Positions 1 to 64,000 of a stretch of DNA of 64,000 bases are shown here, in pieces; position 1 is the first letter of the stretch; every line of letters starts with the position of its first letter. The stretch lies in contig NZ_CP083952.1 of NCBI RefSeq assembly GCF_006442545.2, positions 3,279,501 through 3,343,500 of the forward strand, in the 5' to 3' direction. Below the pieces are notes generated by a model that was given only the letters and a program-made list of their open reading frames with translations, had not been told where the DNA came from and made no database searches. The stretch comes from Mesorhizobium sp. B2-1-8. GTDB lineage: Bacteria > Pseudomonadota > Alphaproteobacteria > Rhizobiales > Rhizobiaceae. A program made the position numbers and the translations under genes.

Positions 1-38
1 TCTGGCTGCGTTCTGTCATGGCATGTCGCTCTGCTTAT

Positions 39-83
39 GCATGTCGTGGTCCCAAAACCGCCTTGCACTTTTGGGCGACATGC
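39..83. repeat. Palindromic intergenic repeat
   Basis: Imperfect palindrome with 8-base outer arms (GCATGTCG / CGACATGC) and an inner CCCAAAA / TTTTGGG pair. Motifs of this form are common between genes in rhizobial genomes. It lies outside the integrative element, upstream of the tRNA. Confidence 0.55.
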
Positions 84-253
84 CTTTGGCCTCCATATGG
101 CGATATCGGGCGCAAACGTCCAGTTCCGGATGCTCGTTGCAATCCTGTGGAACGTTATGCCAATTGCCTGACATTATTGCTCGCGACGCACTTGTTTCGC
201 CGGAAACGATTTGCTACACGCCGCGAGCCGGTCGGTTCCGGCTCCTACCACGT

Positions 254-338
254 GCGGTCGTGGCGGAATTGGTAGACGCGCAGCGTTGAGGTCGCTGTGG
301 GGCAACCCGTGGAAGTTCGAGTCTTCTCGACCGCACCA
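254..338 (+). tRNA. tRNA-Leu (GAG anticodon)
   Basis: An 85-nt type II tRNA. The 7-bp acceptor stem GCGGTCG/CGACCGC closes perfectly and a CCA end is encoded. The anticodon loop TTGAGGT gives anticodon GAG, and the long variable arm and the GTTCGAGTC T-arm are present. The gene sits 136 bases before an integrase that reads in the same direction, so its 3' half is the likely chromosomal attachment site. Confidence 0.95.
312..338 (+). other. Candidate attachment site (attL) in the tRNA-Leu 3' end
   Basis: Inferred from position: a tyrosine integrase gene begins just downstream of an intact tRNA 3' end. I did not find the matching direct repeat (attR) elsewhere in the window, so the other end of the element is probably outside it. 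Confidence 0.4.
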
Positions 339-377
339 TTGGCAAAATCGGTAAGTGGCTGATTTTAAAATAAAATA

Positions 378-398
378 GGCGGCTTTGCCGCCTTTTTT
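378..398 (+). terminator. Intrinsic terminator after tRNA-Leu
   Basis: GGCGGC-ttt-GCCGCC hairpin followed by six T residues. It ends tRNA transcription before the integrase. Confidence 0.75.
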
Positions 399-474
399 AT
401 TGACAGTTTGGCCAGATTTGCACTACAAATTGCACTGCACGTTACATCATCGGCAATCATGCCGGGTGTTCGAT

Positions 475-1833
475 ATGGCCAAGAAAATACCGTCCTCTTC
501 AAGCTCGCCAGACCCTGATCGATATCTAAAAAAACGCGCATCGAGATGGCATTACGTCCGACGTGTCCCGGCCCACGTCGCGGGCTTCGATCCGCGCGGA
601 ACAATCCAGATTTCACTGAAAACCTCCTCCCACGAAGTCGCCCGCATCAAGCGCGATGCCTTCGAGAAGGCCGACGATCTCTATTGGTCGGGACTCGCCG
701 ACGGACATCAGGCCGAATCCGTCGTGTCCGCTTACAATGCCGCGAGAACCCGTGCCCTGGCCCTTGGTTTCGAATACCTGTCATCCGCGAACCTTGCCGC
801 CAGCCGTTCGCTGGACGAGATCCTGCGACACGTCGAAAAAGCGAAAGGCTCAGGCGGGCGAGAGGCGCCCGCACTTCTTGGCGCGCATGAGAGGCCGGCG
901 CTTACCGTCCGGGAAGCCACGGAGTATTATTTCAACACTATGGCCGCCGACGAGGCGCGGGGCATGAGCGAATACCAATTCGCGTCCTGGAAAAAGGTGA
1001 AGAGATATGCGGCGGAAAGCTTCATATCGGTCGTCGACAACAAGCCACTTCTTGAGATCACACGGGCCGATGCCCAGAGGTATTACGAATTCTGGCTCGG
1101 CCGCGTGAAAGGCTCCAAAGGCGGGAAGCGCATGTCCTCAAACACCGCAAATCGTAGTTTCGGCAATATGCGGAAACTGTTCAAAACCTACGCGAACTGG
1201 CTCGCGCTCGATATCCGGAACCCTTTTGACGGTCTGTCGTTTCGCAACCGCAAGAGCGACCGGCGTGTGGTTCCTCCGTTCGAAGCCGAGTGGATAAAGA
1301 CCAAGTTCCTTGTGCCTGGCGCGTTTGGCCGTCTCAACGATGATGCCCGGCTCATTTTCCTCGCCTTGATCGAGACCGGCTGCCGGCCCTCCGAGATCTG
1401 CAATCTGAGACCAGAGAACATAAGGCTCAATCATCCGGTCCCCCATCTCGCCATCCGGTTTCAGCCGGACCGCCTGATCAAGACAGAGTCGAGCATTCGC
1501 GAAATTCCGCTTCTTGGTGTCTCGCTCGAAGCCATGAAGCGCGCGCCGAAGGGATTCCCTCGTTACAGTGACAAAGAGACCAACCTTTCGGCAACCCTCA
1601 TGAAGGGCCTCAGATCGGCAAAGCTGTTGCCCTCTGAGGAGCACAGTGTCTATTCGATCCGCCATTCTTTCGAAAAGCGAATGCAGGAAGCGGGGCTGGA
1701 TTACGATTTGAGGTGCCGGCTGATGGGACACGCCAATGACCGGCCGCAATACGGGGACGGCGGTTCGTTGGAATGGCGGCGCGATCAGCTCAAGAAAATC
1801 GTCCTACCCTTCGATCCTGCGATCCTTGCATAG
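475..1833 (+). CDS. Tyrosine-type site-specific integrase
   Basis: Phage/ICE integrase of 452 residues that would recombine the element at the neighbouring tRNA-Leu. The C-terminal catalytic domain shows the first arginine in ETGCRPSEICNL, the His/Arg box in YSIRHSFEKRM, then LMGH and a tyrosine in RPQYGDGG spaced as expected for the nucleophile. The N-terminal half is the usual SAM-like DNA-binding part. I chose ATG 475 (MAKKIPSS); the open frame extends 30 codons further upstream, but that part is poor in coding character and overlaps the terminator region. No excisionase-like gene lies next to it; the nearest AlpA-like gene is at 26.8 kb. Confidence 0.9.
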   Translation: MAKKIPSSSSSPDPDRYLKKRASRWHYVRRVPAHVAGFDPRGTIQISLKTSSHEVARIKRDAFEKADDLYWSGLADGHQAESVVSAYNAARTRALALGFEYLSSANLAASRSLDEILRHVEKAKGSGGREAPALLGAHERPALTVREATEYYFNTMAADEARGMSEYQFASWKKVKRYAAESFISVVDNKPLLEITRADAQRYYEFWLGRVKGSKGGKRMSSNTANRSFGNMRKLFKTYANWLALDIRNPFDGLSFRNRKSDRRVVPPFEAEWIKTKFLVPGAFGRLNDDARLIFLALIETGCRPSEICNLRPENIRLNHPVPHLAIRFQPDRLIKTESSIREIPLLGVSLEAMKRAPKGFPRYSDKETNLSATLMKGLRSAKLLPSEEHSVYSIRHSFEKRMQEAGLDYDLRCRLMGHANDRPQYGDGGSLEWRRDQLKKIVLPFDPAILA

Positions 1834-1841
1834 GCGGACGA

Positions 1842-2222
1842 CTAAATCCGACCCTTGGCAGCACGCAGGCGATCTGCCCGGGACGCCAATTGCTCTCGCT
1901 CGTGCTCCAGGCGCTCGAAAATCGGCCAATAGCTTTCGCCTTCTGGCCGTGTCTCGATCAAATGGGCAACATAGGCGAGGGCCTTTTCGACCCGTGGAAG
2001 AAAAAGGACTTTTGCATCACTGCGTTTCCGATCTCCCCAGCAGTCCTCCACCTGGTCACTGGTATGAGATTGAAAGCCGATGTCGACAGGCCGAGCGGCA
2101 TCTGAGGCAAGGCGACCCTCATTCTCAACACGGTTTCTCCAACGGCGAGGGCCGCGGCGTTCGTTTGTTGCGGCTCCGGTAGGCTTGCTGTTTCGAGAAT
2201 GATCTATTTCCAATTTGGGCAT
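1842..2222 (-). CDS. Hypothetical protein, convergent with the integrase
   Basis: A 126-residue soluble protein starting MPKLEIDH (start at 2222) and ending only 8 bases from the integrase stop. The C-terminal half (residues about 75-126) is charged and helical, with ERLEHEREQLASRADRLR suggesting a short coiled coil. There is no recognised domain. Codon use and the tight convergence with the integrase support a real gene, but the family is unknown to me. Confidence 0.55.
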   Translation of the reverse strand: MPKLEIDHSRNSKPTGAATNERRGPRRWRNRVENEGRLASDAARPVDIGFQSHTSDQVEDCWGDRKRSDAKVLFLPRVEKALAYVAHLIETRPEGESYWPIFERLEHEREQLASRADRLRAAKGRI

Positions 2223-2547
2223 CGTGCAGTCCGCGAAATTTGACGTGCGGGCGCTGGCCTGCTCGCGGACAGGAGGATGCTTCGGCAAGGTGCTTGTTGG
2301 AAGTTTTCGATCTGACCGATCGCACAAAAGGATGCTGCGGCGTAAGAACGGGCTGGGGAGTCCGAAAGGGGTATGGTTTCTTCACGGTCGATGCCGAATT
2401 TACGGGGGCGGCGCGAAGATGAACGGCATATTGCGCGATATTCGCTTGAGTTCGGTTCACGAGAGCCCGGCCGGCTTTGGCGGATGCGCCCAGATATGGG
2501 TATTTACGGCCATCTATTGGGTGCCGGCTGAGGCATAGGTAAGATTG
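2223..2547. other. Non-coding stretch before fic
   Basis: Only short overlapping open frames with no homology I recognise. It probably holds the promoters of the leftward hypothetical gene and of the fic gene. Confidence 0.4.
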
Positions 2548-2602
2548 CTATAGCTCACATTGTTCGCTATCATGAGTTATAGAAAGGCGCTCTATAGCTC
2601 AT
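2548..2602 (+). promoter_or_regulatory. Triplicated operator-like motif overlapping the fic start
   Basis: CTATAGCTCA at 2548-2557, the inverse ATGAGTTATAG at 2572-2582, and CTATAGCTCAT at 2592-2602. The last copy includes the ATG of fic. The two direct copies are 44 bases apart, about four helical turns. The layout suggests autorepression, possibly by the C-terminal winged-helix-like part of the Fic protein itself. Confidence 0.55.
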
Positions 2603-3716
2603 GGCATGGAATTGGGAGCAGGCCGACTGGCCGCATTTTACCTACGACAAGATGGCATTGGACCCGCTGGAAAGCGAGTTCCTATTGCGATCGGGCGAGT
2701 TCCTCGGCGTCTTTCGTCACGTCGGTTCCGAGGATCGCGATCAGATCCGCATCGAGCTTATCAGCGAAGAGGCTTTGAAGACATCCGCCATCGAAGGAGA
2801 ATATCTCAACCGCGAGAGCCTGCAATCGTCCTTACGCCAGCAACTTGGGCTTGGAGCTGAAAACAGACGCATTCCGCCAGCGGAGCGAGGCGTCTCCGAA
2901 ATGATGGCCGATGTGTACTTGCATTTTGCGGAACCGCTTTCTCATCGCACCCTCTACGCCTGGCACAAGATGGTGATGTCGGCCGAACGGCGCATTGAGA
3001 CAATCGGCAATTACCGCCAGCATGCCGATCCGATGCAGATCGTCTCCAATCGGCTGGACAAGCCCAAAGTGCATTTCGAGGCGCCGCCCTCATCGCGCGT
3101 GAAGGCCGAAATGGATGCTTTTACCATCTGGTTCAACAATACTGCGCCCAAAGGCAAGGCTCCGCTTCCCGCGCTGACGCGCGCCGGTATCGCGCATCTC
3201 TATTTTGAGAGCATCCATCCGTTCGAAGACGGCAACGGCCGCATAGGGCGTGCCCTTTGCGAAAAGGCGCTGGCGCAAAATCTGGGCGAGCCGAGCCTAA
3301 TAACGCTGGCCTATACAATCGAGCGTCATCGCAAGGCCTACTACGACAGCCTGGAAGCCAGCAACAAGAGCAACGCGATTACCGACTGGCTGCTCTACTT
3401 CGCCAACACGATCCTTGAAGCGCAGCGCGTAACGCTTGCTCGTGTCGAATTCTCCGTCGCCAAGGCCAAGTTCTACGAGCGCCATCGGGGTCAGTTCAAC
3501 GAGCGCCAGGAGAAGGTGATCGATCGAATGTTCCGTGAAGGTATCGATGGCTTCAAGGGTGGTCTCAGCGCCGAGAATTACATCGCCGTCACCCAGGCGT
3601 CGCGCGCCACGGCGACAAGGGACCTGCAGGATCTGGTTGCCAAGGGTGCGCTGACAAGAGCTGGTGAACTCCGACACACACGTTACACGCTGAATATTCG
3701 CGACGATCGTGCGTGA
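2601..3716 (+). CDS. Fic family protein (class II, DUF4172 N-terminus)
   Basis: A 371-residue Fic-domain enzyme; the family transfers AMP or other nucleotide moieties to target proteins. The N-terminus (WNWEQADWPHF) is DUF4172-like. The segment TSAIEG near residue 57 fits the inhibitory motif [S/T]xxxE[G/N] of class II Fic proteins. The catalytic loop HPFEDGNGRIGR is complete near residue 205, so activity is plausible. The C-terminal 80 residues look like a helix-turn-helix (ASRATATRDLQDLVAKGAL). The start ATG lies inside an operator-like repeat. No partner antitoxin is needed, since the inhibitory helix is internal. It could act as a regulator, a toxin or a housekeeping AMPylase. Confidence 0.9.
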   Translation: MAWNWEQADWPHFTYDKMALDPLESEFLLRSGEFLGVFRHVGSEDRDQIRIELISEEALKTSAIEGEYLNRESLQSSLRQQLGLGAENRRIPPAERGVSEMMADVYLHFAEPLSHRTLYAWHKMVMSAERRIETIGNYRQHADPMQIVSNRLDKPKVHFEAPPSSRVKAEMDAFTIWFNNTAPKGKAPLPALTRAGIAHLYFESIHPFEDGNGRIGRALCEKALAQNLGEPSLITLAYTIERHRKAYYDSLEASNKSNAITDWLLYFANTILEAQRVTLARVEFSVAKAKFYERHRGQFNERQEKVIDRMFREGIDGFKGGLSAENYIAVTQASRATATRDLQDLVAKGALTRAGELRHTRYTLNIRDDRA

Positions 3717-3829
3717 ATTCCATCAGCGAACCAAGGGACAGGCTGTTAAACAGCCGGTCTCAGTATTGGTGAGTGGCGGGCTACCAAGCAGGAGGCCGGT
3801 AGACATCCGTTGATATCTGAAAGCTCGCT

Positions 3830-4153
3830 TTGGCGAACCGAACGGTTTTCAAAACTTCCCGCGCAAGGACGAAAGCGATAACTGGATACATTGGGACTAC
3901 AGCCTCAAGGCCGGTGAGACCCGACGTGTATATCTCCGGCATGTCGCGCGAGATTCATATCACGGTCGGCGAGGCGCTCACGCCCCAGCAATGGCGGGAC
4001 CTGATTGTCGGTGTCAGAACGGATTATGCGAGGATCGGTCCGCAGAAATCCGCCGTACTACAGAGCCTGGAAAAATTCGTCATTTTCCAGAACAAGTTTG
4101 GCGCGGGATGTCGGCATGCACCGCGACCTCGTAGCCGGCCAAGTCATGGTTGA
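3830..4153 (+). pseudogene. Decayed open frame of unknown family
   Basis: Two frames look protein-like in succession: one around 3845-3930 (DESDNWIHWDYSLKAGETRR) and this one from about 3930 (REIHITVGEALTPQQWRDL). That suggests a gene broken by a frameshift near 3930. I recognise neither part. Confidence 0.25.
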
Positions 4154-4208
4154 CGAAGAAACCCCGTAGCGTAGCCGAATGCAGTGCGGCGGCGGGTGCG
4201 GTCACGTT

Positions 4209-4349
4209 TCAGCCTCGCGGGGAAGCCTGCTCGAGTTGTTGATATTCTTCGTCCGTCAGCGTGATCGCGGCGGCTGCCACGTTTTCCTCAAGATGAGAGA
4301 CGCGGCTGGTGCCTGGGATCGGCAGCATGACCGGGCTACGCTTCAGGAA
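4209..4349 (-). pseudogene. Aldo/keto reductase C-terminal remnant
   Basis: The last 46 codons read like the end of an aldo/keto reductase: [17 protein letters not shown] is the typical NADPH phosphate-binding segment and [11 protein letters not shown] the usual final helix. The catalytic barrel is missing upstream, where the frame continues into unrelated sequence. Confidence 0.65.
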
Positions 4350-4779
4350 GAGATTTCGATGCGCTGTTGAGCCATGGCGGATCCGGCCGTTCCAACCGTG
4401 ATGGCGGCAGTGCTCATCCATAACTTCAGCATGCCATCTCCATTTCTGATACGAGGACGGCGCCAGTGCTGCGGACACCGGCGCCATCAGCTTTTGCTAC
4501 GCGAGGTGCTGTTCGAAGAACGAAATCTCGCCCGCGCTTGGCGCGTGAAGCCCGGCGACCCCCGCTGTTGGACACGATAGTGGGTTTGAAGTGGTAGCGG
4601 GAGACCGCTACATCGTAAGACCCACTATTGACGGGGCGTTCTTTTGCTATCGTCGGCATGCAGGTCGTGGGCCGACAAAGGCCCGGACAGTGTCGCTGCG
4701 CACCTGACGGGTGCGCATACACCGGCAACGCTTACCCCGACAGCCTTATCCAGTGCATCAAGCTGAGTGGCAGGTGCCA
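4350..4779. other. Degraded stretch between reductase remnant and LysR gene
   Basis: No open frame here looks like a real protein. It is probably the eroded remainder of the reductase gene and neighbouring DNA. Confidence 0.35.
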
Positions 4780-5688
4780 TCATGACACGTCATACTGCTG
4801 CGCCAGCGAGTCGGAAAGCTGGTCGGCGAAACGGGCAGCGGCCACCGGCAGGGTGCGGCCCTTGAGTTGGCCGACATAGAGCATGCCAGCGGGCACGTCG
4901 CGCGGGTCGAGCGGCCGGGAGATCATGTCACCGGTCATCGTCTGGTGGGACAGGCCAATTGGGAAATGGAAGGTGATGATATCCTCCGAGATAGCGTGGT
5001 TGCGCAGGAATTCGAAGCTGTCCGATTGAATCACCGGCTCCAGCTGCAGCGATGACGATTGCGCCCCGATGTCGAGCAGGTAGCGCACGCCGTAACTTGA
5101 TGTGGGAAGCGCGATTGGATAGTCGAGGCAAGCGCGCAAGCGCACCGTCTCGTGAGAAGCCAGCGGATGATCGGGCCGCATAACCGCATGCACCGGCTGG
5201 TGCACCCGCATCAGCGTCATGAAAGCAGCCAGCCGGGTTGGCTCGTAGACGATGGCGATGTCGGCCGTGTGATCGACCAAGGCACGCTCGGCCTCCTCCC
5301 GGTCGCGCAGGTGCACTCCGAAGGTCACATTCGGATGTTCCTTGCGGTAGAGTGAGATCTGCATCGGCAAATGGTAGGGCAATAGCGCCTGGCTGCAGGC
5401 GATCGCCACATGGCCGCGCCGGGCGCCAGCAAGGTCTGCAATCTGCGATTTCACGTGCTCCATATCGGATAACTGGTTGCGCATGTGCTGCACTAGAAGT
5501 TCGCCGGCGCTGGACAATCGCACGCCGTGAGGCAGTCGCTCGAAAATCGCAACGCCGAGTTCGGCCTCCATCGCCAATATACGCCGGTTGAGCGCCGTCG
5601 AGGTTATGGCGAGCAATTCCGCGGCGGCGCGGATCGAACCGGTCTTGGCCACCACATCGATATGGTGAGCGGAGTTCAGGTAACGCAT
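4780..5688 (-). CDS. LysR-family transcriptional regulator
   Basis: 302 residues from ATG 5688 (MRYLNSAHHI). Residues 1-60 form the LysR winged helix (TGSIRAAAELLAITSTALNR, then LGVAIFERLPHGVRLSSAGE); the rest is the periplasmic-binding-type effector domain. The frame is open for 54 more codons upstream, but LysR proteins start at this methionine. The target is unclear: the gene it would have controlled divergently is gone, replaced by a transposase relic at 6.2 kb. Confidence 0.88.
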   Translation of the reverse strand: MRYLNSAHHIDVVAKTGSIRAAAELLAITSTALNRRILAMEAELGVAIFERLPHGVRLSSAGELLVQHMRNQLSDMEHVKSQIADLAGARRGHVAIACSQALLPYHLPMQISLYRKEHPNVTFGVHLRDREEAERALVDHTADIAIVYEPTRLAAFMTLMRVHQPVHAVMRPDHPLASHETVRLRACLDYPIALPTSSYGVRYLLDIGAQSSSLQLEPVIQSDSFEFLRNHAISEDIITFHFPIGLSHQTMTGDMISRPLDPRDVPAGMLYVGQLKGRTLPVAAARFADQLSDSLAQQYDVS

Positions 5689-6165
5689 CGGCAGCCCCCG
5701 GCACCACCGCTGCAATTCTTGCAGCAGGCTGAACAAAACATAGCACAAGACAGCAGCACCGTCATCGACATAATTAAACCTGTCGACATATGAGTGAAGA
5801 AGTATGTTCAAGCGACATTGATCATTCAGAATCAACGAAAGGTGTGGCAATGGATTTGTTCCAGTTCTTCCAGTAACTTGTTAAATCAAAATGAGTAACC
5901 ATGCGCTGCATATCAATTGTAAGCTTGGCATCTCTCGATCTTGTTGCCTTGCAAATGTATCGGCGATTGCCTCCGAACAATGAGGCGACGTGACCGCGTG
6001 ATCGGGTCTACCAGGTCATACTAGTCAATGTGGTGTGACCTCCAAGGTTAGCATCGATGAAGGTGTCTAGCGGATGTCGGCGAGAAAGCCGCGGTTCTTT
6101 GGCGCGGCAATAACGATCCGCTAGTAAAGAAAAACTCGACATTTGAAATCTATTGTGCGGAATTC
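5689..6165. other. Non-coding stretch upstream of the LysR gene
   Basis: Relatively AT-rich with no convincing open frame. It probably contains the LysR promoter; no further structure stood out. Confidence 0.4.
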
Positions 6166-6252
6166 TTGTTGGGCGTTAGTGCGCGGGTCGCGCGTATGCG
6201 CGCCGAACGTACCGTCACTTTTTCGCCCGCTGACCGCTGCCGCCTTCTAGCT
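6166..6252 (+). pseudogene. IS630-family transposase N-terminal remnant
   Basis: About 28 codons (GVSARVARMRAERTVTFSPADR...LLAVV) match the start of rhizobial IS630 transposases as I know them; the expected continuation into the helix-turn-helix is lost. Identification is from recall of the family, not an alignment. Confidence 0.45.
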
Positions 6253-6364
6253 GTGGTCATATGGCATAAGGTCCTTGAACAGAGCTTGGTTACGCCAAAT
6301 GTCATGTTTCTATTTCTGGAGCAACCGAACCGTAGACGCCACTTCAACCTGAAGGAATGACTAG

Positions 6365-6607
6365 ATGACGTCGACCACCTCTTCCAGACTTACCTTCCTT
6401 GTATTCACCGCCGGATGCATCGCATTGGCGTTACTCTTCCACTACGCACCGGCTGGGGATTTTCCCTCGAAATATGCCAGGACCGCCCCGGCGGCGCTGG
6501 CCGCGCAACCGACGCGCATAGAAATCGACAACGAGGCGCACGCAATCCGCTTCTACATCGACGGCAACCAGGTCGCCGTGCTCGACGAGTCTGGTTTCAA
6601 ACCATGA
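6365..6607 (+). CDS. Small exported or membrane-anchored protein
   Basis: 80 residues. Residues 9-27 are hydrophobic ([19 protein letters not shown]), a signal anchor or signal peptide. The mature part [19 protein letters not shown] looks like a compact beta domain. An AAGGA ribosome site lies 8 bases before ATG 6365. The stop overlaps a downstream ATG (ATGA at 6604). Function unknown. Confidence 0.5.
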
Positions 6608-6954
6608 GGCCACAGAGCCAGGAGAGCAAAACCGTCGGGAAATTTGTCGTGCTTGCCCTGTCGCAAACGGCGGAGGCCCAGAAGAAAGTCCCGGTGACGC
6701 AGGACGTTGCCGCCAAGGCCGAGCAGGCCAAGCCGCCGCTGGACAACATGGCCACTGGCGGGGTCAAGCCCGCGGCGCAGGCAAATGTGCCGGGCCACCG
6801 ACGGGAACCAAGCATGGTCGCCAGAAATTCATCCGTCAGGTTGAAGTCGTCAACGTCGATAACAAGGAGGGCGCCCGCCCTCCGCGAACCCATGCTCGCG
6901 GCAAACGCGATCGAAAAACCTGCTTCAGCAGTTTCATATCGTCCGCATAGGTAA
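6604..6954 (+). CDS. Possible second gene, probably frameshifted
   Basis: Overlaps the previous stop by ATGA, which suggests translational coupling. The product (from [12 protein letters not shown]) has an Ala/Lys/Gln-rich middle with no known domain. From about 6805 a different frame ([20 protein letters not shown]) looks more protein-like, so a frameshift around 6800 is likely and the annotated C-terminus may be wrong. Confidence 0.25.
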
Positions 6955-7359
6955 TGCCGCTGTGGGAAATGAAAGGGCCTTTCAAGGCTCCTCCCTTGGT
7001 CGGGGTGGAAGCACGTTCGTCGCTCACAGCCGCCGATGGGGAGGCATAAGCGCCTTGTCAGGCCATGTTGTGTTCGGTCGAAGCTGAAGAACCCGCCCGA
7101 CTGGCCGGGAGGGCCTGTCGCCTGAGCGCCTTTCACCCTGTGGGCGAGCCGGAGGAAAACGGATGTCGATGGCATCGGTTCCTTTGATCCGACTGCACTT
7201 GCCGTCGTCGTTATCGGAAACAGGTTCCCGGCAGGTTTCGGGGCTGCCATCCGGTCTTGACGCTGAAGGCCGACCTTCACATATTTCTTCGCAGGTCGTC
7301 GCCGCTTGTTGGGACGACCATCATAATCACCAGAAATCGTTCAAAAATTGGAGGTTTCT

Positions 7360-7665
7360 ATGAGCGAGAAGACATTCGAGAGCCCCGTATTCGTGAGAGC
7401 CGCGGAAGGTCTCATTCGGGAAATAGCCTGCCTTGAGGATGCCTTCGACTTCCTTGATGAATGGCCTTCGCACCGGCGTGGCGTGATCTACGAGACTGCG
7501 AAGCGGGCGTGCTGCCGGGCCTTCGACGGCAGTGTGCCGTTGAAAGTCGCCCGCGACGCGTTCGCTGGCTTTGCCCGTTCGGTGAAAATCCTCGAGGATG
7601 TCGCCACGGCGATACCTTGGATGGCCGGCGCGAAGACGGGCCGGACCGGCGGCTTTGCCGCCTGA
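7360..7665 (+). CDS. DUF982 domain protein
   Basis: 101 residues from ATG 7360, preceded by GGAGG. Small alphaproteobacterial DUF982 protein, recognised by the W...R...Y..A...C pattern (DEWPSHRRGVIYETAKRACCRA) and the AR.AF..F segment. The function of the family is not established. A second DUF982 gene follows 20 bases later, so the pair is probably one transcript. Confidence 0.75.
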   Translation: MSEKTFESPVFVRAAEGLIREIACLEDAFDFLDEWPSHRRGVIYETAKRACCRAFDGSVPLKVARDAFAGFARSVKILEDVATAIPWMAGAKTGRTGGFAA

Positions 7666-7685
7666 CCGTTCGGAGGGAGGAAAAG

Positions 7686-7964
7686 ATGCTTTCCCAACCT
7701 TTCGAAAAGCCCGTTCGCGTTTGGGTCGGGCTTGGTTTTCCGCGGCAGCTCAACTCAGTTGTCGATGCATACCAGTTCGTCGCGGATTGGCGTGGCAACA
7801 GTCCTGAGCAAAAGGCGGCGATCCGCGCCTGCAAAGCTGCGCTGGCCGGCGACATCGACGCAGAGACCGCGCGCGGTATTCTCGTGCAGTTCGCCAGGAG
7901 GAAGGACATCTTGGTAGAAGACGGAATGATGCCTCCAACCACACAGAAACCGTTGCATGTCTGA
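7686..7964 (+). CDS. DUF982 domain protein (second copy)
   Basis: 92 residues from ATG 7686 with GGAGGGAGG upstream. It follows the DUF982 pattern (VADWRGNSPEQKAAIRACKAAL, ETARGILVQFA) but is clearly diverged from the gene before it, so this is an old tandem duplication. A hairpin 15 bases after the stop may end the transcript. Confidence 0.75.
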   Translation: MLSQPFEKPVRVWVGLGFPRQLNSVVDAYQFVADWRGNSPEQKAAIRACKAALAGDIDAETARGILVQFARRKDILVEDGMMPPTTQKPLHV

Positions 7965-7979
7965 TCAGCAATCGATCTC

Positions 7980-8007
7980 GGGGCGACGGCCATTTGGCCG
8001 CCGCCCC
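7980..8007 (+). terminator. Hairpin after the DUF982 pair
   Basis: GGGGCGaCGGCC-attt-GGCCGcCGCCCC, a strong GC stem without a T-tract. It could be a terminator or an mRNA-stabilising hairpin. Confidence 0.45.
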
Positions 8008-8149
8008 GCATCGCCAGCCGAAGCGCGCTCCAATCCGTGGCGCAGCACAGTCTTCGAGATCGATATCTATCCCCCTGGCATTCCAGCCAGGATCTTTCCG
8101 GGCGGACTAAGCAGACTGCCTTTTAGGTCTTGAACGGCTAAATCGCCTA

Positions 8150-8238
8150 ACTAAATCCTAAGATGCCGGAGGCCCATCTCGGGACCGGCATTTCGAACGG
8201 CAACCTTATACCCATGTTGCTCAAAGGAGGATGTGGCT
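8150..8238 (+). promoter_or_regulatory. ROSE-like RNA thermometer in the hsp20 leader
   Basis: The leader ends TTGCTCAAAGGAGGATGTGG then CTATG. ROSE thermometers of rhizobial small heat-shock genes carry the same arrangement: a U(U/C)GCU segment just 5' of and pairing with the Shine-Dalgarno, at the same distance from ATG. An upstream GC-rich hairpin (GCCGGAG...) fits the other ROSE stems. The fold was judged by eye. Confidence 0.65.
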
Positions 8239-8715
8239 ATGAGAAACACTTTCGACTTCACCCCCCTGTTCCGGTCGGGCGTTGGCTTCGACCGAATGTT
8301 GAACGCGCTTGAGGCCGCGAGCCGTGTAGAGACGGTCGACAACTGGCCCCCTTACGATATCGCCAAAAATGGCGAGGACGACTACCGCATCACCATGGCG
8401 GTGGCCGGCTTCTCGCAGGATGAGTTGGACATCACGCAGGAGCAGAACATACTCATGGTGTCCGGCCAGAAGGCGGCGGAGGACAATGCCGAATACCTGC
8501 ATCACGGCATTGCCGAGAGGGCCTTCCGTAGGCGTTTCGAACTGGCCGATCATGTCAAGGTCCTGAACGCCAGTCTGGTCAACGGTCTTCTGACGATCGA
8601 TCTCAAGCGCGAGATTCCCGAAGAGATGAAGCCGCGCCGGATCGAGATCGGCAGCGCCAAGGCAAAGCCGAAAGCCGAGGCAAAGCAGATCGAGGCCAAC
8701 AAGCAGGCCGCCTGA
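8239..8715 (+). CDS. Small heat shock protein (Hsp20), class A type
   Basis: 158-residue alpha-crystallin chaperone that would hold unfolding proteins under heat. The N-terminus RNTFDFTPLFRSGVGFDRML is typical of rhizobial IbpA-like proteins; the alpha-crystallin domain spans about residues 35-130 (YDIAKNGEDDYRITMAVAGF through LLTIDLKREIPEEMKPRRI). I prefer ATG 8239 over GTG 8233 because GGAGG at 8226-8230 is 8 bases from it and relatives start there. A ROSE-like leader controls it. A second hsp20 follows 68 bases downstream. Confidence 0.9.
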   Translation: MRNTFDFTPLFRSGVGFDRMLNALEAASRVETVDNWPPYDIAKNGEDDYRITMAVAGFSQDELDITQEQNILMVSGQKAAEDNAEYLHHGIAERAFRRRFELADHVKVLNASLVNGLLTIDLKREIPEEMKPRRIEIGSAKAKPKAEAKQIEANKQAA

Positions 8716-8783
8716 CGCTGCCCGGTGACCCGACCGGGACAAGGCGCCGGACGGTGTCATGAACGAACAGAAGGAGATGAACT

Positions 8784-9293
8784 ATGAGTGTCCGTGATCT
8801 TATTCCCTGGAGCCGTGGCAATGGCGACCAGCTTCCGAGCGTCTTGCGCGACAGTGATCGCGACCCGTTCCTGTCCTTGCATCGTGAGGTTAACCGGCTG
8901 TTCGACGACGTGTTCCGTGGCTTCGATTCCAGCCTGCCGGCCTTTGGCAGGGCTTCTTCCTTCGGCGGCGGCTGGCCGAGCGTCGAGATTTCCGACGGCG
9001 AGAAGGAGGTGAAGGTGACCGCCGAGGTACCCGGTCTGGATGAGAAGGACATCGAGGTCCTGCTCGACGACGGCGTGCTGACGCTGAAGGGCGAGAAGCG
9101 TTCCCAATCGGAGGACCAGAACAGGCAGTTCTCGGAGCGGTACTACGGCCGATTCGAGCGCCGTATCCCCCTCGGTCACGAGATCGAAGAGGATAAGATC
9201 GACGCCCGCTTCAAGAACGGTGTGCTGACGGTGATGCTGCCGAAGACCGCGAAAGCGCAGTCACAGGCCAAGCGCATCGAGATCAAGCACTGA
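8784..9293 (+). CDS. Small heat shock protein (Hsp20), second type
   Basis: 169 residues. The N-terminus (SVRDLIPWSRG...DPFLSLHREVNRLFDDVF) is the second rhizobial type, distinct from its neighbour; the alpha-crystallin domain runs from about residue 62 to 165 and includes ALPHA-type GVLTLKGEKR and GVLTVMLPK. AAGGAGA precedes ATG. It has no ROSE-like leader of its own and is probably co-transcribed with the first hsp20. A GC hairpin follows the stop. Confidence 0.9.
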   Translation: MSVRDLIPWSRGNGDQLPSVLRDSDRDPFLSLHREVNRLFDDVFRGFDSSLPAFGRASSFGGGWPSVEISDGEKEVKVTAEVPGLDEKDIEVLLDDGVLTLKGEKRSQSEDQNRQFSERYYGRFERRIPLGHEIEEDKIDARFKNGVLTVMLPKTAKAQSQAKRIEIKH

Positions 9294-9302
9294 GGCGATT
9301 AT

Positions 9303-9331
9303 GCCGGCGGCTGGCCCTAGCCGCCGCCGGC
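9303..9331 (+). terminator. GC-rich hairpin after the hsp20 pair
   Basis: GCCGGCGGCT-ggccct-AGCCGCCGcCGGC, 10 bases after the hsp20 stop, with no T-tract. It may terminate or protect the operon mRNA. Confidence 0.5.
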
Positions 9332-9909
9332 ACCGTCCTTAGCGGTCCATTGCTCGATCGATTGCAGGCGACCGGCTTGAAGACCTGTGCCATCAGGCAG
9401 TCGGCGTAGCGCGCGAACAGATAGCGCAGGGTAAGCGAGCGCGTCTGCGCCGGAAGTCGAGGTGAAGTCGCCATTAAGTTGTTGATCCTCATGACAAATA
9501 GGGTGGCCGGTCTTTGGCTCTCGGTTACAACCTATGGATTCGATTCATCTAACGTAACACAGCCTGAGCGATTCCTAATGTGACTCGAAGTGAAATCGCC
9601 GCGATACCCGGTTTCCACAGGCTACAGCTGGACAGCGCCAAAAAGCTTAGTTGCGCAATTGCTAATATACAATATTTTAGGCAATGCGGGGAGGGACGTC
9701 CGATCAACCCGCAGTGACCGGTGCGGCCTGCATCCCCCAATGAACCCCCGGGTCGCGCCGGTCATTCCCCTGCGGCTGGGTAGCGCCTAGCGCCTACCGA
9801 GGCATTTTTACTCGCCATTAACATAGGCGATTCCGCCGCATGCCGCTTTTGGTCTTTGCTTGGGGAAGGGAAAAACAAAAAAGGTCGGGAACGACTGGGG
9901 AGCGCCAAA
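9332..9909. other. Stretch with no supported gene
   Basis: Short open frames on both strands (for example 9283-9492 minus) show no recognisable domain. The interval includes an AT-rich patch near 9650-9685. Confidence 0.4.
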
Positions 9910-10020
9910 ATGGCAGGACGCGTAGGGAACGGCGGCGGCACGTTCGAGATAGCGATGGTCGTCGTCATGACTTCGGCGGCTATCGGGATCATCCTGGTCG
10001 CCGCTACGGCATTTGTCTGA
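9910..10020 (+). CDS. Candidate 36-residue membrane microprotein
   Basis: ATG 9910 with GGGGAG 7 bases upstream encodes a short polar head followed by one strongly hydrophobic helix (FEIAMVVVMTSAAIGIILVA), then stop. This is the pattern of a single-pass small membrane protein. No homolog comes to mind; the evidence is only the ribosome site and composition. Confidence 0.35.
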   Translation: MAGRVGNGGGTFEIAMVVVMTSAAIGIILVAATAFV

Positions 10021-10038
10021 CAACTTATTATTTTAGAC

Positions 10039-10063
10039 GGAACTGGAAAGCCCTTCGCGCGTT
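10039..10063 (+). promoter_or_regulatory. Candidate EcfG (general stress) promoter
   Basis: GGAAC at 10039, a 16-base spacer, then CGTT at 10060. This matches the alphaproteobacterial EcfG consensus exactly and lies 28 bases before the response-regulator gene. Confidence 0.55.
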
Positions 10064-10090
10064 GGCGACGCCAGAGGGGAACGATTTTTA

Positions 10091-10368
10091 ATGATGAATG
10101 GGTTGGTTCTGGTCGTTGAAGACGAACCACTGATATTGCTCGACCTCGAAGGCGGGCTTGAAGAATCTGGCTTCAAAGTTGTGGGTGTGACTAGCGCTGC
10201 GCAAGCCCTGCCAGCCTTTGATGCCGCCCCCGGATCGTTCAACGCTTTGATCTCGGATATCCGAGTCGGTGACGGCATCTCCGGTTGGACATTGCACGGC
10301 ATGTGCGGCAAGCCAATGCGATGATGCCCGTGATCTATATCAGCGGGGACAGCGCAATCTATTGGTGA
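10091..10368 (+). pseudogene. CheY-like receiver gene, frameshifted and truncated
   Basis: Starts as a normal single receiver domain (LVLVVEDEPLILLDLEGGL, phospho-acceptor Asp in ALISDIRVGDGISG). One G is missing near 10286 (GGTTGG-ACATTG); restoring it continues the protein as IARHVRQANAMMPVIYISGD. The reading then stops at 10366, where sequence from an unrelated, oppositely oriented gene begins. The final third of the domain is missing. Confidence 0.75.
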
Positions 10369-10528
10369 AGCCGCCCTCGAAAGCTGCTATGACTTGCAAG
10401 GCGAGCCGTTCCCTCTGGTCCCTATCCTTAAGAGGCAGCCGACGCTCTTGGCAGAGCTGGTCGAATACCTTCTGGAGAAGATTCAGATCTTCAGACGTGA
10501 ACCGGCTGCTGAATTTTGAGAAAGGCAT
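10340..10528 (-). pseudogene. Small helical protein, C-terminus replaced at a deletion junction
   Basis: Residues 1-50 (LLQKVFDQLCQERRLPLKDRD, RERLALQVIAAFEGGFT) resemble the protein encoded at 18343-18606: both have L..V...C.ERG/R.PL, R.LA..V...F..G.T. After FEGGFT (about 10364) the frame reads antisense to the receiver fragment, so the natural end is lost. Confidence 0.5.
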
Positions 10529-10704
10529 AACGCTCTCCTCCCTTGTTCGGGCGAAGGCACCTGAGATGACTTTCTAGCGTCCGTTTGCCTCGGTTGGGTG
10601 CGAACGACAAAGGCACCCTACACCCAGCGATGCGGCTTAGCGAATTTCGCGCAGTAATTTCAAACTGACGCACTACCGGATTGGGCGATCGTGGTTTCGT
10701 TGGT

Positions 10705-12075
10705 TCAATCGGGATTGGCAACCAAGATGTGGCACGAAATTCCGGAAAGTCGCGGATCAATTTGTGCACTGCCGAACTCTACAGGCAACACATCCAAAAT
10801 CAGTCTGAGCCCGAAGCCGTGGTCAAGCCTTGGAGGAACAGGAGGTCCGCCGCGTTCTTGCCAGTGCAGTTCAAGCCCGGTCGGCGTGATTTCCCACCGT
10901 ATGCCGACCGTTCCGTTTGGATTCGAAAGCGCGCCAAATTTGGCCGCATTCGAGCAGAGTTCGTTGAACACGAGTGCAAGCGGTACGTTTAGCCGCGCTG
11001 GCAACCTTACTGCGTCCCCTTGAAGTTCGAACCTGTTTGGGGACCAAAAGGGTTCGATAACGCTGCGGATCAGTTCCATCAATCCGGAGGGTTGACCCTG
11101 CTGCGCTACAGTTAAATCAGCAGCCTTCGCCAGGGCAGCAAGTCTGCCGAGGAAGCTCTTCAGGGCATCCGGATCGGCGGCGCCACGTCCAAACGTTTGA
11201 GTGGCCAGCGCCTGGATTACGGCGAGCGAGTTCTTCACTCGATGGTGCACCTCACGGAGCAGCAGGTGCTTCTGTTCGTCAGCGCGCTTGCGCTCGTCGA
11301 TATCCATTAGAACGCCAATGATGCGCTTTGGCTCTCCAGTGGGGGAGGTCTTTATTTCTGCGCGGAGCAGTCGCCAGCGCAATGATCCATCGGGCAACCT
11401 GCAACGGAATTCCGCTTCAAAATGCGGATCAGTCCCCATCGCCGCTTTTGCGCGAATTTCCATGATCCTGTCTAGGTCGCCCGGAGCCAAGAGCATCCGC
11501 AGTTCCGCGACGGAGGGACATGAATCGGCGGCCAAACCGAACATTCGATTGAGCTCGGGGCTGACGTTCAGACGATCCGTGGGGACGTCGAGCTCCCACA
11601 CAGCCATTCTGGCTGCATCGATGGCCAGTCGCTGCCTGAGTTCTGCCTCTCGCAAAGCATTTTCCGCCAGCTTGCGACCGGTGATATCTTGGATGGTGCC
11701 GAGGAAGCGCACCGCCTTCACTGTGTCGCCGACGCGTTGAAAGACCGCCTCCCCATGCGCCAGAGCCCAGCGAACCTCGCCCGTATCAGCGCGCACGATC
11801 CGGTACTCGTAAGGGTCGGTGTTCCTGATCGCAGGATCCAACGCCATCCCGGCCAGTTTCCACGTGCGAGGTAAATCCTCTGGGTGAGTGACGGCGCGAA
11901 CTTTCTCGAGGGTGATAGGCTCGTCGGGAGAGAAACCGGAGATCGCCCGAGCCCGTGGCGAATAATTCATCTCGTTCGTTTCGAGGTTCCAGTCCCAAAT
12001 CCCTATAGGGGCGGCCCGAAGGGCCAGCCTAAGCTTTAGGTTATCTTCCCGAAACTTATCTGTCGGTCGACGCAC
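10705..12075 (-). CDS. PAS-PAS sensor histidine kinase, HWE/HisKA_2 type
   Basis: 456 residues from a GTG start. Two PAS domains (about 15-135 and 145-265; the first has IWDWNLETNEMNYSPRARAISGF) lead to the dimerisation box LREVHHRVKNSLAVIQALATQT with the phospho-accepting His, then an HATPase with NELCSNAAKFGAL. There are no membrane segments, so a soluble sensor is expected. It is the last gene of a three-gene leftward cluster with a receiver protein and another kinase; kinases of this family often feed PhyR/EcfG stress signalling in alphaproteobacteria. Confidence 0.9.
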   Translation of the reverse strand: MRRPTDKFREDNLKLRLALRAAPIGIWDWNLETNEMNYSPRARAISGFSPDEPITLEKVRAVTHPEDLPRTWKLAGMALDPAIRNTDPYEYRIVRADTGEVRWALAHGEAVFQRVGDTVKAVRFLGTIQDITGRKLAENALREAELRQRLAIDAARMAVWELDVPTDRLNVSPELNRMFGLAADSCPSVAELRMLLAPGDLDRIMEIRAKAAMGTDPHFEAEFRCRLPDGSLRWRLLRAEIKTSPTGEPKRIIGVLMDIDERKRADEQKHLLLREVHHRVKNSLAVIQALATQTFGRGAADPDALKSFLGRLAALAKAADLTVAQQGQPSGLMELIRSVIEPFWSPNRFELQGDAVRLPARLNVPLALVFNELCSNAAKFGALSNPNGTVGIRWEITPTGLELHWQERGGPPVPPRLDHGFGLRLILDVLPVEFGSAQIDPRLSGISCHILVANPD

Positions 12076-12123
12076 GGTTCACCAGGCACAGACATGCAGA
12101 CTGGAATGGTGGTTCTCTTCGAC

Positions 12124-12501
12124 TCACTCGTCCACTCCGCCGGCACTGTGGAGAGCCGATTGCAAGGCCGTGGCCAGCTTGTCCTTGGAATAGGGCTTGT
12201 CGATGATCGGGGCTCCTCTCGCGAACTCAGCCGCTCCCTCGCCGTAGCCGGTGGCGCAAACCATCGGGATGCGACGAAGCCTCAAGGCATCGGCAACGCG
12301 CTCGCTCAATTCGCCCCTTATGTTCAGGTCCAGGACGGCCGCGTCGATCTGATCTGTAGATATCAGTTCCAACGCGGCGTTGATCGAAGTGGCGGGACCG
12401 ATGACCGTGACGCCGAGGTCGGTCAGAAAATCCTCCACCATCATGGCAATTACGGATTCGTCCTCGACCAGGAGCACCCGCGTTCCAGACAGTGTCGTCA
12501 T
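12124..12501 (-). CDS. Single-domain response regulator
   Basis: 125 residues, receiver only. Acidic pocket in LLVEDE, phospho-acceptor Asp in DAAVLDLNIRG, conserved Lys in IIDKPYSKDKL. It overlaps the upstream kinase gene by ATGA (12498-12501), so the two are translationally coupled and probably cognate. With no output domain it may relay phosphate or act as a phosphate sink. Confidence 0.92.
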   Translation of the reverse strand: MTTLSGTRVLLVEDESVIAMMVEDFLTDLGVTVIGPATSINAALELISTDQIDAAVLDLNIRGELSERVADALRLRRIPMVCATGYGEGAAEFARGAPIIDKPYSKDKLATALQSALHSAGGVDE

Positions 12502-14390
12502 TGTGCAAGCACCCCATCTGGCAGCGGCGCATCGATCCTGCAGACCAACCCCTGAGGCTGGAACTCCAAGGCGACCTCCGCCTCCAGATCTGCCGCGAGG
12601 CCCCCAGTAATCAGACGGGAGCCAAACCCTCGCCGCGACGGAGACGAGACCTCAGGGCCGCCCAATTCGCTCCAGATGAGATTCAATCGCGGCCGGGGCA
12701 GGGAGGTGCGAGACCACTCGACCGAAACTTTGCCGGCCTCGTTGGAAAGAGCTCCATACTTGACGGCGTTTGTCAGCAGTTCGTGGAGGGCGAGGGCGAC
12801 AGCGAGCGCCTGGTTGGGTTGCAGAAGTACGGCTGGCCCGCTTGCTGATACCCGATTGGAAAACGTGCCCCTGATCTGAATGCTGTCCGCAACAAGCTGT
12901 TCCAGGGACGCGTGCTCCCAACTAGTTTGAGTCAGGATGTTGTGCGCGGCCGAGAGGGCCATGAGCCGGCCTTCAAAGGCGGCATGAGCTTCGGTGGCGG
13001 GCGTTCCCCTGAATGTCTGGTGTGCAATGCCCTGGACCACTGCCAGGGTATTTTTGGCACGATGGTTGAGTTCCGCCATCAGCAGTTCTCGTTGCGCTTC
13101 CGATCGCTTGCGCTCGCTGATGTCCACGACTGAGGCGAGGATCATCAGCCCTTCGCTTGTCTGGATTGGGCTGAGCCCAATCTCCACCGGGACTTCGCTG
13201 CCATCCTTGCGCCGTGCATAGAGGTCCCGGCCTGCGCCCATGGGACGGGCAAGTGGGCGACTGTCATAGGTACCGCGGAACACCGGGTGTGAGCTGCGGA
13301 ACCGGTCCGGGACCAGCATTTCAATCCCTTGGCCGATCATTTCCTCTCGCTCGTAGCCGAATACGGCCTCGGCATGCAGGTTGACCAGGATGATGCGGCC
13401 GCTCCCGTCCGTCATGACCATGCCACTTGGAGCCGCCTCCACCGCCGATCGAAATCGCTCCTCGCTGTGGCGTAGCGCTGTTTCCGCCTGCTCGCTTTCC
13501 GTCACGTCGACATTGACCCCGATCAGCCCCCGAAATTGCCCCTTGGCCGAGAAATGGGGTCGAGCCACCGTGAGCAGGACGCGGAACTCGCCCTTGCAAT
13601 TCTTGTAGCGACCCTGGACCGAAACGGTCGATTGGGTCGCCAGCGCTTCCATCATCCGGGCTCCGATCTCCTCGGCATCATCCGGGTGCATGGTGGTGTG
13701 CCAACTGAAGGTCGGAACCTCCTCAACGGGGACACCCCAGAATTCGCGAAGCATGCTGTTCAAGTTCGTACACTTACCGGATGCGTCACAGGTCCAGATC
13801 ATGACTGGTGCATGTTCCGACATTAGGCGGAATTGTTGTTCGGACGCGCGCAACTCCTCTTCTGCGGCTTTCCGAGCTTCTTCCGCTCGGGTCCTTTCAA
13901 GATAGAAGCCGATCTGTCGTGCGATTGTGGTGGCAAGGTTAAGCTCGTGGCTGGCGAAGGAGTGCTTTTGTTCGTAGTAAGTCATGAACTTCCCTACGAC
14001 TTCGCCTTGCGCGATGAGGGGGATGAACGCCAGACCGACGATGCCTTCGCTGGCGATTCTGTCCTTTACGGCTGCGGGTTCGTCCGTCTCGGCAATATCA
14101 GATACGAAAATCGGCTCTGCGTTACGCTCCCCTACTTTCCAGGGGGAATGCCCTGCAAGGGCCTGCCGGTAGCCGTCGGATAAACCCCGCCATGCCACGA
14201 AGCTCATCACGCCGGCGTCGTCGAACAACAACATGGACGCCCGCCGGCACCCCAGACCGTCGCGGATGGCGTCGAGGCCTGCCTCGAACGCTTCGTGGTT
14301 GGATTTTGCCCTGTAAAGGCGGTCTGTCAGCACGTAAAGTGCGCTTAGTTCGTCAAGCCGTTCCGTGAGTTTGCCCCCCGGCCTTTGCAT
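12498..14390 (-). CDS. GAF-PAS-PAS sensor histidine kinase, HWE type
   Basis: 630 residues. A GAF domain at about 20-170 (ACRRASMLLFDDAGVMSFVAWRG-like region) is followed by PAS at about 190-300 and 315-430 (MVMTDGSGRIILVNLHAEAVFGY), the kinase box AELNHRAKNTLAVVQGIAHQTF, and an HATPase with LHELLTNAVKYGALS. It is soluble. First gene of the cluster; a GCAAC-N16-CGTT element upstream (14432-14456) resembles an EcfG promoter. Confidence 0.92.
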   Translation of the reverse strand: MQRPGGKLTERLDELSALYVLTDRLYRAKSNHEAFEAGLDAIRDGLGCRRASMLLFDDAGVMSFVAWRGLSDGYRQALAGHSPWKVGERNAEPIFVSDIAETDEPAAVKDRIASEGIVGLAFIPLIAQGEVVGKFMTYYEQKHSFASHELNLATTIARQIGFYLERTRAEEARKAAEEELRASEQQFRLMSEHAPVMIWTCDASGKCTNLNSMLREFWGVPVEEVPTFSWHTTMHPDDAEEIGARMMEALATQSTVSVQGRYKNCKGEFRVLLTVARPHFSAKGQFRGLIGVNVDVTESEQAETALRHSEERFRSAVEAAPSGMVMTDGSGRIILVNLHAEAVFGYEREEMIGQGIEMLVPDRFRSSHPVFRGTYDSRPLARPMGAGRDLYARRKDGSEVPVEIGLSPIQTSEGLMILASVVDISERKRSEAQRELLMAELNHRAKNTLAVVQGIAHQTFRGTPATEAHAAFEGRLMALSAAHNILTQTSWEHASLEQLVADSIQIRGTFSNRVSASGPAVLLQPNQALAVALALHELLTNAVKYGALSNEAGKVSVEWSRTSLPRPRLNLIWSELGGPEVSSPSRRGFGSRLITGGLAADLEAEVALEFQPQGLVCRIDAPLPDGVLAQ

Positions 14391-14431
14391 CGCCTGCCCC
14401 TCCTGGCGAATTTATTAGCACAACAGCATAT

Positions 14432-14456
14432 AACGGCGACACTGCCGAAAGGTTGC
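14432..14456 (-). promoter_or_regulatory. Near-consensus EcfG promoter for the kinase operon
   Basis: Read on the minus strand: GCAAC, 16 bases, CGTT. One mismatch to GGAAC. It lies 42 bases before the kinase ATG. Confidence 0.4.
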
Positions 14457-14759
14457 GTGGTCACACGTCTGCAGGATCAATGTAGATGGCTCAACCGGCT
14501 CGCGCGAAGTTGGCGTACGAGGAAGATGCCCTGCCGCCGCGCACCGCCGTGACGGACGGCTCGCCAGGCGCGGCTGCAATCGGTGACGCTGGTGGAACCA
14601 AGACGAGAGTCACTGAAGGGCGTCTGGTAGAGGATGGATGCCGCTTAATGCGGAAACGTACGATGGCCTATCCGTGTCATTTAGTCGGCGTCAGAGTAAT
14701 TCGCGATTATGTCAAGTGCATATCGCGGAGTAATCGCCAATGCAATTGTCCGGCTGGTC

Positions 14760-14985
14760 GGGCCCCTAGCCTGAGCAGGGGGCCAGCCCGGCAGTCGGTG
14801 GTCAGTGAAAAGAACGTCGACCGGGCTATTTGTTGCGATGTATTCCCAGCCGTCGTCAGCCGTTCGAGCTTCGATCACAATAACGCAGGGCTTCTCCCTC
14901 AGCGTGTCTGCGATGTCCATTCCTATAAAAACTCGTCTTCGACCACCAATATCGTCACGGCTGGCGCCTCGCCAGCGTGTTCTAG
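14760..14985 (-). pseudogene. Response-regulator remnant
   Basis: Pieces of one receiver domain in changing frames: VTILVVEDEFL, then MDIADTLREKP and VIEARTADDGWEYIA, then PVDVLFTDHRLPG. A frameshift near 14937 and loss of sequence after LPG kill the gene. Confidence 0.65.
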
Positions 14986-15030
14986 CTTCACCATTCCTCA
15001 GCCCCGAAACCACCTATAAAATCAGAACGA

Positions 15031-15066
15031 AAAAGCCCCGGTGCTTGGGTCTGCACCGGGGCTTTT
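15031..15066. repeat. Long palindrome, copy 1 of a dispersed repeat
   Basis: AAAAGCCCCGGTGC and its perfect complement surround an 8-base loop, followed by TTTGACATGTACG. The same 14-base arms and the following bases recur at 54870. It can serve as a bidirectional terminator. Confidence 0.7.
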
Positions 15067-15153
15067 GACATGTACGCTTTACATCAGCATGTCCGCTTAT
15101 CAGCATGTGCTGATATGGTGAAGGAATGGTGAATAGACTCTGGCCGGCTTTTC

Positions 15154-15354
15154 ATGCGCAACGTGCGAGACAGGATGATGAGCAAAAAGCGCGCCTTCGT
15201 CGTCTACTCGCCGCCTATGAAGGGATTCCCGTTCTTGGCCGTGACCCTTGATCCAAACGGAACCGCTATCGCCAGCCCATTCGGCACCGAGTATGAGGCA
15301 GTGGCGCACATTCGAGAACTCGCCGCCGCGCATGGACATGGGACCAAGCACTAG
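15154..15354 (+). CDS. Small hypothetical protein
   Basis: 58-66 residues depending on the start (ATG at 15154, 15175 or 15178; none has a strong ribosome site). The body KKRAFVVYSPPMKGFPFLAV...ALDPNG-like sequence is regular and well coded, with an even charge distribution and no membrane segment. Family not recognised. Confidence 0.45.
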   Translation: MRNVRDRMMSKKRAFVVYSPPMKGFPFLAVTLDPNGTAIASPFGTEYEAVAHIRELAAAHGHGTKH

Positions 15355-15495
15355 GGGCTAACCCTTAGGCTCTTCGCGCTTCCGGCGCACACGCGCACGG
15401 CACCTGCCTGATCACCAAATGCATGCTCGGCGTTTTTGACACGGACGTTGATCTCAGGCGCGAATTCCTGTCGTCAATTCCGGTGTGACGATTTC

Positions 15496-15523
15496 GGGAA
15501 CCCTTGTTGTCGAGACCCATCTA
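15496..15523 (+). promoter_or_regulatory. Candidate ECF-dependent promoter of the sigma gene
   Basis: GGGAAC, 16 bases, CATCTA, ending 22 bases before the sigma-factor ATG. The same motif (GGGAAC-N16-CATCCA) precedes the DUF4142 gene, which suggests autoregulation. Confidence 0.5.
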
Positions 15524-15545
15524 TTGAAGGGTAAGGAGACTGCTC

Positions 15546-16220
15546 ATGTCGTACGTTCGACGAGACGCGATCGGACTCATCGCCGCCTCTGATGACCTGG
15601 TATCGGCACAGCGCGCCATGGCGCGCGACGGCGCTGCCTTCCGCACCATCATCAAGACGCATAACCAGCGGCTTTACCGGATCGCGCGCGGCGTGGTGCG
15701 CAACGACAGCGAGGCCGAGGACGTCGTCCAGGAGGCCTATGTCAGGGCCTTTGCCCATCTCGAAAGTTTTCGCGGCGACGCCTCGCTCGGCACGTGGCTG
15801 TCGCGCATCGTCATCAACGAAGCGCTTGGCCGGTTGCGTAAAAGACGGCGAACGGTGACGATGCCCGACAACCCCCAAGCCGAAATCATCCGGTTCCCCC
15901 TCAACCCAACCGACGATCCGGAGCGGACGATGGCGCAACGGCAGATTCTGGCCCTTGTCGAACGGGCGACCGACACCCTTCCAGATCTTTACCGGATGGT
16001 GTTCGTGGCACGGGTGATCGAGGGCCTGAGCATTGAAGAGACGTCAGAACTACTCGGCGTGCGCCCCGAAACTATCAAGACCCGCCTGCATCGCGCCCGC
16101 GTCCTGCTGCGCAAGGCGCTGGACGACCAAATCGGGCCAGTGCTCCTCGATGCCTTCCCCTTCGCCGGCCGGCGCTGCGAACGGCTGACCGTTGCCGTGA
16201 TGGTGCGGCTCGGCTTGTGA
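15546..16220 (+). CDS. ECF-family RNA polymerase sigma factor
   Basis: 224 residues. Region 2 at about residues 35-100 (YRIARGVVRNDSEAEDVVQEAYVRAF); region 4 at about 135-195 (LPDLYRMVFVARVIEGLSIEETSELLGV, then KTRLHRARVLLRKAL). AAGGAG lies before ATG 15546. There is no anti-sigma gene beside it; instead a DUF4142 protein and a cupredoxin follow, which share its promoter motif and are its likely regulon. The expected role is an envelope or oxidative stress response. Confidence 0.93.
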   Translation: MSYVRRDAIGLIAASDDLVSAQRAMARDGAAFRTIIKTHNQRLYRIARGVVRNDSEAEDVVQEAYVRAFAHLESFRGDASLGTWLSRIVINEALGRLRKRRRTVTMPDNPQAEIIRFPLNPTDDPERTMAQRQILALVERATDTLPDLYRMVFVARVIEGLSIEETSELLGVRPETIKTRLHRARVLLRKALDDQIGPVLLDAFPFAGRRCERLTVAVMVRLGL

Positions 16221-16253
16221 GACTGATCCTCGTCGAATTCAGCTGATTTTGTC

Positions 16254-16281
16254 GGGAACATTTGCCGTTACCCAGCATCCA
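16254..16281 (+). promoter_or_regulatory. Candidate ECF-dependent promoter of the DUF4142 operon
   Basis: GGGAAC-N16-CATCCA, same spacing and near-identical -10 as the copy before the sigma gene at 15496. Confidence 0.5.
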
Positions 16282-16342
16282 ATGATCGTCAACTGAAAAC
16301 GATGCCCGATGCGATTTTGCGCGTGCGGGCGAAGGAGATCTC

Positions 16343-16867
16343 ATGCTTATTCGTCACACTGCCGTCCTGGCCGCCTTGCTGCTGCTCGGCACAGCCCCGC
16401 TCGCGCAAGCCGCCGACAAACCAACCGACCCGCAGATCGCGCACATCGCCTATACTGCCGGCGTGATCGATGTCGAGGCGGCCAAGCAAGCGCTCAAGAA
16501 ATCAAAGAACAAGGAGGTGCTCGCCTTCGCCAAGGACATGGTGCGCGACCACGAAGCGGTGAACAAGCAGGCGCTCGATCTCGTCAAGAAGCTCAAGGTG
16601 ACGCCGGAAGACAACGCCACCAGCAAGGCGCTCACCAAAGCCGCCACGGAGGAGCGGGCCAAGCTCGCCGACCTAAAGGGCGCGGCCTTCGACAAAGCCT
16701 ATGTCGACAATGAAGTGGCCTACCACAAGCAGGTAGACGGCGCTCTCGAAACGCTGCTCATTCCGTCAGCCAGCAATGCCGAACTGAAGAGCCTGCTGGA
16801 GACCGGCCTGAAGATATTCCAGGGCCATGAGCAGCATGCCGAACACGTCGCCAGTACGCTGAAATGA
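16343..16867 (+). CDS. DUF4142 periplasmic protein
   Basis: 174 residues with a clear Sec signal peptide (hydrophobic TAVLAALLLLGTAPLAQAA, cleavage near residue 24). The mature part is helical and ferritin-like in pattern (EVLAFAKDMVRDHEAVNKQA...YHKQVDGALETLLIPS...HEQHAEHV), as in DUF4142 proteins, whose role is not settled. GAAGGAG lies before ATG. Its stop overlaps the cupredoxin start (ATGA), so the two are co-translated. Confidence 0.88.
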   Translation: MLIRHTAVLAALLLLGTAPLAQAADKPTDPQIAHIAYTAGVIDVEAAKQALKKSKNKEVLAFAKDMVRDHEAVNKQALDLVKKLKVTPEDNATSKALTKAATEERAKLADLKGAAFDKAYVDNEVAYHKQVDGALETLLIPSASNAELKSLLETGLKIFQGHEQHAEHVASTLK

Positions 16868-17190
16868 GGCCGGCGTTGATGGCGGCAATACGGCATCTTT
16901 GGTTTCCACTGGCGCTGACGTTCATTGCAGCGCCGGTGAAGGCCGAAACCATTCAGGTCACCATCGACAAGCTGGTGTTCTCGCCAGCGACGATCGAGGC
17001 GAAGGTAGGCGACACGATCGAATGGGTGAACAAGGACATGTTCGCCCACACGGCCACCGTCAAGGGCGGTTGGGACGTGATGATCCCGCCGAAGAAGTCC
17101 GCAAGCTTGACGTTGAAGGCCGCGGGAGCGGTCGACTATTTCTGCCGCTTCCACCCGAACATGAAGGGTCACATCGCGGTGGCGCCGTAG
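16864..17190 (+). CDS. Periplasmic cupredoxin (plastocyanin/amicyanin-like)
   Basis: 108 residues: signal peptide (about 1-27, ending PVKAE) and a single blue-copper fold. Type 1 copper ligands are visible: His in DMFAHT and Cys, His and Met in YFCRFHPNMKGH. It would carry electrons or bind copper in the periplasm. Coupled to DUF4142 by a 4-base overlap and probably controlled by the upstream ECF sigma factor. Confidence 0.88.
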   Translation: MRPALMAAIRHLWFPLALTFIAAPVKAETIQVTIDKLVFSPATIEAKVGDTIEWVNKDMFAHTATVKGGWDVMIPPKKSASLTLKAAGAVDYFCRFHPNMKGHIAVAP

Positions 17191-17432
17191 CTGGAGCGTG
17201 GGATCGCGTCAGGCGCCGCGATCCCACAATTGGGGAGGTGCGCCGTAACCAAGCCAGTTGCACAACCCAAGACCGCTTGAAGGTCGCGCCGGAACCTAAC
17301 GACGAAGGGTTGTCAGGATGCCGGCAATCTTCGGCGTCTGCAAATGAGTGGCGATCAACGAACGTCGCTCCAGATTCGGCTGGCGCTGCCGCATTTGCCG
17401 CAGCGCCGCCGCAATTCCGGTCGCCGGATTGC

Positions 17433-17747
17433 CATAAGGACAGGAGCCGCTTCGATACCCGCTACTTCATCGCCTCCGCCGACCTCACCGCCGAACGGGC
17501 CGCCCACGCCGTGCGCGGCCACTGGCTGATCGAGAATGCCCTGCACTGGACCCTTGATGTCGTCTTCAAGGACGACCAGTCGCGGCTCAGAAAGGGCCAT
17601 GGCGCCCACAACATGGCCATCGTCCGCCATTTTGCCCTCAACCTCGTCCGGGCAATCAACGACAGGCAGTCGATCAAACTGAGGCGCAAAAAGGCCGGAT
17701 GGAGCCCCGACTACCTCGCCTCAATCCTGGGTCAACTTCCCCGTTAA
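17433..17747 (+). pseudogene. ISAs1-family transposase C-terminal remnant
   Basis: About 100 codons: RYFIASADLTAERAAHAVRG, HWLIENALHWTLDVVF and DDQSRLRKGHGAHNMA are the C-terminal signature of ISAs1-type transposases. The catalytic N-terminal two thirds are absent; upstream sequence to 17216 is unrelated. Confidence 0.75.
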
Positions 17748-17841
17748 CCTGGATTCGCAGCCCTGGGCCGCTGCAGGCCGCTGCAGCGGCGGAACATCAA
17801 GGGGAATGCGAAGTTTTGGCCTCCAATCAGGAGGATCTTCA

Positions 17842-18135
17842 ATGCCTCGCTATCACTTTCACGTCGATGATGGCGCTCTGGTTCCGGATGTAGAGGGGAC
17901 GGAATTGCCCGACTTGCATACCGCGCGAACTGAGGCGGTTAGAGCAATGGGCACCATGCTGGCTGACTTGGGCGGCGAGCTAGTTGGAGGTGGTCACACG
18001 TGGATGATGCATGTAACCGACGCTGCAAACGTGCTGCTTTTCAGTCTGACCTTCTCCTCGATCGTGCCCGCAGGCAAGGTGACGTTTCTGCCAGAGGATC
18101 AGGTGTCAGTCGCCCCAGTGCCGGGTGACCTTTGA
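17842..18135 (+). CDS. DUF6894-like small protein
   Basis: 97 residues from ATG 17842 with AGGAGG upstream. The start MPRYHFHVDDG...DVEGTELPDLHTARTEA is characteristic of the small alphaproteobacterial DUF6894 group. Function unknown. A GGAAC-N16-AGTT element 27 bases upstream of the leader loosely resembles an EcfG promoter. Confidence 0.7.
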   Translation: MPRYHFHVDDGALVPDVEGTELPDLHTARTEAVRAMGTMLADLGGELVGGGHTWMMHVTDAANVLLFSLTFSSIVPAGKVTFLPEDQVSVAPVPGDL

Positions 18136-18342
18136 TGTTCCGGATTTCAGGCTAGGAAAAGAACCCGCTCGCGAGGAACGATCGCCGCCTTCCGAACATT
18201 CGAGGTGGTCCGCGAACGTTCCCACAAAAAGACGGTACCAATTCAGACCAACTTCGCCCGCTTTATCATTTCTTAATGACTCCAGATGCGGGCAGAGTCA
18301 TGGTCCAGCATCCAAGGCACATTTGAGGGAGAAAAGGGAGCC

Positions 18343-18606
18343 ATGTTGTTTCCTGGCCAAGTCGTCATGCCCGACGAAGTGGAGATGCTTGCCCGCGTCT
18401 GCCGAACCTCCTGCGAAGAGCGGGGAATCCCGCTCAGCAGCCCGCAGGCACGGACACTCGCATCCCACGTCCTAAAGCTTTTCATGAACGGCCTTACCTG
18501 TGAGGAAGAGCTTCTAAGCGTCGAGCGAAACCGCATGAACCGTCAGGTTCACATTGACGCTTTGAAGCAGGCGTCTGCGCACCAGTACGTCGGTGCCGAT
18601 CGCTAG
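18343..18606 (+). CDS. Small helical protein (paralog of the 10340-10528 fragment)
   Basis: 87 residues from ATG 18343 behind AAAGGGAG. Core: EVEMLARVCRTSCEERGIPL and RTLASHVLKLFMNGLTCEEE, sharing the C.ER..PL / R.LA..V...F..G.T pattern with the truncated gene at 10.4 kb. All-helical and soluble; family and function unknown to me. Confidence 0.65.
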   Translation: MLFPGQVVMPDEVEMLARVCRTSCEERGIPLSSPQARTLASHVLKLFMNGLTCEEELLSVERNRMNRQVHIDALKQASAHQYVGADR

Positions 18607-18727
18607 ACGCACGTCGTCTTTGTCCAAAGTCACTGCTGGTCTCTGTGGTAGGAAATTCCTTTGCAACCCGTTTACAGTGGGTATCGAGGAAGTTTTCGCG
18701 CAGATTGCACGCAATGACAGCCAAGTC

Positions 18728-20071
18728 TCAAAGTTGGGAGCGCAGCCTGCTAGCCAGCCAGTCCGAAATTTCTTCCCGCAGGGGACGCGCTTCCCATTCG
18801 GCCAGGGTGATCTGCCGGGACCGCCCAAGATCCTGGTCGAACAAGTCGATCTGCGTTCTTGCAAAATCCCTGCCGTAGACGTTCAGACTGGCTTCGTCGT
18901 TCAGCCGCAAGGAGCGTTCGTCCAGATTGGTGGAACCAAAGCTCGCCCAGACGTCGTCAACAATCAGCAGCTTTGGATGATACATGGTGGGCTGAAACTC
19001 GTAGATCCGCACACCCGCCCTAAGCAAGTCGCCCCAGAAATAGCGCGAGCCTTTTCGAACCAGAGGCACGTCGGTCAGCGCATTGGGAACAATCACATCG
19101 ACCGACACGCCTCGCGTCCTCGCGTCCAGGATCTGCTGGAGGGCGATGTCGTCGGGCACGAAATACGCCATTCCGATTCGCAGGTGATCCTTGGCGGCGG
19201 CTATCGCCGCCAGCATCATCAGTTCCATGTTCTCCGAGCCATTTGGCTGCGAAGAGATTATCAGCTGGGCGCCAAGCGACCCGGCAGGCTCGGGCGGAGG
19301 GTAGAACTTCTCACCTTGCAATGTCTCACCGGTCGTTTCCAACCAATTTTCGGCAAACGCTGCCTGGAAAGCAGGTACGGCAGTCCCTTCGACCCGATAG
19401 TGCGTGTCGCGCCATTCATCCGGGTTGCGGGCGTTTCCGCGCCAATTATCCGCGATGCCGACACCACCCGTAAAGGCCACTTGTCCGTCGACAATGAGCA
19501 GTTTGCGATGGGTGCGGTTATTCAGACGGTCCAATGTGTACCAATGGATCGGCCGGTAGCGCTGGAACGTCACGCCGGCTCTTGTCATGATGTGGATCAG
19601 GTCTTCATCGAAAGGCAGGCTGCCGACCCAGTCGACGAGCACCCGGACCTCGACACCTTCCTGCGCCTTGGCCGCCAATGCCAATGCGAACTCATAGCCA
19701 ACGGCCCCAGACCAATAGATATAAGTCTCAAAATTGATGGTGGACCGAGCCGCGCCGATCGCTTGAAGCATCGAAGGAAAAATCTCGTCACCGTTCACAA
19801 GGGTTTGCACCGCGTTCGCGTCGGACATCTGTCCCAGCGAGTAACTGCTCATCGACCTGGCGAACTGGGGATCCGATGCATCGAAACGATGCGGGACGAT
19901 CGTCCGCAAAACGCGTGTCTCAGGGGTCAGGTTTATGGCCGCCAATGTGACCAAGCCGGCGAGGGCCGCAACGGCCACATAGCTCAGTCCCCTGAGCAGC
20001 GGGCTGAACTTCCGATCCAGCCAGATCTGCTTCGCACCTGTCAGCAACGCCACGAAACCGGCAGCGCGCAT
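18728..20071 (-). CDS. Phospholipase D / cardiolipin synthase-like protein
   Basis: 448 residues from ATG 20071. One N-terminal membrane segment (about 25-47, GLSYVAVAALAGLVTLAA) precedes two HKD catalytic domains: THRKLLIVDGQVAFTGG near residue 205 and YHPKLLIVDDVWASFGS near 375. This is the layout of cardiolipin synthases and related phosphatidyltransferases at the inner membrane. It starts one base after the stop of the iron-permease gene, so they form an operon. Confidence 0.9.
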   Translation of the reverse strand: MRAAGFVALLTGAKQIWLDRKFSPLLRGLSYVAVAALAGLVTLAAINLTPETRVLRTIVPHRFDASDPQFARSMSSYSLGQMSDANAVQTLVNGDEIFPSMLQAIGAARSTINFETYIYWSGAVGYEFALALAAKAQEGVEVRVLVDWVGSLPFDEDLIHIMTRAGVTFQRYRPIHWYTLDRLNNRTHRKLLIVDGQVAFTGGVGIADNWRGNARNPDEWRDTHYRVEGTAVPAFQAAFAENWLETTGETLQGEKFYPPPEPAGSLGAQLIISSQPNGSENMELMMLAAIAAAKDHLRIGMAYFVPDDIALQQILDARTRGVSVDVIVPNALTDVPLVRKGSRYFWGDLLRAGVRIYEFQPTMYHPKLLIVDDVWASFGSTNLDERSLRLNDEASLNVYGRDFARTQIDLFDQDLGRSRQITLAEWEARPLREEISDWLASRLRSQL

Positions 20072-20072
20072 G

Positions 20073-20399
20073 TCAGTCGCCCTGCTGCTTGCGACTGCGA
20101 TGTTTCTCGATTTCCTCCGGCTCTTCATCATCAATGCGGGTGATGGTCGAAGCCGAACTGTTTGATCTCAACATTTCGTCCAACTTGGCATGAATGGCCT
20201 GGGTGTCGCGATGCTCCGCCCGCTGAATGAACAGCGTCATGGCCCAGGTGAGGAGCGTGGCCGCTCCATGCCAGTTCAAGCTTTGCCGATCGAAAACTAT
20301 CCAGACGATCGCATATGCCAGCAACACCAGGAATGCTGCTGGCCGAGAGGTCCACGTGCCGATCGAGGTGAGTACGCCGGTAATCGGGTGATTTGCCAT
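20073..20399 (-). CDS. Low-affinity iron permease family protein
   Basis: 108 residues starting MANHPITGVLTSIG at 20399. Two membrane helices (about 18-36 and 45-62; PAAFLVLLAYAIVWIVFD, GAATLLTWAMTLFIQRA) and a charged tail (HAKLDEMLRSN). The RAEHRDTQAIHAKLDE segment is diagnostic of the family. Metal transport is by family name only. First gene of the operon with the phospholipase-D protein. Confidence 0.8.
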   Translation of the reverse strand: MANHPITGVLTSIGTWTSRPAAFLVLLAYAIVWIVFDRQSLNWHGAATLLTWAMTLFIQRAEHRDTQAIHAKLDEMLRSNSSASTITRIDDEEPEEIEKHRSRKQQGD

Positions 20400-20811
20400 G
20401 AGCAGGAACTTTCGATGGTAACGCAGGTTCCCGCGCTGCTTGTCGCCGAGGCTTCCGTGCAGCACAGTTATCGGCAGGGAGACCCGTTAGGCGCGGTTGT
20501 CCGTCTCGGTTGGCTGTCGCGCGTTAAGCGCCCTGACGTCCACGCCCATCCGGCCCTCATTCCCAAATGGCGGCAACGGTCGAGGAGCCCATCAACCCAC
20601 TCGGTGTCGGTTCGCTCAAGCAGGGTGGAAGGAAGAAAGAGGGCGGACGCCTCTTTCTCCATGGGGTTACACGCGCGACCGCTTTGGCTGCGAACTCAGC
20701 CGGGGGATCGCCGTTGCCGGCCTAGGTGTCCCAATCGCCGGGCTTGGGGTTGGAAATCCCAATGTACTTTTTTGGATCGTCGTTCCCGATTGAGAACGTC
20801 GATGTATGAGT
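20400..20811. other. Stretch with no supported gene
   Basis: Open frames exist on both strands (20497-20793 plus, 20468-20662 minus) but none resembles a known family. The plus frame ends with an internally repetitive GLGVPIAGLGVGNP. Confidence 0.35.
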
Positions 20812-21275
20812 TCAAAGTGACGGACCAAAGGCCCTGAACCCGTTCACGGCTTGGTTTCGGATGGAACTTGCGATGTGGAGCGCGGGAGTATTGAACGTCT
20901 CGCCGAACACAAAGCTGTGAATGATCTTGTTCACCACGTCCCCAACCGGAAGGTCCACATTGGCTGGCGCCGAGAAGTCATAGTAGCTCTCGATGCCGTA
21001 CCTGGTGTGCTTGTTTATCCCCTTAAGTTTGCAGCGATAGAAGTTCGCCGACAAGTTCAGCGAGGCCAGGTTTGAAGAAACCTTTCGCTCTCGATAAGCC
21101 TCCGGGTCTTGAAGGCGGCTATAAACACCGTTTCTTCAATCGCGAAACTCTTGGCGCTTCTCCGTTTCTCGGACCAGCTTCTAAGAGTTATGGCATCTCG
21201 CAGGAGCCCGTCTTTCCACGGAAATGAGTCCGGAATCGTGGCGTGATTACTTACCGGCAAGCTACCCCACTTCAA
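20812..21275 (-). pseudogene. Hypothetical protein gene broken by one frameshift
   Basis: Reads DAITLRSWSEKRRSAKSFAI...KTRRLIESER in one frame and continues KVSSNLASLNLSANFYRCKL...YDFSAPANVDLPVGDVVN in another; the switch is near 21080. The joined product of about 150 residues looks like a single conserved hypothetical protein. Confidence 0.5.
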
Positions 21276-21413
21276 AAGACAGCCCGCCTAGCAGCGCAGG
21301 GTAACGCCTATCCCGACGAAGCGGTGAGCGGTGATGACCCAATGACCCTGTCCCAAAGGTCTTACTGTGTGAGCAGGCGGAGGACCAGGAAAGCTTTGCA
21401 GAGAACCTCAGCA

Positions 21414-21550
21414 AGGGGAGCATAAAAAAGCTGGGGGTATCGCCGGCTTCGCAGTGTCTTCGACAGCGATTACAAACAGCGGCACGACAAACGACGGCCG
21501 AAAAAGGAGAAATTCGCGGCGTGGCACCCCCAGCTTTTTTATGCTCCCCT
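21414..21550. repeat. 25-bp perfect inverted repeats flanking 87 bp (MITE-like)
   Basis: Arms at 21414-21438 and 21526-21550 are perfect complements (AGGGGAGCATAAAAAAGCTG plus GGGGT). The enclosed 87 bases have no gene. CCTCAG occurs beside both ends. It could be a miniature transposable element or a large transcription-stopping hairpin. Confidence 0.6.
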
Positions 21551-21729
21551 CAGACACGCCGCCTTGGAGCGTCTGCCACGCCCGCCTGCATGAGAAGCAT
21601 CGTCGTCGCTGGTCAGATCAGCTATTTATAGCAACAACAAACCATTTCTTAAACAGAGCGCAAGCAGTTTAAGCACTTATTCATTAGCAAGCGCATTTTT
21701 CTTAGAAGTGTGTGCCGGCTTCGGAAAAA

Positions 21730-21975
21730 AATCATGCTGAAGGTCTACACCTGGTCTCCACACTGACTCGCGAAGCAGGGCTGACTGCACCGGACCGGTT
21801 CACTGGCGATGGCGTTGAAGCCATCGGAGCAGCAGGAATCTTCCGCCTAAGAGCCGTGCTCGTCGGTACGGTTGCTTTTCAGACGTATGCTGGACACCTC
21901 GGCGTAAGATTGCCTGGTGCTTCATTGCAAACCGGCGATGCCGATTTCGCGCAGCATTACTCGATTTCGTCGTCA
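21730..21975 (+). pseudogene. GSU2403-type nucleotidyltransferase fragment
   Basis: Reads as the middle of a GSU2403-family nucleotidyltransferase-fold protein: GIFRLRAVLVGTVAFQTYAG, then LGVRLPGASLQTGDADFAQ with the DxD-like metal site. It is fused in frame at 21975 to an unrelated recombinase tail; the start and the C-terminal half are missing. Confidence 0.6.
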
Positions 21976-22671
21976 AAGGGCATGGACAAATCCAAGCGCG
22001 TTCGCATCCGCTGTTCGGCCGCGACAGAGAGCGGAATATGCGCTGATCCGAAGACCTTCTATTTGGATACGGTCGAAACTGCAGTTCTGAACGGGCTTAC
22101 CGCCGAGTTGCGCCATCCCGAAGTGATTGCCCAGTACGTCCAGACCTACCACGAAGACCGATACCGATGCCAGGCGCACCCGTTTGGAGCGACGGCTTGA
22201 AGAGCTAACTCGGGAGATCGAGCGGTTGGTCAACGCCATCGCCAAAGGCCACGGCGACCCAGCTATATTGGGGCCGCAATCAACAACACTGAATGAAGAG
22301 CGCAAGAGCATTTTGGCAGAGTTGGATCGGGTGCCCGCTGCGACCGGAGTGATCGCGCTGCACCCTGCGGTGCTCGCCCGCTACGAGGAACAACTGAACC
22401 AACTTCAGACCGGGCTTGCCAAGGGCATTGCTTCTGGCGATTCCGAATGTGCAAAGGCGATGCGTGGCTTGGTCGAAACCGTCACGGTGTTTCGAGATCC
22501 GTCGAGAACCGGCGGGGTCGAAGTCGAAATCGCTGGGCTGCTGACGGCACTCTTAGGCGAGCGTGCTTTCCCCCACGGCGTCAAAGGAGTGGGGGGGAAT
22601 GGTGGTAGCGGGAGAGCGCTAATGCCTTTCCTCCCACTTATCCAGCTGCCAGTTCCGGCTTCGCTGGGTTA
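21976..22671 (+). pseudogene. Large serine recombinase C-terminal fragment
   Basis: From KRVRIRCSAATESGICADPK the sequence is the zinc-ribbon and coiled-coil tail of a large serine recombinase. A frameshift near 22165 moves it to a second frame (LERRLEELTREIERLVNAIA...SECAKAMRGLVETVTVFRDP) that runs to 22671. The catalytic resolvase domain is absent. Confidence 0.7.
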
Positions 22672-23063
22672 GTGGGACAGCCGATTTGGCTTGTCGATGC
22701 CTCCATCAGCATTCAGGAGTGGCTTCGCGACACACAACTCCGCGGCATTTCTCACCGAGCAGCAGACTTCATTCGGCATCGGTCACATCGAAATCAGTAT
22801 TGCTTGAACCGGACTGGTCGCCATCATATGGCGCCCTTCGCCGGGGGCTGTCGGTCCCGCATCCCGCCTTACGGCGGCGCTAGGCTGATGCTCCTTCGGC
22901 CGCCCTGTTCAACCGGTCTCAGGGCCACGAACCTGCTCCAGCACCGAACTGACTTGTTTCCGCTTACGGACATTTCGGTGCTTCCGCCTTGTACGCCCTT
23001 TTACATTTGTCAGGAGAGCAGTGCGCTCTCCCGACGGAGAGTCAGAGAAGGGTCGGGTTTTCA
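22672..23063. other. Leader region before ardC, no gene seen
   Basis: The ardC frame is open through here, but the coding pattern only becomes regular at 23119. The region probably contains the promoter of the transfer/maintenance module. Confidence 0.4.
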
Positions 23064-23107
23064 GCGACGGGTTTCAAGCGGGAGGAGAGGCCTCCGGTGC
23101 CCGTCGC
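23064..23107 (+). ncRNA. Structured mRNA leader (radC-motif-like), copy 1
   Basis: Outer stem GCGACGGG/CCCGTCGC encloses an inner stem (23079-23085 with 23091-23097) and the loop AGAGG. The ribosome site GGAG follows the outer stem directly and the ardC ATG is 11 bases on. Copy 2 before the parB-like gene keeps the loop and the outer stem while changing paired bases of the inner stem together. The position before an antirestriction gene fits the published radC RNA motif; the identification is mine by eye. Confidence 0.6.
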
Positions 23108-23118
23108 GGAGAATCGCG

Positions 23119-24081
23119 ATGTCCACTCAGAGCAAACGGGTCCGCGCCGGCGCGGATCGGACGAACCTCTATGACGATATCACTGATAAGATCATCGCCC
23201 AGTTGGAGGCAGGTCATTTCCCTTGGGTTCAGCCGTGGGGGACCGCGGCCGCCAAGGCGCCATTGTCCCTGCCGACGAATGCCAGCACCGGCAGGGCGTA
23301 CAGCGGGATCAATGTGCTTATCCTTTGGGGCGCCGTCATCGAGCACGGCTACCCGACCCAATCCTGGCTCACCTTTCGGCAGGCCGTCTCGCTCGGCGGG
23401 AACGTGAGGAAAGGTGAGCGCGGCATTACTGTTGTTTACGCTGATCGATTTGTCCCTGGCGAGGAGAGAAATCGCGCTGAAGAGACTGGTGACGATGCCA
23501 GGGCGGTGCCCTTCCTCAAGCGCTTCACTGTCTTCAACCTCGAGCAATGTGAAGGGCTGCCCGATGCAATCGCGGCTGCACCTCTTCCGCCGGATGTGGG
23601 ATCGATCGAGCCGCGGGTCAAAGCATTGATCGAGGCCACCGGCATTGAATTCCACATCGGTGGCAACAGAGCCTGGTACATGCCGTCGCACGACCGGATT
23701 CAGGTACCGCCGCCTCAGGCCTTCTTCGAGCCCATCAACTGGCATCGCACGGCGTTGCATGAGCTAGGCCATGCCACCGGTCATCGATCGCGCCTTGCTC
23801 GCGATCTTTCCGGGATTTTTGGCAGCAAGAAATATGCCTTCGAGGAACTGGTAGCCGAAATATGCGCCGCCTTCTCCTGCGCCTCGTTCGGCATTGTTCC
23901 GACAGTTCGGCACGCCGACTACATCGGATCCTGGCTGAAGGTGCTGCGTGAGGATAATCGCGCGATCGTGCGCGCCGCCAGCCGGGCCAGCAAGGCGGCT
24001 GACTGGCTTCTCGGCCATCTGCCTGATGAAACCGCGCTGTCGATTGCCAAGGATCTGGGTAACGACAGGAGGGCGGCATGA
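23119..24081 (+). CDS. ardC: ArdC-like antirestriction protein / zincin metallopeptidase
   Basis: 320 residues from ATG 23119 (MSTQSKRVRAG). N-terminal ssDNA-binding domain (DUF1738; LYDDITDKIIAQLEAGHFPW) and C-terminal zincin domain with HELGHATGH near residue 217 and a downstream glutamate (EELVAEI) as third ligand candidate. ArdC proteins protect incoming plasmid or ICE DNA from restriction in the recipient. Preceded by a conserved hairpin leader; followed by DUF2958 with an ATGA overlap. Confidence 0.9.
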   Translation: MSTQSKRVRAGADRTNLYDDITDKIIAQLEAGHFPWVQPWGTAAAKAPLSLPTNASTGRAYSGINVLILWGAVIEHGYPTQSWLTFRQAVSLGGNVRKGERGITVVYADRFVPGEERNRAEETGDDARAVPFLKRFTVFNLEQCEGLPDAIAAAPLPPDVGSIEPRVKALIEATGIEFHIGGNRAWYMPSHDRIQVPPPQAFFEPINWHRTALHELGHATGHRSRLARDLSGIFGSKKYAFEELVAEICAAFSCASFGIVPTVRHADYIGSWLKVLREDNRAIVRAASRASKAADWLLGHLPDETALSIAKDLGNDRRAA

Positions 24082-24485
24082 TCCTCCTCCCTCCGGAGCT
24101 GCGCGAGCGCCTTCTCGCCAACGGCCGCGATCAGGATGCTGACCATGTGCCAGTTGTCCGTTTCTTCAATCCAGTCGCCGCCGGCACTTGGCTTGCCACC
24201 GAACTCGACGAGGATCGCGATACACTCTTTGGTTTAGCCGATCTCGGTTTCGGCTGTCCCGAGCTCGGCAGCTTCAGTCTATCGGAGCTGCAGTCGGCTC
24301 GCCTGGCATTCGGCTTGGGGATTGAACGCGATGTGCTGTTCATGGGCGAATTCCCGATCTCAGCTTACGCCGAAGCTGCTCGCGCGGCGGGAAGTATCAT
24401 AGGGGGCGAGCGCGTGCTGCACGCCGGTGCCTGTCGGCAGCCGCGCACCGCATTGCGCCAGAAGACGGGAGAGGAAGAGGGTTGA
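24078..24485 (+). CDS. DUF2958 domain protein
   Basis: 135 residues; LPPELRERLLANGRDQDADHVPVVRFFNP and LFGLADLGFGCPELGSFSLSEL are the DUF2958 signature. These proteins accompany ardC on rhizobial plasmids and ICEs; role unknown. The ATGA overlap couples it to ardC. The gene ends as the second structured leader begins. Confidence 0.85.
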   Translation: MILLPPELRERLLANGRDQDADHVPVVRFFNPVAAGTWLATELDEDRDTLFGLADLGFGCPELGSFSLSELQSARLAFGLGIERDVLFMGEFPISAYAEAARAAGSIIGGERVLHAGACRQPRTALRQKTGEEEG

Positions 24486-24498
24486 AGGGATTTTCGGG

Positions 24499-24537
24499 AC
24501 GGGTTCAGGACCGAGAGAGAGGCTCTCGGCGCCCGTC
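24499..24537 (+). ncRNA. Structured mRNA leader (radC-motif-like), copy 2
   Basis: Outer stem GACGGG/CCCGTC, inner stem CCGAGAG/CTCTCGG, loop AGAGG, then GCGGAGAA and ATG 13 bases after the stem. Compared with copy 1 the inner-stem pairs differ on both sides yet still pair, which indicates selection on structure. Confidence 0.6.
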
Positions 24538-24550
24538 GCGGAGAACTCCG

Positions 24551-26682
24551 ATGGCCAACGCCGTTCAGAAGATCATCCTGTCGCCCTCACGCGACATTCC
24601 TTTCAACAAGCTGGTGCTTGCCCAGACCAATGTCCGGCGCATCAAGGCTGGTGTCTCGATCGAGGACCTGGCCGCATCGATCGCCAGATGCGGTCTGATC
24701 CAGAGCATCCACGTCCGTCCCGTGCTTGACGGGAAGGGTCAGGAGACCGGCATGTTTGATGTGCCGGCCGGGGGCCGCCGCTATCGGGCCCTCGAGATGC
24801 TGGTCAACCAGAAGCGGCTTGCGAAGACCGCCTCCATTCCGTGTGTCGTCGGTGGTTCTTCGGGCTCGATCCTCGCGGAAGAAATCTCCCTTGCCGAGAA
24901 CATCGAGCGAGCCCCGCTCCATCCCCTGGATGCATATCGCGCCTTCAAGGAAATGCTCGACAAGGGCATGTCGGAGGAGGAGATCGCCGCCGCCTTCTTC
25001 ATTTCGGTCAGCATAGTCAAGCAGCGCCTCAAGCTCACGGCCGTGTCGCCGGCGCTTCTCGACGTCTATGCCGACGATGGCATGACAATCGGCCAACTGG
25101 AGGCCTTCTCGGTGAACAATGAGCATGCACGGCAAGAGCAGGTCTGGGAGGCAGTCAAGAACAGCTGGTCGAAGGAGCCATACCAGATCCGCCGCATGCT
25201 GACCGAAAACACCGTCCGTGCCTCCGACAAGCGAGCCGTCTTCGTGGGCCTCGACGCCTATGAGGCAGCAGGCGGCGCTGTGCTGCGCGACCTGTTCCAG
25301 TCGGATGATGGCGGGTGGTTGCAAGATGTGCCCTTGCTAGATCGTCTCGTCACCGAGAGGCTTCAGGTGATGGCCGACGAAATCGCCAATGAAGGCTGGA
25401 AGTGGATCGAAGTCGCGGTGAGCTTCCCCTATGGCGCGGCTCACGGCCTGCGTGAGCTCGAGAGTATGCCTGTCGACCTGACCAACGAGGAACAGGCAAC
25501 GCTCGGCGCACTGCGCGATGAGTTCGACAAGCTGCAGGCCGACTATGAGGAGGCCGACGAGTTGCCGGATGAAATCGACCAGCGTTTTGGCGAGCTTGAA
25601 ACCGCGATCAAGGCGTTGGAGACGCGCCCCGCCCGTTTCGACCCGGACGACATCGCGCGCGCCGGCGTCTTCATCAGCGTGGAATCGGACGGCTCGCTTC
25701 TCGTCGAGCGTGGCTATGTGAAGCCGGAGGACGAAGCCCCCGGTGCGCCGGAGGGTGACAACGGTCCCAGCGTCGAGGCAGGCAACGAACCAGCGGCGAC
25801 GGGCCCGGTCCGGCGGTCCGTCATCACCATCGACGGTAGCCGACTGGCCGAGCCGGAAGATGACGACGACGATGGCATCAAGCCATTGCCGGATCGGTTG
25901 ATCATGGAGTTGACCGCCGAGCGTACGCTGGCGCTGCGCGACAAACTCGCAAACGATCCGGCGGCCGCTTTTCTGGCTGTGCTGCACAAGTTCGTCCGTG
26001 ACGTCTTCTCTCTCGCTACAAGTCGCAAGGCGTGGCGATGGAAGTCTCTGTCCGTGGCACGGTCTTCTCGGCCCAGCCTCCCGAGCTTCGCGATACACCT
26101 TACGCACGCGCGATCGATGGTCGCCACAAGGCCTGGGAGACCCGTCTCCCAGGCAACGTCGCCGATCTTTGGGATGCGCTTGCGGCGCTCTCGGTCCCCG
26201 AGCAAGCCGAGTTGTTCGCTCACTGCGCGTCCTTCGGCGTGAACGCTCTCTATGAAAGGGTCGATCGGTACGGCAACGGCGCGACTTCCGCACATGGCGT
26301 GCAGCAGCGACTTGCCGAGGCCGACCACCTGGCCCGCGCAGTCGGGCTCGACATGGTTGACGCCGGCTGGCGGCCGACGGTCGGCAACTATCTCGGCCGC
26401 GTCACCAAGGCGCGTATCCTCGAGGCCGTGCGCGAGGGGGAAGGCGAGGGCGCTGCCCAGCTGATCGACCACCTCAAGAAGGCCGATATGGCCAAGGAGG
26501 CGGAGCGACTCCTGGCCGACAGTGGCTGGCTGCCTGAACCGCTGCGGCTTGCCGAGCTCGATGTGGAGGCGGCCAATGCCAACTCGGGTAGCGAAGAAGA
26601 GCCATTGCCCGAATTCCTCGCGGGTGACGGCGAGGACGGAGTGACTGACGAGGAGGAACCGCAGCTCGACGCCGCCGAGTAG
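24551..26682 (+). pseudogene. ParB/RepB-like partition protein gene with a 2-base insertion
   Basis: From ATG 24551 the first 485 codons are a normal ICE/plasmid ParB-like protein: nuclease-like N-domain (LAQTNVRRIKAGVSIEDLAA, AGGRRYRALEML, ENIERAPLHPLDAYRAF), then helix-turn-helix (ISVSIVKQRLKL). At 26004-26013 the run TCTTCTCTCTCGC carries one extra TC; removing two bases joins DVFS to RYKSQGVAMEVSVRG and gives one 709-residue protein ending at 26682. As read, translation leaves frame after VRDVFSL and stops at 26242. A restart at ATG 26032 or 26038 could still yield the 215-residue C-terminal part. A real mutation or a sequencing error are both possible. Confidence 0.8.
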
Positions 26683-26705
26683 GCACAGCATCCTTGCAGA
26701 TCGAC

Positions 26706-26739
26706 TGCCCGGCACTCGGAAGAGCGCCGGGCATTTTTT
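26706..26739 (+). terminator. Intrinsic terminator after the parB-like gene
   Basis: TGCCCGGC / GCCGGGCA stem with a 12-base loop and six T residues. It separates the ardC-parB transcript from the alpA-repA genes. Confidence 0.8.
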
Positions 26740-26770
26740 GTGCGCGGACGATCAGAGTGAGAGTCAGGCC

Positions 26771-27061
26771 GTGACGGGTTTGAACGCCGACGCCGCGCCA
26801 CTGCCGCCGCGCTACCTGCGCACTTCGGAAGCTGCGCATTTCCTCAGTCTCTCGGCGCGCACGCTGGAGAAACATCGCACCTACGGCACCGGGCCTGCCT
26901 ATCGCAAACTCGGCGGCCGCGTCGTCTACGCCGTCGACGACCTTCAGGCCTGGGTGCAGCGCGGCGCCATGACATCGACATCCGACCCGCAAGGCTCGGT
27001 GCTGCCCGCCAAGCCTCAGGCCGCCCGCTTGATCGCCTATGCCGGACGCGAACGGCGCTGA
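26771..27061 (+). CDS. AlpA/excisionase-like helix-turn-helix protein
   Basis: 96 residues from a GTG at 26771; an earlier in-frame start at 26738 would overlap the terminator. The MerR-type winged helix is typical: RYLRTSEAAHFLSLSARTLEKHRT, then GPAYRKLGGRVVYAVDDLQAWV. Such proteins act as small repressors or recombination directionality factors in integrative elements. It sits before repA in the same order as in rhizobial ICEs. Confidence 0.8.
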   Translation: MTGLNADAAPLPPRYLRTSEAAHFLSLSARTLEKHRTYGTGPAYRKLGGRVVYAVDDLQAWVQRGAMTSTSDPQGSVLPAKPQAARLIAYAGRERR

Positions 27062-27078
27062 GCTCGCTGATCTCCCCC

Positions 27079-28134
27079 ATGTCGGCACGACCACGCCCAC
27101 CAATGGAGCGCGAACAGCTCGACCTGTTTCAGGCGCTGCCCGGCATTGTCGCGCCACGCGATGCGCAGGACCTCATGGCCTATCCCTTCTTCTCCCTCGC
27201 CAAATCCAGGCGCATCGCGCCGATCGACTTTCGCGCCGGCGATGTGGCTATCCGTGTCGAAGCGATGCCCGATCACGGTATGGCGACGATCTGGGATGCC
27301 GATATCCTGATCTGGGCGGCGAGCCAGATAGTCAATGCGCGGGACGCCGGATTGCGCACGTCGCGCCTGATGGCCGCGACGCCATATGAAATGCTCACTT
27401 TCATCGGCCGCGGCGTCTCTAAGCGAGACTACCAGCGCCTCAAGGCGGCGCTCGACCGCCTGCAGTCGACAAGCGTCGTCACCTCCATTCGCCAGCCCGC
27501 GGAAGGTCGGCGCCACCGCTTCTCGTGGATCAATGAATGGCAGGAACGATCCGGTCGAAACGGGTGCCCGCTGGGCGTCGAACTGGTCCTGCCTGATTGG
27601 TTCTATCGCGCCATCATGGACGACGCGCTGATCTTGACCATAGACGGCGCCTATTTCGGGCTGACGGGCGGTTTGGAGCGTTGGCTCTATCGGCTGGTGC
27701 GCAAGCATGGCGGACGCCAGCGCGCCGGTTGGCGTTTCGACATCCGGCACCTGCATCGGAAGTCCGGCAGCCTTTCACCGCTCAAGCGCTTCGCCTTCGA
27801 GTTGCGTGACATCGTGCGTCGCCAGCCATTGCCGGGATATCTGCTGTTTACGGAAGTCGAAGCCAGCGGCCGTGTGTTGTTGGCTTTCGAACCGGCGCCC
27901 ACGCCTGTTGACAGGCTCGTGCCATCGGGAACCCGAACTATCGTGCCATCGGGAACCGCATCCTCGTGCTTTCGGGAACCGCTATCGGCCTTAAGGGACG
28001 GGTCCGAAACGGAAAATTGCGCTCTTAACTTAGAGTCTAACTCTCAATCTAACAGTCTTGCGCGCAAACCGCGGACTGGGGGTGGGGGGCAGAAGCGGCG
28101 GTGCGTTGGGGCGCGCGAAGGAGGCGGCACATGA
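27079..28134 (+). CDS. Replication initiator protein A-like
   Basis: 351 residues. RepA-type initiator by its conserved core (LMAYPFFSLAKSRR, ATIWDADILIWAASQI, YEMLTFIGRG, LKAALDRLQSTSV, KRFAFELRDIVRRQ). It would allow autonomous replication of an excised circle or of a plasmid ancestor. The last 80 residues are low-complexity, with repeated VPSGT units. The stop overlaps the DUF2840 ATG. Confidence 0.88.
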   Translation: MSARPRPPMEREQLDLFQALPGIVAPRDAQDLMAYPFFSLAKSRRIAPIDFRAGDVAIRVEAMPDHGMATIWDADILIWAASQIVNARDAGLRTSRLMAATPYEMLTFIGRGVSKRDYQRLKAALDRLQSTSVVTSIRQPAEGRRHRFSWINEWQERSGRNGCPLGVELVLPDWFYRAIMDDALILTIDGAYFGLTGGLERWLYRLVRKHGGRQRAGWRFDIRHLHRKSGSLSPLKRFAFELRDIVRRQPLPGYLLFTEVEASGRVLLAFEPAPTPVDRLVPSGTRTIVPSGTASSCFREPLSALRDGSETENCALNLESNSQSNSLARKPRTGGGGQKRRCVGAREGGGT

Positions 28135-28622
28135 CGCCGTCTACCCAATCGGCTCCGCGCGGCACCCTCACGACGGTCGAGCTGATCTGGATCGAGAAGC
28201 GGATCGAGCACCGCATCCGCTTCGGACGCCCCGCCCAAGAGATGATCATCGACGAGCGGCGCCGCGTCCTAGGATTTGTGCCGGGCAGCATTTTTGCCTT
28301 CGTGCGCTGGGTGGCGAATGACTTTGGCACCATCGCTTCGCGCATCGACATCGTGCGTGCCGTCTTGCCCGGTGAACCATATCAGACGCTGCCTCACATC
28401 CGGCCAGGCGGCGAGATCCTGCTCAAGATCGCAGGCTGGGACAAGGTCGAGCGGGTTCTCAAACTGATCGACGCGATCGAGAGGATAGGCTTCGATCCGG
28501 TCGAGGCCGCACCGGACCATTGGCGTCAGGCCCACAACCGCCTGGTTGCCGGCGGAACACCGCGAGCCTATTCACTCGAGCAGCACCGGGCCTTTCTGTT
28601 GCGCAAGCGAGCGACATCATGA
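28131..28622 (+). CDS. DUF2840 domain protein
   Basis: 163 residues from ATG 28131 with GAAGGAGG upstream. VELIWIEKRIEHRIRFG and the long helical remainder are DUF2840 features. It is always found in this position between repA and traF in rhizobial transfer modules; function unknown. Overlaps both neighbours by four bases (ATGA). Confidence 0.85.
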   Translation: MTPSTQSAPRGTLTTVELIWIEKRIEHRIRFGRPAQEMIIDERRRVLGFVPGSIFAFVRWVANDFGTIASRIDIVRAVLPGEPYQTLPHIRPGGEILLKIAGWDKVERVLKLIDAIERIGFDPVEAAPDHWRQAHNRLVAGGTPRAYSLEQHRAFLLRKRATS

Positions 28623-29164
28623 GCCGCGCCGCTTGTATAGTCGCGGCGCTCGCGGCCGTCGTCGCGACGGTCGCTCCGGCTGCCGTGGGGATGCCGCCGC
28701 TGCTGCTATGGAACGCGTCGGCCAGTGCGCCGATCGGGCTCTACGCGATCGGAAAAATGGCCGTGCCTACGGCTGGCGGGCTCGCCGTCATCGAGCCACC
28801 GGAGACAGTCGCCCGGTTCGCCGCGGAGCGCGATTACCTTCCGCGCGGTGTGCCGATGCTGAAGCACATCGAAGGGCTTCCCGGGCAGCTAGTCTGCCGC
28901 GTCGATCGCGTCATCACCGTCGACGGGATTGCGGTCGGTGCCGCACTGGAGCGCGACCGCAAGGGGCGCGTGCTGCCTGACTGGCAGGGCTGCCGCATCA
29001 TCGCCGCCGCCGAAATCTTCGTCATGAATCCAAAGGTCCCAGACAGTCTCGACGGCCGCTATTTCGGCCCGTTCCCGGCGAGCTCGATCGTCGGACGCGC
29101 GCTACCGCTTTGGACCGACGAGAGAGGCGATGGCCATCACACCTGGCTCGCTCCCGTGAATTGA
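28619..29164 (+). CDS. traF: TraF-like conjugal transfer signal peptidase (S26)
   Basis: 181 residues: N-terminal signal anchor (CIVAALAAVVATVAPAAVG), then the S26 catalytic serine in NASASAPIGLYAIG and the lysine in RGVPMLKHIEGLPGQ. TraF peptidases process or circularise pilin subunits during conjugation. ATGA overlap with DUF2840. The pilin and secretion genes it would serve are not in this window. Confidence 0.88.
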   Translation: MSRAACIVAALAAVVATVAPAAVGMPPLLLWNASASAPIGLYAIGKMAVPTAGGLAVIEPPETVARFAAERDYLPRGVPMLKHIEGLPGQLVCRVDRVITVDGIAVGAALERDRKGRVLPDWQGCRIIAAAEIFVMNPKVPDSLDGRYFGPFPASSIVGRALPLWTDERGDGHHTWLAPVN

Positions 29165-29200
29165 AATTCAGCCCAGTCAACAGAAAGAAGGAGGCATTCC

Positions 29201-29530
29201 ATGGCCGAGATCGGCGTGTTCCAGAAAACAGAAACTGGCTATTCGGGACGCATTCAAACGCTGCTCGTCGATGTCGAGCTGGTGCTTGTCCCGACCGGAA
29301 CGTCGGACAACAAGGCGCCGGATTTTCGCATCCACATCGGCGATGGCAGCGGCCCCGAAGTCGGCGCGGCCTGGAAGGAAACCGGGCAGACGGCTGGCGA
29401 ATACCTTTCCTGCCGATTGGAGGATCCGCTGTTTGCTCGGCGTTTTCGCGCCAGCCTCTTCCGCTCCGATGACGGCTCCTGGTCGCTGCGCTGGATGCGG
29501 CCGAAATCGCGGCAGGCGCGTGCGCGATGA
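29201..29530 (+). CDS. DUF736 domain protein
   Basis: 109 residues; IGVFQKTETGYSGRIQTLLVD and AAWKETGQTAGEYLSCRLEDP match DUF736, a small beta-rich protein carried by rhizobial ICEs and plasmids. AGAAGGAGG precedes the ATG. Coupled to the transglycosylase gene by ATGA. Confidence 0.88.
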   Translation: MAEIGVFQKTETGYSGRIQTLLVDVELVLVPTGTSDNKAPDFRIHIGDGSGPEVGAAWKETGQTAGEYLSCRLEDPLFARRFRASLFRSDDGSWSLRWMRPKSRQARAR

Positions 29531-30303
29531 GGGAGCCATCGGCGCCGAAAGATGCGGACGAAAGCCGGCCTGTCGGTTGGTTGGCTGGTCGGCGTGAGGC
29601 CCTTCGCTTTGTCGCCGGCATGCTGATCTTCTGTCACGCAATGACGGGGGCCGTCGCGCAATCGGCGCAGGTCTCCCGCAAATCCGCGGACGATCCTTAT
29701 GCCGTGGATATCGCCGAGGCATCGCATCGCTATCGCATTCCTCAGCGCTGGATACGGGCAATCATGCTCCTCGAAAGCGCCCACGACCCACGCGCCGTGT
29801 CACGAAAGGGGGCCGTGGGCTTGATGCAGATCATGCCCGCGACTTGGGCCGAGCTGCGCCTTCGTCATCAGCTCGGCCGCGATCCCTATGATCCACGCGA
29901 CAACATCCTTGCCGGGACGGCCTATCTTCGCGAGTTGTATGATCGATACGGTTCACCGGGTTTCCTGGCCGCCTACAATGCGGGGCCAGGGCGTTACGAA
30001 GCCTCCTTTAAGGGTCTGCCGCTGCCGGCTGAGACGCGGGCCTATGTTGCGAAGCTTCGCCCACTCTGGGGAGGTGCTGATGCGCCCGGCGCGCTCACCG
30101 CCGGCCACGCCAAACCATTCACCTGGAAGATCGCGCCACTGTTCATCACGCGGCCGGCCGCTGGCGCCGGATCCGGTCGAGGGGTCGGCAAGGGCGCATC
30201 CGGCGACCCATCAACGGCCTCCTCGCTGTGTGATCTCTTCGCGGCCGGTCTGCACGCGCGCGACCTGTTCGCCGCGTCCGAAGCCGGAGCACCGAAGCAA
30301 TGA
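29527..30303 (+). CDS. Lytic transglycosylase (SLT domain)
   Basis: 258 residues with an N-terminal signal/anchor (FVAGMLIFCHAMTGAVAQ). The SLT domain holds the catalytic glutamate in IMLLESAHDPRAVS and the motifs KGAVGLMQIMPATW and FLAAYNAGPGRY. It would open peptidoglycan for the transfer apparatus. The IS66 insertion begins 80 bases after its stop. Confidence 0.9.
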   Translation: MREPSAPKDADESRPVGWLAGRREALRFVAGMLIFCHAMTGAVAQSAQVSRKSADDPYAVDIAEASHRYRIPQRWIRAIMLLESAHDPRAVSRKGAVGLMQIMPATWAELRLRHQLGRDPYDPRDNILAGTAYLRELYDRYGSPGFLAAYNAGPGRYEASFKGLPLPAETRAYVAKLRPLWGGADAPGALTAGHAKPFTWKIAPLFITRPAAGAGSGRGVGKGASGDPSTASSLCDLFAAGLHARDLFAASEAGAPKQ

Positions 30304-30375
30304 CGGCGATTTTTTCAAATCGTGCCCGGGCGTTGTCCTGGATGTCAGGGCGTACCAAAGGGCGCGAGCACGAGG

Positions 30376-30383
30376 CAACAACC
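30376..30383 (+). repeat. 8-bp target duplication of IS66, left
   Basis: CAACAACC directly before the left IR. The identical octamer follows the right IR at 33733-33740, as expected for IS66 transposition. Confidence 0.85.
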
Positions 30384-30472
30384 GTAAGCGTCCGGACGCT
30401 GCACATCGGGTCAGATCTTGACAGGAATCCTGGATTTGGCGGCTCGGGGAAGCAGCACGTCGACGCGGTTCG

Positions 30473-30682
30473 CTACTCTTTAGGAGGCTCCGATTTCGCG
30501 ATCACTGCCTCTGCTCGCTCTATCGCTGCTTGGAGCTCATCGCTCTGCCATGAATCGGCGGAATGGCCATCGTCGAACGACCGGTCGTGGGTCTCTCTCG
30601 CGCGTGACGTGAGTTCACGAAGCGCGGCAATGGCCTCGGCAAGCAGTTCAGCATCTGCCCCGCCTCGGGAAGACTGTGTCAT
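30473..30682 (-). CDS. Passenger small protein in IS66
   Basis: 69 residues starting MTQSSRGGADAELL. Acidic and helical (LLAEAIAALRELTSRARE, LQAAIERAEAVIAKSE), possibly coiled coil. It lies between tnpC and the left IR. Not a known transposition gene. Confidence 0.5.
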   Translation of the reverse strand: MTQSSRGGADAELLAEAIAALRELTSRARETHDRSFDDGHSADSWQSDELQAAIERAEAVIAKSEPPKE

Positions 30683-30797
30683 CTCTTCATCCTCGTCATA
30701 TTGCAATTATGGGCCATCGAGCACGATCGTTACAACATACGACGATCGCTATTGGCCTTTGTTCAAGCTTTGCCAATTGGCGAGAGCCTGGTTTTGC

Positions 30798-32345
30798 TCA
30801 GGTGGCGTCGGCCGACCCTTTGGGTGTCCAGTTCCACGGCAGGAGTTCGTCGAGGCGGTTGACTGGGTGTCCATCGACCATGCGGGTGAGCACATCGCGC
30901 AGCCAGGCGCAGGGCTCGACGTCATTGAGCTTGCAGGTTTCGATCAGCGAACACAGCACCGCCCACCGATGACCACCGCCGTCGCTGCCCGCGAAGAGGT
31001 GGTTCTTGCGGCCGAGACTGACCGGACGGATCGCGCGCTCGACCGGGTTGGTGTCGAGCTCGATGCGACCGTCGTGCAGGAAGCGGGTCAGGCCGTCCCA
31101 GCGCGAGAGCGCGTAGCGGACCGCTACGGCGAGTGTGCTTCGTCCCGACAACAGTGGAAGCTGCGCTTCGAGCCAGACCCGCATGGCGTCGACAATTGGT
31201 TTCGAACGGCTGCGCCGAGATGCAAACCGATGCGCCGGCGACTGACCGCGAACGTCGGCTTCGACGGCATAGAGTTCGCCGATCCGGCGCAAAGCTTCGA
31301 TCGCGATCGGTGCGTTGGTGGCCTGCGCCACGTCGTAGAACTTGCGCCGGGTGTGCGCCCAACAGGCAGCAAGAACGATGTCTCCCTTGACGGTGAGCTG
31401 CTCGAAGCCGGCATAGCCATCGACATGGAGCACGCCCTTGAAGTGCTCGAGATGCGAGGCTGGACGTTCGGCCTTGCGGTCCGGCGCGAACAGATAGACC
31501 GCAGCCGGCGGCCCCGGTCCGCCCCATGGCCGCTGCTCACGGGCGTATACCCACAGCCTGCCGGTCTTGGTGCGGCCGCGGCCCGGATCAAGCACCGGAA
31601 CCGGCGTGTCGTCGGCAAACAGATGATTGGAAGCGAACACGCTTTTGGCAAGCCGCTCATGCAGGGCTTCGAGCCACCAGCAGGCGCCGCCAACCCATCC
31701 GGCGAGTGTCGAACGCGGAAGATCGACACCACTGCGTGCGAAGATCTGCGACTGCCGATAGAGCGGGGTATGGTCGCAATATTTGGCTGTCAGCACCTGC
31801 GCCAGCAGCGCCGGCGTTGCCATGCCGCCGGCGATCAGCCGCTCCGGAGCTGGCACTTGCACGACCGTCTCGCAGGTCCGGCAGGCATATTTTGGTCGCG
31901 TTGTCCTGATCACACGAAGCTGCGCTGGCACCCAGTCCAGCATCTCGCTCACGCTCTCGCCGATGGGATGCAGCGCGCCGCCGCAGCCCGTGCAGACTGT
32001 GCTGCCGACATCGAGCAGGACGTCCTCGCGCGGCAGATGATCGGGCAGCGACTTGCGATGGGATTGCCGCTCGGCCGACAGCTTGCCTGCGAACGGACGG
32101 CTCTCCCGGATGCGAGCAACATCGGCATCGAGCTCTTCCAGCGCGAGCGCGAGCTGGTCGGGATCAAGCTGCTCGGAACTGCGGCCGAACTGCGCTCGCT
32201 GGAGCTTTTTGATGATCGACTGAAGCCGCTCGATCTCGCCGTCGCGGCTCTCGACCGCAGCCGCCATGTCGCGCACGAGACGCTGCAAAAGCTGCGGGTC
32301 GGAAGGCAGATTCGCGAGATCGATCAACATGACCGAATCTATCAC
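30798..32345 (-). CDS. tnpC: IS66 transposase TnpC
   Basis: 515-residue DDE transposase. N-terminal leucine-zipper-like helix (AAVESRDGEIERLQSIIKK), zinc-finger segment (CTGCGGALHPIGE with CRTC later), catalytic acidic residues in HLFADDTPVPVLDPG and in VLHVDGYAGFEQL, and the conserved end EPCAWLRDVLTRM. Apparently intact. Confidence 0.92.
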   Translation of the reverse strand: MIDSVMLIDLANLPSDPQLLQRLVRDMAAAVESRDGEIERLQSIIKKLQRAQFGRSSEQLDPDQLALALEELDADVARIRESRPFAGKLSAERQSHRKSLPDHLPREDVLLDVGSTVCTGCGGALHPIGESVSEMLDWVPAQLRVIRTTRPKYACRTCETVVQVPAPERLIAGGMATPALLAQVLTAKYCDHTPLYRQSQIFARSGVDLPRSTLAGWVGGACWWLEALHERLAKSVFASNHLFADDTPVPVLDPGRGRTKTGRLWVYAREQRPWGGPGPPAAVYLFAPDRKAERPASHLEHFKGVLHVDGYAGFEQLTVKGDIVLAACWAHTRRKFYDVAQATNAPIAIEALRRIGELYAVEADVRGQSPAHRFASRRSRSKPIVDAMRVWLEAQLPLLSGRSTLAVAVRYALSRWDGLTRFLHDGRIELDTNPVERAIRPVSLGRKNHLFAGSDGGGHRWAVLCSLIETCKLNDVEPCAWLRDVLTRMVDGHPVNRLDELLPWNWTPKGSADAT

Positions 32346-32402
32346 AAACAGCCCAGGAACCCAAGGATTCCGGGCCTTTTTGGGACTATCGGCGAGCCGA
32401 TT

Positions 32403-32753
32403 TCAGCCGGCCAGGGCTGGCCTCCAGACACGCTCGGGAGCGCGCCAGTCGATGCCTTCGATCAGCATTGCAAGCTGCGCCGGCGTCAGCGTGATCGAAC
32501 CATCATAGCTCGCCATCACCGGCCACGCGAAGCTGCCCTGATCAAGCCGCTTGGTGAACAGGCACAGGCCGTTTCCGTCCCAGAACAGGATCTTCAGCAT
32601 CGACGCCTTCTTACCCCGGAAGGCAAAAAGATGGCCCGAGAACGGGTCCTGCTTCAGCGCTTGCTGCACCAGCATGGCGAGCCCGTCGAGACCCTTCCTC
32701 ATATCGGTGTAGCCCAGCGCCAGATGCACTTTCACGCCCGCGGGAACGATCAT
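32403..32753 (-). CDS. tnpB: IS66 accessory protein TnpB
   Basis: 116 residues; the classic IS66 Orf2 sequence (VKVHLALGYTDMRKGLDGLA, FAFRGKKASMLKILFWDGNG, LCLFTKRLDQG). Intact; its start overlaps the tnpA stop. Confidence 0.93.
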   Translation of the reverse strand: MIVPAGVKVHLALGYTDMRKGLDGLAMLVQQALKQDPFSGHLFAFRGKKASMLKILFWDGNGLCLFTKRLDQGSFAWPVMASYDGSITLTPAQLAMLIEGIDWRAPERVWRPALAG

Positions 32754-33650
32754 TATGTTCCTGTTCCTTCGCTTTCAAGATGCTCGCGAACTGCATCCGG
32801 ATCGCTTCCGGTAGCGGCGAAGACGCGGCGGCCGTCAGGCAGATCAATCGCCGTCATTCCATCAGGCGGCTGTACCAGGCTCTGCAGAAGGCGCACCGCC
32901 GCGGTGTCATCGCCCATCGCCACAGCCGCCAGCTTCGCGCGCTTCTTCTGCGCTACGCCGAACTGCGCGCGCCAACGGAACAACAGCCCCGTGACGATTC
33001 CGTGCTTTCGCGCGACCTGCGAGACGCTGACACCTGGCCGATCGCTCTCCAGCGCAATGGCGTGCTTTTTCCTCATCGCTGAAGAAGCGTCGGGCAGGTT
33101 GCCGGGGCGTGCCCGGATCATCGTTCGACGCGGCCGTCAAGCTCGATTCCGGCGGCGTTCCGTTAGCACTAGTGCTAACGGCCGGGCGGGCGGAGGGATG
33201 AAGATGCGCCCGCCAGTCGATTTCGACCTCACCCTCATCCAGTCGGTCACGCCATATGCGCAAGCTCGTCGGCGAAAGATGCAGCGCCGCGGCATATTCG
33301 CGAACACCCATGCCGCTCCAGTTCATCGCCTCGACATGCATCGCCCAGTACGCCTGGACAGCACGGTTGCGCACATCCGTGGTCACCGAAAAGCGCAGCC
33401 GAGCGCGCTTTTTCTGCCGCTTCGCTCGCTCTTCCAGGCGCTTCTGACGGCGCAATTCCGCCTGATATTCCGCATGCTTACGAGCCGCCTCGTTGCCCGC
33501 GAAGTACTTCAGCCAACGATCGAGCGTGTCCTTCGTCAGGCGATGCACGCGGCAATACTCGGTCCGCGTCATACCGCTGCGCTGCCACGCCTCGACGTGA
33601 ACCACCCACCAGGATTGCCGCGCCTTGTTCTCGAAATGTCTCAAATTCAC
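32753..33650 (-). pseudogene. tnpA: IS66 accessory protein TnpA gene, frameshifted
   Basis: Two adjoining frames make one 298-residue protein if one A is removed from the run in GAGGAAAAAGCAC near 33070: ARRFFSDEEK joins HAIALESDRPGVSVSQ. N-terminal parts are two helix-turn-helix-like repeats (VVHVEAWQRSGMTRTEYCRV and AMHVEAMNWSGMGVREYAAA). The relation needed is +1, not the usual -1, so an inactivating insertion is more likely than programmed recoding. Confidence 0.7.
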
Positions 33651-33732
33651 CGGAGATCCTCCATGCTACGAAGGAGCCCGACATATGGCGCGAATGCACT
33701 ACTCAATCTGGGTGCAGGGACCGGACGCTTAC

Positions 33733-33740
33733 CAACAACC
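33733..33740 (+). repeat. 8-bp target duplication of IS66, right
   Basis: CAACAACC, identical to 30376-30383. Confidence 0.85.
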
Positions 33741-33903
33741 GAGGGATGGCAAGATAAAAGGGCGCACATTGTGCTGCGGTCGGTTGATTGGATTTGCTGT
33801 TTTTTTTGCCATTTTCAGCACATTGCAGCGTTGCAGCGCAATGTGCGGGCAGCACGCAACCCTTTGTATTCACTATGCCTTTGGCAATGTGTTGGCGGGC
33901 GCC
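33741..33903 (+). other. Candidate oriT region upstream of the relaxase
   Basis: Short AT-rich interval before the relaxase start. It contains a perfect 8-bp inverted repeat CACATTGC / GCAATGTG (33819-33826 and 33838-33845) around an 11-base loop, and a related GCACATTGTGC at 33764. Relaxase genes usually lie next to their oriT. Inference from position and symmetry only. Confidence 0.35.
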
Positions 33904-35643
33904 GTGTCCGATGAACGCGAATTCCGCATCCGTCCGGGGCGCAGTCGCTCGACGCGAGCCCAGTCCTCGCGGCCCTTCATCGCCCAGGCGCTTGCAGCGG
34001 CGCAAAAGGCCGGCGGCAGCGTGTCGCGTTCCGGCCGGGTCGGGTCAGGCAAGCACTCGCAGTTCGGACGTGGCAGAGCGGCCAGCGTTCAGGCCAACCG
34101 CTTGCTTACCGGCCGCTTTCGCGCGGTCACGATCAAGACTCGTGTGGTCCGCCATTCGAAGCGTGGCGCGCCGTTGGCGACCCACCTCAATTATCTGAGC
34201 CGCGAGGGCGTCACCCGGGACGACGCGAAAGCTCGTATGTTCGGACCGCAGGTGGACGATGCGCCGAGCACGGATTTCGCCAGGCGCTGCAAGGAAGACC
34301 GGCATCATTTCCGCTTCATCGTCTCGCCAGAGGACGCCGTCGAGATGGCCGACCTGAAATCCTTTACCCGCGATCTTATGGGTCGCATGCAGAAGGATCT
34401 CGGCACGTCACTCGACTGGATCGCGGTCGATCATTGGAACACCGACAACCCGCATGTCCACGTCATCCTGCGCGGCCGGGCCGACGACGGCCAAGACCTG
34501 GTGATCTCGCGCGACTACATCAGCCGTGGCATGCGCGATCGCGCAAGCGACCTCGTCACGCAGGAGCTCGGCCCCCGGTCCGATCTTGAAATCCGCCGGC
34601 ATGTCGAGCGTCAGATCGAGGCCGAGCGATGGACCGGGCTCGATCGCCAGTTGCTGCGGGACGCGCGCGACAACGCTGTCATCGATCTCGCGCCGCATGC
34701 CGATCGCCAGCCTGATGAATTCATCGCGCCCAAGCTCGGGCGGCTACGCAGGCTGGAAACGCTCGGCCTCGCCGAGCAGCTCGGTCCCGGCCAATGGATC
34801 CTCAGCGACAAGGCCGAGGCCACGCTGCGCCAGATGGGTGAGCGCGGCGACGTCATCACACGCATGCATCGCGCACTTTCAGCCCGCGACATCGAACGCG
34901 CGACCACCAGCTATGTGCTGGCCGCCGAGAACGTCGTTGAGAAGATTATCGGTCGGCTGGTCGAGCGCGGACTGGATGACGAACTCAAGGGTACGGCCTA
35001 TGCGGTCATCGATGGTGTCGATGGCCGTTGTCATCACGTCCGCCTCGCCGATATCGAGGCGGCGGGCGACGGCGCACCAGGCTCGGTCGTCGAACTGCGC
35101 AAATTCGAGGACGCTCAGGGACGCCGGCGGCTGGCGCTTGCCGTGCGCTCCGATCTCGACATCGACAGACAGGTCGTTGCGGAGGGGGCGACCTGGCTCG
35201 ACCGGCAGGCGCTCGCCCGTCCTGCCGCGGCTCTTTCCAATGGCGGCTTCGGCGCCGAGGTGCGCCAGGCGCTCGACCGGCGCGCGGAGCACCTGGTCGG
35301 ACTGGGGCTGGCCGAGCGGCGGCCGGGCGGAACTGTCTTTGCGGGCAACTTGGTCGACACGCTGCGCCGAAGGGAACTCGACGCGCTGGGCAGCCGGCTC
35401 GCGGTCCAAACCGGCCAGCCATTCAACCGCGCCGCTAAAGGCGAATTCGTGTCCGGCACCTACCGACAACGCTTCGCGCTCGCATCCGGCCGTTTCGCGA
35501 TGATCGATGACGGGCTCGGCTTCCAGCTGGTGCCCTGGACGCCGTCGTTGGAGCGACATCTCGGCAATCACGTCTCCGGGGTCATGCGCGGCGACGGCGG
35601 CGCCGATTGGAGTTTCGGCCGTAAGCGCGGACTTGGTTTGTGA
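33904..35643 (+). CDS. Relaxase, DUF3363 / RlxS type
   Basis: 579 residues from GTG 33904 (SDEREFRIRPGRSRSTRAQ, the usual start of the family); the open frame upstream is non-coding in style. The N-domain carries HFRFIVSPEDAVEM and the HUH-type metal site NPHVHVILRG; the C-terminal two thirds is DUF3363 (EFIAPKLGRLRRLETLGLA, AVIDGVDGRCHHVRL). It would nick oriT and pilot the strand. The first histidine-rich motifs are complete, so it looks functional. Confidence 0.9.
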   Translation: MSDEREFRIRPGRSRSTRAQSSRPFIAQALAAAQKAGGSVSRSGRVGSGKHSQFGRGRAASVQANRLLTGRFRAVTIKTRVVRHSKRGAPLATHLNYLSREGVTRDDAKARMFGPQVDDAPSTDFARRCKEDRHHFRFIVSPEDAVEMADLKSFTRDLMGRMQKDLGTSLDWIAVDHWNTDNPHVHVILRGRADDGQDLVISRDYISRGMRDRASDLVTQELGPRSDLEIRRHVERQIEAERWTGLDRQLLRDARDNAVIDLAPHADRQPDEFIAPKLGRLRRLETLGLAEQLGPGQWILSDKAEATLRQMGERGDVITRMHRALSARDIERATTSYVLAAENVVEKIIGRLVERGLDDELKGTAYAVIDGVDGRCHHVRLADIEAAGDGAPGSVVELRKFEDAQGRRRLALAVRSDLDIDRQVVAEGATWLDRQALARPAAALSNGGFGAEVRQALDRRAEHLVGLGLAERRPGGTVFAGNLVDTLRRRELDALGSRLAVQTGQPFNRAAKGEFVSGTYRQRFALASGRFAMIDDGLGFQLVPWTPSLERHLGNHVSGVMRGDGGADWSFGRKRGLGL

Positions 35644-35781
35644 CGGCGCCTTTTACGAGGAACCGATCTGTCTGCCGATCGCCTGTCTTCCTTGTCGATA
35701 GCGCGACGCGGCGCGATGGGCGTGATCCGGCTGTTGAATTTCTCCTCAACCTCGCCGACCTCGGGAGCGAGGAGAAGCCAG

Positions 35782-37767
35782 ATGTCGGGAACAAAAGTCC
35801 TCTGGGGGCAAATCGTCCTCGTCTTCCTGATCGTGCTCGTCACGATATGGGCCTCGACGCAATGGTCGGCCTGGCAGCTGGGCTATCAGGAGCGGCTGGG
35901 GGCGCCGTGGTTCGTCATCGGCGGGATGCCAGTCTATTACCCGCCCGCCATCTTCTGGTGGTGGTATTTCTACGACGCCTATGCGCCGGGCATCTTCGTG
36001 CGCGGCGGTCTGATTGCCGCCTCGGGCGGCTTCATCGCGATCGCCGTGGCGATCGGCATGTCGCTGTGGCGTGCCCGCGAGGCGACGAAGGTCGCGACCT
36101 ATGGCTCCGCGCGCTGGGCCGAAAGGAGCGAGGTGCAGGCGGCGGGATTGCTCGCGCCCGACGGCGTGGTGCTGGGGTGCTATGGATCTCACTATCTGCG
36201 CCACGATGGGCCCGAGCATGTGCTTTGCTTTGCGCCGACGCGCTCGGGGAAGGGTGTCGGCCTTGTCGTGCCATCGCTGCTGACCTGGCCTGGTTCGGCG
36301 ATCGTCCATGACATCAAGGGCGAGAACTGGAGCCTCACTGCCGGTTTCCGCGCCCGCCACGGACGGGTGCTGCTGTTTGATCCGACAAACGCCAGATCGG
36401 ACGCATACAACCCTTTGCTCGAGGTTCGTCGCGGTGAATGGGAGGTCCGCGACGTCCAAAACATCGCCGACATCCTTGTCGACCCAGAAGGCTCGCTTGA
36501 AAGGCGCAATCATTGGGAAAAGACGAGCCACGCGCTCTTGGTCGGCGCGATCCTGCATGTGCTCTATGCCGGGCCCGATAAGACACTGGCCGGCGTCGCG
36601 GCGTTCCTGTCCGATCCGAAGCGGTCGATCGAATCGACCTTGTCAGCCATGATGACGACGCCGCATCTGGGGGAGGGCGGCCCGCACCCGGTGATCGCGA
36701 GCGCCGCCCGGGAACTTCTGAACAAATCCGACAACGAACGTTCCGGCGTGCTTTCGACCGCGATGTCCTTCCTTGGGCTCTATCGCGATCCGGTGGTGGC
36801 GGAGGTGACCCGCGCTTGCGGCTGGCGCATCGCCGACCTGGTCGCCGAGGCTCGTCCAGCGACGCTCTATCTCGTCGTGCCGCCGTCCGACATCAGTCGC
36901 ACCAAACCGCTGATCCGTCTCATCCTCAACCAGATCGGCCGCCGTCTGACCGAGGATCTGCACGCCAGGACGAATCGCCATCGATTGCTTCTGATGCTTG
37001 ACGAATTCCCCGCGCTCGGAAGGCTCGACTTCTTCGAGTCGGCGCTCGCTTTCATGGCCGGCTACGGGTTGAAAAGCTTCCTGATCGCGCAGTCCCTCAA
37101 CCAGATCGAGAAGGCCTACGGGCCGAACAATTCGATACTGGACAACTGCCATGTGCGCGTCAGCTTCGCGACCAACGACGAGCGCACTGCCAAGCGCGTG
37201 TCGGATGCCCTGGGCACGGCAACCGAGCTGAAGGCGATGAAGAACTATGCCGGTCACCGGCTCTCGCCATGGCTCGGTCATCTCATGGTTTCGCGCTCGG
37301 AGACGGCGCGACCGTTGCTGACGCCCGGCGAGATCATGCAATTGCCGGCTGGCGACGAGATCGTCATGCTGGCCGGCACGCCGCCGATCCGGGCGAAGAA
37401 GGCGCGCTATTTCGAAGACCGGCGATTGCGGGAGCGCATTCTGCCGCCACCGCCTGTCACGGATCGAGCCGCGCCGGAGCCTGACGATTGGACGGCGCTT
37501 CCATTGCCGCTTCGGCCACCGGATACGGGAGCCGCAACTGTCATGGCGAAAACCCAGCAGGAATCGACCGAGTCCGAGCTGCGACGTCAGCCCGAACTCG
37601 ATCCCCTTCTCGGGGCTGTGGCGGAGCCACCGCTCGTCAACGAATTCGAGATCGACGCGCCTGACGAGGCCGATGATCTGGCTGCGAGCAGCAGCCGGAT
37701 GGCTCGCTTTGTTCGGGGCGTGGCGCGTCAGATCGCGCTCGATCCGAACGACGGCATGGAGCTGTGA
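35782..37767 (+). CDS. traG: TraG-like type IV coupling protein
   Basis: 661 residues from ATG 35782 with GAGGAGA upstream. Three N-terminal membrane segments (about 8-28, 55-75, 80-105), Walker A in APTRSGKGVGLVVP, Walker B in LLLMLDEFPALG, and the VirD4 motif FLIAQSLNQIEKAYG. It couples the relaxase-DNA complex to a type IV secretion channel. The stop overlaps the next gene (GTGA). The secretion genes that normally follow are absent here. Confidence 0.93.
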   Translation: MSGTKVLWGQIVLVFLIVLVTIWASTQWSAWQLGYQERLGAPWFVIGGMPVYYPPAIFWWWYFYDAYAPGIFVRGGLIAASGGFIAIAVAIGMSLWRAREATKVATYGSARWAERSEVQAAGLLAPDGVVLGCYGSHYLRHDGPEHVLCFAPTRSGKGVGLVVPSLLTWPGSAIVHDIKGENWSLTAGFRARHGRVLLFDPTNARSDAYNPLLEVRRGEWEVRDVQNIADILVDPEGSLERRNHWEKTSHALLVGAILHVLYAGPDKTLAGVAAFLSDPKRSIESTLSAMMTTPHLGEGGPHPVIASAARELLNKSDNERSGVLSTAMSFLGLYRDPVVAEVTRACGWRIADLVAEARPATLYLVVPPSDISRTKPLIRLILNQIGRRLTEDLHARTNRHRLLLMLDEFPALGRLDFFESALAFMAGYGLKSFLIAQSLNQIEKAYGPNNSILDNCHVRVSFATNDERTAKRVSDALGTATELKAMKNYAGHRLSPWLGHLMVSRSETARPLLTPGEIMQLPAGDEIVMLAGTPPIRAKKARYFEDRRLRERILPPPPVTDRAAPEPDDWTALPLPLRPPDTGAATVMAKTQQESTESELRRQPELDPLLGAVAEPPLVNEFEIDAPDEADDLAASSSRMARFVRGVARQIALDPNDGMEL

Positions 37768-38210
37768 CGACTGTGGCGGCAAGCAAGAAAAAGGTGCAGA
37801 TTTCGGTCTATCTTGATCCTGCGGTGATGGCGGCGCTCCTCGAATATGCTGCCCGGCGCGATCGCTCGCAGTCGCTCATCGCTGAAGCGGCGATCGCCTC
37901 TTTCCTCTCTCCGGATGCCGACGCGCAACGCGAGGCGGCGATCTCCAAGCGTCTCGACCGGATCGACCGCCGGATCGCGCGGCTGGAGCGCGATGTCGGC
38001 ATCTCCATTGAAACCTTGGCGGTATTCGTCCGCTTCTGGCTGGCGACCACGCCCGCTCTGCCTGAACCGATGGCCCAGGCAGCGCGCGCCAAGGCAAGCG
38101 AGCGTTATGAAGCTTTCGTTTCCGCGCTTGGCAGGCGCCTGGCCAAGGGGCCGAGCTTGCGGCAAGAAATCCCCGAAGACGTCGCGCCGTCCAGCGATCC
38201 GGAACGATAG
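37764..38210 (+). CDS. Ribbon-helix-helix (CopG-like) protein linked to traG
   Basis: 148 residues from GTG 37764. N-terminal RHH motif KKVQISVYLDPAVMAALLEYAARRDRSQSLIAEAAI, then a coiled-coil stretch (RLDRIDRRIARLERDVG). In rhizobial ICEs a protein like this sits between traG and trbB. Here the transfer module ends with it. Confidence 0.82.
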   Translation: MTTVAASKKKVQISVYLDPAVMAALLEYAARRDRSQSLIAEAAIASFLSPDADAQREAAISKRLDRIDRRIARLERDVGISIETLAVFVRFWLATTPALPEPMAQAARAKASERYEAFVSALGRRLAKGPSLRQEIPEDVAPSSDPER

Positions 38211-38299
38211 TGATGTGAGGCCCTGTCGGCCGACGCGCGAACTCGCGCGGCGCGCAACCCGGTCCTGTTGATGTCAGACGGCTTTTGTTGCTGACCCGG

Positions 38300-39172
38300 T
38301 CAGTTGGCGGCTCCGCACAACTGCGACGTCGTCAATCCTGGCGGCACGTTTTCCGTGGGGCCAAATCCGTATTTCGCCATGATGGTGGCGATCGTGCCGT
38401 TGGACATGACCTTGGCCAGCCCCTGATTGTAAAGGTCGCGCAGGTCGCCATCGTCTTTCCTGAACGCGATCGCGATGTAGCTGATCGACTTCTCGTCGGT
38501 CGTGAATGGGCTGGCGCGTTCCAGATCGGGGCTCTTTTTGCCGGCAAGCAGCCCGATCACCGTCGGCGAAGAAAATACCGCGGCGTCGATGCGGCCGGCA
38601 CGCAGTGCCGCGATGTTGGTCTCGATGTCGGGAAACTGCAGGATGCGATCCCCAGGGACGCCCTCGGCGATGGCGTTCTGGATGACGTTGCTGCCGCGGC
38701 CGCCGCCCATGATCGTGTCGGATTTCTTGGCAAGATCCGCATAGCTATGGATCGCCTTGGGGTTGCCGGCGAGTACGATCGCCGCGTCGTCCGACCTCAG
38801 GTCGGGAGCGCCGAAGGCGACCTGCTGGCATCGCGGAGGCGTTATCGACAAGCCGGACGCCACGGCATCGAAACGCCCAGCCATCAAGCCAGGGATCAAT
38901 GCGCCGAACTCGGTGACCTCGAAGTCGATCTGCTTGACGCCGAGATCGGCGAACGCCGCTCTAAGCAGGTCCGGATGCCAGCCGAGCAACTCGCCGGTTC
39001 CTTCCTTCTTGTAGCCCCATGGCGAACGGTTATGGATGCCGATGACGATCCTTCCTTCCTTCAAGACGCGTTCTTTCGTCGTTTCCGCCGCGGCCGGTAG
39101 AACAGATCCAACAATCGCGGCATAGGCGATGCAGGCTAGGCCAATGGCGGCCGATCGGGCTCGAAATTTCAT
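38300..39172 (-). CDS. Amino-acid ABC transporter substrate-binding protein, EhuB-like
   Basis: 290 residues with a signal peptide (IGLACIAYAAIVGSVLPAAAE). SBP family 3 fold: GYKKEGTGELLGWHPDLLRA, VTEFGALIPGLMAGRFDAVASGLSITPPRC, LRAGRIDAAVFSSPTV. It resembles ectoine/hydroxyectoine binding protein EhuB most, but the ligand is uncertain. No permease or ATPase genes are adjacent, so it is an orphan receptor here. It lies beside the Lrp gene in the same direction. Confidence 0.8.
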   Translation of the reverse strand: MKFRARSAAIGLACIAYAAIVGSVLPAAAETTKERVLKEGRIVIGIHNRSPWGYKKEGTGELLGWHPDLLRAAFADLGVKQIDFEVTEFGALIPGLMAGRFDAVASGLSITPPRCQQVAFGAPDLRSDDAAIVLAGNPKAIHSYADLAKKSDTIMGGGRGSNVIQNAIAEGVPGDRILQFPDIETNIAALRAGRIDAAVFSSPTVIGLLAGKKSPDLERASPFTTDEKSISYIAIAFRKDDGDLRDLYNQGLAKVMSNGTIATIMAKYGFGPTENVPPGLTTSQLCGAAN

Positions 39173-39427
39173 CGTGCAGTCCTCCCGTGAGATTGAGTTG
39201 CGCGCAGGCGTTCCGCCTCAGCCGCTCAACGCTACGTTGACGAGCGCCAAGTCGTCAATATAGATGTACAAAATATGTACATAATATTGCGAGCGCAGTA
39301 ATGAGAGGCGCTCTCGCTCGTAGTGCGAGGGCATTACATTTGTGCGTGAATGGCGGTCGAGTTGACGCGGCCCCCAATCTCGCTTCCAGCCGCCGGGCGC
39401 GATGACCGACGCAGAATACCCGGCCGA

Positions 39428-39895
39428 TCAGATAGGCAAGACTTCCGAGCGCTTGACCTGGCCGAGCGCGAAGCTGCTTTCGATGGAAGCGATGTTGTCC
39501 AGCCGCGTCAGCTTGTCCTTGATGAACCGCTCATAAGCCTCGAGGTCGCGCACCACGATGCGCATCAGGTAGTCGCGCTGGCCGGTCATCAGATAACAGT
39601 CGACAACCTCCGGCCAACGCAGCACGGCTTGCGAGAAGCGGTCGAGATCGTCCTCGCGTTGCCGTTCAAGCTTGATCGAGGCGAAGGCGCTGATCGGCAG
39701 GCCAAGCTTCTTCTGGTCGACGACCACGGTATAGCCTTTGATGACCCCGGCGCTCTCCAGGAGCCTGACGCGCCGCGCGCAAGGCGAGGGCGAAAGACCG
39801 ACGGCTTCGGCGAGATCGTTCGTCGTCGCCTTGGCGTTTTTCTGTAGCGCGGCGATGATCTTCAGGTCGATTGCGTCAAGCGCCGGATTTGGCAT
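39428..39895 (-). CDS. Lrp/AsnC-family regulator
   Basis: 155 residues: helix-turn-helix (ALDAIDLKIIAALQKNAKAT, DLAEAVGLSPSPCARRVRLL) and an RAM effector domain (VVDCYLMTGQRDYLMRIVVRD). It is divergent from the AceE-like gene, with a 21-bp palindrome between them, so it likely senses an amino acid and controls the adjoining cluster and itself. Confidence 0.92.
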   Translation of the reverse strand: MPNPALDAIDLKIIAALQKNAKATTNDLAEAVGLSPSPCARRVRLLESAGVIKGYTVVVDQKKLGLPISAFASIKLERQREDDLDRFSQAVLRWPEVVDCYLMTGQRDYLMRIVVRDLEAYERFIKDKLTRLDNIASIESSFALGQVKRSEVLPI

Positions 39896-39917
39896 GTTTC
39901 CCCCGTTTAGGCGTGAC

Positions 39918-39938
39918 TATTGGCTGCGTGAGCCAATA
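39918..39938. promoter_or_regulatory. Palindromic operator between lrp and the AceE-like gene
   Basis: TATTGGCT-gcgtg-AGCCAATA, a perfect 8-bp-arm palindrome 23 bases before the lrp start and 84 bases before the divergent gene. The size suits an Lrp/AsnC dimer. Confidence 0.55.
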
Positions 39939-40021
39939 TCATCGATCTGTTTGGGCAAGAATAGTCACATTCGGAAGATCGAGGCAGCTATCGTTGAGCC
40001 GCGATTTCACAGGAGCCGACG

Positions 40022-42403
40022 ATGACGATCCTTTCCGAGCTTGAGCGCAAGGTTCTGTGGCTGGCTGTGTGGATGATCCATCACGCCAATCATGTCCGAG
40101 GGGCGGAGGACGGCCTCAAGGTCGGGGGCCACCAGGCGTCGTCGGCGTCCGCCTCGACCTTGATGACGGCGCTCTATTTCCAGATTCTGAGGCCGCAGGA
40201 CCGCGTTGCCGTCAAGCCGCATGCCAGCCCAGTCTTCCATGCCATCCAGTATCTGTTCGGCAAGCAGACGCTTGAGCAGCTGCGGAATTTTCGTGGCTAT
40301 CGCGGCGCGCAGTCCTATCCGTCCCGAACCAAGGATATCGACGATGTCGATTTCTCGACCGGTTCGGTTGGACTGGGCGTGGCGCAGACCCTGTTCTCCT
40401 CGCTGGTCCAGGATTATGTCGCGGCAAAAGGCTGGAATGCGGACCAGCCGGAGGGTCGGATGGTCGCTCTTCTCGGCGACGCCGAAATGGATGAAGGCAA
40501 TATATTCGAGGCGCTTCTCGAAGGCTGGAAGCACGGCCTGCGCAACACCTGGTGGGTTGTCGACTACAACAGGCAGAGTCTCGACGCGGTGGTGCGCGAA
40601 GGCCTGTGGCAGCGTTTCGAATCCATCTTTCGCAACTTCGGCTGGGATGTGGTGATCCTGAAACATGGGACATTGCAACAGGCCGCCTTCGAGGAAGAGG
40701 GCGGCGAAAAGCTGCGGTCGTGGATCGATGCATGCCCCAATCAGCTCTATTCCGCGCTGACCTTCCAGGGCGGCGCTGCATGGCGCAGGCGCCTTCTGGA
40801 CGACCTCGGTGACCAGGGACCGGTCACGCGCCTGATCGAGAAGCGCAGCGACGAAGAGCTTGCCGCCCTGATGGCAAATCTCGGCGGCCACGATCTGGGG
40901 AGCATCGTCGATGCCTTCGAGGAAGCGCGCGGGCATGATCGTCCGACCTGCTTCATCGCTTATACGATCAAGGGCTTCGGCCTGCCGCTGGCCGGCCACA
41001 AAGACAATCACGCCGGACTGATGACACCGGCGCAAATGGAAACGCTGCGACAGGGCATGAATGTCCGCGAGGGGCGTGAATGGGACCTGTTCGAGGGCCT
41101 CGCATACGATGAGACCGCGATCCGGTCCTATCTCACATCGGTTCCCTTCGCGCAGGCGGTCCCGCGTCGCCACCAAGCCCCTGCTGTTCCGGTGCCAGCG
41201 CGGATCGGCTTCAGCGCCCAGGCCTCGATGTCGACACAACAGGGTTTCGGGCTTTTGATGCACGAGATCGCCAAATCGGACAGCGACTTTGCAAGCCGTG
41301 TCGTTACCACGTCCCCCGACGTTACGGTGTCGACCAATCTCGGGGCATGGGTGAACAGGCGCGGTCTGTTCGCGCGCGCCGGGCAGGCGGACGTGTTCCG
41401 CGAGGAGCGCATACCCTCTACCTTCAACTGGACGTTTTCGCCGTCGGGACAGCATTTCGAATTGGGCATCTCGGAGATGAACCTTTTCACGATGCTTTCG
41501 GCGCTGGGCTTGTCACACTCGCTTCACGGGGAGCGCCTGCTTCCGGTCGGAACGCTCTACGATCCCTTCATCGAGCGCGGCCTCGATGCGCTCAACTATG
41601 CCTGCTACCAGGACGCCCGCTTTGTTCTGGCGGCGACGCCCTCAGGCGTGACGCTGGCGCCCGAAGGCGGAGCGCATCAGTCGATCGCCACGCCGTTGAT
41701 CGGCATGGCGCAGGACGGCCTGGCGACGTTCGAGCCGGCCTATGCCGACGAGCTGGCAGTCATCCTGCGTTGGGCATTCGACTACATCCAGCGTTCGGGG
41801 GAGGGCGAGCCCGACGCCCACACCTGGCTCCGTGAACAGACCGGAGGTTCGGTCTATTTGAGGCTTTCCACACGATCGATCGAACAGCCAGTCCGGCGGA
41901 TGGAGGATCAGCTGGCGCGCGACATCGTCGATGGCGCCTACTGGTTGCGCAAACCTGGGCCGAACGCTGACGTGGTGATCGCCTATTCGGGGGCTGTCGC
42001 GCCGGAGGCGGTACAGGCGCTGGGGTTGATGGCCGGCGACCGGCGCGATGTCGGCCTTCTGGCCGTGACCTCGGCCGATCGGCTGAACGCCGGATGGTCA
42101 GCCGCGGCCCGGGCGCGCCAGTATGGCCATCCGCGCGCCTCCAGTCATGTCGAGCGCCTGTTGGCCGGTCTCCCGGCCTCATGCGTCATCGTGACGGTGT
42201 TGGACGGGCACCCCGCGACTCTGGCCTGGCTGGGATCGGTGCATGGTCATCGCACGCGTGCGCTGGGCGTCGAGCATTTTGGCCAGACCGGTACGATCGC
42301 GGATCTCTACCGGCATTACGGTATCGATGCGCAAGGTATCATGGCCGCGGCGCAGTCGGTTTCGGCCGGCAGGCCGCTGCGGCACCTTGGCTCCGCCGCC
42401 TGA
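40022..42403 (+). CDS. AceE-like homodimeric ThDP enzyme (annotated as transketolase/PDH E1)
   Basis: 793 residues, with the layout of pyruvate dehydrogenase E1 AceE rather than true transketolase. HANHVRGAEDGLKVGGHQASSAS is a typical AceE start; ThDP/Mg motif in LLGDAEMDEGNIFEALLEG...DYNRQ; pyrimidine-binding domain around residues 400-600 (STFNWTFSPSGQHFELGISEMNLF has the catalytic Glu). No E2 or E3 gene is near. The lone E1-like enzyme probably acts on a 2-oxo acid formed or used by the neighbouring amino-acid enzymes. Lrp-type control is likely. Confidence 0.85.
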   Translation: MTILSELERKVLWLAVWMIHHANHVRGAEDGLKVGGHQASSASASTLMTALYFQILRPQDRVAVKPHASPVFHAIQYLFGKQTLEQLRNFRGYRGAQSYPSRTKDIDDVDFSTGSVGLGVAQTLFSSLVQDYVAAKGWNADQPEGRMVALLGDAEMDEGNIFEALLEGWKHGLRNTWWVVDYNRQSLDAVVREGLWQRFESIFRNFGWDVVILKHGTLQQAAFEEEGGEKLRSWIDACPNQLYSALTFQGGAAWRRRLLDDLGDQGPVTRLIEKRSDEELAALMANLGGHDLGSIVDAFEEARGHDRPTCFIAYTIKGFGLPLAGHKDNHAGLMTPAQMETLRQGMNVREGREWDLFEGLAYDETAIRSYLTSVPFAQAVPRRHQAPAVPVPARIGFSAQASMSTQQGFGLLMHEIAKSDSDFASRVVTTSPDVTVSTNLGAWVNRRGLFARAGQADVFREERIPSTFNWTFSPSGQHFELGISEMNLFTMLSALGLSHSLHGERLLPVGTLYDPFIERGLDALNYACYQDARFVLAATPSGVTLAPEGGAHQSIATPLIGMAQDGLATFEPAYADELAVILRWAFDYIQRSGEGEPDAHTWLREQTGGSVYLRLSTRSIEQPVRRMEDQLARDIVDGAYWLRKPGPNADVVIAYSGAVAPEAVQALGLMAGDRRDVGLLAVTSADRLNAGWSAAARARQYGHPRASSHVERLLAGLPASCVIVTVLDGHPATLAWLGSVHGHRTRALGVEHFGQTGTIADLYRHYGIDAQGIMAAAQSVSAGRPLRHLGSAA

Positions 42404-42529
42404 CGATCGATCACGCATCCCCGGCCGGCTCGTTCGATAGAAGGCCGTCAATACCGGAATTCCTTGAGGGCAGATGTCAGCCGTCGGCGCCATCCTCCTC
42501 CGCTGCGAGAAAGCGTGGGGGAGATGAGG

Positions 42530-43468
42530 ATGGTTGGGGCCGGCGATCTTATGAGCCGAGAAACGCTGCGGTCGTCGGTGGGGACGGCAGCGGCGATTGC
42601 GCATCACGGCGAACTCATCCAGGGCGTCTTCAAGGATGATGGCGGGCGCCTTCATCGCGGGCTCGTCACACTGCCGATTGCCGGCTTGAAATCGGAGGCG
42701 AGCTTTTCCAGGAGCGACGGCGATGCAATCGTTGTCCAACCCGATCATAAGGTCAAGGCGTCGGCAGCCGCGCGGCTCACGCTCGATTTCTTGAACGCCA
42801 CCGGCGGTGGCGAGCTGACACTTCGAAGCTCGATTCCTGTGGGGCACGGCTACGGCTCATCGACGGCGGACGTTGTTGCTTCCATTCGCGCTGTCGCCGC
42901 AGCCCTCAAGGTCCAGTTGCGGCCCTCGAGCATCGGGCGTCTGGCCGTTGCCGCCGAGCGCGCCAGCGACGCGATCGCCTTCGACGATCACGCGGTCCTG
43001 TTCGCGCAACGCGAAGGCACGGTGATCGAGAATTTCGGAGGCTCGCTGCCGCCGCTGCTTCTGGTCGGGTTCAAGGCAAATGGCGGCGCTCCCGTCGACA
43101 CATTGCAGCTGCCGCCGGCGCGCTACGACAGTGCCGAAATCCAGGAATTCGGCGTGCTTCGGGCGCTGGTGGCGCGGGCGGTTCGTCTTCAGGATCCATA
43201 TCTTCTCGGACGCGCCGCCTCGGCCAGTGCCTTGATCAGTCAACGGCACTTGCCGAAGCAGGGTTTCGACGAGATCGCCGAAATCGCCAGGCGGGCCGGG
43301 GCGTGCGGGGTGCAAGTCGCCCATAGCGGTTCGTTGTTCGGTCTGATTTTCGATCTTTTCGCATCGAATCTGAAGCGGCGGGCAGCCCTGGTCGCGCAGC
43401 AGATAAGACGCGCCGGCTTCAAGGATGTCGAGGTCCATCTGGTCAACGCGGAGGGCTGGACATGGTGA
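42530..43468 (+). CDS. GHMP kinase resembling L-threonine kinase (PduX type)
   Basis: 312 residues from ATG 42530 (GGGGGAG 6 bases upstream; ATG 42524 and 42551 are alternatives). GHMP hallmarks: substrate segment AAIAHHGELIQGVF like the GELVQG of PduX, ATP loop SIPVGHGYGSSTADV, and the C-terminal AHSGSLFGLIFD. PduX phosphorylates L-threonine to O-phospho-L-threonine. The stop overlaps the start of the PLP-fold gene (ATGGTGA), so both are made together. Confidence 0.78.
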   Translation: MVGAGDLMSRETLRSSVGTAAAIAHHGELIQGVFKDDGGRLHRGLVTLPIAGLKSEASFSRSDGDAIVVQPDHKVKASAAARLTLDFLNATGGGELTLRSSIPVGHGYGSSTADVVASIRAVAAALKVQLRPSSIGRLAVAAERASDAIAFDDHAVLFAQREGTVIENFGGSLPPLLLVGFKANGGAPVDTLQLPPARYDSAEIQEFGVLRALVARAVRLQDPYLLGRAASASALISQRHLPKQGFDEIAEIARRAGACGVQVAHSGSLFGLIFDLFASNLKRRAALVAQQIRRAGFKDVEVHLVNAEGWTW

Positions 43469-44535
43469 GCCTCGATGTGGACTATTTCAGGGACCTTGAG
43501 ACCCCGCGCCTTGCTCGACTGGCACCAAATCTCGTGGCCGCGGCTTTTCCTCTGATGAAGCTTATGCCGGCCCGCTACATTCTGGATCGGGCAGCGTCGA
43601 ATGGTGAACTGAAGGCAGGCTCCCATATTGTCGAGACGACGTCCGGCACGTTCGGCATGGCGGTGGCGCTGCTCGCGGCGGCGCGTGACTATCGCCTGAC
43701 GCTCGTCACCGCTTCAACACTGATCGATACCAAATACAAAGCTCGCCTGGAGCGTATCGGCGCCACGGTCATCGCGCTTGACGATCCGCGCGGCGACGGC
43801 AACCAGCCTGGCCGGCTCAAGCTCCTGCAGGAAATCCTGGCCAAGGAGCCGGACGGCTTCTGGACCCGCCAATACGACAGTCCCGGTAACTGGCTCGCCT
43901 ATGCGCGGCTGGCTGAACTTTTCATCCGGGCAGTGGGCAGGGTTGACTGCCTGGTCGGCTGCGTCGGTACGGGCGGCTCGCTATGCGGCACAGCATCCTT
44001 TCTGCGAACGGTGTTTCCCCATCTGACGGTATTCGCCGTCGATACCCATCGCAGCATTCTGTTCGGGCAGCCCGTCGGCAAACGCATGCTGCGGGGCTTA
44101 GGCAACAGCGTCCTGCCGAAAAACGTAAGACATGAACTTGTCGACGAGATCCATTGGGTCGGCGCCTATCCCGCGTATATGGCCGCGCACCGCTTGCTGC
44201 GCGAGCAGGGAATCTTCATGGGGCCGACCAGCGGCGCCGCCGCGTTGGTGGCGCAATGGGCTGCAACCACGCTTCCGGACGCGCAGGTCGCGGTCATCAT
44301 GCCTGACGAAGGCCATCGCCATGTCGAGACCGTCTACAATGACGATTGGCTCCGGTCCCTGCCTGGCTGGCCCTGCAAGGAACTGCCTGAGCCGAGGACG
44401 CTGACGACAATCGCACCGGCCGCGGAGACGCAATGGACACGCTTCCTTTGGTTGCGTCGCAGTCTCGACGATGTGCTGAAAGCGCAGGCACCGGATGAGG
44501 TGCCGCCGGCTATCGGCGCTGTGGAAAATCTATGA
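43462..44535 (+). CDS. Cysteine-synthase-like PLP-fold protein lacking the usual lysine
   Basis: 357 residues, fold type II. The phosphate-binding glycines are present (GCVGTGGSLCG) and the substrate loop is THIV-ETTSGTFG-like (VETTSGTFGM, where cysteine synthases have TSGNTG). At the site where the family has NPGGSVKDR the sequence is MPARYILDRA: Leu41 replaces the Schiff-base lysine; the nearest lysine is Lys33. Either another lysine holds PLP or the protein is not a PLP enzyme. It is translationally coupled to the kinase. An O-phosphothreonine-using beta-replacement role is a guess by analogy with 2,3-diaminobutyrate pathways. Confidence 0.75.
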   Translation: MVSLDVDYFRDLETPRLARLAPNLVAAAFPLMKLMPARYILDRAASNGELKAGSHIVETTSGTFGMAVALLAAARDYRLTLVTASTLIDTKYKARLERIGATVIALDDPRGDGNQPGRLKLLQEILAKEPDGFWTRQYDSPGNWLAYARLAELFIRAVGRVDCLVGCVGTGGSLCGTASFLRTVFPHLTVFAVDTHRSILFGQPVGKRMLRGLGNSVLPKNVRHELVDEIHWVGAYPAYMAAHRLLREQGIFMGPTSGAAALVAQWAATTLPDAQVAVIMPDEGHRHVETVYNDDWLRSLPGWPCKELPEPRTLTTIAPAAETQWTRFLWLRRSLDDVLKAQAPDEVPPAIGAVENL

Positions 44536-45867
44536 AACGAGATCCAGCCCGCTTCTGTCGAGCCAGCGCCAGGCGTCGTCCGTCGTCTGGAAGATCTGAT
44601 CGTGTTCGTTCGATCCAGCGGACCGATCGAGGTCCTTGAGACCGCTGGCTGTCACGACGGCCACGACGCGGTCTGTGGCTGCGATGATACCTTGGTCCTT
44701 GAGCGTCGAAATGGCGATTAGCGGCGTGACCGACGCCAGTTCGGCAAAGATACCTTCGTCCCGCGCAAGCCGTTCCTGCATCGCGATCAGCCCGTGATTG
44801 TTGACGGGGACGGCGTGCCCGCCGGAGTCGCGCAGAGCCTTAAGCGCCTGAAAGGTGCTGCGCGGGGTGCCGATCGAAACGGCAAGGCTGTCGAAGGGCA
44901 TTTTGCGTTCACTCAAGGCATCGGCGCCGCTGGCGAGGGCGTCCGCCAAGGACCCGTGCACCTCTGCGGCGACGAGACGGGGCAGCCGCGTGATCGACCC
45001 TTGCGCGTACAGCTCGCAAAAGCCGGCCCACACGCCCGACAATGCATCGCCATAGCAGACCGGCAGGACGCACCAGTCCGGTGCCGTGCCATCCGATTGC
45101 TCGACGATCTCGTAGGCAATCGTCTTGTAGCCCTCGATGCCGAGTGGATGGCTGCCGACGACTGGACCGTGATAGGGCGAGGCGATGAACCAGTCGTAGC
45201 GGGCAGACGCCTGTTCCAGCATGGACCATCGGTCCATTTTGCTGACCAGGGGCAGGACCGTCGCGCCATATTTTCGGATCTGCGCCAGCATCGCGCCGGC
45301 GGAGTCCGCGAAAGTGGTGACGACGCATTTGAGCCCGGCTCTAGCCGCGTAAGCCGCCAGCGAAGCGCCGGCGTTTCCCGATGAGGCGGTCGCGACGATC
45401 TTCGCGCCGCGTGCGCGCGCCACGCTGACCGCGATGGTCGAGAAGCGGTCCTTGTGCGACCAGGTCGGGTTTCGGCCTTCATCCTTGATTGCAAGATCCG
45501 GCACGCCGAGAAACGAGCCGATACGCGGCGCCGCAAGCAAGGGTGTCAAGCCCTCGCCGAGGCTCACGGCATCCGCGGCTGTGCAAGGCAGCATGTGCGC
45601 AAAGCGCCATAGCGAGCGCGCGGCAGTGGCGCCGTCCAAAAGGGGAGGGTGCGGGGCGACGTAAACCGGCCGAAGGTTTGCCGGCGCGGTGTCTCGGCAC
45701 CGCGCGCACCCTTTGGAGTCGATGGTGACGTTGGCGGGATAGGCAGCGCCGCATCGGATGCAGGCGAACTCCAGGACCCGGCTTTTGTCCATATCGGGAC
45801 GGCTGGTCTCGCCTGAGGAGTGCGCGGACATGTCGTGCGCGAGGTCGCGAAACGGCCGGCTCGCCAT
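44530..45867 (-). CDS. Threonine-synthase-like PLP enzyme
   Basis: 445 residues from ATG 45867 with AAGGAA upstream; a longer frame begins at 45912. A zinc-ribbon N-terminus (FACIRCGAAYPA...CARCRD) leads to the fold type II core with the PLP lysine intact in NPTWSHKDR and ASSGNAGASLAAYAARAG. It converges on the previous gene with a 6-base overlap of the ends. It could make or degrade threonine or an analog from a phosphorylated substrate. Its divergent neighbour is an XRE regulator. Confidence 0.82.
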   Translation of the reverse strand: MASRPFRDLAHDMSAHSSGETSRPDMDKSRVLEFACIRCGAAYPANVTIDSKGCARCRDTAPANLRPVYVAPHPPLLDGATAARSLWRFAHMLPCTAADAVSLGEGLTPLLAAPRIGSFLGVPDLAIKDEGRNPTWSHKDRFSTIAVSVARARGAKIVATASSGNAGASLAAYAARAGLKCVVTTFADSAGAMLAQIRKYGATVLPLVSKMDRWSMLEQASARYDWFIASPYHGPVVGSHPLGIEGYKTIAYEIVEQSDGTAPDWCVLPVCYGDALSGVWAGFCELYAQGSITRLPRLVAAEVHGSLADALASGADALSERKMPFDSLAVSIGTPRSTFQALKALRDSGGHAVPVNNHGLIAMQERLARDEGIFAELASVTPLIAISTLKDQGIIAATDRVVAVVTASGLKDLDRSAGSNEHDQIFQTTDDAWRWLDRSGLDLVS

Positions 45868-45945
45868 GGCTATTCCTTGTCCAGGAAACGATGAATTCGC
45901 TGGTTGTTTCAAACAGCCAACAGCGCCGCTGTCAATGCGGAATGT

Positions 45946-45972
45946 GCACTATAGTGTGTCGCACCATAGTGC
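45946..45972. promoter_or_regulatory. Tandem palindromic operator between the threonine-synthase-like gene and xre
   Basis: GCACTATAGTG at 45946-45956 (core CACTATAGTG perfect) and GCACCATAGTGC at 45961-45972, centres 15 bases apart, in the divergent promoter region. It fits an autoregulated XRE repressor or activator. Confidence 0.5.
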
Positions 45973-45994
45973 GCGTCGTAGCATCCGTTGTTTG

Positions 45995-46261
45995 ATGAAA
46001 CTTCGTGGGGTTTTTGGCCTGAACGTGCAGCGGCTTCGGAGAGAGAGAAAACTCTCTCAGGAGCAGTTGTCTTTCGTTTCGGGCCGCACGCGAGCCTATA
46101 TCAGCAGCGTCGAAGCCGGGAGGCGCAACGCCACCCTGGATACAGTCGAAATTTTGGCCAAGGCATTGAATGTCGACCCGCAAGAGTTGGTTTCGGCAAG
46201 CCCGGCCAATAAGCGAGCTATTCGGGTGACGAAACCTGCCGCTTCAAAGACGGCCGGCTGA
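45995..46261 (+). CDS. XRE-family helix-turn-helix regulator
   Basis: 88 residues from ATG 45995; an in-frame ATG at 45935 would cover the operator. HTH: GLNVQRLRRERKLSQEQLSFVSGRTRAYISSVEAGRR-like core, then LDTVEILAKALNVDPQEL. It is divergent from the threonine-synthase-like gene with paired palindromes between, so it is the probable local switch. Confidence 0.85.
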   Translation: MKLRGVFGLNVQRLRRERKLSQEQLSFVSGRTRAYISSVEAGRRNATLDTVEILAKALNVDPQELVSASPANKRAIRVTKPAASKTAG

Positions 46262-46305
46262 AGCCAGCCGGCATCAATGTAGTAATGATCGAATTTTCAC
46301 TTATC

Positions 46306-46324
46306 TCACCTTCGTGACAGGTGA
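46306..46324. promoter_or_regulatory. Candidate lux-box-like inverted repeat
   Basis: TCACCT-tcgtgac-AGGTGA, 19 bases, about 100 bases before luxR. Size and arm sequence (ACCT..AGGT) resemble lux/tra boxes but are not an exact match. Confidence 0.4.
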
Positions 46325-46426
46325 TTGACTCCTTTAGTGTACATTCGATGCGTGTCCTATTGAAGATTGTATCTGAACACGCATAGGTTGTTCTGCGGGT
46401 AGGGCCTGAGTGTAGTCGAGGCTGCC

Positions 46427-47155
46427 ATGGAGAACGAAATTGTTGTTGACCTCTTTGCGGCGATCTCGAAGATCGACACTGCGCTCTCGGCTGATGCAAT
46501 CCTTCAAGAGTTCCGCTCAGCCCTGGCACGCTACGGATTGCGCAGTTTTCTGATCACCGGCCTGCCCGTGCCGCACGATACAGACTGGCAGCGGGAAATC
46601 CTGGGCGATGGCTGGCCTCTCGACTGGTATCGTCGCTACGTGTCCGAGGATCACTTTTTGCACGATCCTTGCGTTGCGCAGTGCCGGCACTCGCCAGAGC
46701 CCTTCCTGTGGCGCGAGCTTCCCGCCGCAAAGCTGTCGACACGCGCGAAGCTGGTGATGGACGAGGCAGCTGAATTCGGGATGAGAGAAGGTATCTGTGT
46801 CCCCATACACGTGCCTCTTTCGGGTCCCAGTGTCGTCACCGCGGCGAGCGACGGGATGGAAGTTGCGCCACGCGAAATGCCCGTTATCGAGACGCTTTGC
46901 GTGCACACTTTTCGGAGCCTCTCGGCGCTGGGAACGCCGGGCGATGGCGATGAGCCCATGCCTTTGACGGCGCGTGAGCGCGAACTTCTGGAGTGGAGCG
47001 CACAAGGCAAGTCCACCGACGACATCGCTTGTATCCTGGGCGTCACCAGGAACACGGTCGAAAGCCATCAGCGCAACATTCGAGGAAAGCTCGACGCGAT
47101 AAACGTGTCCCATGCCATCGTCAAGGCGCTGCGACGGCAGGAAATCCAGATTTAG
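46427..47155 (+). CDS. LuxR-family quorum-sensing regulator
   Basis: 242 residues: N-terminal autoinducer-binding domain (DWPLDWYRRYVSEDHFLHDP-type region, WRELPAAKLSTRAKLVMDEA, GICVPIHVPLSGP) and C-terminal GerE helix-turn-helix (LTARERELLEWSAQGKSTDDIACILGVTRNTVESH). The luxI gene follows 66 bases later in the same direction, so this is its likely receptor. Confidence 0.92.
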   Translation: MENEIVVDLFAAISKIDTALSADAILQEFRSALARYGLRSFLITGLPVPHDTDWQREILGDGWPLDWYRRYVSEDHFLHDPCVAQCRHSPEPFLWRELPAAKLSTRAKLVMDEAAEFGMREGICVPIHVPLSGPSVVTAASDGMEVAPREMPVIETLCVHTFRSLSALGTPGDGDEPMPLTARERELLEWSAQGKSTDDIACILGVTRNTVESHQRNIRGKLDAINVSHAIVKALRRQEIQI

Positions 47156-47221
47156 CAATACCTGAATACCGTCATACGTACCGCAAGTCCGTTTTCCTAC
47201 GACCCTGCGCCTGGAGGCGTC

Positions 47222-47845
47222 ATGGTTCGTATGCATTTGGTCACCTGGGATAACAGGAAGCACTACAGGAAAGTTCTGGAACGCTACTTTCGCATAAGGT
47301 ACGACATTTACGTCAAGCAGAGGCGGTGGCGCGCCGTCGCCCGGCCCATCAACATCGAGATCGACGCCTTCGACAACGAGCATGCGCTTTATGTCCTGGC
47401 GCTTGACACCAACGGCAAGATCGTCGGCGGCTCCCGTCTCGTGCCGACGCTGGAGCCGCATCTGATGAGCGAGGTCTTCCCGGTTCTCGCCGGCGGCACG
47501 CCGCCGAGAGCGGCTGATATTTTCGAATGGACGCGTTTCTTCGTCGATCCATCGCTTCGCACGCACGGCGCCTCGTCGCCGATCGCCGGCTTCGTTCTCT
47601 GTGGTCTGCTCGAGACGGCTCAAAGGCTGGGGATTCGACAGATCAGCGTGGTATGCGAAACATTCTGGCCAAAACGCCTGCGCGCGCTTGGATGGACGCT
47701 CGCCGAACTCGGCGACGTTCTCGAGCATCCGGACGGCGACATTATAGCGCTGCTGATTGACGTCACGCCTGAGGCTATTGAGCAGACGCGGCGCGCTTAT
47801 GGCATAACCGGTGTTATACTTGCGGAGATACCCACCGCCAGCTGA
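47222..47845 (+). CDS. Acyl-homoserine-lactone synthase (LuxI family)
   Basis: 207 residues with the family's invariant positions: RIRYDIYVKQRRW, EIDAFDNEHALYVLALD, GGSRLVPT, FEWTRFFVDP. GGAGG lies 5 bases before ATG. It would make an AHL signal from an acyl carrier and S-adenosylmethionine. Signal length cannot be told from sequence. Confidence 0.92.
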   Translation: MVRMHLVTWDNRKHYRKVLERYFRIRYDIYVKQRRWRAVARPINIEIDAFDNEHALYVLALDTNGKIVGGSRLVPTLEPHLMSEVFPVLAGGTPPRAADIFEWTRFFVDPSLRTHGASSPIAGFVLCGLLETAQRLGIRQISVVCETFWPKRLRALGWTLAELGDVLEHPDGDIIALLIDVTPEAIEQTRRAYGITGVILAEIPTAS

Positions 47846-48476
47846 AGTTCCCCAGCAGTAGGCCGCCAATCGATCGCGAATTGTAGAACTATCCGACAAC
47901 CACTTTGGGGCCGTTTCCAGCCCGTCCGGTTATGGACGAGCTTGGCGATAACCTGACACTCTCCAACGGCTTTCAACGAATCTTGGAACAGCTACGGTTG
48001 GCTTCGCCGGCAGAAGCGAGTCCATTGTTTGCGCGCTATTAACGCTGGCGCAATCATCCCGTTCTAGAGAGCTTGCCGCAAGGCGTTACGGCTATCCCCT
48101 TATCTTCGCCTCCGGTATGAGCCTGGGATGGTTTTCCCACCAGTACAACGAAGCGACCTCCGGTCTGGAGGCCCTCAGACGTACCGTCCTTAGCGCCTGC
48201 CTCCACTCCACGATATGTGTAGCGAGTGCAGCCGAACTGAACGGGGGCGATGACCCTCGATACGACTTGGGTCCGGGCGGAAAGCTCTATTAGGTCACCA
48301 GCCCCTTATTCGCGCCATACGGGGCATCACGGCTACCGGGCATTCTTGACTGCTGCTGGGGCCTTCCCTGGCGCCGCTGCTAGCGATAGCCTCTAGCGCA
48401 GCAAGTAAAGCCGGACACCAATCCCACAAGTTGAAGCACCTGATGCCCTTACACCGCTTTAAAGCCGGAGGAATGA
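47846..48476. other. 630-bp stretch with no supported gene
   Basis: No open frame with a recognisable domain on either strand. It may be eroded DNA left of the lar-like gene. Confidence 0.4.
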
Positions 48477-48520
48477 TTGACCCCTGATGCCTGCCCATTC
48501 TGCACCAGCACAGAAGTTAG

Positions 48521-49952
48521 CACTACTTTGGCGGATTTTTAGTTCTGGGAGCGTTTTGAGGATTCCCAAGAGCGGTTTTGCGTGATTCATGAGAGGTCGG
48601 CTGTTGGAGGGCCGGCCATGAACAGGGATTGGCAAGTCGATCTGGAGCAGTGGCTTGAGCCGTTCGTCTCGGCGTTGAGGCACAAGACGCGTGCGCGGAT
48701 GTGTCCGGCCTATATTGCTGGGCTGATTGGCCTTGGGGATCGCAAGAGCATCCAACCGATGGCGGCGCGCGACGCAGGCGTCAATTATGACCAGCTGCAC
48801 CACTTCATCGCGAGCGGCGTGTGGGATGCTGCGCCGCTGGAGAAGGTGCTACTTGCGGAGGCCGACAGACAAGTTGGCGGGAACGATGCGTGGCTGATCG
48901 TGGACGACACCGCGCTCCCCAAGAAGGGGCGCCACTCGGTCGGCGTCGCGCCGCAATATGCCTCGGCGCTTGGCAAGAACGCCAACTGCCAGACGCTGGT
49001 GTCGCTGACGCTGGCCTCTGGCGAAGTGCCGGTCATGGTGGGGCTGCGGCTGTTTCTGCCCGAGAGCTGGACTTCCGATCCCGCCCGGCTCGACCGTGCC
49101 GGTGTGCCCGCGGACCATCGTGCCTACAGGACCAAGCCCGAAATCGCGCTGGCCGAGATCGACCGGGCTCGCGCAGCCGGCCTACGCTTTGGCTGCGTGC
49201 TCGCCGATGCCGGATATGGCTTGAGCGCCCCCTTCCGGCAGGCGCTCACCGAGCGCGGCCTTACCTGGGCCGTCGGTATCCCGTTCAAGCAGAAGGTCTA
49301 TCCCGCCGACGTGGCAATGATCTTTCCCCTTGCCGGACGCGGCCGTCCGCGCCAGCGGCATATCCCCGATGTGAAGTCGATGACCGCGCAGGCGATGCTG
49401 GAGACAGCCCCATGGCGTGCGGTCAGTTGGCGGCGTGGCACCAAAGGCCGCCTCTCGGCGCGCTTCGCCGCTGTCCGTGTCCGGGTTGCAGATGGCCCAC
49501 CCCAGCGCATCCGCGACATGGGCGCTCAGCATCTGCCCGGCGAGGAGGTCTGGGTGATCGGCGAGCACCGCTCGACCGGCGAGCGCAAATACTACCTCTC
49601 CAACTTGCCCGCCGACACCCCGCTCAAGCAGATCGCAGGCGCCATCAAGGCGCGCTGGGTCTGCGAACAGGCGCATCAGCAGCTCAAGGAGGAACTTGGC
49701 CTCGACCACTTCGAGGGGCGCTCATGGACGGGCCTGCACCGGCACGCGCTGATGACTATGATCGCCTACGCTTTCCTGCAATCTCGCCGTCTTAAACAAG
49801 CGGGAGGGGGAAAAAAGAATCCTTGGCCCGCCGCCCCAACCGAGCCTACCCGCCGTCAGGCAAGCCATCCTCACCGCGCTCGCGCAGCCGCCCCCAATCC
49901 GTTGTCCCCACTGCCGCAGAACCCTCTCTGCTAAAGATCTGCCAAAGTAGTG
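48521..49952 (+). mobile_element. IS701-family element, copy 1 (1432 bp)
   Basis: Ends CACTACTTTGGC(G/A)GAT..TTTAG inverted at both sides, flanked by the 4-bp duplication TTAG (48517-48520 and 49953-49956). One transposase gene with a recoded C-terminal extension. Related to but clearly diverged from copy 2 at 61177. Confidence 0.88.
48618..49934 (+). CDS. IS701-family transposase, copy 1
   Basis: 438 residues in frame 0 (MNRDWQVDLEQWLEPF). DDE core motifs: WLIVDDTALPKKG, FGCVLADAGYG, and LKEELGLDHFEGRSWTG with the final Glu. After the A6 run at 49811-49816 frame 0 reads as proline-rich noise, whereas the +1 frame gives KRILGPPPQPSLPAVRQAIL and then RCPHCRR, ending with TAG at 49948-49950 inside the terminal repeat. 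Copy 2 conserves that same +1 sequence, so the working protein probably ends there. Confidence 0.9.
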   Translation: MNRDWQVDLEQWLEPFVSALRHKTRARMCPAYIAGLIGLGDRKSIQPMAARDAGVNYDQLHHFIASGVWDAAPLEKVLLAEADRQVGGNDAWLIVDDTALPKKGRHSVGVAPQYASALGKNANCQTLVSLTLASGEVPVMVGLRLFLPESWTSDPARLDRAGVPADHRAYRTKPEIALAEIDRARAAGLRFGCVLADAGYGLSAPFRQALTERGLTWAVGIPFKQKVYPADVAMIFPLAGRGRPRQRHIPDVKSMTAQAMLETAPWRAVSWRRGTKGRLSARFAAVRVRVADGPPQRIRDMGAQHLPGEEVWVIGEHRSTGERKYYLSNLPADTPLKQIAGAIKARWVCEQAHQQLKEELGLDHFEGRSWTGLHRHALMTMIAYAFLQSRRLKQAGGGKKNPWPAAPTEPTRRQASHPHRARAAAPNPLSPLPQNPLC

Positions 49953-50208
49953 TTAGGCCCCATATCAGGCGAGACATGCGTGTAGTCATTGTCTGCGATG
50001 AATGCGGAGCGTCAGGGCCGATATGCATTGATCAGGACGCCGCCGCTGAAAGCTGGAATAGCCGTCCTTGGAAAGGCAACCAGCGGCCTGCATCATCGAG
50101 CTATCGGTAGACACCAAAAACATATTTAAGTTTTATTGGATTGAATGATCAGGCAATATAATATCCCTCCTCAAACGGCGAATGTGTGTCGCATGGGGAG
50201 GCACTATA

Positions 50209-51615
50209 GTGACTAATGTGACGACTGAGCTTCGCGTTCCAGCGGCGCAGTACATTCGCATGTCAACAGAGCACCAGCGCTATTCTCTTGAAAACCAGAT
50301 CCCTGCCATTGCGGAGTATGCCGAGACACGGGGCTTCGCTATTGTCCAGACCTATTCCGATGCCGGTAAGAGCGGCTTGAGCTTGAAAGGGAGAGAGGGA
50401 CTCAAGCAGTTGTTGGGCGACGTGGTGACTGGCAGGCGCAGTTATTCGGCAGTTTTGGTTCTGGACGTTAGCCGGTGGGGCCGCTTTCAGGATGCTGATC
50501 AATCCGCACATTATGAGTTCCTGTGTCGAGATGCAGGGGTTGCGGTGGAATACTGCGGCGAGCCGTTCGAGAACGACGGCAGTATGGTTTCGTCAATCGT
50601 GAAGAATCTAAAGCGGGTGATGGCGGGCGAGTTCAGCCGTGAGCTCTCGGCCAAAGTCTCAAGGGCGCAGAAGCAGCAGGCCAGCCTTGGATTTAAGCAA
50701 GGCGGCCAAATGCCTTATGGAACAAGACGAATGCTCGTTAGCAAAGATCGGGAACCTCGATTTCTCCTCGGACCGGGCGAACAAAAGGGGCTAGACACCG
50801 ATCGTGTTGTCTTTGTGCCGGGCCCAGGCGAGGAGATCGGGATCGTCCGACGCATTTTCCGGATGTTCGTTGACCAAAGACGAAGCATGAGCAGCATTGC
50901 GAAAAAGCTAAACGAGGAAGGTGTGCCTTCAACAGACGGTTGGCGGTGGACATTGGGGCGGGTCAGAACCGTTCTGAAAAGCGAGTTGATGATCGGATAT
51001 TATGTCTTCAACCGAACCACAGGGCGATTGAGAGGGCCGTCTCGACCAAATCCTCCGAACCTATGGGTCAGAACACGGGTCATGGAGCCGATTGTGGACT
51101 CAAGACAGTTCGCAAAGGCCCAACGGGAGATGGGGTACAAGCGCGGGTACGGCTATGCGAAGTCTGACATGGTCAAAGGCCTTCGTCGGCTTTTGCGAGA
51201 AAAAAAGAAGCTCTCTTCGGACATCATTGACGTCTGCACCTACACGCCTTGCGCACGATCTTATGGAGAGCGTTTTGGAGGCCTACGGGCTGCCTACGCC
51301 ATCGTGGGCTACGAGTGCCGCTGGCGACCTGGGCCGCGTCGCAGATTTTCGGATGAGGAGCTCCTTGATGGCATCCGGCGGCTACACACTGCGTTCGGCC
51401 ATGTTACCATTGCGCTCATCAATGCCGACCCAGACCTACCACGGGCTTTCGTCTTCATGCGGAGATTTGGCACGATGACTAGAGCCTATGGGCTGGCAGG
51501 CTTTCCAACTACTAAGGCAGAGGCATGTTCTGCCGCGCGAAAGAGGGCTAGCCCGCGCCTTCGAGAGGGATTGCGATACGAACCGTCCAGGCCGCGCAGC
51601 GAACGAACCAGATAG
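50209..51615 (+). CDS. Large serine recombinase (resolvase plus recombinase domains)
   Basis: 468 residues from GTG 50209 (GGGGAGG 7 bases upstream; ATG 50182 also in frame). Resolvase N-domain with the nucleophile in YIRMSTEHQRYSLENQ and SDAGKSGLSLKGREGL; recombinase domain with MPYGTRRML and KKLNEEGVPSTDGWRWTLGR. The C-terminus lacks an evident cysteine zinc ribbon. The start codon lies at the edge of a CACTATAGTG palindrome. It may mobilise or invert the local accessory block. Confidence 0.88.
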   Translation: MTNVTTELRVPAAQYIRMSTEHQRYSLENQIPAIAEYAETRGFAIVQTYSDAGKSGLSLKGREGLKQLLGDVVTGRRSYSAVLVLDVSRWGRFQDADQSAHYEFLCRDAGVAVEYCGEPFENDGSMVSSIVKNLKRVMAGEFSRELSAKVSRAQKQQASLGFKQGGQMPYGTRRMLVSKDREPRFLLGPGEQKGLDTDRVVFVPGPGEEIGIVRRIFRMFVDQRRSMSSIAKKLNEEGVPSTDGWRWTLGRVRTVLKSELMIGYYVFNRTTGRLRGPSRPNPPNLWVRTRVMEPIVDSRQFAKAQREMGYKRGYGYAKSDMVKGLRRLLREKKKLSSDIIDVCTYTPCARSYGERFGGLRAAYAIVGYECRWRPGPRRRFSDEELLDGIRRLHTAFGHVTIALINADPDLPRAFVFMRRFGTMTRAYGLAGFPTTKAEACSAARKRASPRLREGLRYEPSRPRSERTR

Positions 51616-51636
51616 CCCGCGAGGGTAGCAACGCCT

Positions 51637-52863
51637 GTGAACATTGATTCACCTCGGACGATACAGTCGCTAGATGTTCTTCTTGGCAAGCGGAAGATCG
51701 GCACGATTGTGCGCAGCCCCGTCTATGCCTTCAACTTTACGCAGCAATATCGGGAAGCGGGCGGTTTTCCAATTCTCAGCCTCTCGTTTAGGTCAGCAAA
51801 TGGCGAACTCGGGAAAGACCCGAAGCCGCTTGCGGGCATCCTACCCGCGTTCTTCGCCAATCTCCTGCCCGAGGGTAAGCTGCGCGAAGCAATGGAGAAG
51901 CATCACCAGGGCAGCGTAAGGCGACGCAATGACTTCGATCTCTTGGCGGTGCTTGGTGCCGATGTTTCCGGGGCAGTGCAAGCCTTGCCCAGTGATGGTC
52001 CTGTCGTGAACGAAAAGCCCAAAGCTCATTTCTCTCTGGCCGGAATGCAAATGAAGCTGTCCGTTGCCAAAAAGGGGGGAGAAGGAGGCGCCTTTACCCT
52101 GCCGAAGGACGGCGAACTGGGTCAGTACATCGCAAAATTTCCACCCGAGACGTTTCCGGGGGTTTCGGAGAATGAGTTTGCCAATCTGGCCCTTGCCGCA
52201 GCTATCGGCATGGATGTGCCTGACCGCGAGTTGGTCGAGAGGTCCGACCTGCAGAACGTTCCCGAGGAACTCAACCCCCAATCCGGGGGACCGCTTCTTC
52301 TGGTCAGACGCTTTGATCGAGGCGCGAACGGCCAAAGGATCCACATTGAGGATTTCGCTCAAGTCTTCGGCGTCCCTCCCTCGCGCAAATATGACGACGC
52401 TGCCTTTCACCAAATCGCGGCTGTCTTGAACGAGGCTGTGTCCCCTAGTGCGGCTCTCGAATTCGTCCGTCGCTTAACTTTGGCAGCTTTGACCGGCAAT
52501 GGTGACATGCATCTGAAGAATTGGTCGCTGATCTATCCTGGAGGTGGCGATAGACCGGCTCTTGCCCCGATCTACGATGTGCTATCGACCGTTCCCTACA
52601 TCCCAACCGACGCCATGGCGCTCTCCCTCGGTCGGCAGCGGTCGTTCAAGGCGCTTACGGCGTCGCGGTGGAAAGCGTTCGCAAACCGCGCCAGGCTGCC
52701 CGAGGCCGCCGTGCTTGAAGCGGTTGTTGAGACAGTCGCACTGGTCAACCAGCATTGGTGGCGTTTGCCGGAGCGCGAGATAGTCCCTGCAACGATCCTG
52801 GAACGCATCGACGAGCACATTAAGGTCATGACTCCGATTTTGACCACCCGCGACGGAAAGTGA
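51637..52863 (+). CDS. hipA: HipA-family serine/threonine kinase toxin
   Basis: 408 residues from GTG 51637. Couple_HipA-type N-domain (VLLGKRKIGTIVRSPVYAF), then the kinase: HFSLAGMQMKLSVAKK, PETFPGVSENEFANLALA, catalytic GNGDMHLKNWSL and metal-binding APIYDVLST. HipA proteins halt growth by phosphorylating targets such as aminoacyl-tRNA synthetases. The cognate HipB antitoxin normally lies just upstream; here that position is taken by the serine recombinase and no small HTH gene is visible. Confidence 0.9.
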   Translation: MNIDSPRTIQSLDVLLGKRKIGTIVRSPVYAFNFTQQYREAGGFPILSLSFRSANGELGKDPKPLAGILPAFFANLLPEGKLREAMEKHHQGSVRRRNDFDLLAVLGADVSGAVQALPSDGPVVNEKPKAHFSLAGMQMKLSVAKKGGEGGAFTLPKDGELGQYIAKFPPETFPGVSENEFANLALAAAIGMDVPDRELVERSDLQNVPEELNPQSGGPLLLVRRFDRGANGQRIHIEDFAQVFGVPPSRKYDDAAFHQIAAVLNEAVSPSAALEFVRRLTLAALTGNGDMHLKNWSLIYPGGGDRPALAPIYDVLSTVPYIPTDAMALSLGRQRSFKALTASRWKAFANRARLPEAAVLEAVVETVALVNQHWWRLPEREIVPATILERIDEHIKVMTPILTTRDGK

Positions 52864-53028
52864 CTCCGATCCTGGCTAACTGCCATAGTGGCCCCGATGA
52901 GACACCCCGCGCCTGGTCGTCACAGACGGACAAGGCATCCCGGCTGTCCTCAAGGGACAAGCCGGCGGAGCGGAGGAGACTAAGAGGCAGCTAGAGGCAC
53001 CTATCATGGTCTACCCCCGGATGCCCGG

Positions 53029-53210
53029 CTACTCCATGTCCGGCACGTCGCCACCCACAAAGAGCGTCGTGGGCTCCCCGTATTCCCCAAGCGATGGGTT
53101 GGCCTCACGCGACCCGCAATGACGTCGCCCTCGTGTGTGGCAACAAACTTGTCGGCGATGGCATGGAGGGCGGCCTCCTGCCGGCTGTCGAGTCTGACAA
53201 TATGGTCCAT
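53029..53210 (-). pseudogene. Small protein gene with a single-base deletion
   Basis: Frame 1 reads MDHIVRLDSRQEAALHAIAD...EGDVIAG, frame 2 continues REANPSLGEYGEPTTLFVGG and stops after DVPDME. One base missing near 53112 joins them into a protein of about 60 residues. Family unknown. Confidence 0.5.
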
Positions 53211-53338
53211 GTCGTTTGCCTCCGAGAACAGTGAACAAAAACGGAACAAAATTGTCAAGGCCGAATTGACTCCGCAAGGAATGCGTTCCTATTTGGAGGG
53301 CGGTGGGGCGGTCGCTCGCTACTGAGAGGAGAGCCGCT

Positions 53339-53599
53339 ATGGGCAGACGAACGAGCCGGTATGACAGACTGTTTAAGAGCAATGCCGAGGCGATCATTCG
53401 GGATGGGCTTCGCCTCCGCGAGACAGTGCTTGCAGCGCAACTTCATCTGAAAGCGAGCGGTTCACTGTTCTGGCAATTGAATGGCCTCACCGATAAACTG
53501 CATGAGGTGCTTACCGTGATAGCTGAGCAGGAACCCGACTTCAGGGCGGCAGGGCTGGGCCTATTGCCGCTGCCCGAGGATTACTCCACCCGGAAGTGA
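53339..53599 (+). CDS. Hypothetical protein, first of a coupled pair
   Basis: 86 residues from ATG 53339 behind GAGAGGAG. Helical, starts GRRTSRYDRLFKSNAEAIIR, with SGSLFWQLNGLTDKLHEVL in the middle. No known domain. Overlaps the next gene by GTGA. Confidence 0.6.
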   Translation: MGRRTSRYDRLFKSNAEAIIRDGLRLRETVLAAQLHLKASGSLFWQLNGLTDKLHEVLTVIAEQEPDFRAAGLGLLPLPEDYSTRK

Positions 53600-53901
53600 C
53601 CTCCTATGGACAGCGTTGGGCGAGCCGCAAAGCAAACCTGCTGCTCATCGTGGAGTGCGGCCACTGTTATCATGTGGGCCGCTTCCGGGCTAACGATGTG
53701 GCAAAGGTGGTGGGATGGAACAAACCGGTGGAAACCATCAACGTCAAATGCAAGCGGTGCAGCCGAAAGGACGCTACCGTGCGGACTCAGTTCAATATCA
53801 GGACCATCCGGGCCACGCAGGTTGAATCAGCGTCCCCGAGGCCCTCTGCGACACCGTACGAGACGCGCAAACGCGCGTCGCTGAAGCCAGAGAGCAGCTG
53901 A
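53596..53901 (+). CDS. Hypothetical protein with a zinc-binding Cys pattern
   Basis: 101 residues from GTG 53596. CGHCYHVGRF followed by INVKCKRCSRKDATV gives a CxxC...CxxC treble-clef-like site at residues about 22-55. The tail is basic and probably disordered. Translationally coupled to the gene before it. Function unknown; nucleic-acid binding is a reasonable guess. Confidence 0.6.
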   Translation: MTSYGQRWASRKANLLLIVECGHCYHVGRFRANDVAKVVGWNKPVETINVKCKRCSRKDATVRTQFNIRTIRATQVESASPRPSATPYETRKRASLKPESS

Positions 53902-54017
53902 AGAAGATTAAGGCTGGCGCGTGAGGCTTCAGACCCGGCGCGTCCGGAATGCAATGCTCGCTTGACGCCCATTCGTCGGGCGCTACATTGCCTCGCGGCG
54001 GTCCTATCGGACGCCAG

Positions 54018-54070
54018 CGGCCGGCGCTCATCAAAACCCCAAGGTCCCCCCGCCTACTGAGCGCCGGCCG
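54018..54070. terminator. 13-bp perfect inverted repeat, terminator-like
   Basis: CGGCCGGCGCTCA ... TGAGCGCCGGCCG with a 27-base loop, followed by ATCTTTTTCG. It may stop transcription of the coupled hypothetical genes. Confidence 0.5.
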
Positions 54071-54239
54071 ATCTTTTTCGATCAGCTCCCGAGATAGGCG
54101 CGGCATATCGCGTCCCAGTCCGCGGCCGGCGGTCTGCTTGGCGAAAGGCTGCCTTTCTCGGTATCAAACCGACATTTGAATCCTTCTGAGCACCGCATTA
54201 GATTCGACTGGTTAAAATTGTAGCTATTGGGAGGTAGCT

Positions 54240-54608
54240 ATGATCGAAAGCCGTACAGACGTCGCGCGTGCGATGATAGACGCCAGCTTCGTCTCGCAGC
54301 GTCGCTCTTTAAGTGACATCGCCTCAATTCGTCGCGATCTAGACCAATCCCGCCGTGCAATCGCAGCATCACGCGACCTTCTAAAGCGGTTACGCCAGCG
54401 CAAGGCGGACGAGGCGCCCAGGGAGGCTGAGAAGCACCGAGTGTCCGCGTTCCATGCAGACATTGTCCGGTCTGTATTTCGAAATTTGGTCTCGGAAACT
54501 GACGTGCCCGAGTGTGAATGGCGCAACCTGGCTAGGAGCCTCATCTTCGAGCTCACCGGGTGCGAGTGCGTTGACGCAGTCTTGCTGGATTGGGTCATTA
54601 GAAAGTAA
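54240..54608 (+). CDS. Hypothetical protein with N-terminal coiled coil
   Basis: 122 residues from ATG 54240 with GGGAGG upstream. Residues 20-62 form a charged coiled coil (RRSLSDIASIRRDLDQSRRA, LLKRLRQRKADEAPREAEK); the C-terminal half is globular (ECEWRNLARSLIFELTGCEC). Not recognised. Confidence 0.6.
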   Translation: MIESRTDVARAMIDASFVSQRRSLSDIASIRRDLDQSRRAIAASRDLLKRLRQRKADEAPREAEKHRVSAFHADIVRSVFRNLVSETDVPECEWRNLARSLIFELTGCECVDAVLLDWVIRK

Positions 54609-54734
54609 CGGACGGAACAATCGCCACGCCGCTTTATTCGGGGCGCATCATTTTTGTGGTATGATTCATCCTATGGGGAAGAAGGCCAAGCACAAAGCAA
54701 AGTAGGTGACTGAAATCCCGATGGAGAGGCGAGC

Positions 54735-54947
54735 TTGAAAACGGAAGCCGCCTACTATGCTCGCAAGTGCGGTATCACGACAGATGAAGCCGCCAAGATC
54801 TTTCGGAAGCCCACGCGCCAAAGCTCACCATCGTCCCAAAAGAACGCCAGCCATCGGGGTCCACAAAGGAAAAGCCCCGGTGCTTTGGTCAGCACCGGGG
54901 CTTTTGACACGTACGAGCTACTCGGCATGTCGGCATGTACGACGTAG
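54735..54947 (+). CDS. Possible small protein cut into by a repeat
   Basis: TTG start with GGAG upstream. The first 25 residues (TEAAYYARKCGITTDEAAKI) look like a real helix-turn-helix-sized protein start; the rest passes through the palindromic repeat at 54870 and is unlikely to be native. Confidence 0.3.
   Translation: MKTEAAYYARKCGITTDEAAKIFRKPTRQSSPSSQKNASHRGPQRKSPGALVSTGAFDTYELLGMSACTT
54870..54905. repeat. Long palindrome, copy 2 of a dispersed repeat
   Basis: AAAAGCCCCGGTGC and complement around an 8-base loop, then TTTGACACGTACGAG. Same element as 15031-15066. Confidence 0.7.
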
Positions 54948-55240
54948 CAGTAGGCCCGGCGGTTGAGGGGGGCTCATCGCCGAGCCTGACTGGCGGGGGG
55001 GGTAAGGGGGGACATCGCCAGCTTACACGAAGCTAGCATTGTCGTTGCTGGCGCGGCATCATTCAAACAGAGGAGGCGTCTCGGCCTGCTCAAGCACGCC
55101 TACCCTGCCGGACAGTTGCAGTGGGCCCGCTTCACTGGCGACGAAGCGGGCCGGTCAGGTCTTGGGGGACCTGACCGGCAGCAGGGGAGCTGCCGCTTTC
55201 GAACCTGCCAAGACATGCCAAGTTCCCATATAGCGCACAA

Positions 55241-55337
55241 AAAAGCCCGCAGGCCGGAGCCAGGCGGGCAGTTCACAGAGTGGAGGCCGCCCGGAGTAGG
55301 CGGCTGCTCCCGAACCTTTGTCTCTGACATATGTTCC
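55241..55337. repeat. Duplicated unit A
   Basis: Contains GCCCGCaggccggagccagGCGGGC (hairpin), then GGAGTAGGCGGCTGCTCCCG and AACCTTTGTCTCTGACAT. Unit B at 55461 shares the same ordered blocks. On the minus strand both units open with MSET(K/E)VRE. Confidence 0.55.
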
Positions 55338-55460
55338 AGCACCGGGCCGCTTAGGCCCGCGCTCCCACAGGAGGGCGCGAGCCGGCCAGCAGCGCGAAAA
55401 GCACCGGACCCGCTGTTCGCCGGCACTTGCGCCTAACGGGGCTGTTCCCGACCGAACACT

Positions 55461-55548
55461 AAAATGCCCACCGGCCGGAGCCAGCGGGCAGGCTATGCAC
55501 GGAGTAAGCGGGGCCGGCTCCCGAACTTCGGTCTCTGACACCGTTCCG
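55461..55548. repeat. Duplicated unit B
   Basis: Blocks shared with unit A in the same order: GGCCGGAGCCA with flanking GCCC/GGGC, CACGGAGTAAG, GGCTCCCGAAC, GGTCTCTGACA and GTTCC. About 220 bp from unit A. Confidence 0.55.
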
Positions 55549-55809
55549 GCTACCTTGAAAGCTTCCGCAATCGCGGACTTGCAGAAATTTCGCGTTAGCG
55601 GATTGTGGTCGCTTGGTGAGCCGAGGGCTCTGGGGCGCTGGCACGCTCTCCGATGAGGACCATGCGTCCGTGGCCTCGAGAAAGTTCAGGACGCTACGCA
55701 TCAAACTGACGATGGCACATCATCAAAATGGCGGACGACTTATCTCGTCGCCCGTGAAAAGCTTGTCACAACAGTTGGGAGGGGAATTGGCCGGTGAAGG
55801 ATCGAGTGA

Positions 55810-56097
55810 ATGGACCACTTCGGCATTGTTCGGACGCGCGAGATTGCTAAATGCATAGGCGTCGCAAGAGAGCCCAAGTCGCCTAAAGGGTGGCGTTCAG
55901 CGTTAGCAACGATGGAAACCGAGCGAAGCGCCAAGACGGCTATCCTCAGACAATTGCGGACATGCTCGGAATGGCTCGTTCGGGACGATCAAGCCTCGAT
56001 GTGCGATGAGATCGACTGCTCGGCTCTTCTGTTGAGGCGAAGCAGCGTTGGAGAGCCGCAACCTGATTGGACCGACCTTGATAGGTGGTTGGGATGA
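55810..56097 (+). CDS. Possible hypothetical protein
   Basis: 95 residues from ATG 55810, weak AAGGA upstream. KCIGVAREPKSPKGWRSALA and the acidic end look soluble. No family recognised. Confidence 0.3.
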   Translation: MDHFGIVRTREIAKCIGVAREPKSPKGWRSALATMETERSAKTAILRQLRTCSEWLVRDDQASMCDEIDCSALLLRRSSVGEPQPDWTDLDRWLG

Positions 56098-56373
56098 TGC
56101 TGAACCGCCGGGTCTGATTGGCGGCGGCGATTTTGGGAGCGGGATCGCCGTCAGCTAAACCAGAAATACTGCTGGGTTGCCGGATGGGGCGCCATTCCAA
56201 CAGATCGGCCGTGCAGTTTCGTTTGCCACCTGCGGAAAACCGCGCGAGCGCAAGCCGACATTCTATTGCCTGGCGGACCTATGCCGCGCATGAGCACCGC
56301 TGCCTCGTGGTTGGCTGCGTAGGAGCTGGAGCGCTTGGTAATGGATCGCAGCCAGCATCACGGCACAGTTGCA

Positions 56374-56721
56374 CTATGCTGTTGATTGCCCGGTGGCAAC
56401 TTGCGCCGGCAACCCGCCAGATGAGGCGGTTTTTATTGGCCGCAATATGCTCGCTGCTCCGGACTGCAAATTCAAATTACTGGATTGGCCAAAAGAGCGG
56501 GAGCGGCTCCCCTGTTTAGTGTCAGGCCATTCGGTACGCCATTTACCGTCGACGCCTTGGACTAGAACTTCCGCCTCGTGGCCTTGTTCGGTAGCGCGTA
56601 TCGCCGCTTTGACCGCAGCTAGAACTGCGGAGCCGTGGGACTCATAAGGATAATCCTGGCCGTCGTAACGGACGTTCCAACGGTCTGCGTTCTTCGCGAC
56701 ATGGTATTTGGCATTCGCCAT
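56374..56721 (-). CDS. DUF2188-like protein with an abnormal C-terminus
   Basis: Residues 1-70 fit DUF2188: MANAKYHVAKNADRWNVRYDG, YPYESHGSAVLAAVKAAIRA, EVLVQGVDGKWRTEW. The family is usually about 75 residues; here a further 45 unrelated residues follow, so the natural end has probably been lost by a rearrangement near 56510. Confidence 0.6.
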   Translation of the reverse strand: MANAKYHVAKNADRWNVRYDGQDYPYESHGSAVLAAVKAAIRATEQGHEAEVLVQGVDGKWRTEWPDTKQGSRSRSFGQSSNLNLQSGAASILRPIKTASSGGLPAQVATGQSTA

Positions 56722-56838
56722 AAGCGCCGTCCCCAAGGTTCGGCAGCAAGAAAGCATTAACCAACCTCCCCGGCAAGAAAAGCTTTCGCCGGCGAGGGCG
56801 CTCGCGAGACACACCCGTCGGGGCCGAGCCGCAAAGTT

Positions 56839-57585
56839 TCACACGAACTGAGGATTGGAGGCGAATCGCCATTCGCTATCCAACGACAGCCCACACCTTC
56901 CTCTGGGCAATCTGCATGCAGCCGCCGCCCTTTTCTGCCTTATAAGCGATAGGTCCTGAGCCGATTGAGATCGGCTTTTGTCGCAGGTGTCGTTGTGCGC
57001 ACCGATGTGCCGGCGCTCTGCCGCGATTTTCCCAGACCCTCCGCGCGACGTGCGCAGACTACGACTTATCCTGGGCGCTCTGGGTTTTGACCAACCGATC
57101 AAGCACGGCGAATCCTGCAGGTCCCGATAGGGTGTAAGATCGAGGTCGGGAGGCACCTTCCTGAGCTTCTCTTGGTCTATCGGCTTCTCGTTGAGCTTCA
57201 TCAACGACTGATATCTTTGCCAGCGGACGCCTGCGGCCATGACTGCATCGCGCTCGGCACATAGCGCGATTTGATGGGCATGTAGATAGTGCAGCCTAAG
57301 TTCATCCAGCAGCGCCTTTTCGATAATTTCATGGGTCAGCAAGAAAGGGGACAGCCTCACTCTTTGACCCTTCCACGGCATCGTGCGTGGCAGGTGACGG
57401 TCAATGTAGACCGTGCGTCGATCAATGCTGTAGCCTGCAATGTAAGGGATATCGAAGTCATGGCTGATCTTGACACGACGATGGAGAGCCATGACGACGT
57501 CCCCCAACACATTGTCATCCACCTCTTCCGATCTATGGCGAATCTCGGCTTCGCGTTTCATGTGCTCTCCAGTCCGCGAAGGCAT
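56839..57585 (-). CDS. Hypothetical HExxE-containing protein, C-terminus frameshifted
   Basis: From ATG 57585. Core: YIAGYSIDRRTVYIDRHLP, FLLTHEIIEKALLDELRLHY, LHAHQIALCAERDAVMAAGV. HEIIE followed by HYLHAH could form a metal site. Near 57110 the frame reads DLQDSPCLIGW, but a one-base shift gives FAVLDRLVKTQSAQDKS and a stop at 57059, which looks like the native end. The last 90 residues of the frame as read are therefore probably spurious. Confidence 0.5.
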   Translation of the reverse strand: MPSRTGEHMKREAEIRHRSEEVDDNVLGDVVMALHRRVKISHDFDIPYIAGYSIDRRTVYIDRHLPRTMPWKGQRVRLSPFLLTHEIIEKALLDELRLHYLHAHQIALCAERDAVMAAGVRWQRYQSLMKLNEKPIDQEKLRKVPPDLDLTPYRDLQDSPCLIGWSKPRAPRISRSLRTSRGGSGKIAAERRHIGAHNDTCDKSRSQSAQDLSLIRQKRAAAACRLPRGRCGLSLDSEWRFASNPQFV

Positions 57586-57713
57586 CTCAGCTGCCCGTTC
57601 CGTCAAGAGTTTCAACTATGTCAGGCTGCTCACATACCCACGGTCTGATCAGGTTCCAGGTGAAGGAAGGCTGCGAGCAAAACGGCCTATCAACCGGCAG
57701 CCAGCAGGAGCGG

Positions 57714-57980
57714 TCATGTCGGCACCGCCAGAAGCTTCGGCAACCGCACCAGATTGTAGGCCGCGGCAGCGAAGGTTGAGGCCCACCCGACGCGGTCACG
57801 ACCGCGCAACTTCGTCTTCTCCTGCCCGGCGACCGTCTTGATCCAGCCGAACGCCTCTTCGATCCGCTTGCGGATGCGCTGGCTGACGCCATTGCCGCCG
57901 TGCCGGGTCGTGCGGCGATCGATAGCGGAACGGCGCCCGTTCGTGTTTTGCGCCACGTGCGGCGTCACCTTCATCGAGCG
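57714..57980 (-). pseudogene. IS5-family transposase C-terminal remnant
   Basis: RSMKVTPHVAQNTNGRRSAI, RKRIEEAFGWIKTVAGQEKT and FAAAAYNLVRLPKLL are the end of an IS5-type transposase. It is fused at about 57980 to unrelated sequence. Confidence 0.8.
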
Positions 57981-58175
57981 CAGTAGCCAATCTGCCATCG
58001 CTAGTCCGCGAAGCTCTCTTGCTGCTGAAAAAATAGGGTCATTGATGACGCTTTGCGGCGTCTTTCGTTTTATTGAGACCAGCGCGCCGGCCAGTTCGTC
58101 GGTGCGGAGTTGTTCGGCGCCGGTGGCGATCACCAGTTCGCCAAGCTGCGGGGCCAGGCGAGGGCTTGGCTATCC
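57981..58175 (-). pseudogene. Possible TraD-like fragment
   Basis: The segment PQLGELVIATGAEQLRTDEL then AGALVSIKRKTPQ resembles the conserved block of small conjugal-transfer TraD proteins (QLGGLV..AGL..D.L.GAL). Only this block remains; identification from memory of the family is tentative. Confidence 0.3.
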
Positions 58176-58670
58176 AGAGAAGGTGATTCTGTTCGAGAAG
58201 CACTTGGCGTCATCCCAAGCCGCGCGTGTGGCGGCCCGACAGTCCGGGTTTGGGTGGGTTGGACCGCCGGGCGTGACCGGCGGGCTAAGCCCTAAGTAGG
58301 GCGCCGGGTAGCGTCGACATATCACTCGTGCCGCGCCCTGCGAACGAAGGATGTCGAAGCCGTAGAGTTGGCTATTTTTTCATGGGTCATCCATAATGAA
58401 TAAGGGCCTTCTCACCCATCTGGCGATTCTCATTCCATGGTGCACGAAGCCGTCGACCGTTGCTCCGCAGACGTATTCGAGAGGCACTAGCCCTTGCGTT
58501 TGGGTTAGATACTGCATGCCAAGCAAGTCGGTTTCATCGCTGTGGATCGGGGGTGCGAGTTCGGGCTTCCGGATAAGATCATGCCGAACTGACTAGGCCG
58601 GTCCGGCCACCGGGACATCTGAACCGACCAGGCCTATTCGCGGCCTAGTCCTGCACAGAAAGAGATCCGA
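58176..58670. other. Stretch upstream of ugd without a supported gene
   Basis: No open frame of note. The last 100 bases presumably carry the ugd promoter; CGGCCTAG..GGCCTAG-type repeats near 58595-58645 (GACTAGGCCGGTC, GACCAGGCC, CGGCCTAGTC) form a possible hairpin just before the gene. Confidence 0.4.
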
Positions 58671-60002
58671 ATGAACTTGACGGTGTTTGGAATTGGCTAT
58701 GTCGGCCTCGTACAGGCGGCGGTGCTTGCCGAAGTTGGCCACCAGGTTGTCTGCGTCGATATCGACGCAAGCAAGGTGGAGCGGCTCAACCAGGGCTTTG
58801 TCCCGATCTTCGAGCCAGGCCTTGAAAGCATCGTCAGGGAGAATCACGCCGCTGGCCGCATCAAGTTCACCACCGATGCGGCGGCTGCCGTCAGGCATGG
58901 CGAAATCCAGATGATCGCGGTCGGCACGCCGCCCGGCGAGGACGGTTCGGCCGACCTCAAATATGTCCTGGCGGTCGCCGAGACCATCGGCCGCGAGATG
59001 GATACCGCCAAGATCGTCGTCGGCAAATCGACAGTGCCGGTCGGCACCTGCGAAAAGGTGAAGGCCAGGATCGCCGAGACGCTGAAGAAGCGCGGGCGCG
59101 AGGATTTGAGCTTCGACGTCGCCTCCAATCCAGAATTCCTCAAGGAGGGCTCCGCCGTCGCCGACTGCATGAAGCCGGATCGCATCATCGTCGGCACCGA
59201 CAGCGAGGACACCGAGGCGGTGATGCGCGAACTCTACGCGCCCTTCAATCGCAACCACGAGAAGATGATCGTGATGGACGTGCGCAGCGCCGAATTCACG
59301 AAATACGCCGCCAATTGCATGCTGGCGACCAAGATCAGCTTCATGAACGAGATGGCGAACCTTGCCGAGCAGCTCGGCGCGGACATCGAGGAGGTGCGCA
59401 AAGGCATCGGCAGCGATCCGCGCATCGGCTACCATTTCATCTATCCGGGTCTCGGCTATGGCGGCTCGTGCTTTCCCAAGGATGTCCGTGCCCTGATCAA
59501 GACCGCCGAGGGCGTCAAGTTCGACGCCAAGCTGCTGCGCGCCGTCGAGGAGCGCAACAATGACCAGAAATCCGTCCTGTTCGACAAGGTGCACCGCTAT
59601 TTCAAGGGCAACCTCGAGGGCAAGACCTTCGCGCTGTGGGGCTTGGCCTTCAAGCCCAACACCGACGACATGCGCGAGGCGCCCGCGCGTGTCCTGATGG
59701 AAGCGCTCTGGAACGCCGGCGCGACCGTGCAGGCCTATGACCCCGAGGCCATGCAGGAATGCCAGGCCATCTACGGGCTGCGCGACGACCTGATGCTGTG
59801 CGGCACCAAGGAAGCGGCATTGCGCGGCGCCGATGCGCTGCTGATCGCCACCGAATGGAAGAGTTTCCGCGCACCGTCCTTCGATGCACTGAAGGATGCA
59901 CTGACCACGCCGGTCATCTTCGATGGCCGCAACCTCTACGATCCCAAGGTCGTGGCGCGCCACGGCATCGAATATCACTCGATCGGCAGAATGGCGGCAT
60001 GA
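58671..60002 (+). CDS. ugd: UDP-glucose 6-dehydrogenase
   Basis: 443 residues. NAD-binding [20 protein letters not shown], substrate segments [11 protein letters not shown] and [13 protein letters not shown], catalytic cysteine in YGGSCFPKD near residue 265. It oxidises UDP-glucose to UDP-glucuronate for surface polysaccharide. A 30-codon frame overlapping its stop by ATGA (59999-60091) may be the stub of a downstream gene cut off before the IS5 element. Confidence 0.95.
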
Positions 60003-60310
60003 CGCGACGATTGGAGTTCGGCACCTGCGACGGCCGCGTTGACATGGAGGAAATCCAGTCCTTCTTTCATGGATCTGGCAATCGGGAGTAGGATTAATCT
60101 TGGGCGTCGGCCGGTTACCACTCAGTCAGCCAAGCCTGGACAGGCCCGACGAGACCTCTCCTAAGCACTCGGGCGGCAAGGGGCGGCCCGTCAAGGCTTC
60201 GATCATTGCGGTACGTAGGCGTAACTGTTTTGTTCACGGAACGTATCGGAATCAGACACGGTGCAAACCAGATTCAAAACGGGTATCTCTGGGACTTTTT
60301 CATCAACCTG

Positions 60311-60314
60311 CTAG
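60311..60314 (+). repeat. CTAG target site, left of IS5
   Basis: CTAG abuts the left IR of IS5; the same tetramer abuts its right end (61173-61176) and the right end of the IS701 copy (62618-62621). Confidence 0.65.
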
Positions 60315-61172
60315 GGCGTAGTGACGATTTAACTACCTGAGCCAGATGGCGATAGCTGCAAGTTTGACAAAGCCCATGAAGTTGGCGAGCAGCTTGTCGT
60401 ATCGAGTTGCGACGCGGCGGAACTGTTTGAGTTTGTTGAAGAAACGCTCGATGATGTTGCGCTCCTTGTAGAGATCAGCGTCGTAGGGACGCTGATGCTT
60501 TCGATTGCGCTTGGGCGGGATGACGACGTCGGCGCCTATTTCTGCGATCTTTTCAAGCAAATGGTCGGCGTCATAGCCCTTGTCGGCGATCGCTGCGCCG
60601 GTCTCGAAGCCGTCGACGAGATCATGCGCGAAGGCGATGTCATTACGCTGCCCTGGGCTTGCGATCAGGCGAACCGGTAACCCAAGAGCATCGCCTGCCG
60701 CATGGATTTTGGTGCTCAGGCCGCCGCGAGACCGGCCCAGACCTTGGGCATCCGCCCCCCTTTTGACCGGCGCGCACCGGCGGGCGTGCTGATGAGCGCG
60801 CACAATGGTCGAGTCGATCATCAGCCATTCCAGATCGGCTTCGCGCGCAAGAACCATAAGCATCTCGTCGAGAACGCCCATTTCGATCCAGCGATAGTAG
60901 CGCCGCTTCACGGATCGATAGTCGCCGAGCCGCTCGGGTAGATCACGCCAGCGCCCACCCGAGCGGGCCATCCACAGCAGGGCATCGAGGAACTTCCGGT
61001 TGTCGGTGCGCGGGCCGCGCTTGCCCTTCGTACCGCCAGGCACAAAGCCCTTGATCCGTTCCCACTGATCGTCTCGAAGCGCATCGCAGTCCATCGCTGA
61101 CCTCCAAAAATCAGCGTTGAATCTGATTTGCGCTTCCTTGGGAATCCCAACCCGTTAAATCGTCACTACGTC
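60315..61172 (-). mobile_element. IS5-family element (IS427-like), 858 bp
   Basis: Terminal repeats share CGTAGTGACGATTTAAC, bounded by CTAG on both sides. One intact transposase gene. The second IS701 copy begins right after its right CTAG. Confidence 0.85.
60333..61094 (-). CDS. IS5-family transposase (IS427 group)
   Basis: 253 residues in a single frame, although relatives often need two. N-terminal DQWERIKGFVPGG, DDE motif residues in EWLMIDSTIVRAHQHA, IADKGYDAD and ERNIIERFFNKLKQFRRVAT. Intact. Confidence 0.92.
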   Translation of the reverse strand: MDCDALRDDQWERIKGFVPGGTKGKRGPRTDNRKFLDALLWMARSGGRWRDLPERLGDYRSVKRRYYRWIEMGVLDEMLMVLAREADLEWLMIDSTIVRAHQHARRCAPVKRGADAQGLGRSRGGLSTKIHAAGDALGLPVRLIASPGQRNDIAFAHDLVDGFETGAAIADKGYDADHLLEKIAEIGADVVIPPKRNRKHQRPYDADLYKERNIIERFFNKLKQFRRVATRYDKLLANFMGFVKLAAIAIWLR

Positions 61173-61176
61173 CTAG

Positions 61177-62617
61177 CACTACTTTGGCAGATTTTTAGCG
61201 GCGGCGCGTTTTTGGAATTCCCAAGAGAGAGTTTGCGTGATTCATGGGAGGTCGGCTTGTGGAGGGCCGATCAATGGATGTGGACTGGCAAGCCGATCTC
61301 GAGCACTGGCTTCAACCGTTTTTGGCAGGTCTTTCGCATCCAGCTCGGCGCCGGATGTGTCCGCTGTACATTGCTGGTCTGATCGGGCCGGGCGACCGTA
61401 AGAGCGTACAACCGATGGCCGCGCGCACTGGCGAGGTCGGCTACGATCAGCTTCATCATTTCGTCGCGGCAGGGGTTTGGGACAGCGCCCCGCTCGAGGC
61501 CGCCCTGCTGAAGGAGGCAGATCGCCTGGTCGGCGATGAGGCGGGTTTTCTCGTCATCGACGACACAGCGTTACCGAAGAAGGGACAACATTCGGTTGGT
61601 GTCGCGCCTCAATACGCTTCGTCGCTTGGCAAGACGTCCAATTGCCAGTCACTGGTGTCGGTGACCCTGGCCTCGCGCGAAGTGCCGGTGATGGTGGGCC
61701 TTCGGCTCTTCCTGCCCGACACCTGGACGAATGATCCCGAGCGGATGATGCGGGCGCGCGTCCCGAAGGATCGACAGGTCGCTCTGACAAAGCCGGAGAT
61801 CGCCATCGAAGAGATCGATCGTATCATCGCCTCCGGCGTGCGTTTCGGCTGCGTGCTTGCCGACGCGGGTTACGGGTCGAGCAGCTCTTTTCGTCAGGCT
61901 TTAAGTGAGCGCGGTCTGCTGTGGGCTGTAGGACTATCGCGACGCCAAAACGTCTATCCGGCCGATGTTGATCTGATCTTCCCGGTCGCGACCACCGGCA
62001 GGCGCCGCCAATATCATGTCCCAGACCAGCCGCCGGTCTCTGCCGAGGTGATGCTGTCTGGTGAGAGATGGCACAAGATAAGCTGGCGGCGCGGCACTAA
62101 AGGTCGGCTGACATGCCTCTTTGCGGCTCGCCGTGTCCGCGTTGCGGATGGTCATAAGCACCGGATGCTCGACAATCGCGTGCAATGCATGCCAGGCGAC
62201 GAGGTCTGGCTCGTCGGCGAACGCCGGTCGACTGGCGAGCAAAAATACTATGTGTCGAACCTACCGGCCGATGCGAGCCTCAAGATGCTCGCCGCCACGA
62301 TCAAGGCCAGGTGGGTTTGTGAGCAGGCACATCAGCAATTGAAGGAGGAACTCGGCCTCGACCACTTCGAAGGCCGATCATGGACTGGATTACATCGACA
62401 TGCCTTGATGACCATGATCGCCTACGCCTTTCTCCAAGCCCGCCGCCTCAAAGCAGCGGGACGAAAAAAAAAGAGTCGGCGGACCACCGCCACAACCGAG
62501 CATGCCAGCTGTTAGACAAGCCATTCTCGACCTCTTCACGCGATCGCCACCCCGCAGATGTCCTCACTGTCAGAAGCTGCCCGCACACGCCCTCAAACCT
62601 AAACTGCCAAAGTAGTG
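61177..62617 (+). mobile_element. IS701-family element, copy 2 (1441 bp)
   Basis: Ends CACTACTTTGGCAG inverted at both sides, flanked by CTAG. It is inserted exactly at the right target site of the IS5 element. Confidence 0.88.
61274..62515 (+). CDS. IS701-family transposase, copy 2
   Basis: 413 residues in frame 0 (MDVDWQADLEHWLQPF). Core motifs FLVIDDTALPKKG, FGCVLADAGYG, LKEELGLDHFEGRSWTG. After the A9 run at 62464-62472 frame 0 soon stops; the +1 frame reads KKRVGGPPPQPSMPAVRQAI and then RRCPHCQK and ends with TAG at 62613-62615 in the terminal repeat, parallel to copy 1. Confidence 0.9.
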   Translation: MDVDWQADLEHWLQPFLAGLSHPARRRMCPLYIAGLIGPGDRKSVQPMAARTGEVGYDQLHHFVAAGVWDSAPLEAALLKEADRLVGDEAGFLVIDDTALPKKGQHSVGVAPQYASSLGKTSNCQSLVSVTLASREVPVMVGLRLFLPDTWTNDPERMMRARVPKDRQVALTKPEIAIEEIDRIIASGVRFGCVLADAGYGSSSSFRQALSERGLLWAVGLSRRQNVYPADVDLIFPVATTGRRRQYHVPDQPPVSAEVMLSGERWHKISWRRGTKGRLTCLFAARRVRVADGHKHRMLDNRVQCMPGDEVWLVGERRSTGEQKYYVSNLPADASLKMLAATIKARWVCEQAHQQLKEELGLDHFEGRSWTGLHRHALMTMIAYAFLQARRLKAAGRKKKSRRTTATTEHASC

Positions 62618-62759
62618 CTAGGAGGTAGTGGGCTTTTTCAGGAAAAGCCGCGGTCGACTTGAACTAACCCCCGAACGGTTGGACATAACCTTCGGGGCCG
62701 AGCGCGGCTCCAACCTCGGCGTGTTACGGGCGAGCACCGGCCGGCGAGCGCGATGCTGA

Positions 62760-63000
62760 AGGCGTTTTTGCTGTGCTATCTCGCGTGCTCTATGTGCAGA
62801 CCGGCTTCACCGCACTGGTCAATGCTCGTTCGAAACTGGACGAGCGCTTGCCACGCTGGCTGCTCATGTGTCACGACCGCATCCTTCACGACGATTTTTT
62901 ATATTATCCACGAGTTCATGGTGGTCATGTTGAGCGTTCGTCGGCCGGGCGTTGCCGCTTCCCGCACCTGCGGCTGGCCGGATCCGGGCCATCGAATGGG
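62760..63000 (+). pseudogene. Crp/Fnr-family regulator remnant
   Basis: SKLDERLPRWLLMCHDRI is the dimerisation-helix/HTH boundary of a Crp-like protein; after a frameshift near 62900 (T-run) HEFMVVMLSVRRPGV continues the HTH. Both ends are missing. Confidence 0.6.
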
Positions 63001-63013
63001 CTCAGGAAGTCAT

Positions 63014-63198
63014 TCAACGTCGTCTGGTCTTGAATGATCTGCCGGGTCGTGATGGCAACCACGGCCGGCAATTCTGGCGCACGATTGCGGTGAAGTCACT
63101 TGGGACCTTTGCCGTGGCCGGAGCAAAGCCGCAGGCGAGAGCATCAGAATTCCCGCAAGCAAGGTCACGCACACTCGCTTCGTTGAACTCACGGACAT
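63014..63198 (-). pseudogene. Small exported protein gene, frameshifted
   Basis: ATG 63198 behind GGAGG encodes a signal peptide (RVCVTLLAGILMLSPAA); a shift near 63125 then gives FAPATAKVPSDFTAIVRQNC in the next frame. No family recognised. Confidence 0.35.
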
Positions 63199-63415
63199 GC
63201 CAGAACCTCCATGATAGATCCTCCTGGTCAGAACCGCACATCCGCGTGGGAAGCTCGGCCAGTGCTCCCGACCGATCGTCATCTGCGAGCATCTGTCCGC
63301 CGGCAAGACAGGCTCGCTCAGCGCCGGAACAATCTGGATTCTGCGGTGTTAGGTTCCCCGAAAAGCCGGAAGTGGGTGCACCGAATCGGGTGAACGACAC
63401 AAATGGACTGGATCG

Positions 63416-64000
63416 ATGAGGGTTGCCCAAGTCGCACCGTTAACAGAAAGCGTTCCCCCAAAATTCTATGGTGGTACCGAGCGGATCGTGTCGTACCTTG
63501 CCGAGGAGCTTGTCCGTCGCGGTCATGAGGTCACGCTTTTCGCAAGTGGAGATTCGCACACCTCGGCGGAGCTGATAAAATGCTGCGACCGGGCCTTGAG
63601 ACTTGATCCGACTGTCCTCGATCCCGTTCCACATCACATCATAATGCTCGATCGCGTTCGACGGGTTGCCGACGAGTTCGACGTCATTCATTTTCACACT
63701 GATCTGCTGCAGTTCCAACTGCTCAATACCATCCAAACTCCTGCGCTCACGACGCTGCATGGGCGTCTTGATCTTCCTGACCTGCATCCGTTCTATCAAA
63801 GCTTTCCCGACGTGCCGCTCGTGTCGATATCGGAAGAACAACGTCGCCCGATGCCGCCCGTCAACTGGCTCGGGACCGTCTATAATGGGCTACCGCGCGA
63901 TCTACTGCCGATGACACCGGATCCCTCGGGCGATTATCTGGCGTTTCTCGGCCGTATTTCTCCGGAAAAAGGTCCGGAGACAGCGATCGAGATCGCCACG
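63416..64000 (+). CDS. Glycosyltransferase family 4-like, runs off the window
   Basis: 195 codons without a stop. GT-B N-domain: MRVAQVAPLTESVPPKFYGG, TERIVSYLAEELVRRGHEVT, FDVIHFHTDLLQFQ, and LAFLGRISPEKGPETAIEI at the end, where the C-terminal donor domain begins. It probably builds a surface or small-molecule glycoside. Incomplete at the 3' side. Confidence 0.88.
   Translation, partial: MRVAQVAPLTESVPPKFYGGTERIVSYLAEELVRRGHEVTLFASGDSHTSAELIKCCDRALRLDPTVLDPVPHHIIMLDRVRRVADEFDVIHFHTDLLQFQLLNTIQTPALTTLHGRLDLPDLHPFYQSFPDVPLVSISEEQRRPMPPVNWLGTVYNGLPRDLLPMTPDPSGDYLAFLGRISPEKGPETAIEIAT

Follow-up and report, generated by a model that had tools for sequence, protein, structure and literature searches.

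Gene content of the locus

Which of the genes crowded around a PduX-like kinase in Mesorhizobium sp. B2-1-8 belong together, and what would they make? The window (the whole stretch of 64,000 nucleotides that was analysed) had been described in an earlier note as holding genes for an EhuB-like binding protein, an Lrp regulator, an AceE-like enzyme, the kinase, a cysteine-synthase-like PLP protein, a threonine-synthase-like enzyme and an XRE switch. All were present and open, at or near the positions proposed for them. The EhuB-like solute-binding protein (family 3) is encoded at 38300..39172 on the minus strand and scored 206.3 bits against TIGR02995 (cut-off 190.9). It is followed by an Lrp/AsnC-type regulator (39428..39895, minus strand; Pfam AsnC_trans_reg), which is divergent to the gene of an AceE-like ThDP enzyme of 793 aa (40022..42403, plus strand). 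This enzyme matched TIGR00759 from position 81 of the AceE profile, with a score below the cut-off (202.2 bits vs 859.9), and no second match to the protein was found in the genome at E 1e-5.

The PduX-like GHMP kinase, a presumed L-threonine kinase of 312 aa, occupies 42530..43468 on the plus strand, its likely start being that annotated for the ortholog on pMLb. As had been proposed, it is coupled to the gene of an SbnA/CysK-like fold-II PLP enzyme (43462..44535, plus strand; aligned lysine K33; TIGR03945 195.5 bits, cut-off 349.95), whose ATG overlaps the kinase stop by 7 bases. The threonine-synthase-like PLP enzyme (TS) lies on the minus strand at 44530..45867; its reading frame is open over 44530-45912, with 45867 as the likely start. 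Its scores were below the cut-offs of both PRK08197 (204.7 bits vs 303) and thrC (135.8 vs 167.1), and the other TS matches in the same genome were pieces 28-31% identical. A small XRE regulator of 88 aa (about 45995..46261, plus strand; Pfam HTH_3) is kept in relatives. Directly after it stands a LuxR/LuxI pair that had been missed: a LuxR-type regulator with an autoinducer-binding domain (46427..47155, plus strand; PF03472 90.8 bits, GerE 56.6 bits) and a LuxI-type acyl-homoserine-lactone synthase (47222..47845, plus strand; PF00765 76.1 bits). The core of the cluster is made up of the PduX-like kinase, the SbnA/CysK-like PLP enzyme, TS, XRE, LuxR and LuxI.

Recurrence of the core and its neighbours

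The gene set recurs in other genomes, which disposes of the possibility, raised at the outset, that these genes co-occur only here. Of 146 genomes of the same genus, an identical set of 26 carries the PLP ortholog, TS and this LuxI (the last by close matches). When 42 fully flanked alphaproteobacterial loci were searched at >60 bits, the kinase was present in 42, TS in 41, LuxR in 39, XRE in 38 and LuxI in 37; the kinase lay beside the PLP gene in all 42, an adjacency greater than chance. Distance matrices of the kinase, PLP enzyme, TS, LuxR and LuxI (43 loci; the five cluster genes compared among themselves) were correlated with r of 0.83-0.94. The cluster is present on plasmid pMLb of M. japonicum MAFF 303099, a model Lotus symbiont in which it is testable. 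M. loti NZP2037 has the kinase-PLP pair and LuxR, with no LuxI among the genes listed, and Bosea vestrisii has the pair, again with no LuxI listed. Agrobacterium pusense has the pair with TS, a tripartite transporter, M24 and IclR, and no LuxR or LuxI among the genes listed. On Bradyrhizobium elkanii pUSDA31-1 the pair lies between transposases, and an incomplete gene table lists no uptake, hydrolase, IclR or TS genes within 10 kb of it. Conjugation genes flank several copies of the cluster, which appears to be mobile, in soil and root-nodule bacteria.

The suggestion that AceE and EhuB form a single unit with these genes was not supported. AceE was found in 25 of the 26 cluster carriers and also in 32 of the 120 non-carriers among the 146 genomes; the association is real (Fisher p 2e-11, a value that ignores relatedness), but AceE was rejected as a core gene because of the non-carriers that have it. 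Nor was Lrp upheld as a master switch, since it is tied to AceE and in Cereibacter and Azospirillum the Lrp-AceE pair is found with no core beside it. In Mesorhizobium INR15 and Paracoccus saliphilus the pair again has a related kinase next to it. Lrp and AceE make up a module of their own, more loosely associated.

EhuB is part of an uptake system beside the core only in some relatives. EhuA/D/C-like genes are located about 67 kb beyond LuxI in the window's genome, not beside EhuB; in some relatives, L032 and L127 among them, they are its neighbours. A search of the window and the next 59.5 kb detected no GNAT gene; for the hydrolase, this genome has only relatives of 40-43% identity, located elsewhere. 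A search for linked transporters, as the earlier note had advised, was rewarded: ABC or tripartite uptake genes lie near 29 of the 42 fully flanked alphaproteobacterial loci, with none in the examined flanks of the other 13, and an M24 hydrolase occurs in all 15 loci with tripartite genes or a second binding protein. No conserved exporter emerged. The ectoine system (EhuABCD, DoeA/DoeB) is resembled in that EhuB of the window and of L032 exceeded its cut-off, and in that EhuA/C/D-like and DoeB-like genes stand beside the core in type-A relatives. It differs in that the ATPase, permeases and hydrolase of L032 fell below their cut-offs, and in that no gene named EutB or EutC occurs in the annotated relatives.

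Predicted control of the core

The autoinducer synthase adjoins a regulator with autoinducer-binding and LuxR-type HTH domains (Pfam), the arrangement of a LuxR/LuxI pair. Using a profile learned from luxI promoters only, lux boxes were predicted in the luxI promoter (47157..47176, plus strand) and in the kinase promoter (AATACCGGAATTCCTTGAGG; 42450..42469, plus strand). The profile test left out 9 of the 46 loci with a luxI promoter (7 with weak luxI sites and 2 without the kinase); in 34 of the remaining 37 the kinase promoter was within the top 3 positions of the locus, at near-fixed spacing. In the stretch tested around the window's own core, 2 of 13922 positions scored at least as high as the kinase lux box, itself included. 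The core of the lux site varies between lineages, and it does so in the kinase and luxI promoters together. When the luxI and kinase promoters were simply compared over 18 bases without gaps, the real sequences outdid every one of 12 shuffles at just 13 of 43 loci. This approach was too weak and gave way to the profile test.

In the held-out loci L096, L127 and L136, the kinase promoter ranked 2 to 4, with the luxI site counted. It ranked 3 and 4 in L099 and L124 (annotated, without a close LuxI), with low scores of 2.8 and 2.1, and L134, which has LuxR and no LuxI among the genes listed, had no good kinase-promoter site (score -9.1). As a profile control, 25 loci labelled as argininosuccinate lyase (ASL) type or without Lux were scored, and the kinase promoter reached the top 3 in 4 of them. 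Two of these, L060 and L047 (scores 12.5 and 4.7), are in the TS/LuxI tree group and may be relics; the remaining two, L064 and L078, scored 0.2 and -5.1.

Because of this linkage and these promoter sites, LuxR/LuxI is the predicted regulator of the core. One LuxR/LuxI pair gains a specific predicted target in this way, namely the lux-box-bearing genes of a two-enzyme amino acid pathway on pMLb. The available part of PMC5977203 describes the Mesorhizobium systems mrlI1, mrtI/mrtR, mtqI/mtqR/mtqS and traI1/traR, which, compared by family, belong to the same protein families and the same genus as the cluster's pair; that part gives no link between them and this cluster. Between TS and XRE, a two-box operator, CACTATAGTG-TGTCG-CACCATAGTG, was predicted at 45947..45971 (plus strand), and such an operator was found beside XRE in 43 of the 47 loci with an XRE match.

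Enzymes, putative product and alternative explanations

The assignment of the kinase to the relatives of PduX was borne out by 28-32% identity over 83% of the query to three matches annotated as L-threonine kinase (E 7e-9 to 3e-6), and by the GHMP fold of the structure model (pLDDT 93.1), whose best matches were GHMP kinases; it is presumed to be an L-threonine kinase. Structure prediction, which had been proposed for the PLP enzyme as well, gave a model (pLDDT 91.5) whose first four Foldseek matches were SbnA entries. SbnA is the O-phosphoserine-dependent enzyme of staphyloferrin B synthesis. It was also the best NCBIfam and PDB sequence match, and the lysine and the QY pair align; the PLP enzyme differs in scoring below the SbnA cut-off, in having TSGTFG where SbnA has TSGNLG, and in being paired with a PduX-like kinase.

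Kinase and PLP enzyme are homologous to their counterparts in ATP-grasp/argininosuccinate-lyase cassettes of actinomycetes, a cyanobacterium and acidobacteria. The window's PLP enzyme shares 42-48% identity with 11 members from other phyla; its kinase is 42-45% identical to four of six kinases from other phyla, and 35% and 31% identical to those of Terrihalobacillus and Streptomyces olivaceus, respectively. One branch, with support of 100/99, splits the PLP enzymes of TS/LuxI loci from those of ASL/ATP-grasp loci. This sister group is located in kinase-PLP-ATP-grasp-argininosuccinate-lyase cassettes, so the analogy with 2,3-diaminobutyrate synthesis drawn in the earlier note holds for the first two steps. 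The 2,3-diaminobutyrate-type cassette of peptide clusters consists of a kinase, a cysteine-synthase-like enzyme, an ATP-grasp ligase and an argininosuccinate lyase, and what is shared with it is the adjacent, homologous PduX-like kinase and cysteine-synthase-like PLP enzyme. Beyond these the two differ: the pair is accompanied here by TS, XRE, LuxR/LuxI and uptake genes, and no ligase, lyase or peptide synthetase was found. At E 1e-6, tblastn found no match to the argininosuccinate lyase or the ATP-grasp ligase of L067, either in the window or in L119-L121. A scan of 19 window proteins revealed no peptide synthetase, and none is annotated in the stretches examined of Mesorhizobium, Aminobacter and Bosea relatives. 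No description of a rhizobial cluster of this kind, or of its chemistry, was among the matches listed from the open-licence PMC literature, and the cluster looks undescribed. Rhizolotine, an opine-like compound of Lotus nodules, was considered as a lead; the word is absent from the same literature.

With a probability of about 0.6, this is a quorum-controlled cluster that makes, and in its fuller forms re-imports and degrades, a non-protein amino acid. The gene set, its co-occurrence, the correlated divergence, the predicted promoter sites and the homology were obtained by computation; we infer the substrates of the enzymes, the nucleophile, the direction of TS, the binding targets of LuxR and XRE, and the ecological role. 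LuxI would make an acyl-homoserine lactone, with which LuxR would bind two lux boxes, one upstream of luxI, giving feedback, and one upstream of the kinase-PLP operon. L-threonine would be phosphorylated by the kinase, and the PLP enzyme would eliminate the phosphate and add an amine nucleophile at the beta carbon to give a beta-amino-substituted 2-aminobutyrate. The product may be an N-linked amino acid adduct, with aspartate as a first guess because of the lyase-containing sister cassette, or free 2,3-diaminobutyrate. XRE would bind the two-box operator and set the levels of both itself and the divergently encoded TS. Together with the ABC or tripartite transporter and the hydrolase, of M24 or AstE/AspA type, that are found in relatives, TS would serve to import and break down the compound. 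Such a pathway suggests that the phosphothreonine-plus-PLP logic known from the neighbourhood of peptide synthetases also serves plant-associated bacteria, on mobile elements, for purposes other than making peptides. A more specific version is conceivable, if doubtful: the cluster would be a mobile, quorum-controlled private currency, in which crowded cells convert threonine, with O-phosphothreonine as the intermediate, to a tricarboxylic diamino acid, opine-like and beta-N-linked and perhaps able to chelate metals, which would be re-imported and degraded mainly by carriers of the element as a shared resource around roots.

Free 2,3-diaminobutyrate would instead be what the cluster makes if an aspartate adduct from the PLP enzyme were finished by a housekeeping argininosuccinate lyase encoded elsewhere, for export as an inhibitor or signal. 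The dedicated lyase and ATP-grasp ligase that accompany the PLP sister group favour this, as does Azospirillum oryzae, where Lrp, the kinase, the PLP enzyme, ATP-grasp, argininosuccinate lyase and a DMT transporter lie in a stretch whose listed genes include no peptide synthetase. It is nevertheless unlikely: ASL/ATP-grasp genes were found in the flanks of one of the 42 fully flanked alphaproteobacterial loci (L063), and their absence from nearly the whole TS/LuxI group suggests a product independent of them. We consider it quite improbable that the whole cluster is catabolic, importing under cell-density control a hydroxy-amino acid or an acylated diamine from plants or microbes for activation by the kinase and elimination by the PLP enzymes. 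Catabolic operons are where one would expect uptake systems, hydrolases, an IclR regulator and TS, and it is with such genes that A. pusense keeps the pair; yet the pair is the part common to cassettes beside peptide synthetases in other phyla, it has its own predicted lux-box promoter, and on pUSDA31-1, as far as the incomplete gene table goes, it lacks such neighbours.

Finally, LuxR/LuxI might govern conjugative transfer of the surrounding element and be a mere passenger beside the metabolic genes. Conjugation genes beside several copies would fit this, as would the traI1/traR pair, which a table and a reference title in the review PMC5977203 connect with transfer of the symbiosis island of M. 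loti R7A. We give it very little weight, as LuxI shares the same genomes with TS and the PLP enzyme, lux boxes are predicted at the kinase promoter, and the distances of LuxR and LuxI track those of TS and the kinase.

Gene content and recurrence of the cluster

All genes named in the earlier note, which had described an Lrp-controlled cluster of a threonine kinase, two PLP-fold proteins and an AceE-like enzyme, were present in the window with open reading frames. The genes for the PduX-like kinase (42530-43468), whose closest named relatives were Mesorhizobium proteins, and the SbnA/CysK-like PLP enzyme (43462-44535; hereafter PLP) overlapped by 7 bases, provided that PLP begins at its ATG. 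Two genes absent from that list stand immediately beyond the listed ones: a LuxR-type regulator with an autoinducer-binding domain (46427-47155) and, adjoining it, a LuxI-type synthase (47222-47845). The window corresponds to positions 3279501-3343500 of a 6.4-Mb contig. It also carries two DDE_5-type transposases (48582-49934, shortly past LuxI, and 61244-62515), a serine recombinase followed by a HipA-like protein (50182-52863), and an ArdC-type anti-restriction protein with a zincin-like metallopeptidase domain (22672-24081).

Related loci (L-numbers) were collected from the species-genome collection with an alignment of 22 PLP relatives, which retrieved 80 of 144 relatives; 42 of 53 alphaproteobacterial loci were fully flanked (at least 1 kb ahead of PLP and at least 8.5 kb beyond it). 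With a threshold of more than 60 bits, matches in these 42 loci were counted for the kinase (42), the threonine-synthase-like enzyme (TS, 41), LuxR (39), XRE (38) and LuxI (37), although not every counted match was a whole ortholog (TS was fragmentary in L047 and split in L013) and the LuxR counted in L061 and L063 was a distant match. The EhuB-like binding protein was counted in 18 loci, AceE in 17 and Lrp in 16.

In 146 same-genus genomes, PLP matches reaching E 1e-60 or better occurred in 50: identity was at least 65% in 26 of these and no better than 38-49% in the remaining 24. TS at E 1e-60 was present in 26 genomes, as was LuxI at an identity of 43% or above, and the close PLP, TS and LuxI matches fell in an identical set of genomes. 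The remaining near-full-length LuxI matches listed were at most 39% identical, and one genome (G731) held a 90% identical fragment. Because the genes are linked and mobile, the 26 carriers do not represent independent events. AceE was found in 25 of them and also in 32 of the 120 other genomes. TS with an identity of at least 57% was present in 19 records of the plasmid collection, all with a PLP match of at least 52%; five more TS records (39-55%) lay outside this pairing count. Taken singly, quorum-controlled biosynthesis, PduX-like kinases and enzymes of the SbnA type all have precedents; no published description of a kinase/PLP pair with LuxR/LuxI, TS, XRE and uptake genes on rhizobial mobile elements was found in the open-licence PMC literature.

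Cluster types and linked uptake genes

Type A clusters have the order kinase, PLP, TS, XRE, LuxR, LuxI, often followed by a GNAT gene, an AstE/AspA-type hydrolase like DoeB, an Ehu-like ATPase, two permeases and EhuB; a complete example is L127 on a Bosea vaviloviae plasmid. In type B, the interval between PLP and XRE contains an ABC uptake system and TS, along with genes for an M24 hydrolase and an IclR regulator, and type C has this layout with a tripartite tricarboxylate transporter. Linked transporters were sought by gene clusters in the 42 loci, of which 21 had an ABC ATPase and permease, 8 a tripartite system and 13 neither; GNAT was present in 10, AstE/AspA in 8, M24 in 15 and IclR in 14.

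The window locus is a type A copy with a distant right arm. This arm (response regulator and EhuA/D/C-like genes) lies about 67 kb past LuxI (L119:11705-14614, equivalent to G000:C1:3394805-3397714), and its EhuA/D/C-like genes were 73-83% identical to their counterparts in L032. Neither the window nor the next 59.5 kb yielded the GNAT gene, and only 40-43% identical relatives of the AstE/AspA-type hydrolase were present in the genome.

Enzyme families and proposed route

The kinase aligned to proteins annotated as L-threonine kinase, PduX included, and three matches showed 28-32% identity across 83% of its length (spread sample of 60 of 111 records). The kinase model (pLDDT 93.1) matched GHMP kinases (homoserine kinase, IspE and mevalonate kinase). 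The PLP model (pLDDT 91.5) had SbnA as first Foldseek match, whereas in VIA-align SbnA tied with other proteins, cystathionine beta-synthase among them. The PLP tree took in 67 of 79 sequences, and one branch (support 100/99) separated 44 rows (TS and LuxI in 38, TS in 3, neither in 3) from 23 rows (argininosuccinate lyase (ASL)/ATP-grasp genes in 19, these plus TS in 1, neither in 3). Across 30 PLP relatives, including lyase-associated ones, M32-K33, S61-G62, R118, Q137-Y138 and S257 were invariant and each position of the motif ETTSGTFG was at least 90% conserved; this conservation suggests a phosphorylated acceptor shared by these enzymes.

In two Streptomyces plasmids, ASL-type cassettes adjoin peptide synthetases. 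Gausemycins contain 2,3-diaminobutyrate and their cluster has cysteine synthase and argininosuccinate lyase genes (PMC12471526), dabA-C are listed for a friulimicin-like cluster (PMC11117518), and an npsG homolog was inactivated in the mureidomycin cluster, npsG being proposed for diaminobutyrate synthesis (PMC4572928). The route from threonine through O-phosphothreonine and an aspartate adduct to diaminobutyrate is our reading of the enzyme families and is not stated in the cited passages.

In the proposed mechanism, LuxR would drive the conversion of O-phosphothreonine to a beta-amino-substituted 2-aminobutyrate, and TS, transporter and hydrolase would form a recovery arm. If the product were an aspartate adduct, this tricarboxylic diamino acid would fit the tricarboxylate-type transporter of type C. 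In the AceE-like enzyme, everything ahead of profile position 81 was missing, and the score was far under the AceE cut-off; the N-terminal part of AceE binds E2, so the enzyme may use a 2-oxo acid, e.g. 2-oxobutyrate from TS, non-oxidatively.

Predicted regulatory sites and variant loci

A palindrome was located in luxI promoters about 55 to 72 bases 5' of the start, with the core CCGGAATTCCGG in type A and a CCAGATCTGG-like core in types B and C. A site profile was trained on luxI-promoter sites only, identical ones excluded, and each whole locus was scanned; 9 of 46 loci were excluded (7 with weak luxI sites, 2 without kinase). The best predicted kinase-promoter site, mostly about 90 or 125 bases 5' of the kinase start used, ranked in the top three positions of the locus in 21/23 type A and 13/14 type B/C loci; some top-scoring positions were intragenic, e.g. 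within the kinase itself. Scores were below 0 at TS, XRE, AceE, Lrp, EhuB and Ehu gene promoters with four exceptions: the TS/XRE interval in L012 and L018 (3.7), upstream of GNAT in L029 (4.9), and an XRE match in L056 (10.1), which is oriented divergently to the kinase, the two having one interval in common. Among plasmid loci outside training, the kinase-promoter site ranked second in L136 (12.7), third in L096 (12.6) and fourth in L127 (3.3); L095 and L128 also show it, both being close to training copies, and L099 and L124, without close LuxI, gave ranks 3 and 4 (2.8 and 2.1). ASL-type loci scored at most 0.2 at the kinase promoter. A simpler 18-base shared-site test was weak (13/43 loci). 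A predicted two-box operator, CACTATAGTG-5-CACYATAGTG, was present between TS and XRE in 43 of 47 loci with an XRE match; elsewhere the pattern matched only twice, on both strands of a single site in L061, a locus without an XRE match.

In the plasmid gene tables, which are incomplete, LuxR but not LuxI was among the genes listed for M. loti NZP2037 and Bosea vestrisii, neither was listed for the kinase-PLP region of Agrobacterium pusense (tripartite transporter, TS, M24 and IclR genes 2 to 9 kb on), and transposases flanked the kinase-PLP pair of Bradyrhizobium elkanii. On a Paracoccus saliphilus plasmid (L136:7870-13574), Lrp, AceE, kinase, LuxR and LuxI are consecutive, and the lux-box-like site in the kinase promoter is retained even though the genes listed include no PLP between kinase and LuxR. 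Symbiotic plasmids of Cupriavidus and Paraburkholderia, together with one Mesorhizobium plasmid (L100, L122, L123, L133), have a second type of kinase-PLP pair in stretches for which neither LuxR nor LuxI is listed, with EhuB and M24 genes nearby in L100 and L123 and an AstE/AspA gene also in L100. Kinase relatives on R. leguminosarum and R. jaguaris plasmids (L135:8112-10691, L137:5643-9550) stand near a nucleotidyltransferase (or cytidylyltransferase-family) gene and immediately 5' of a CDP-alcohol phosphatidyltransferase gene, as if in a CDP-threonine route to a threonine phospholipid.
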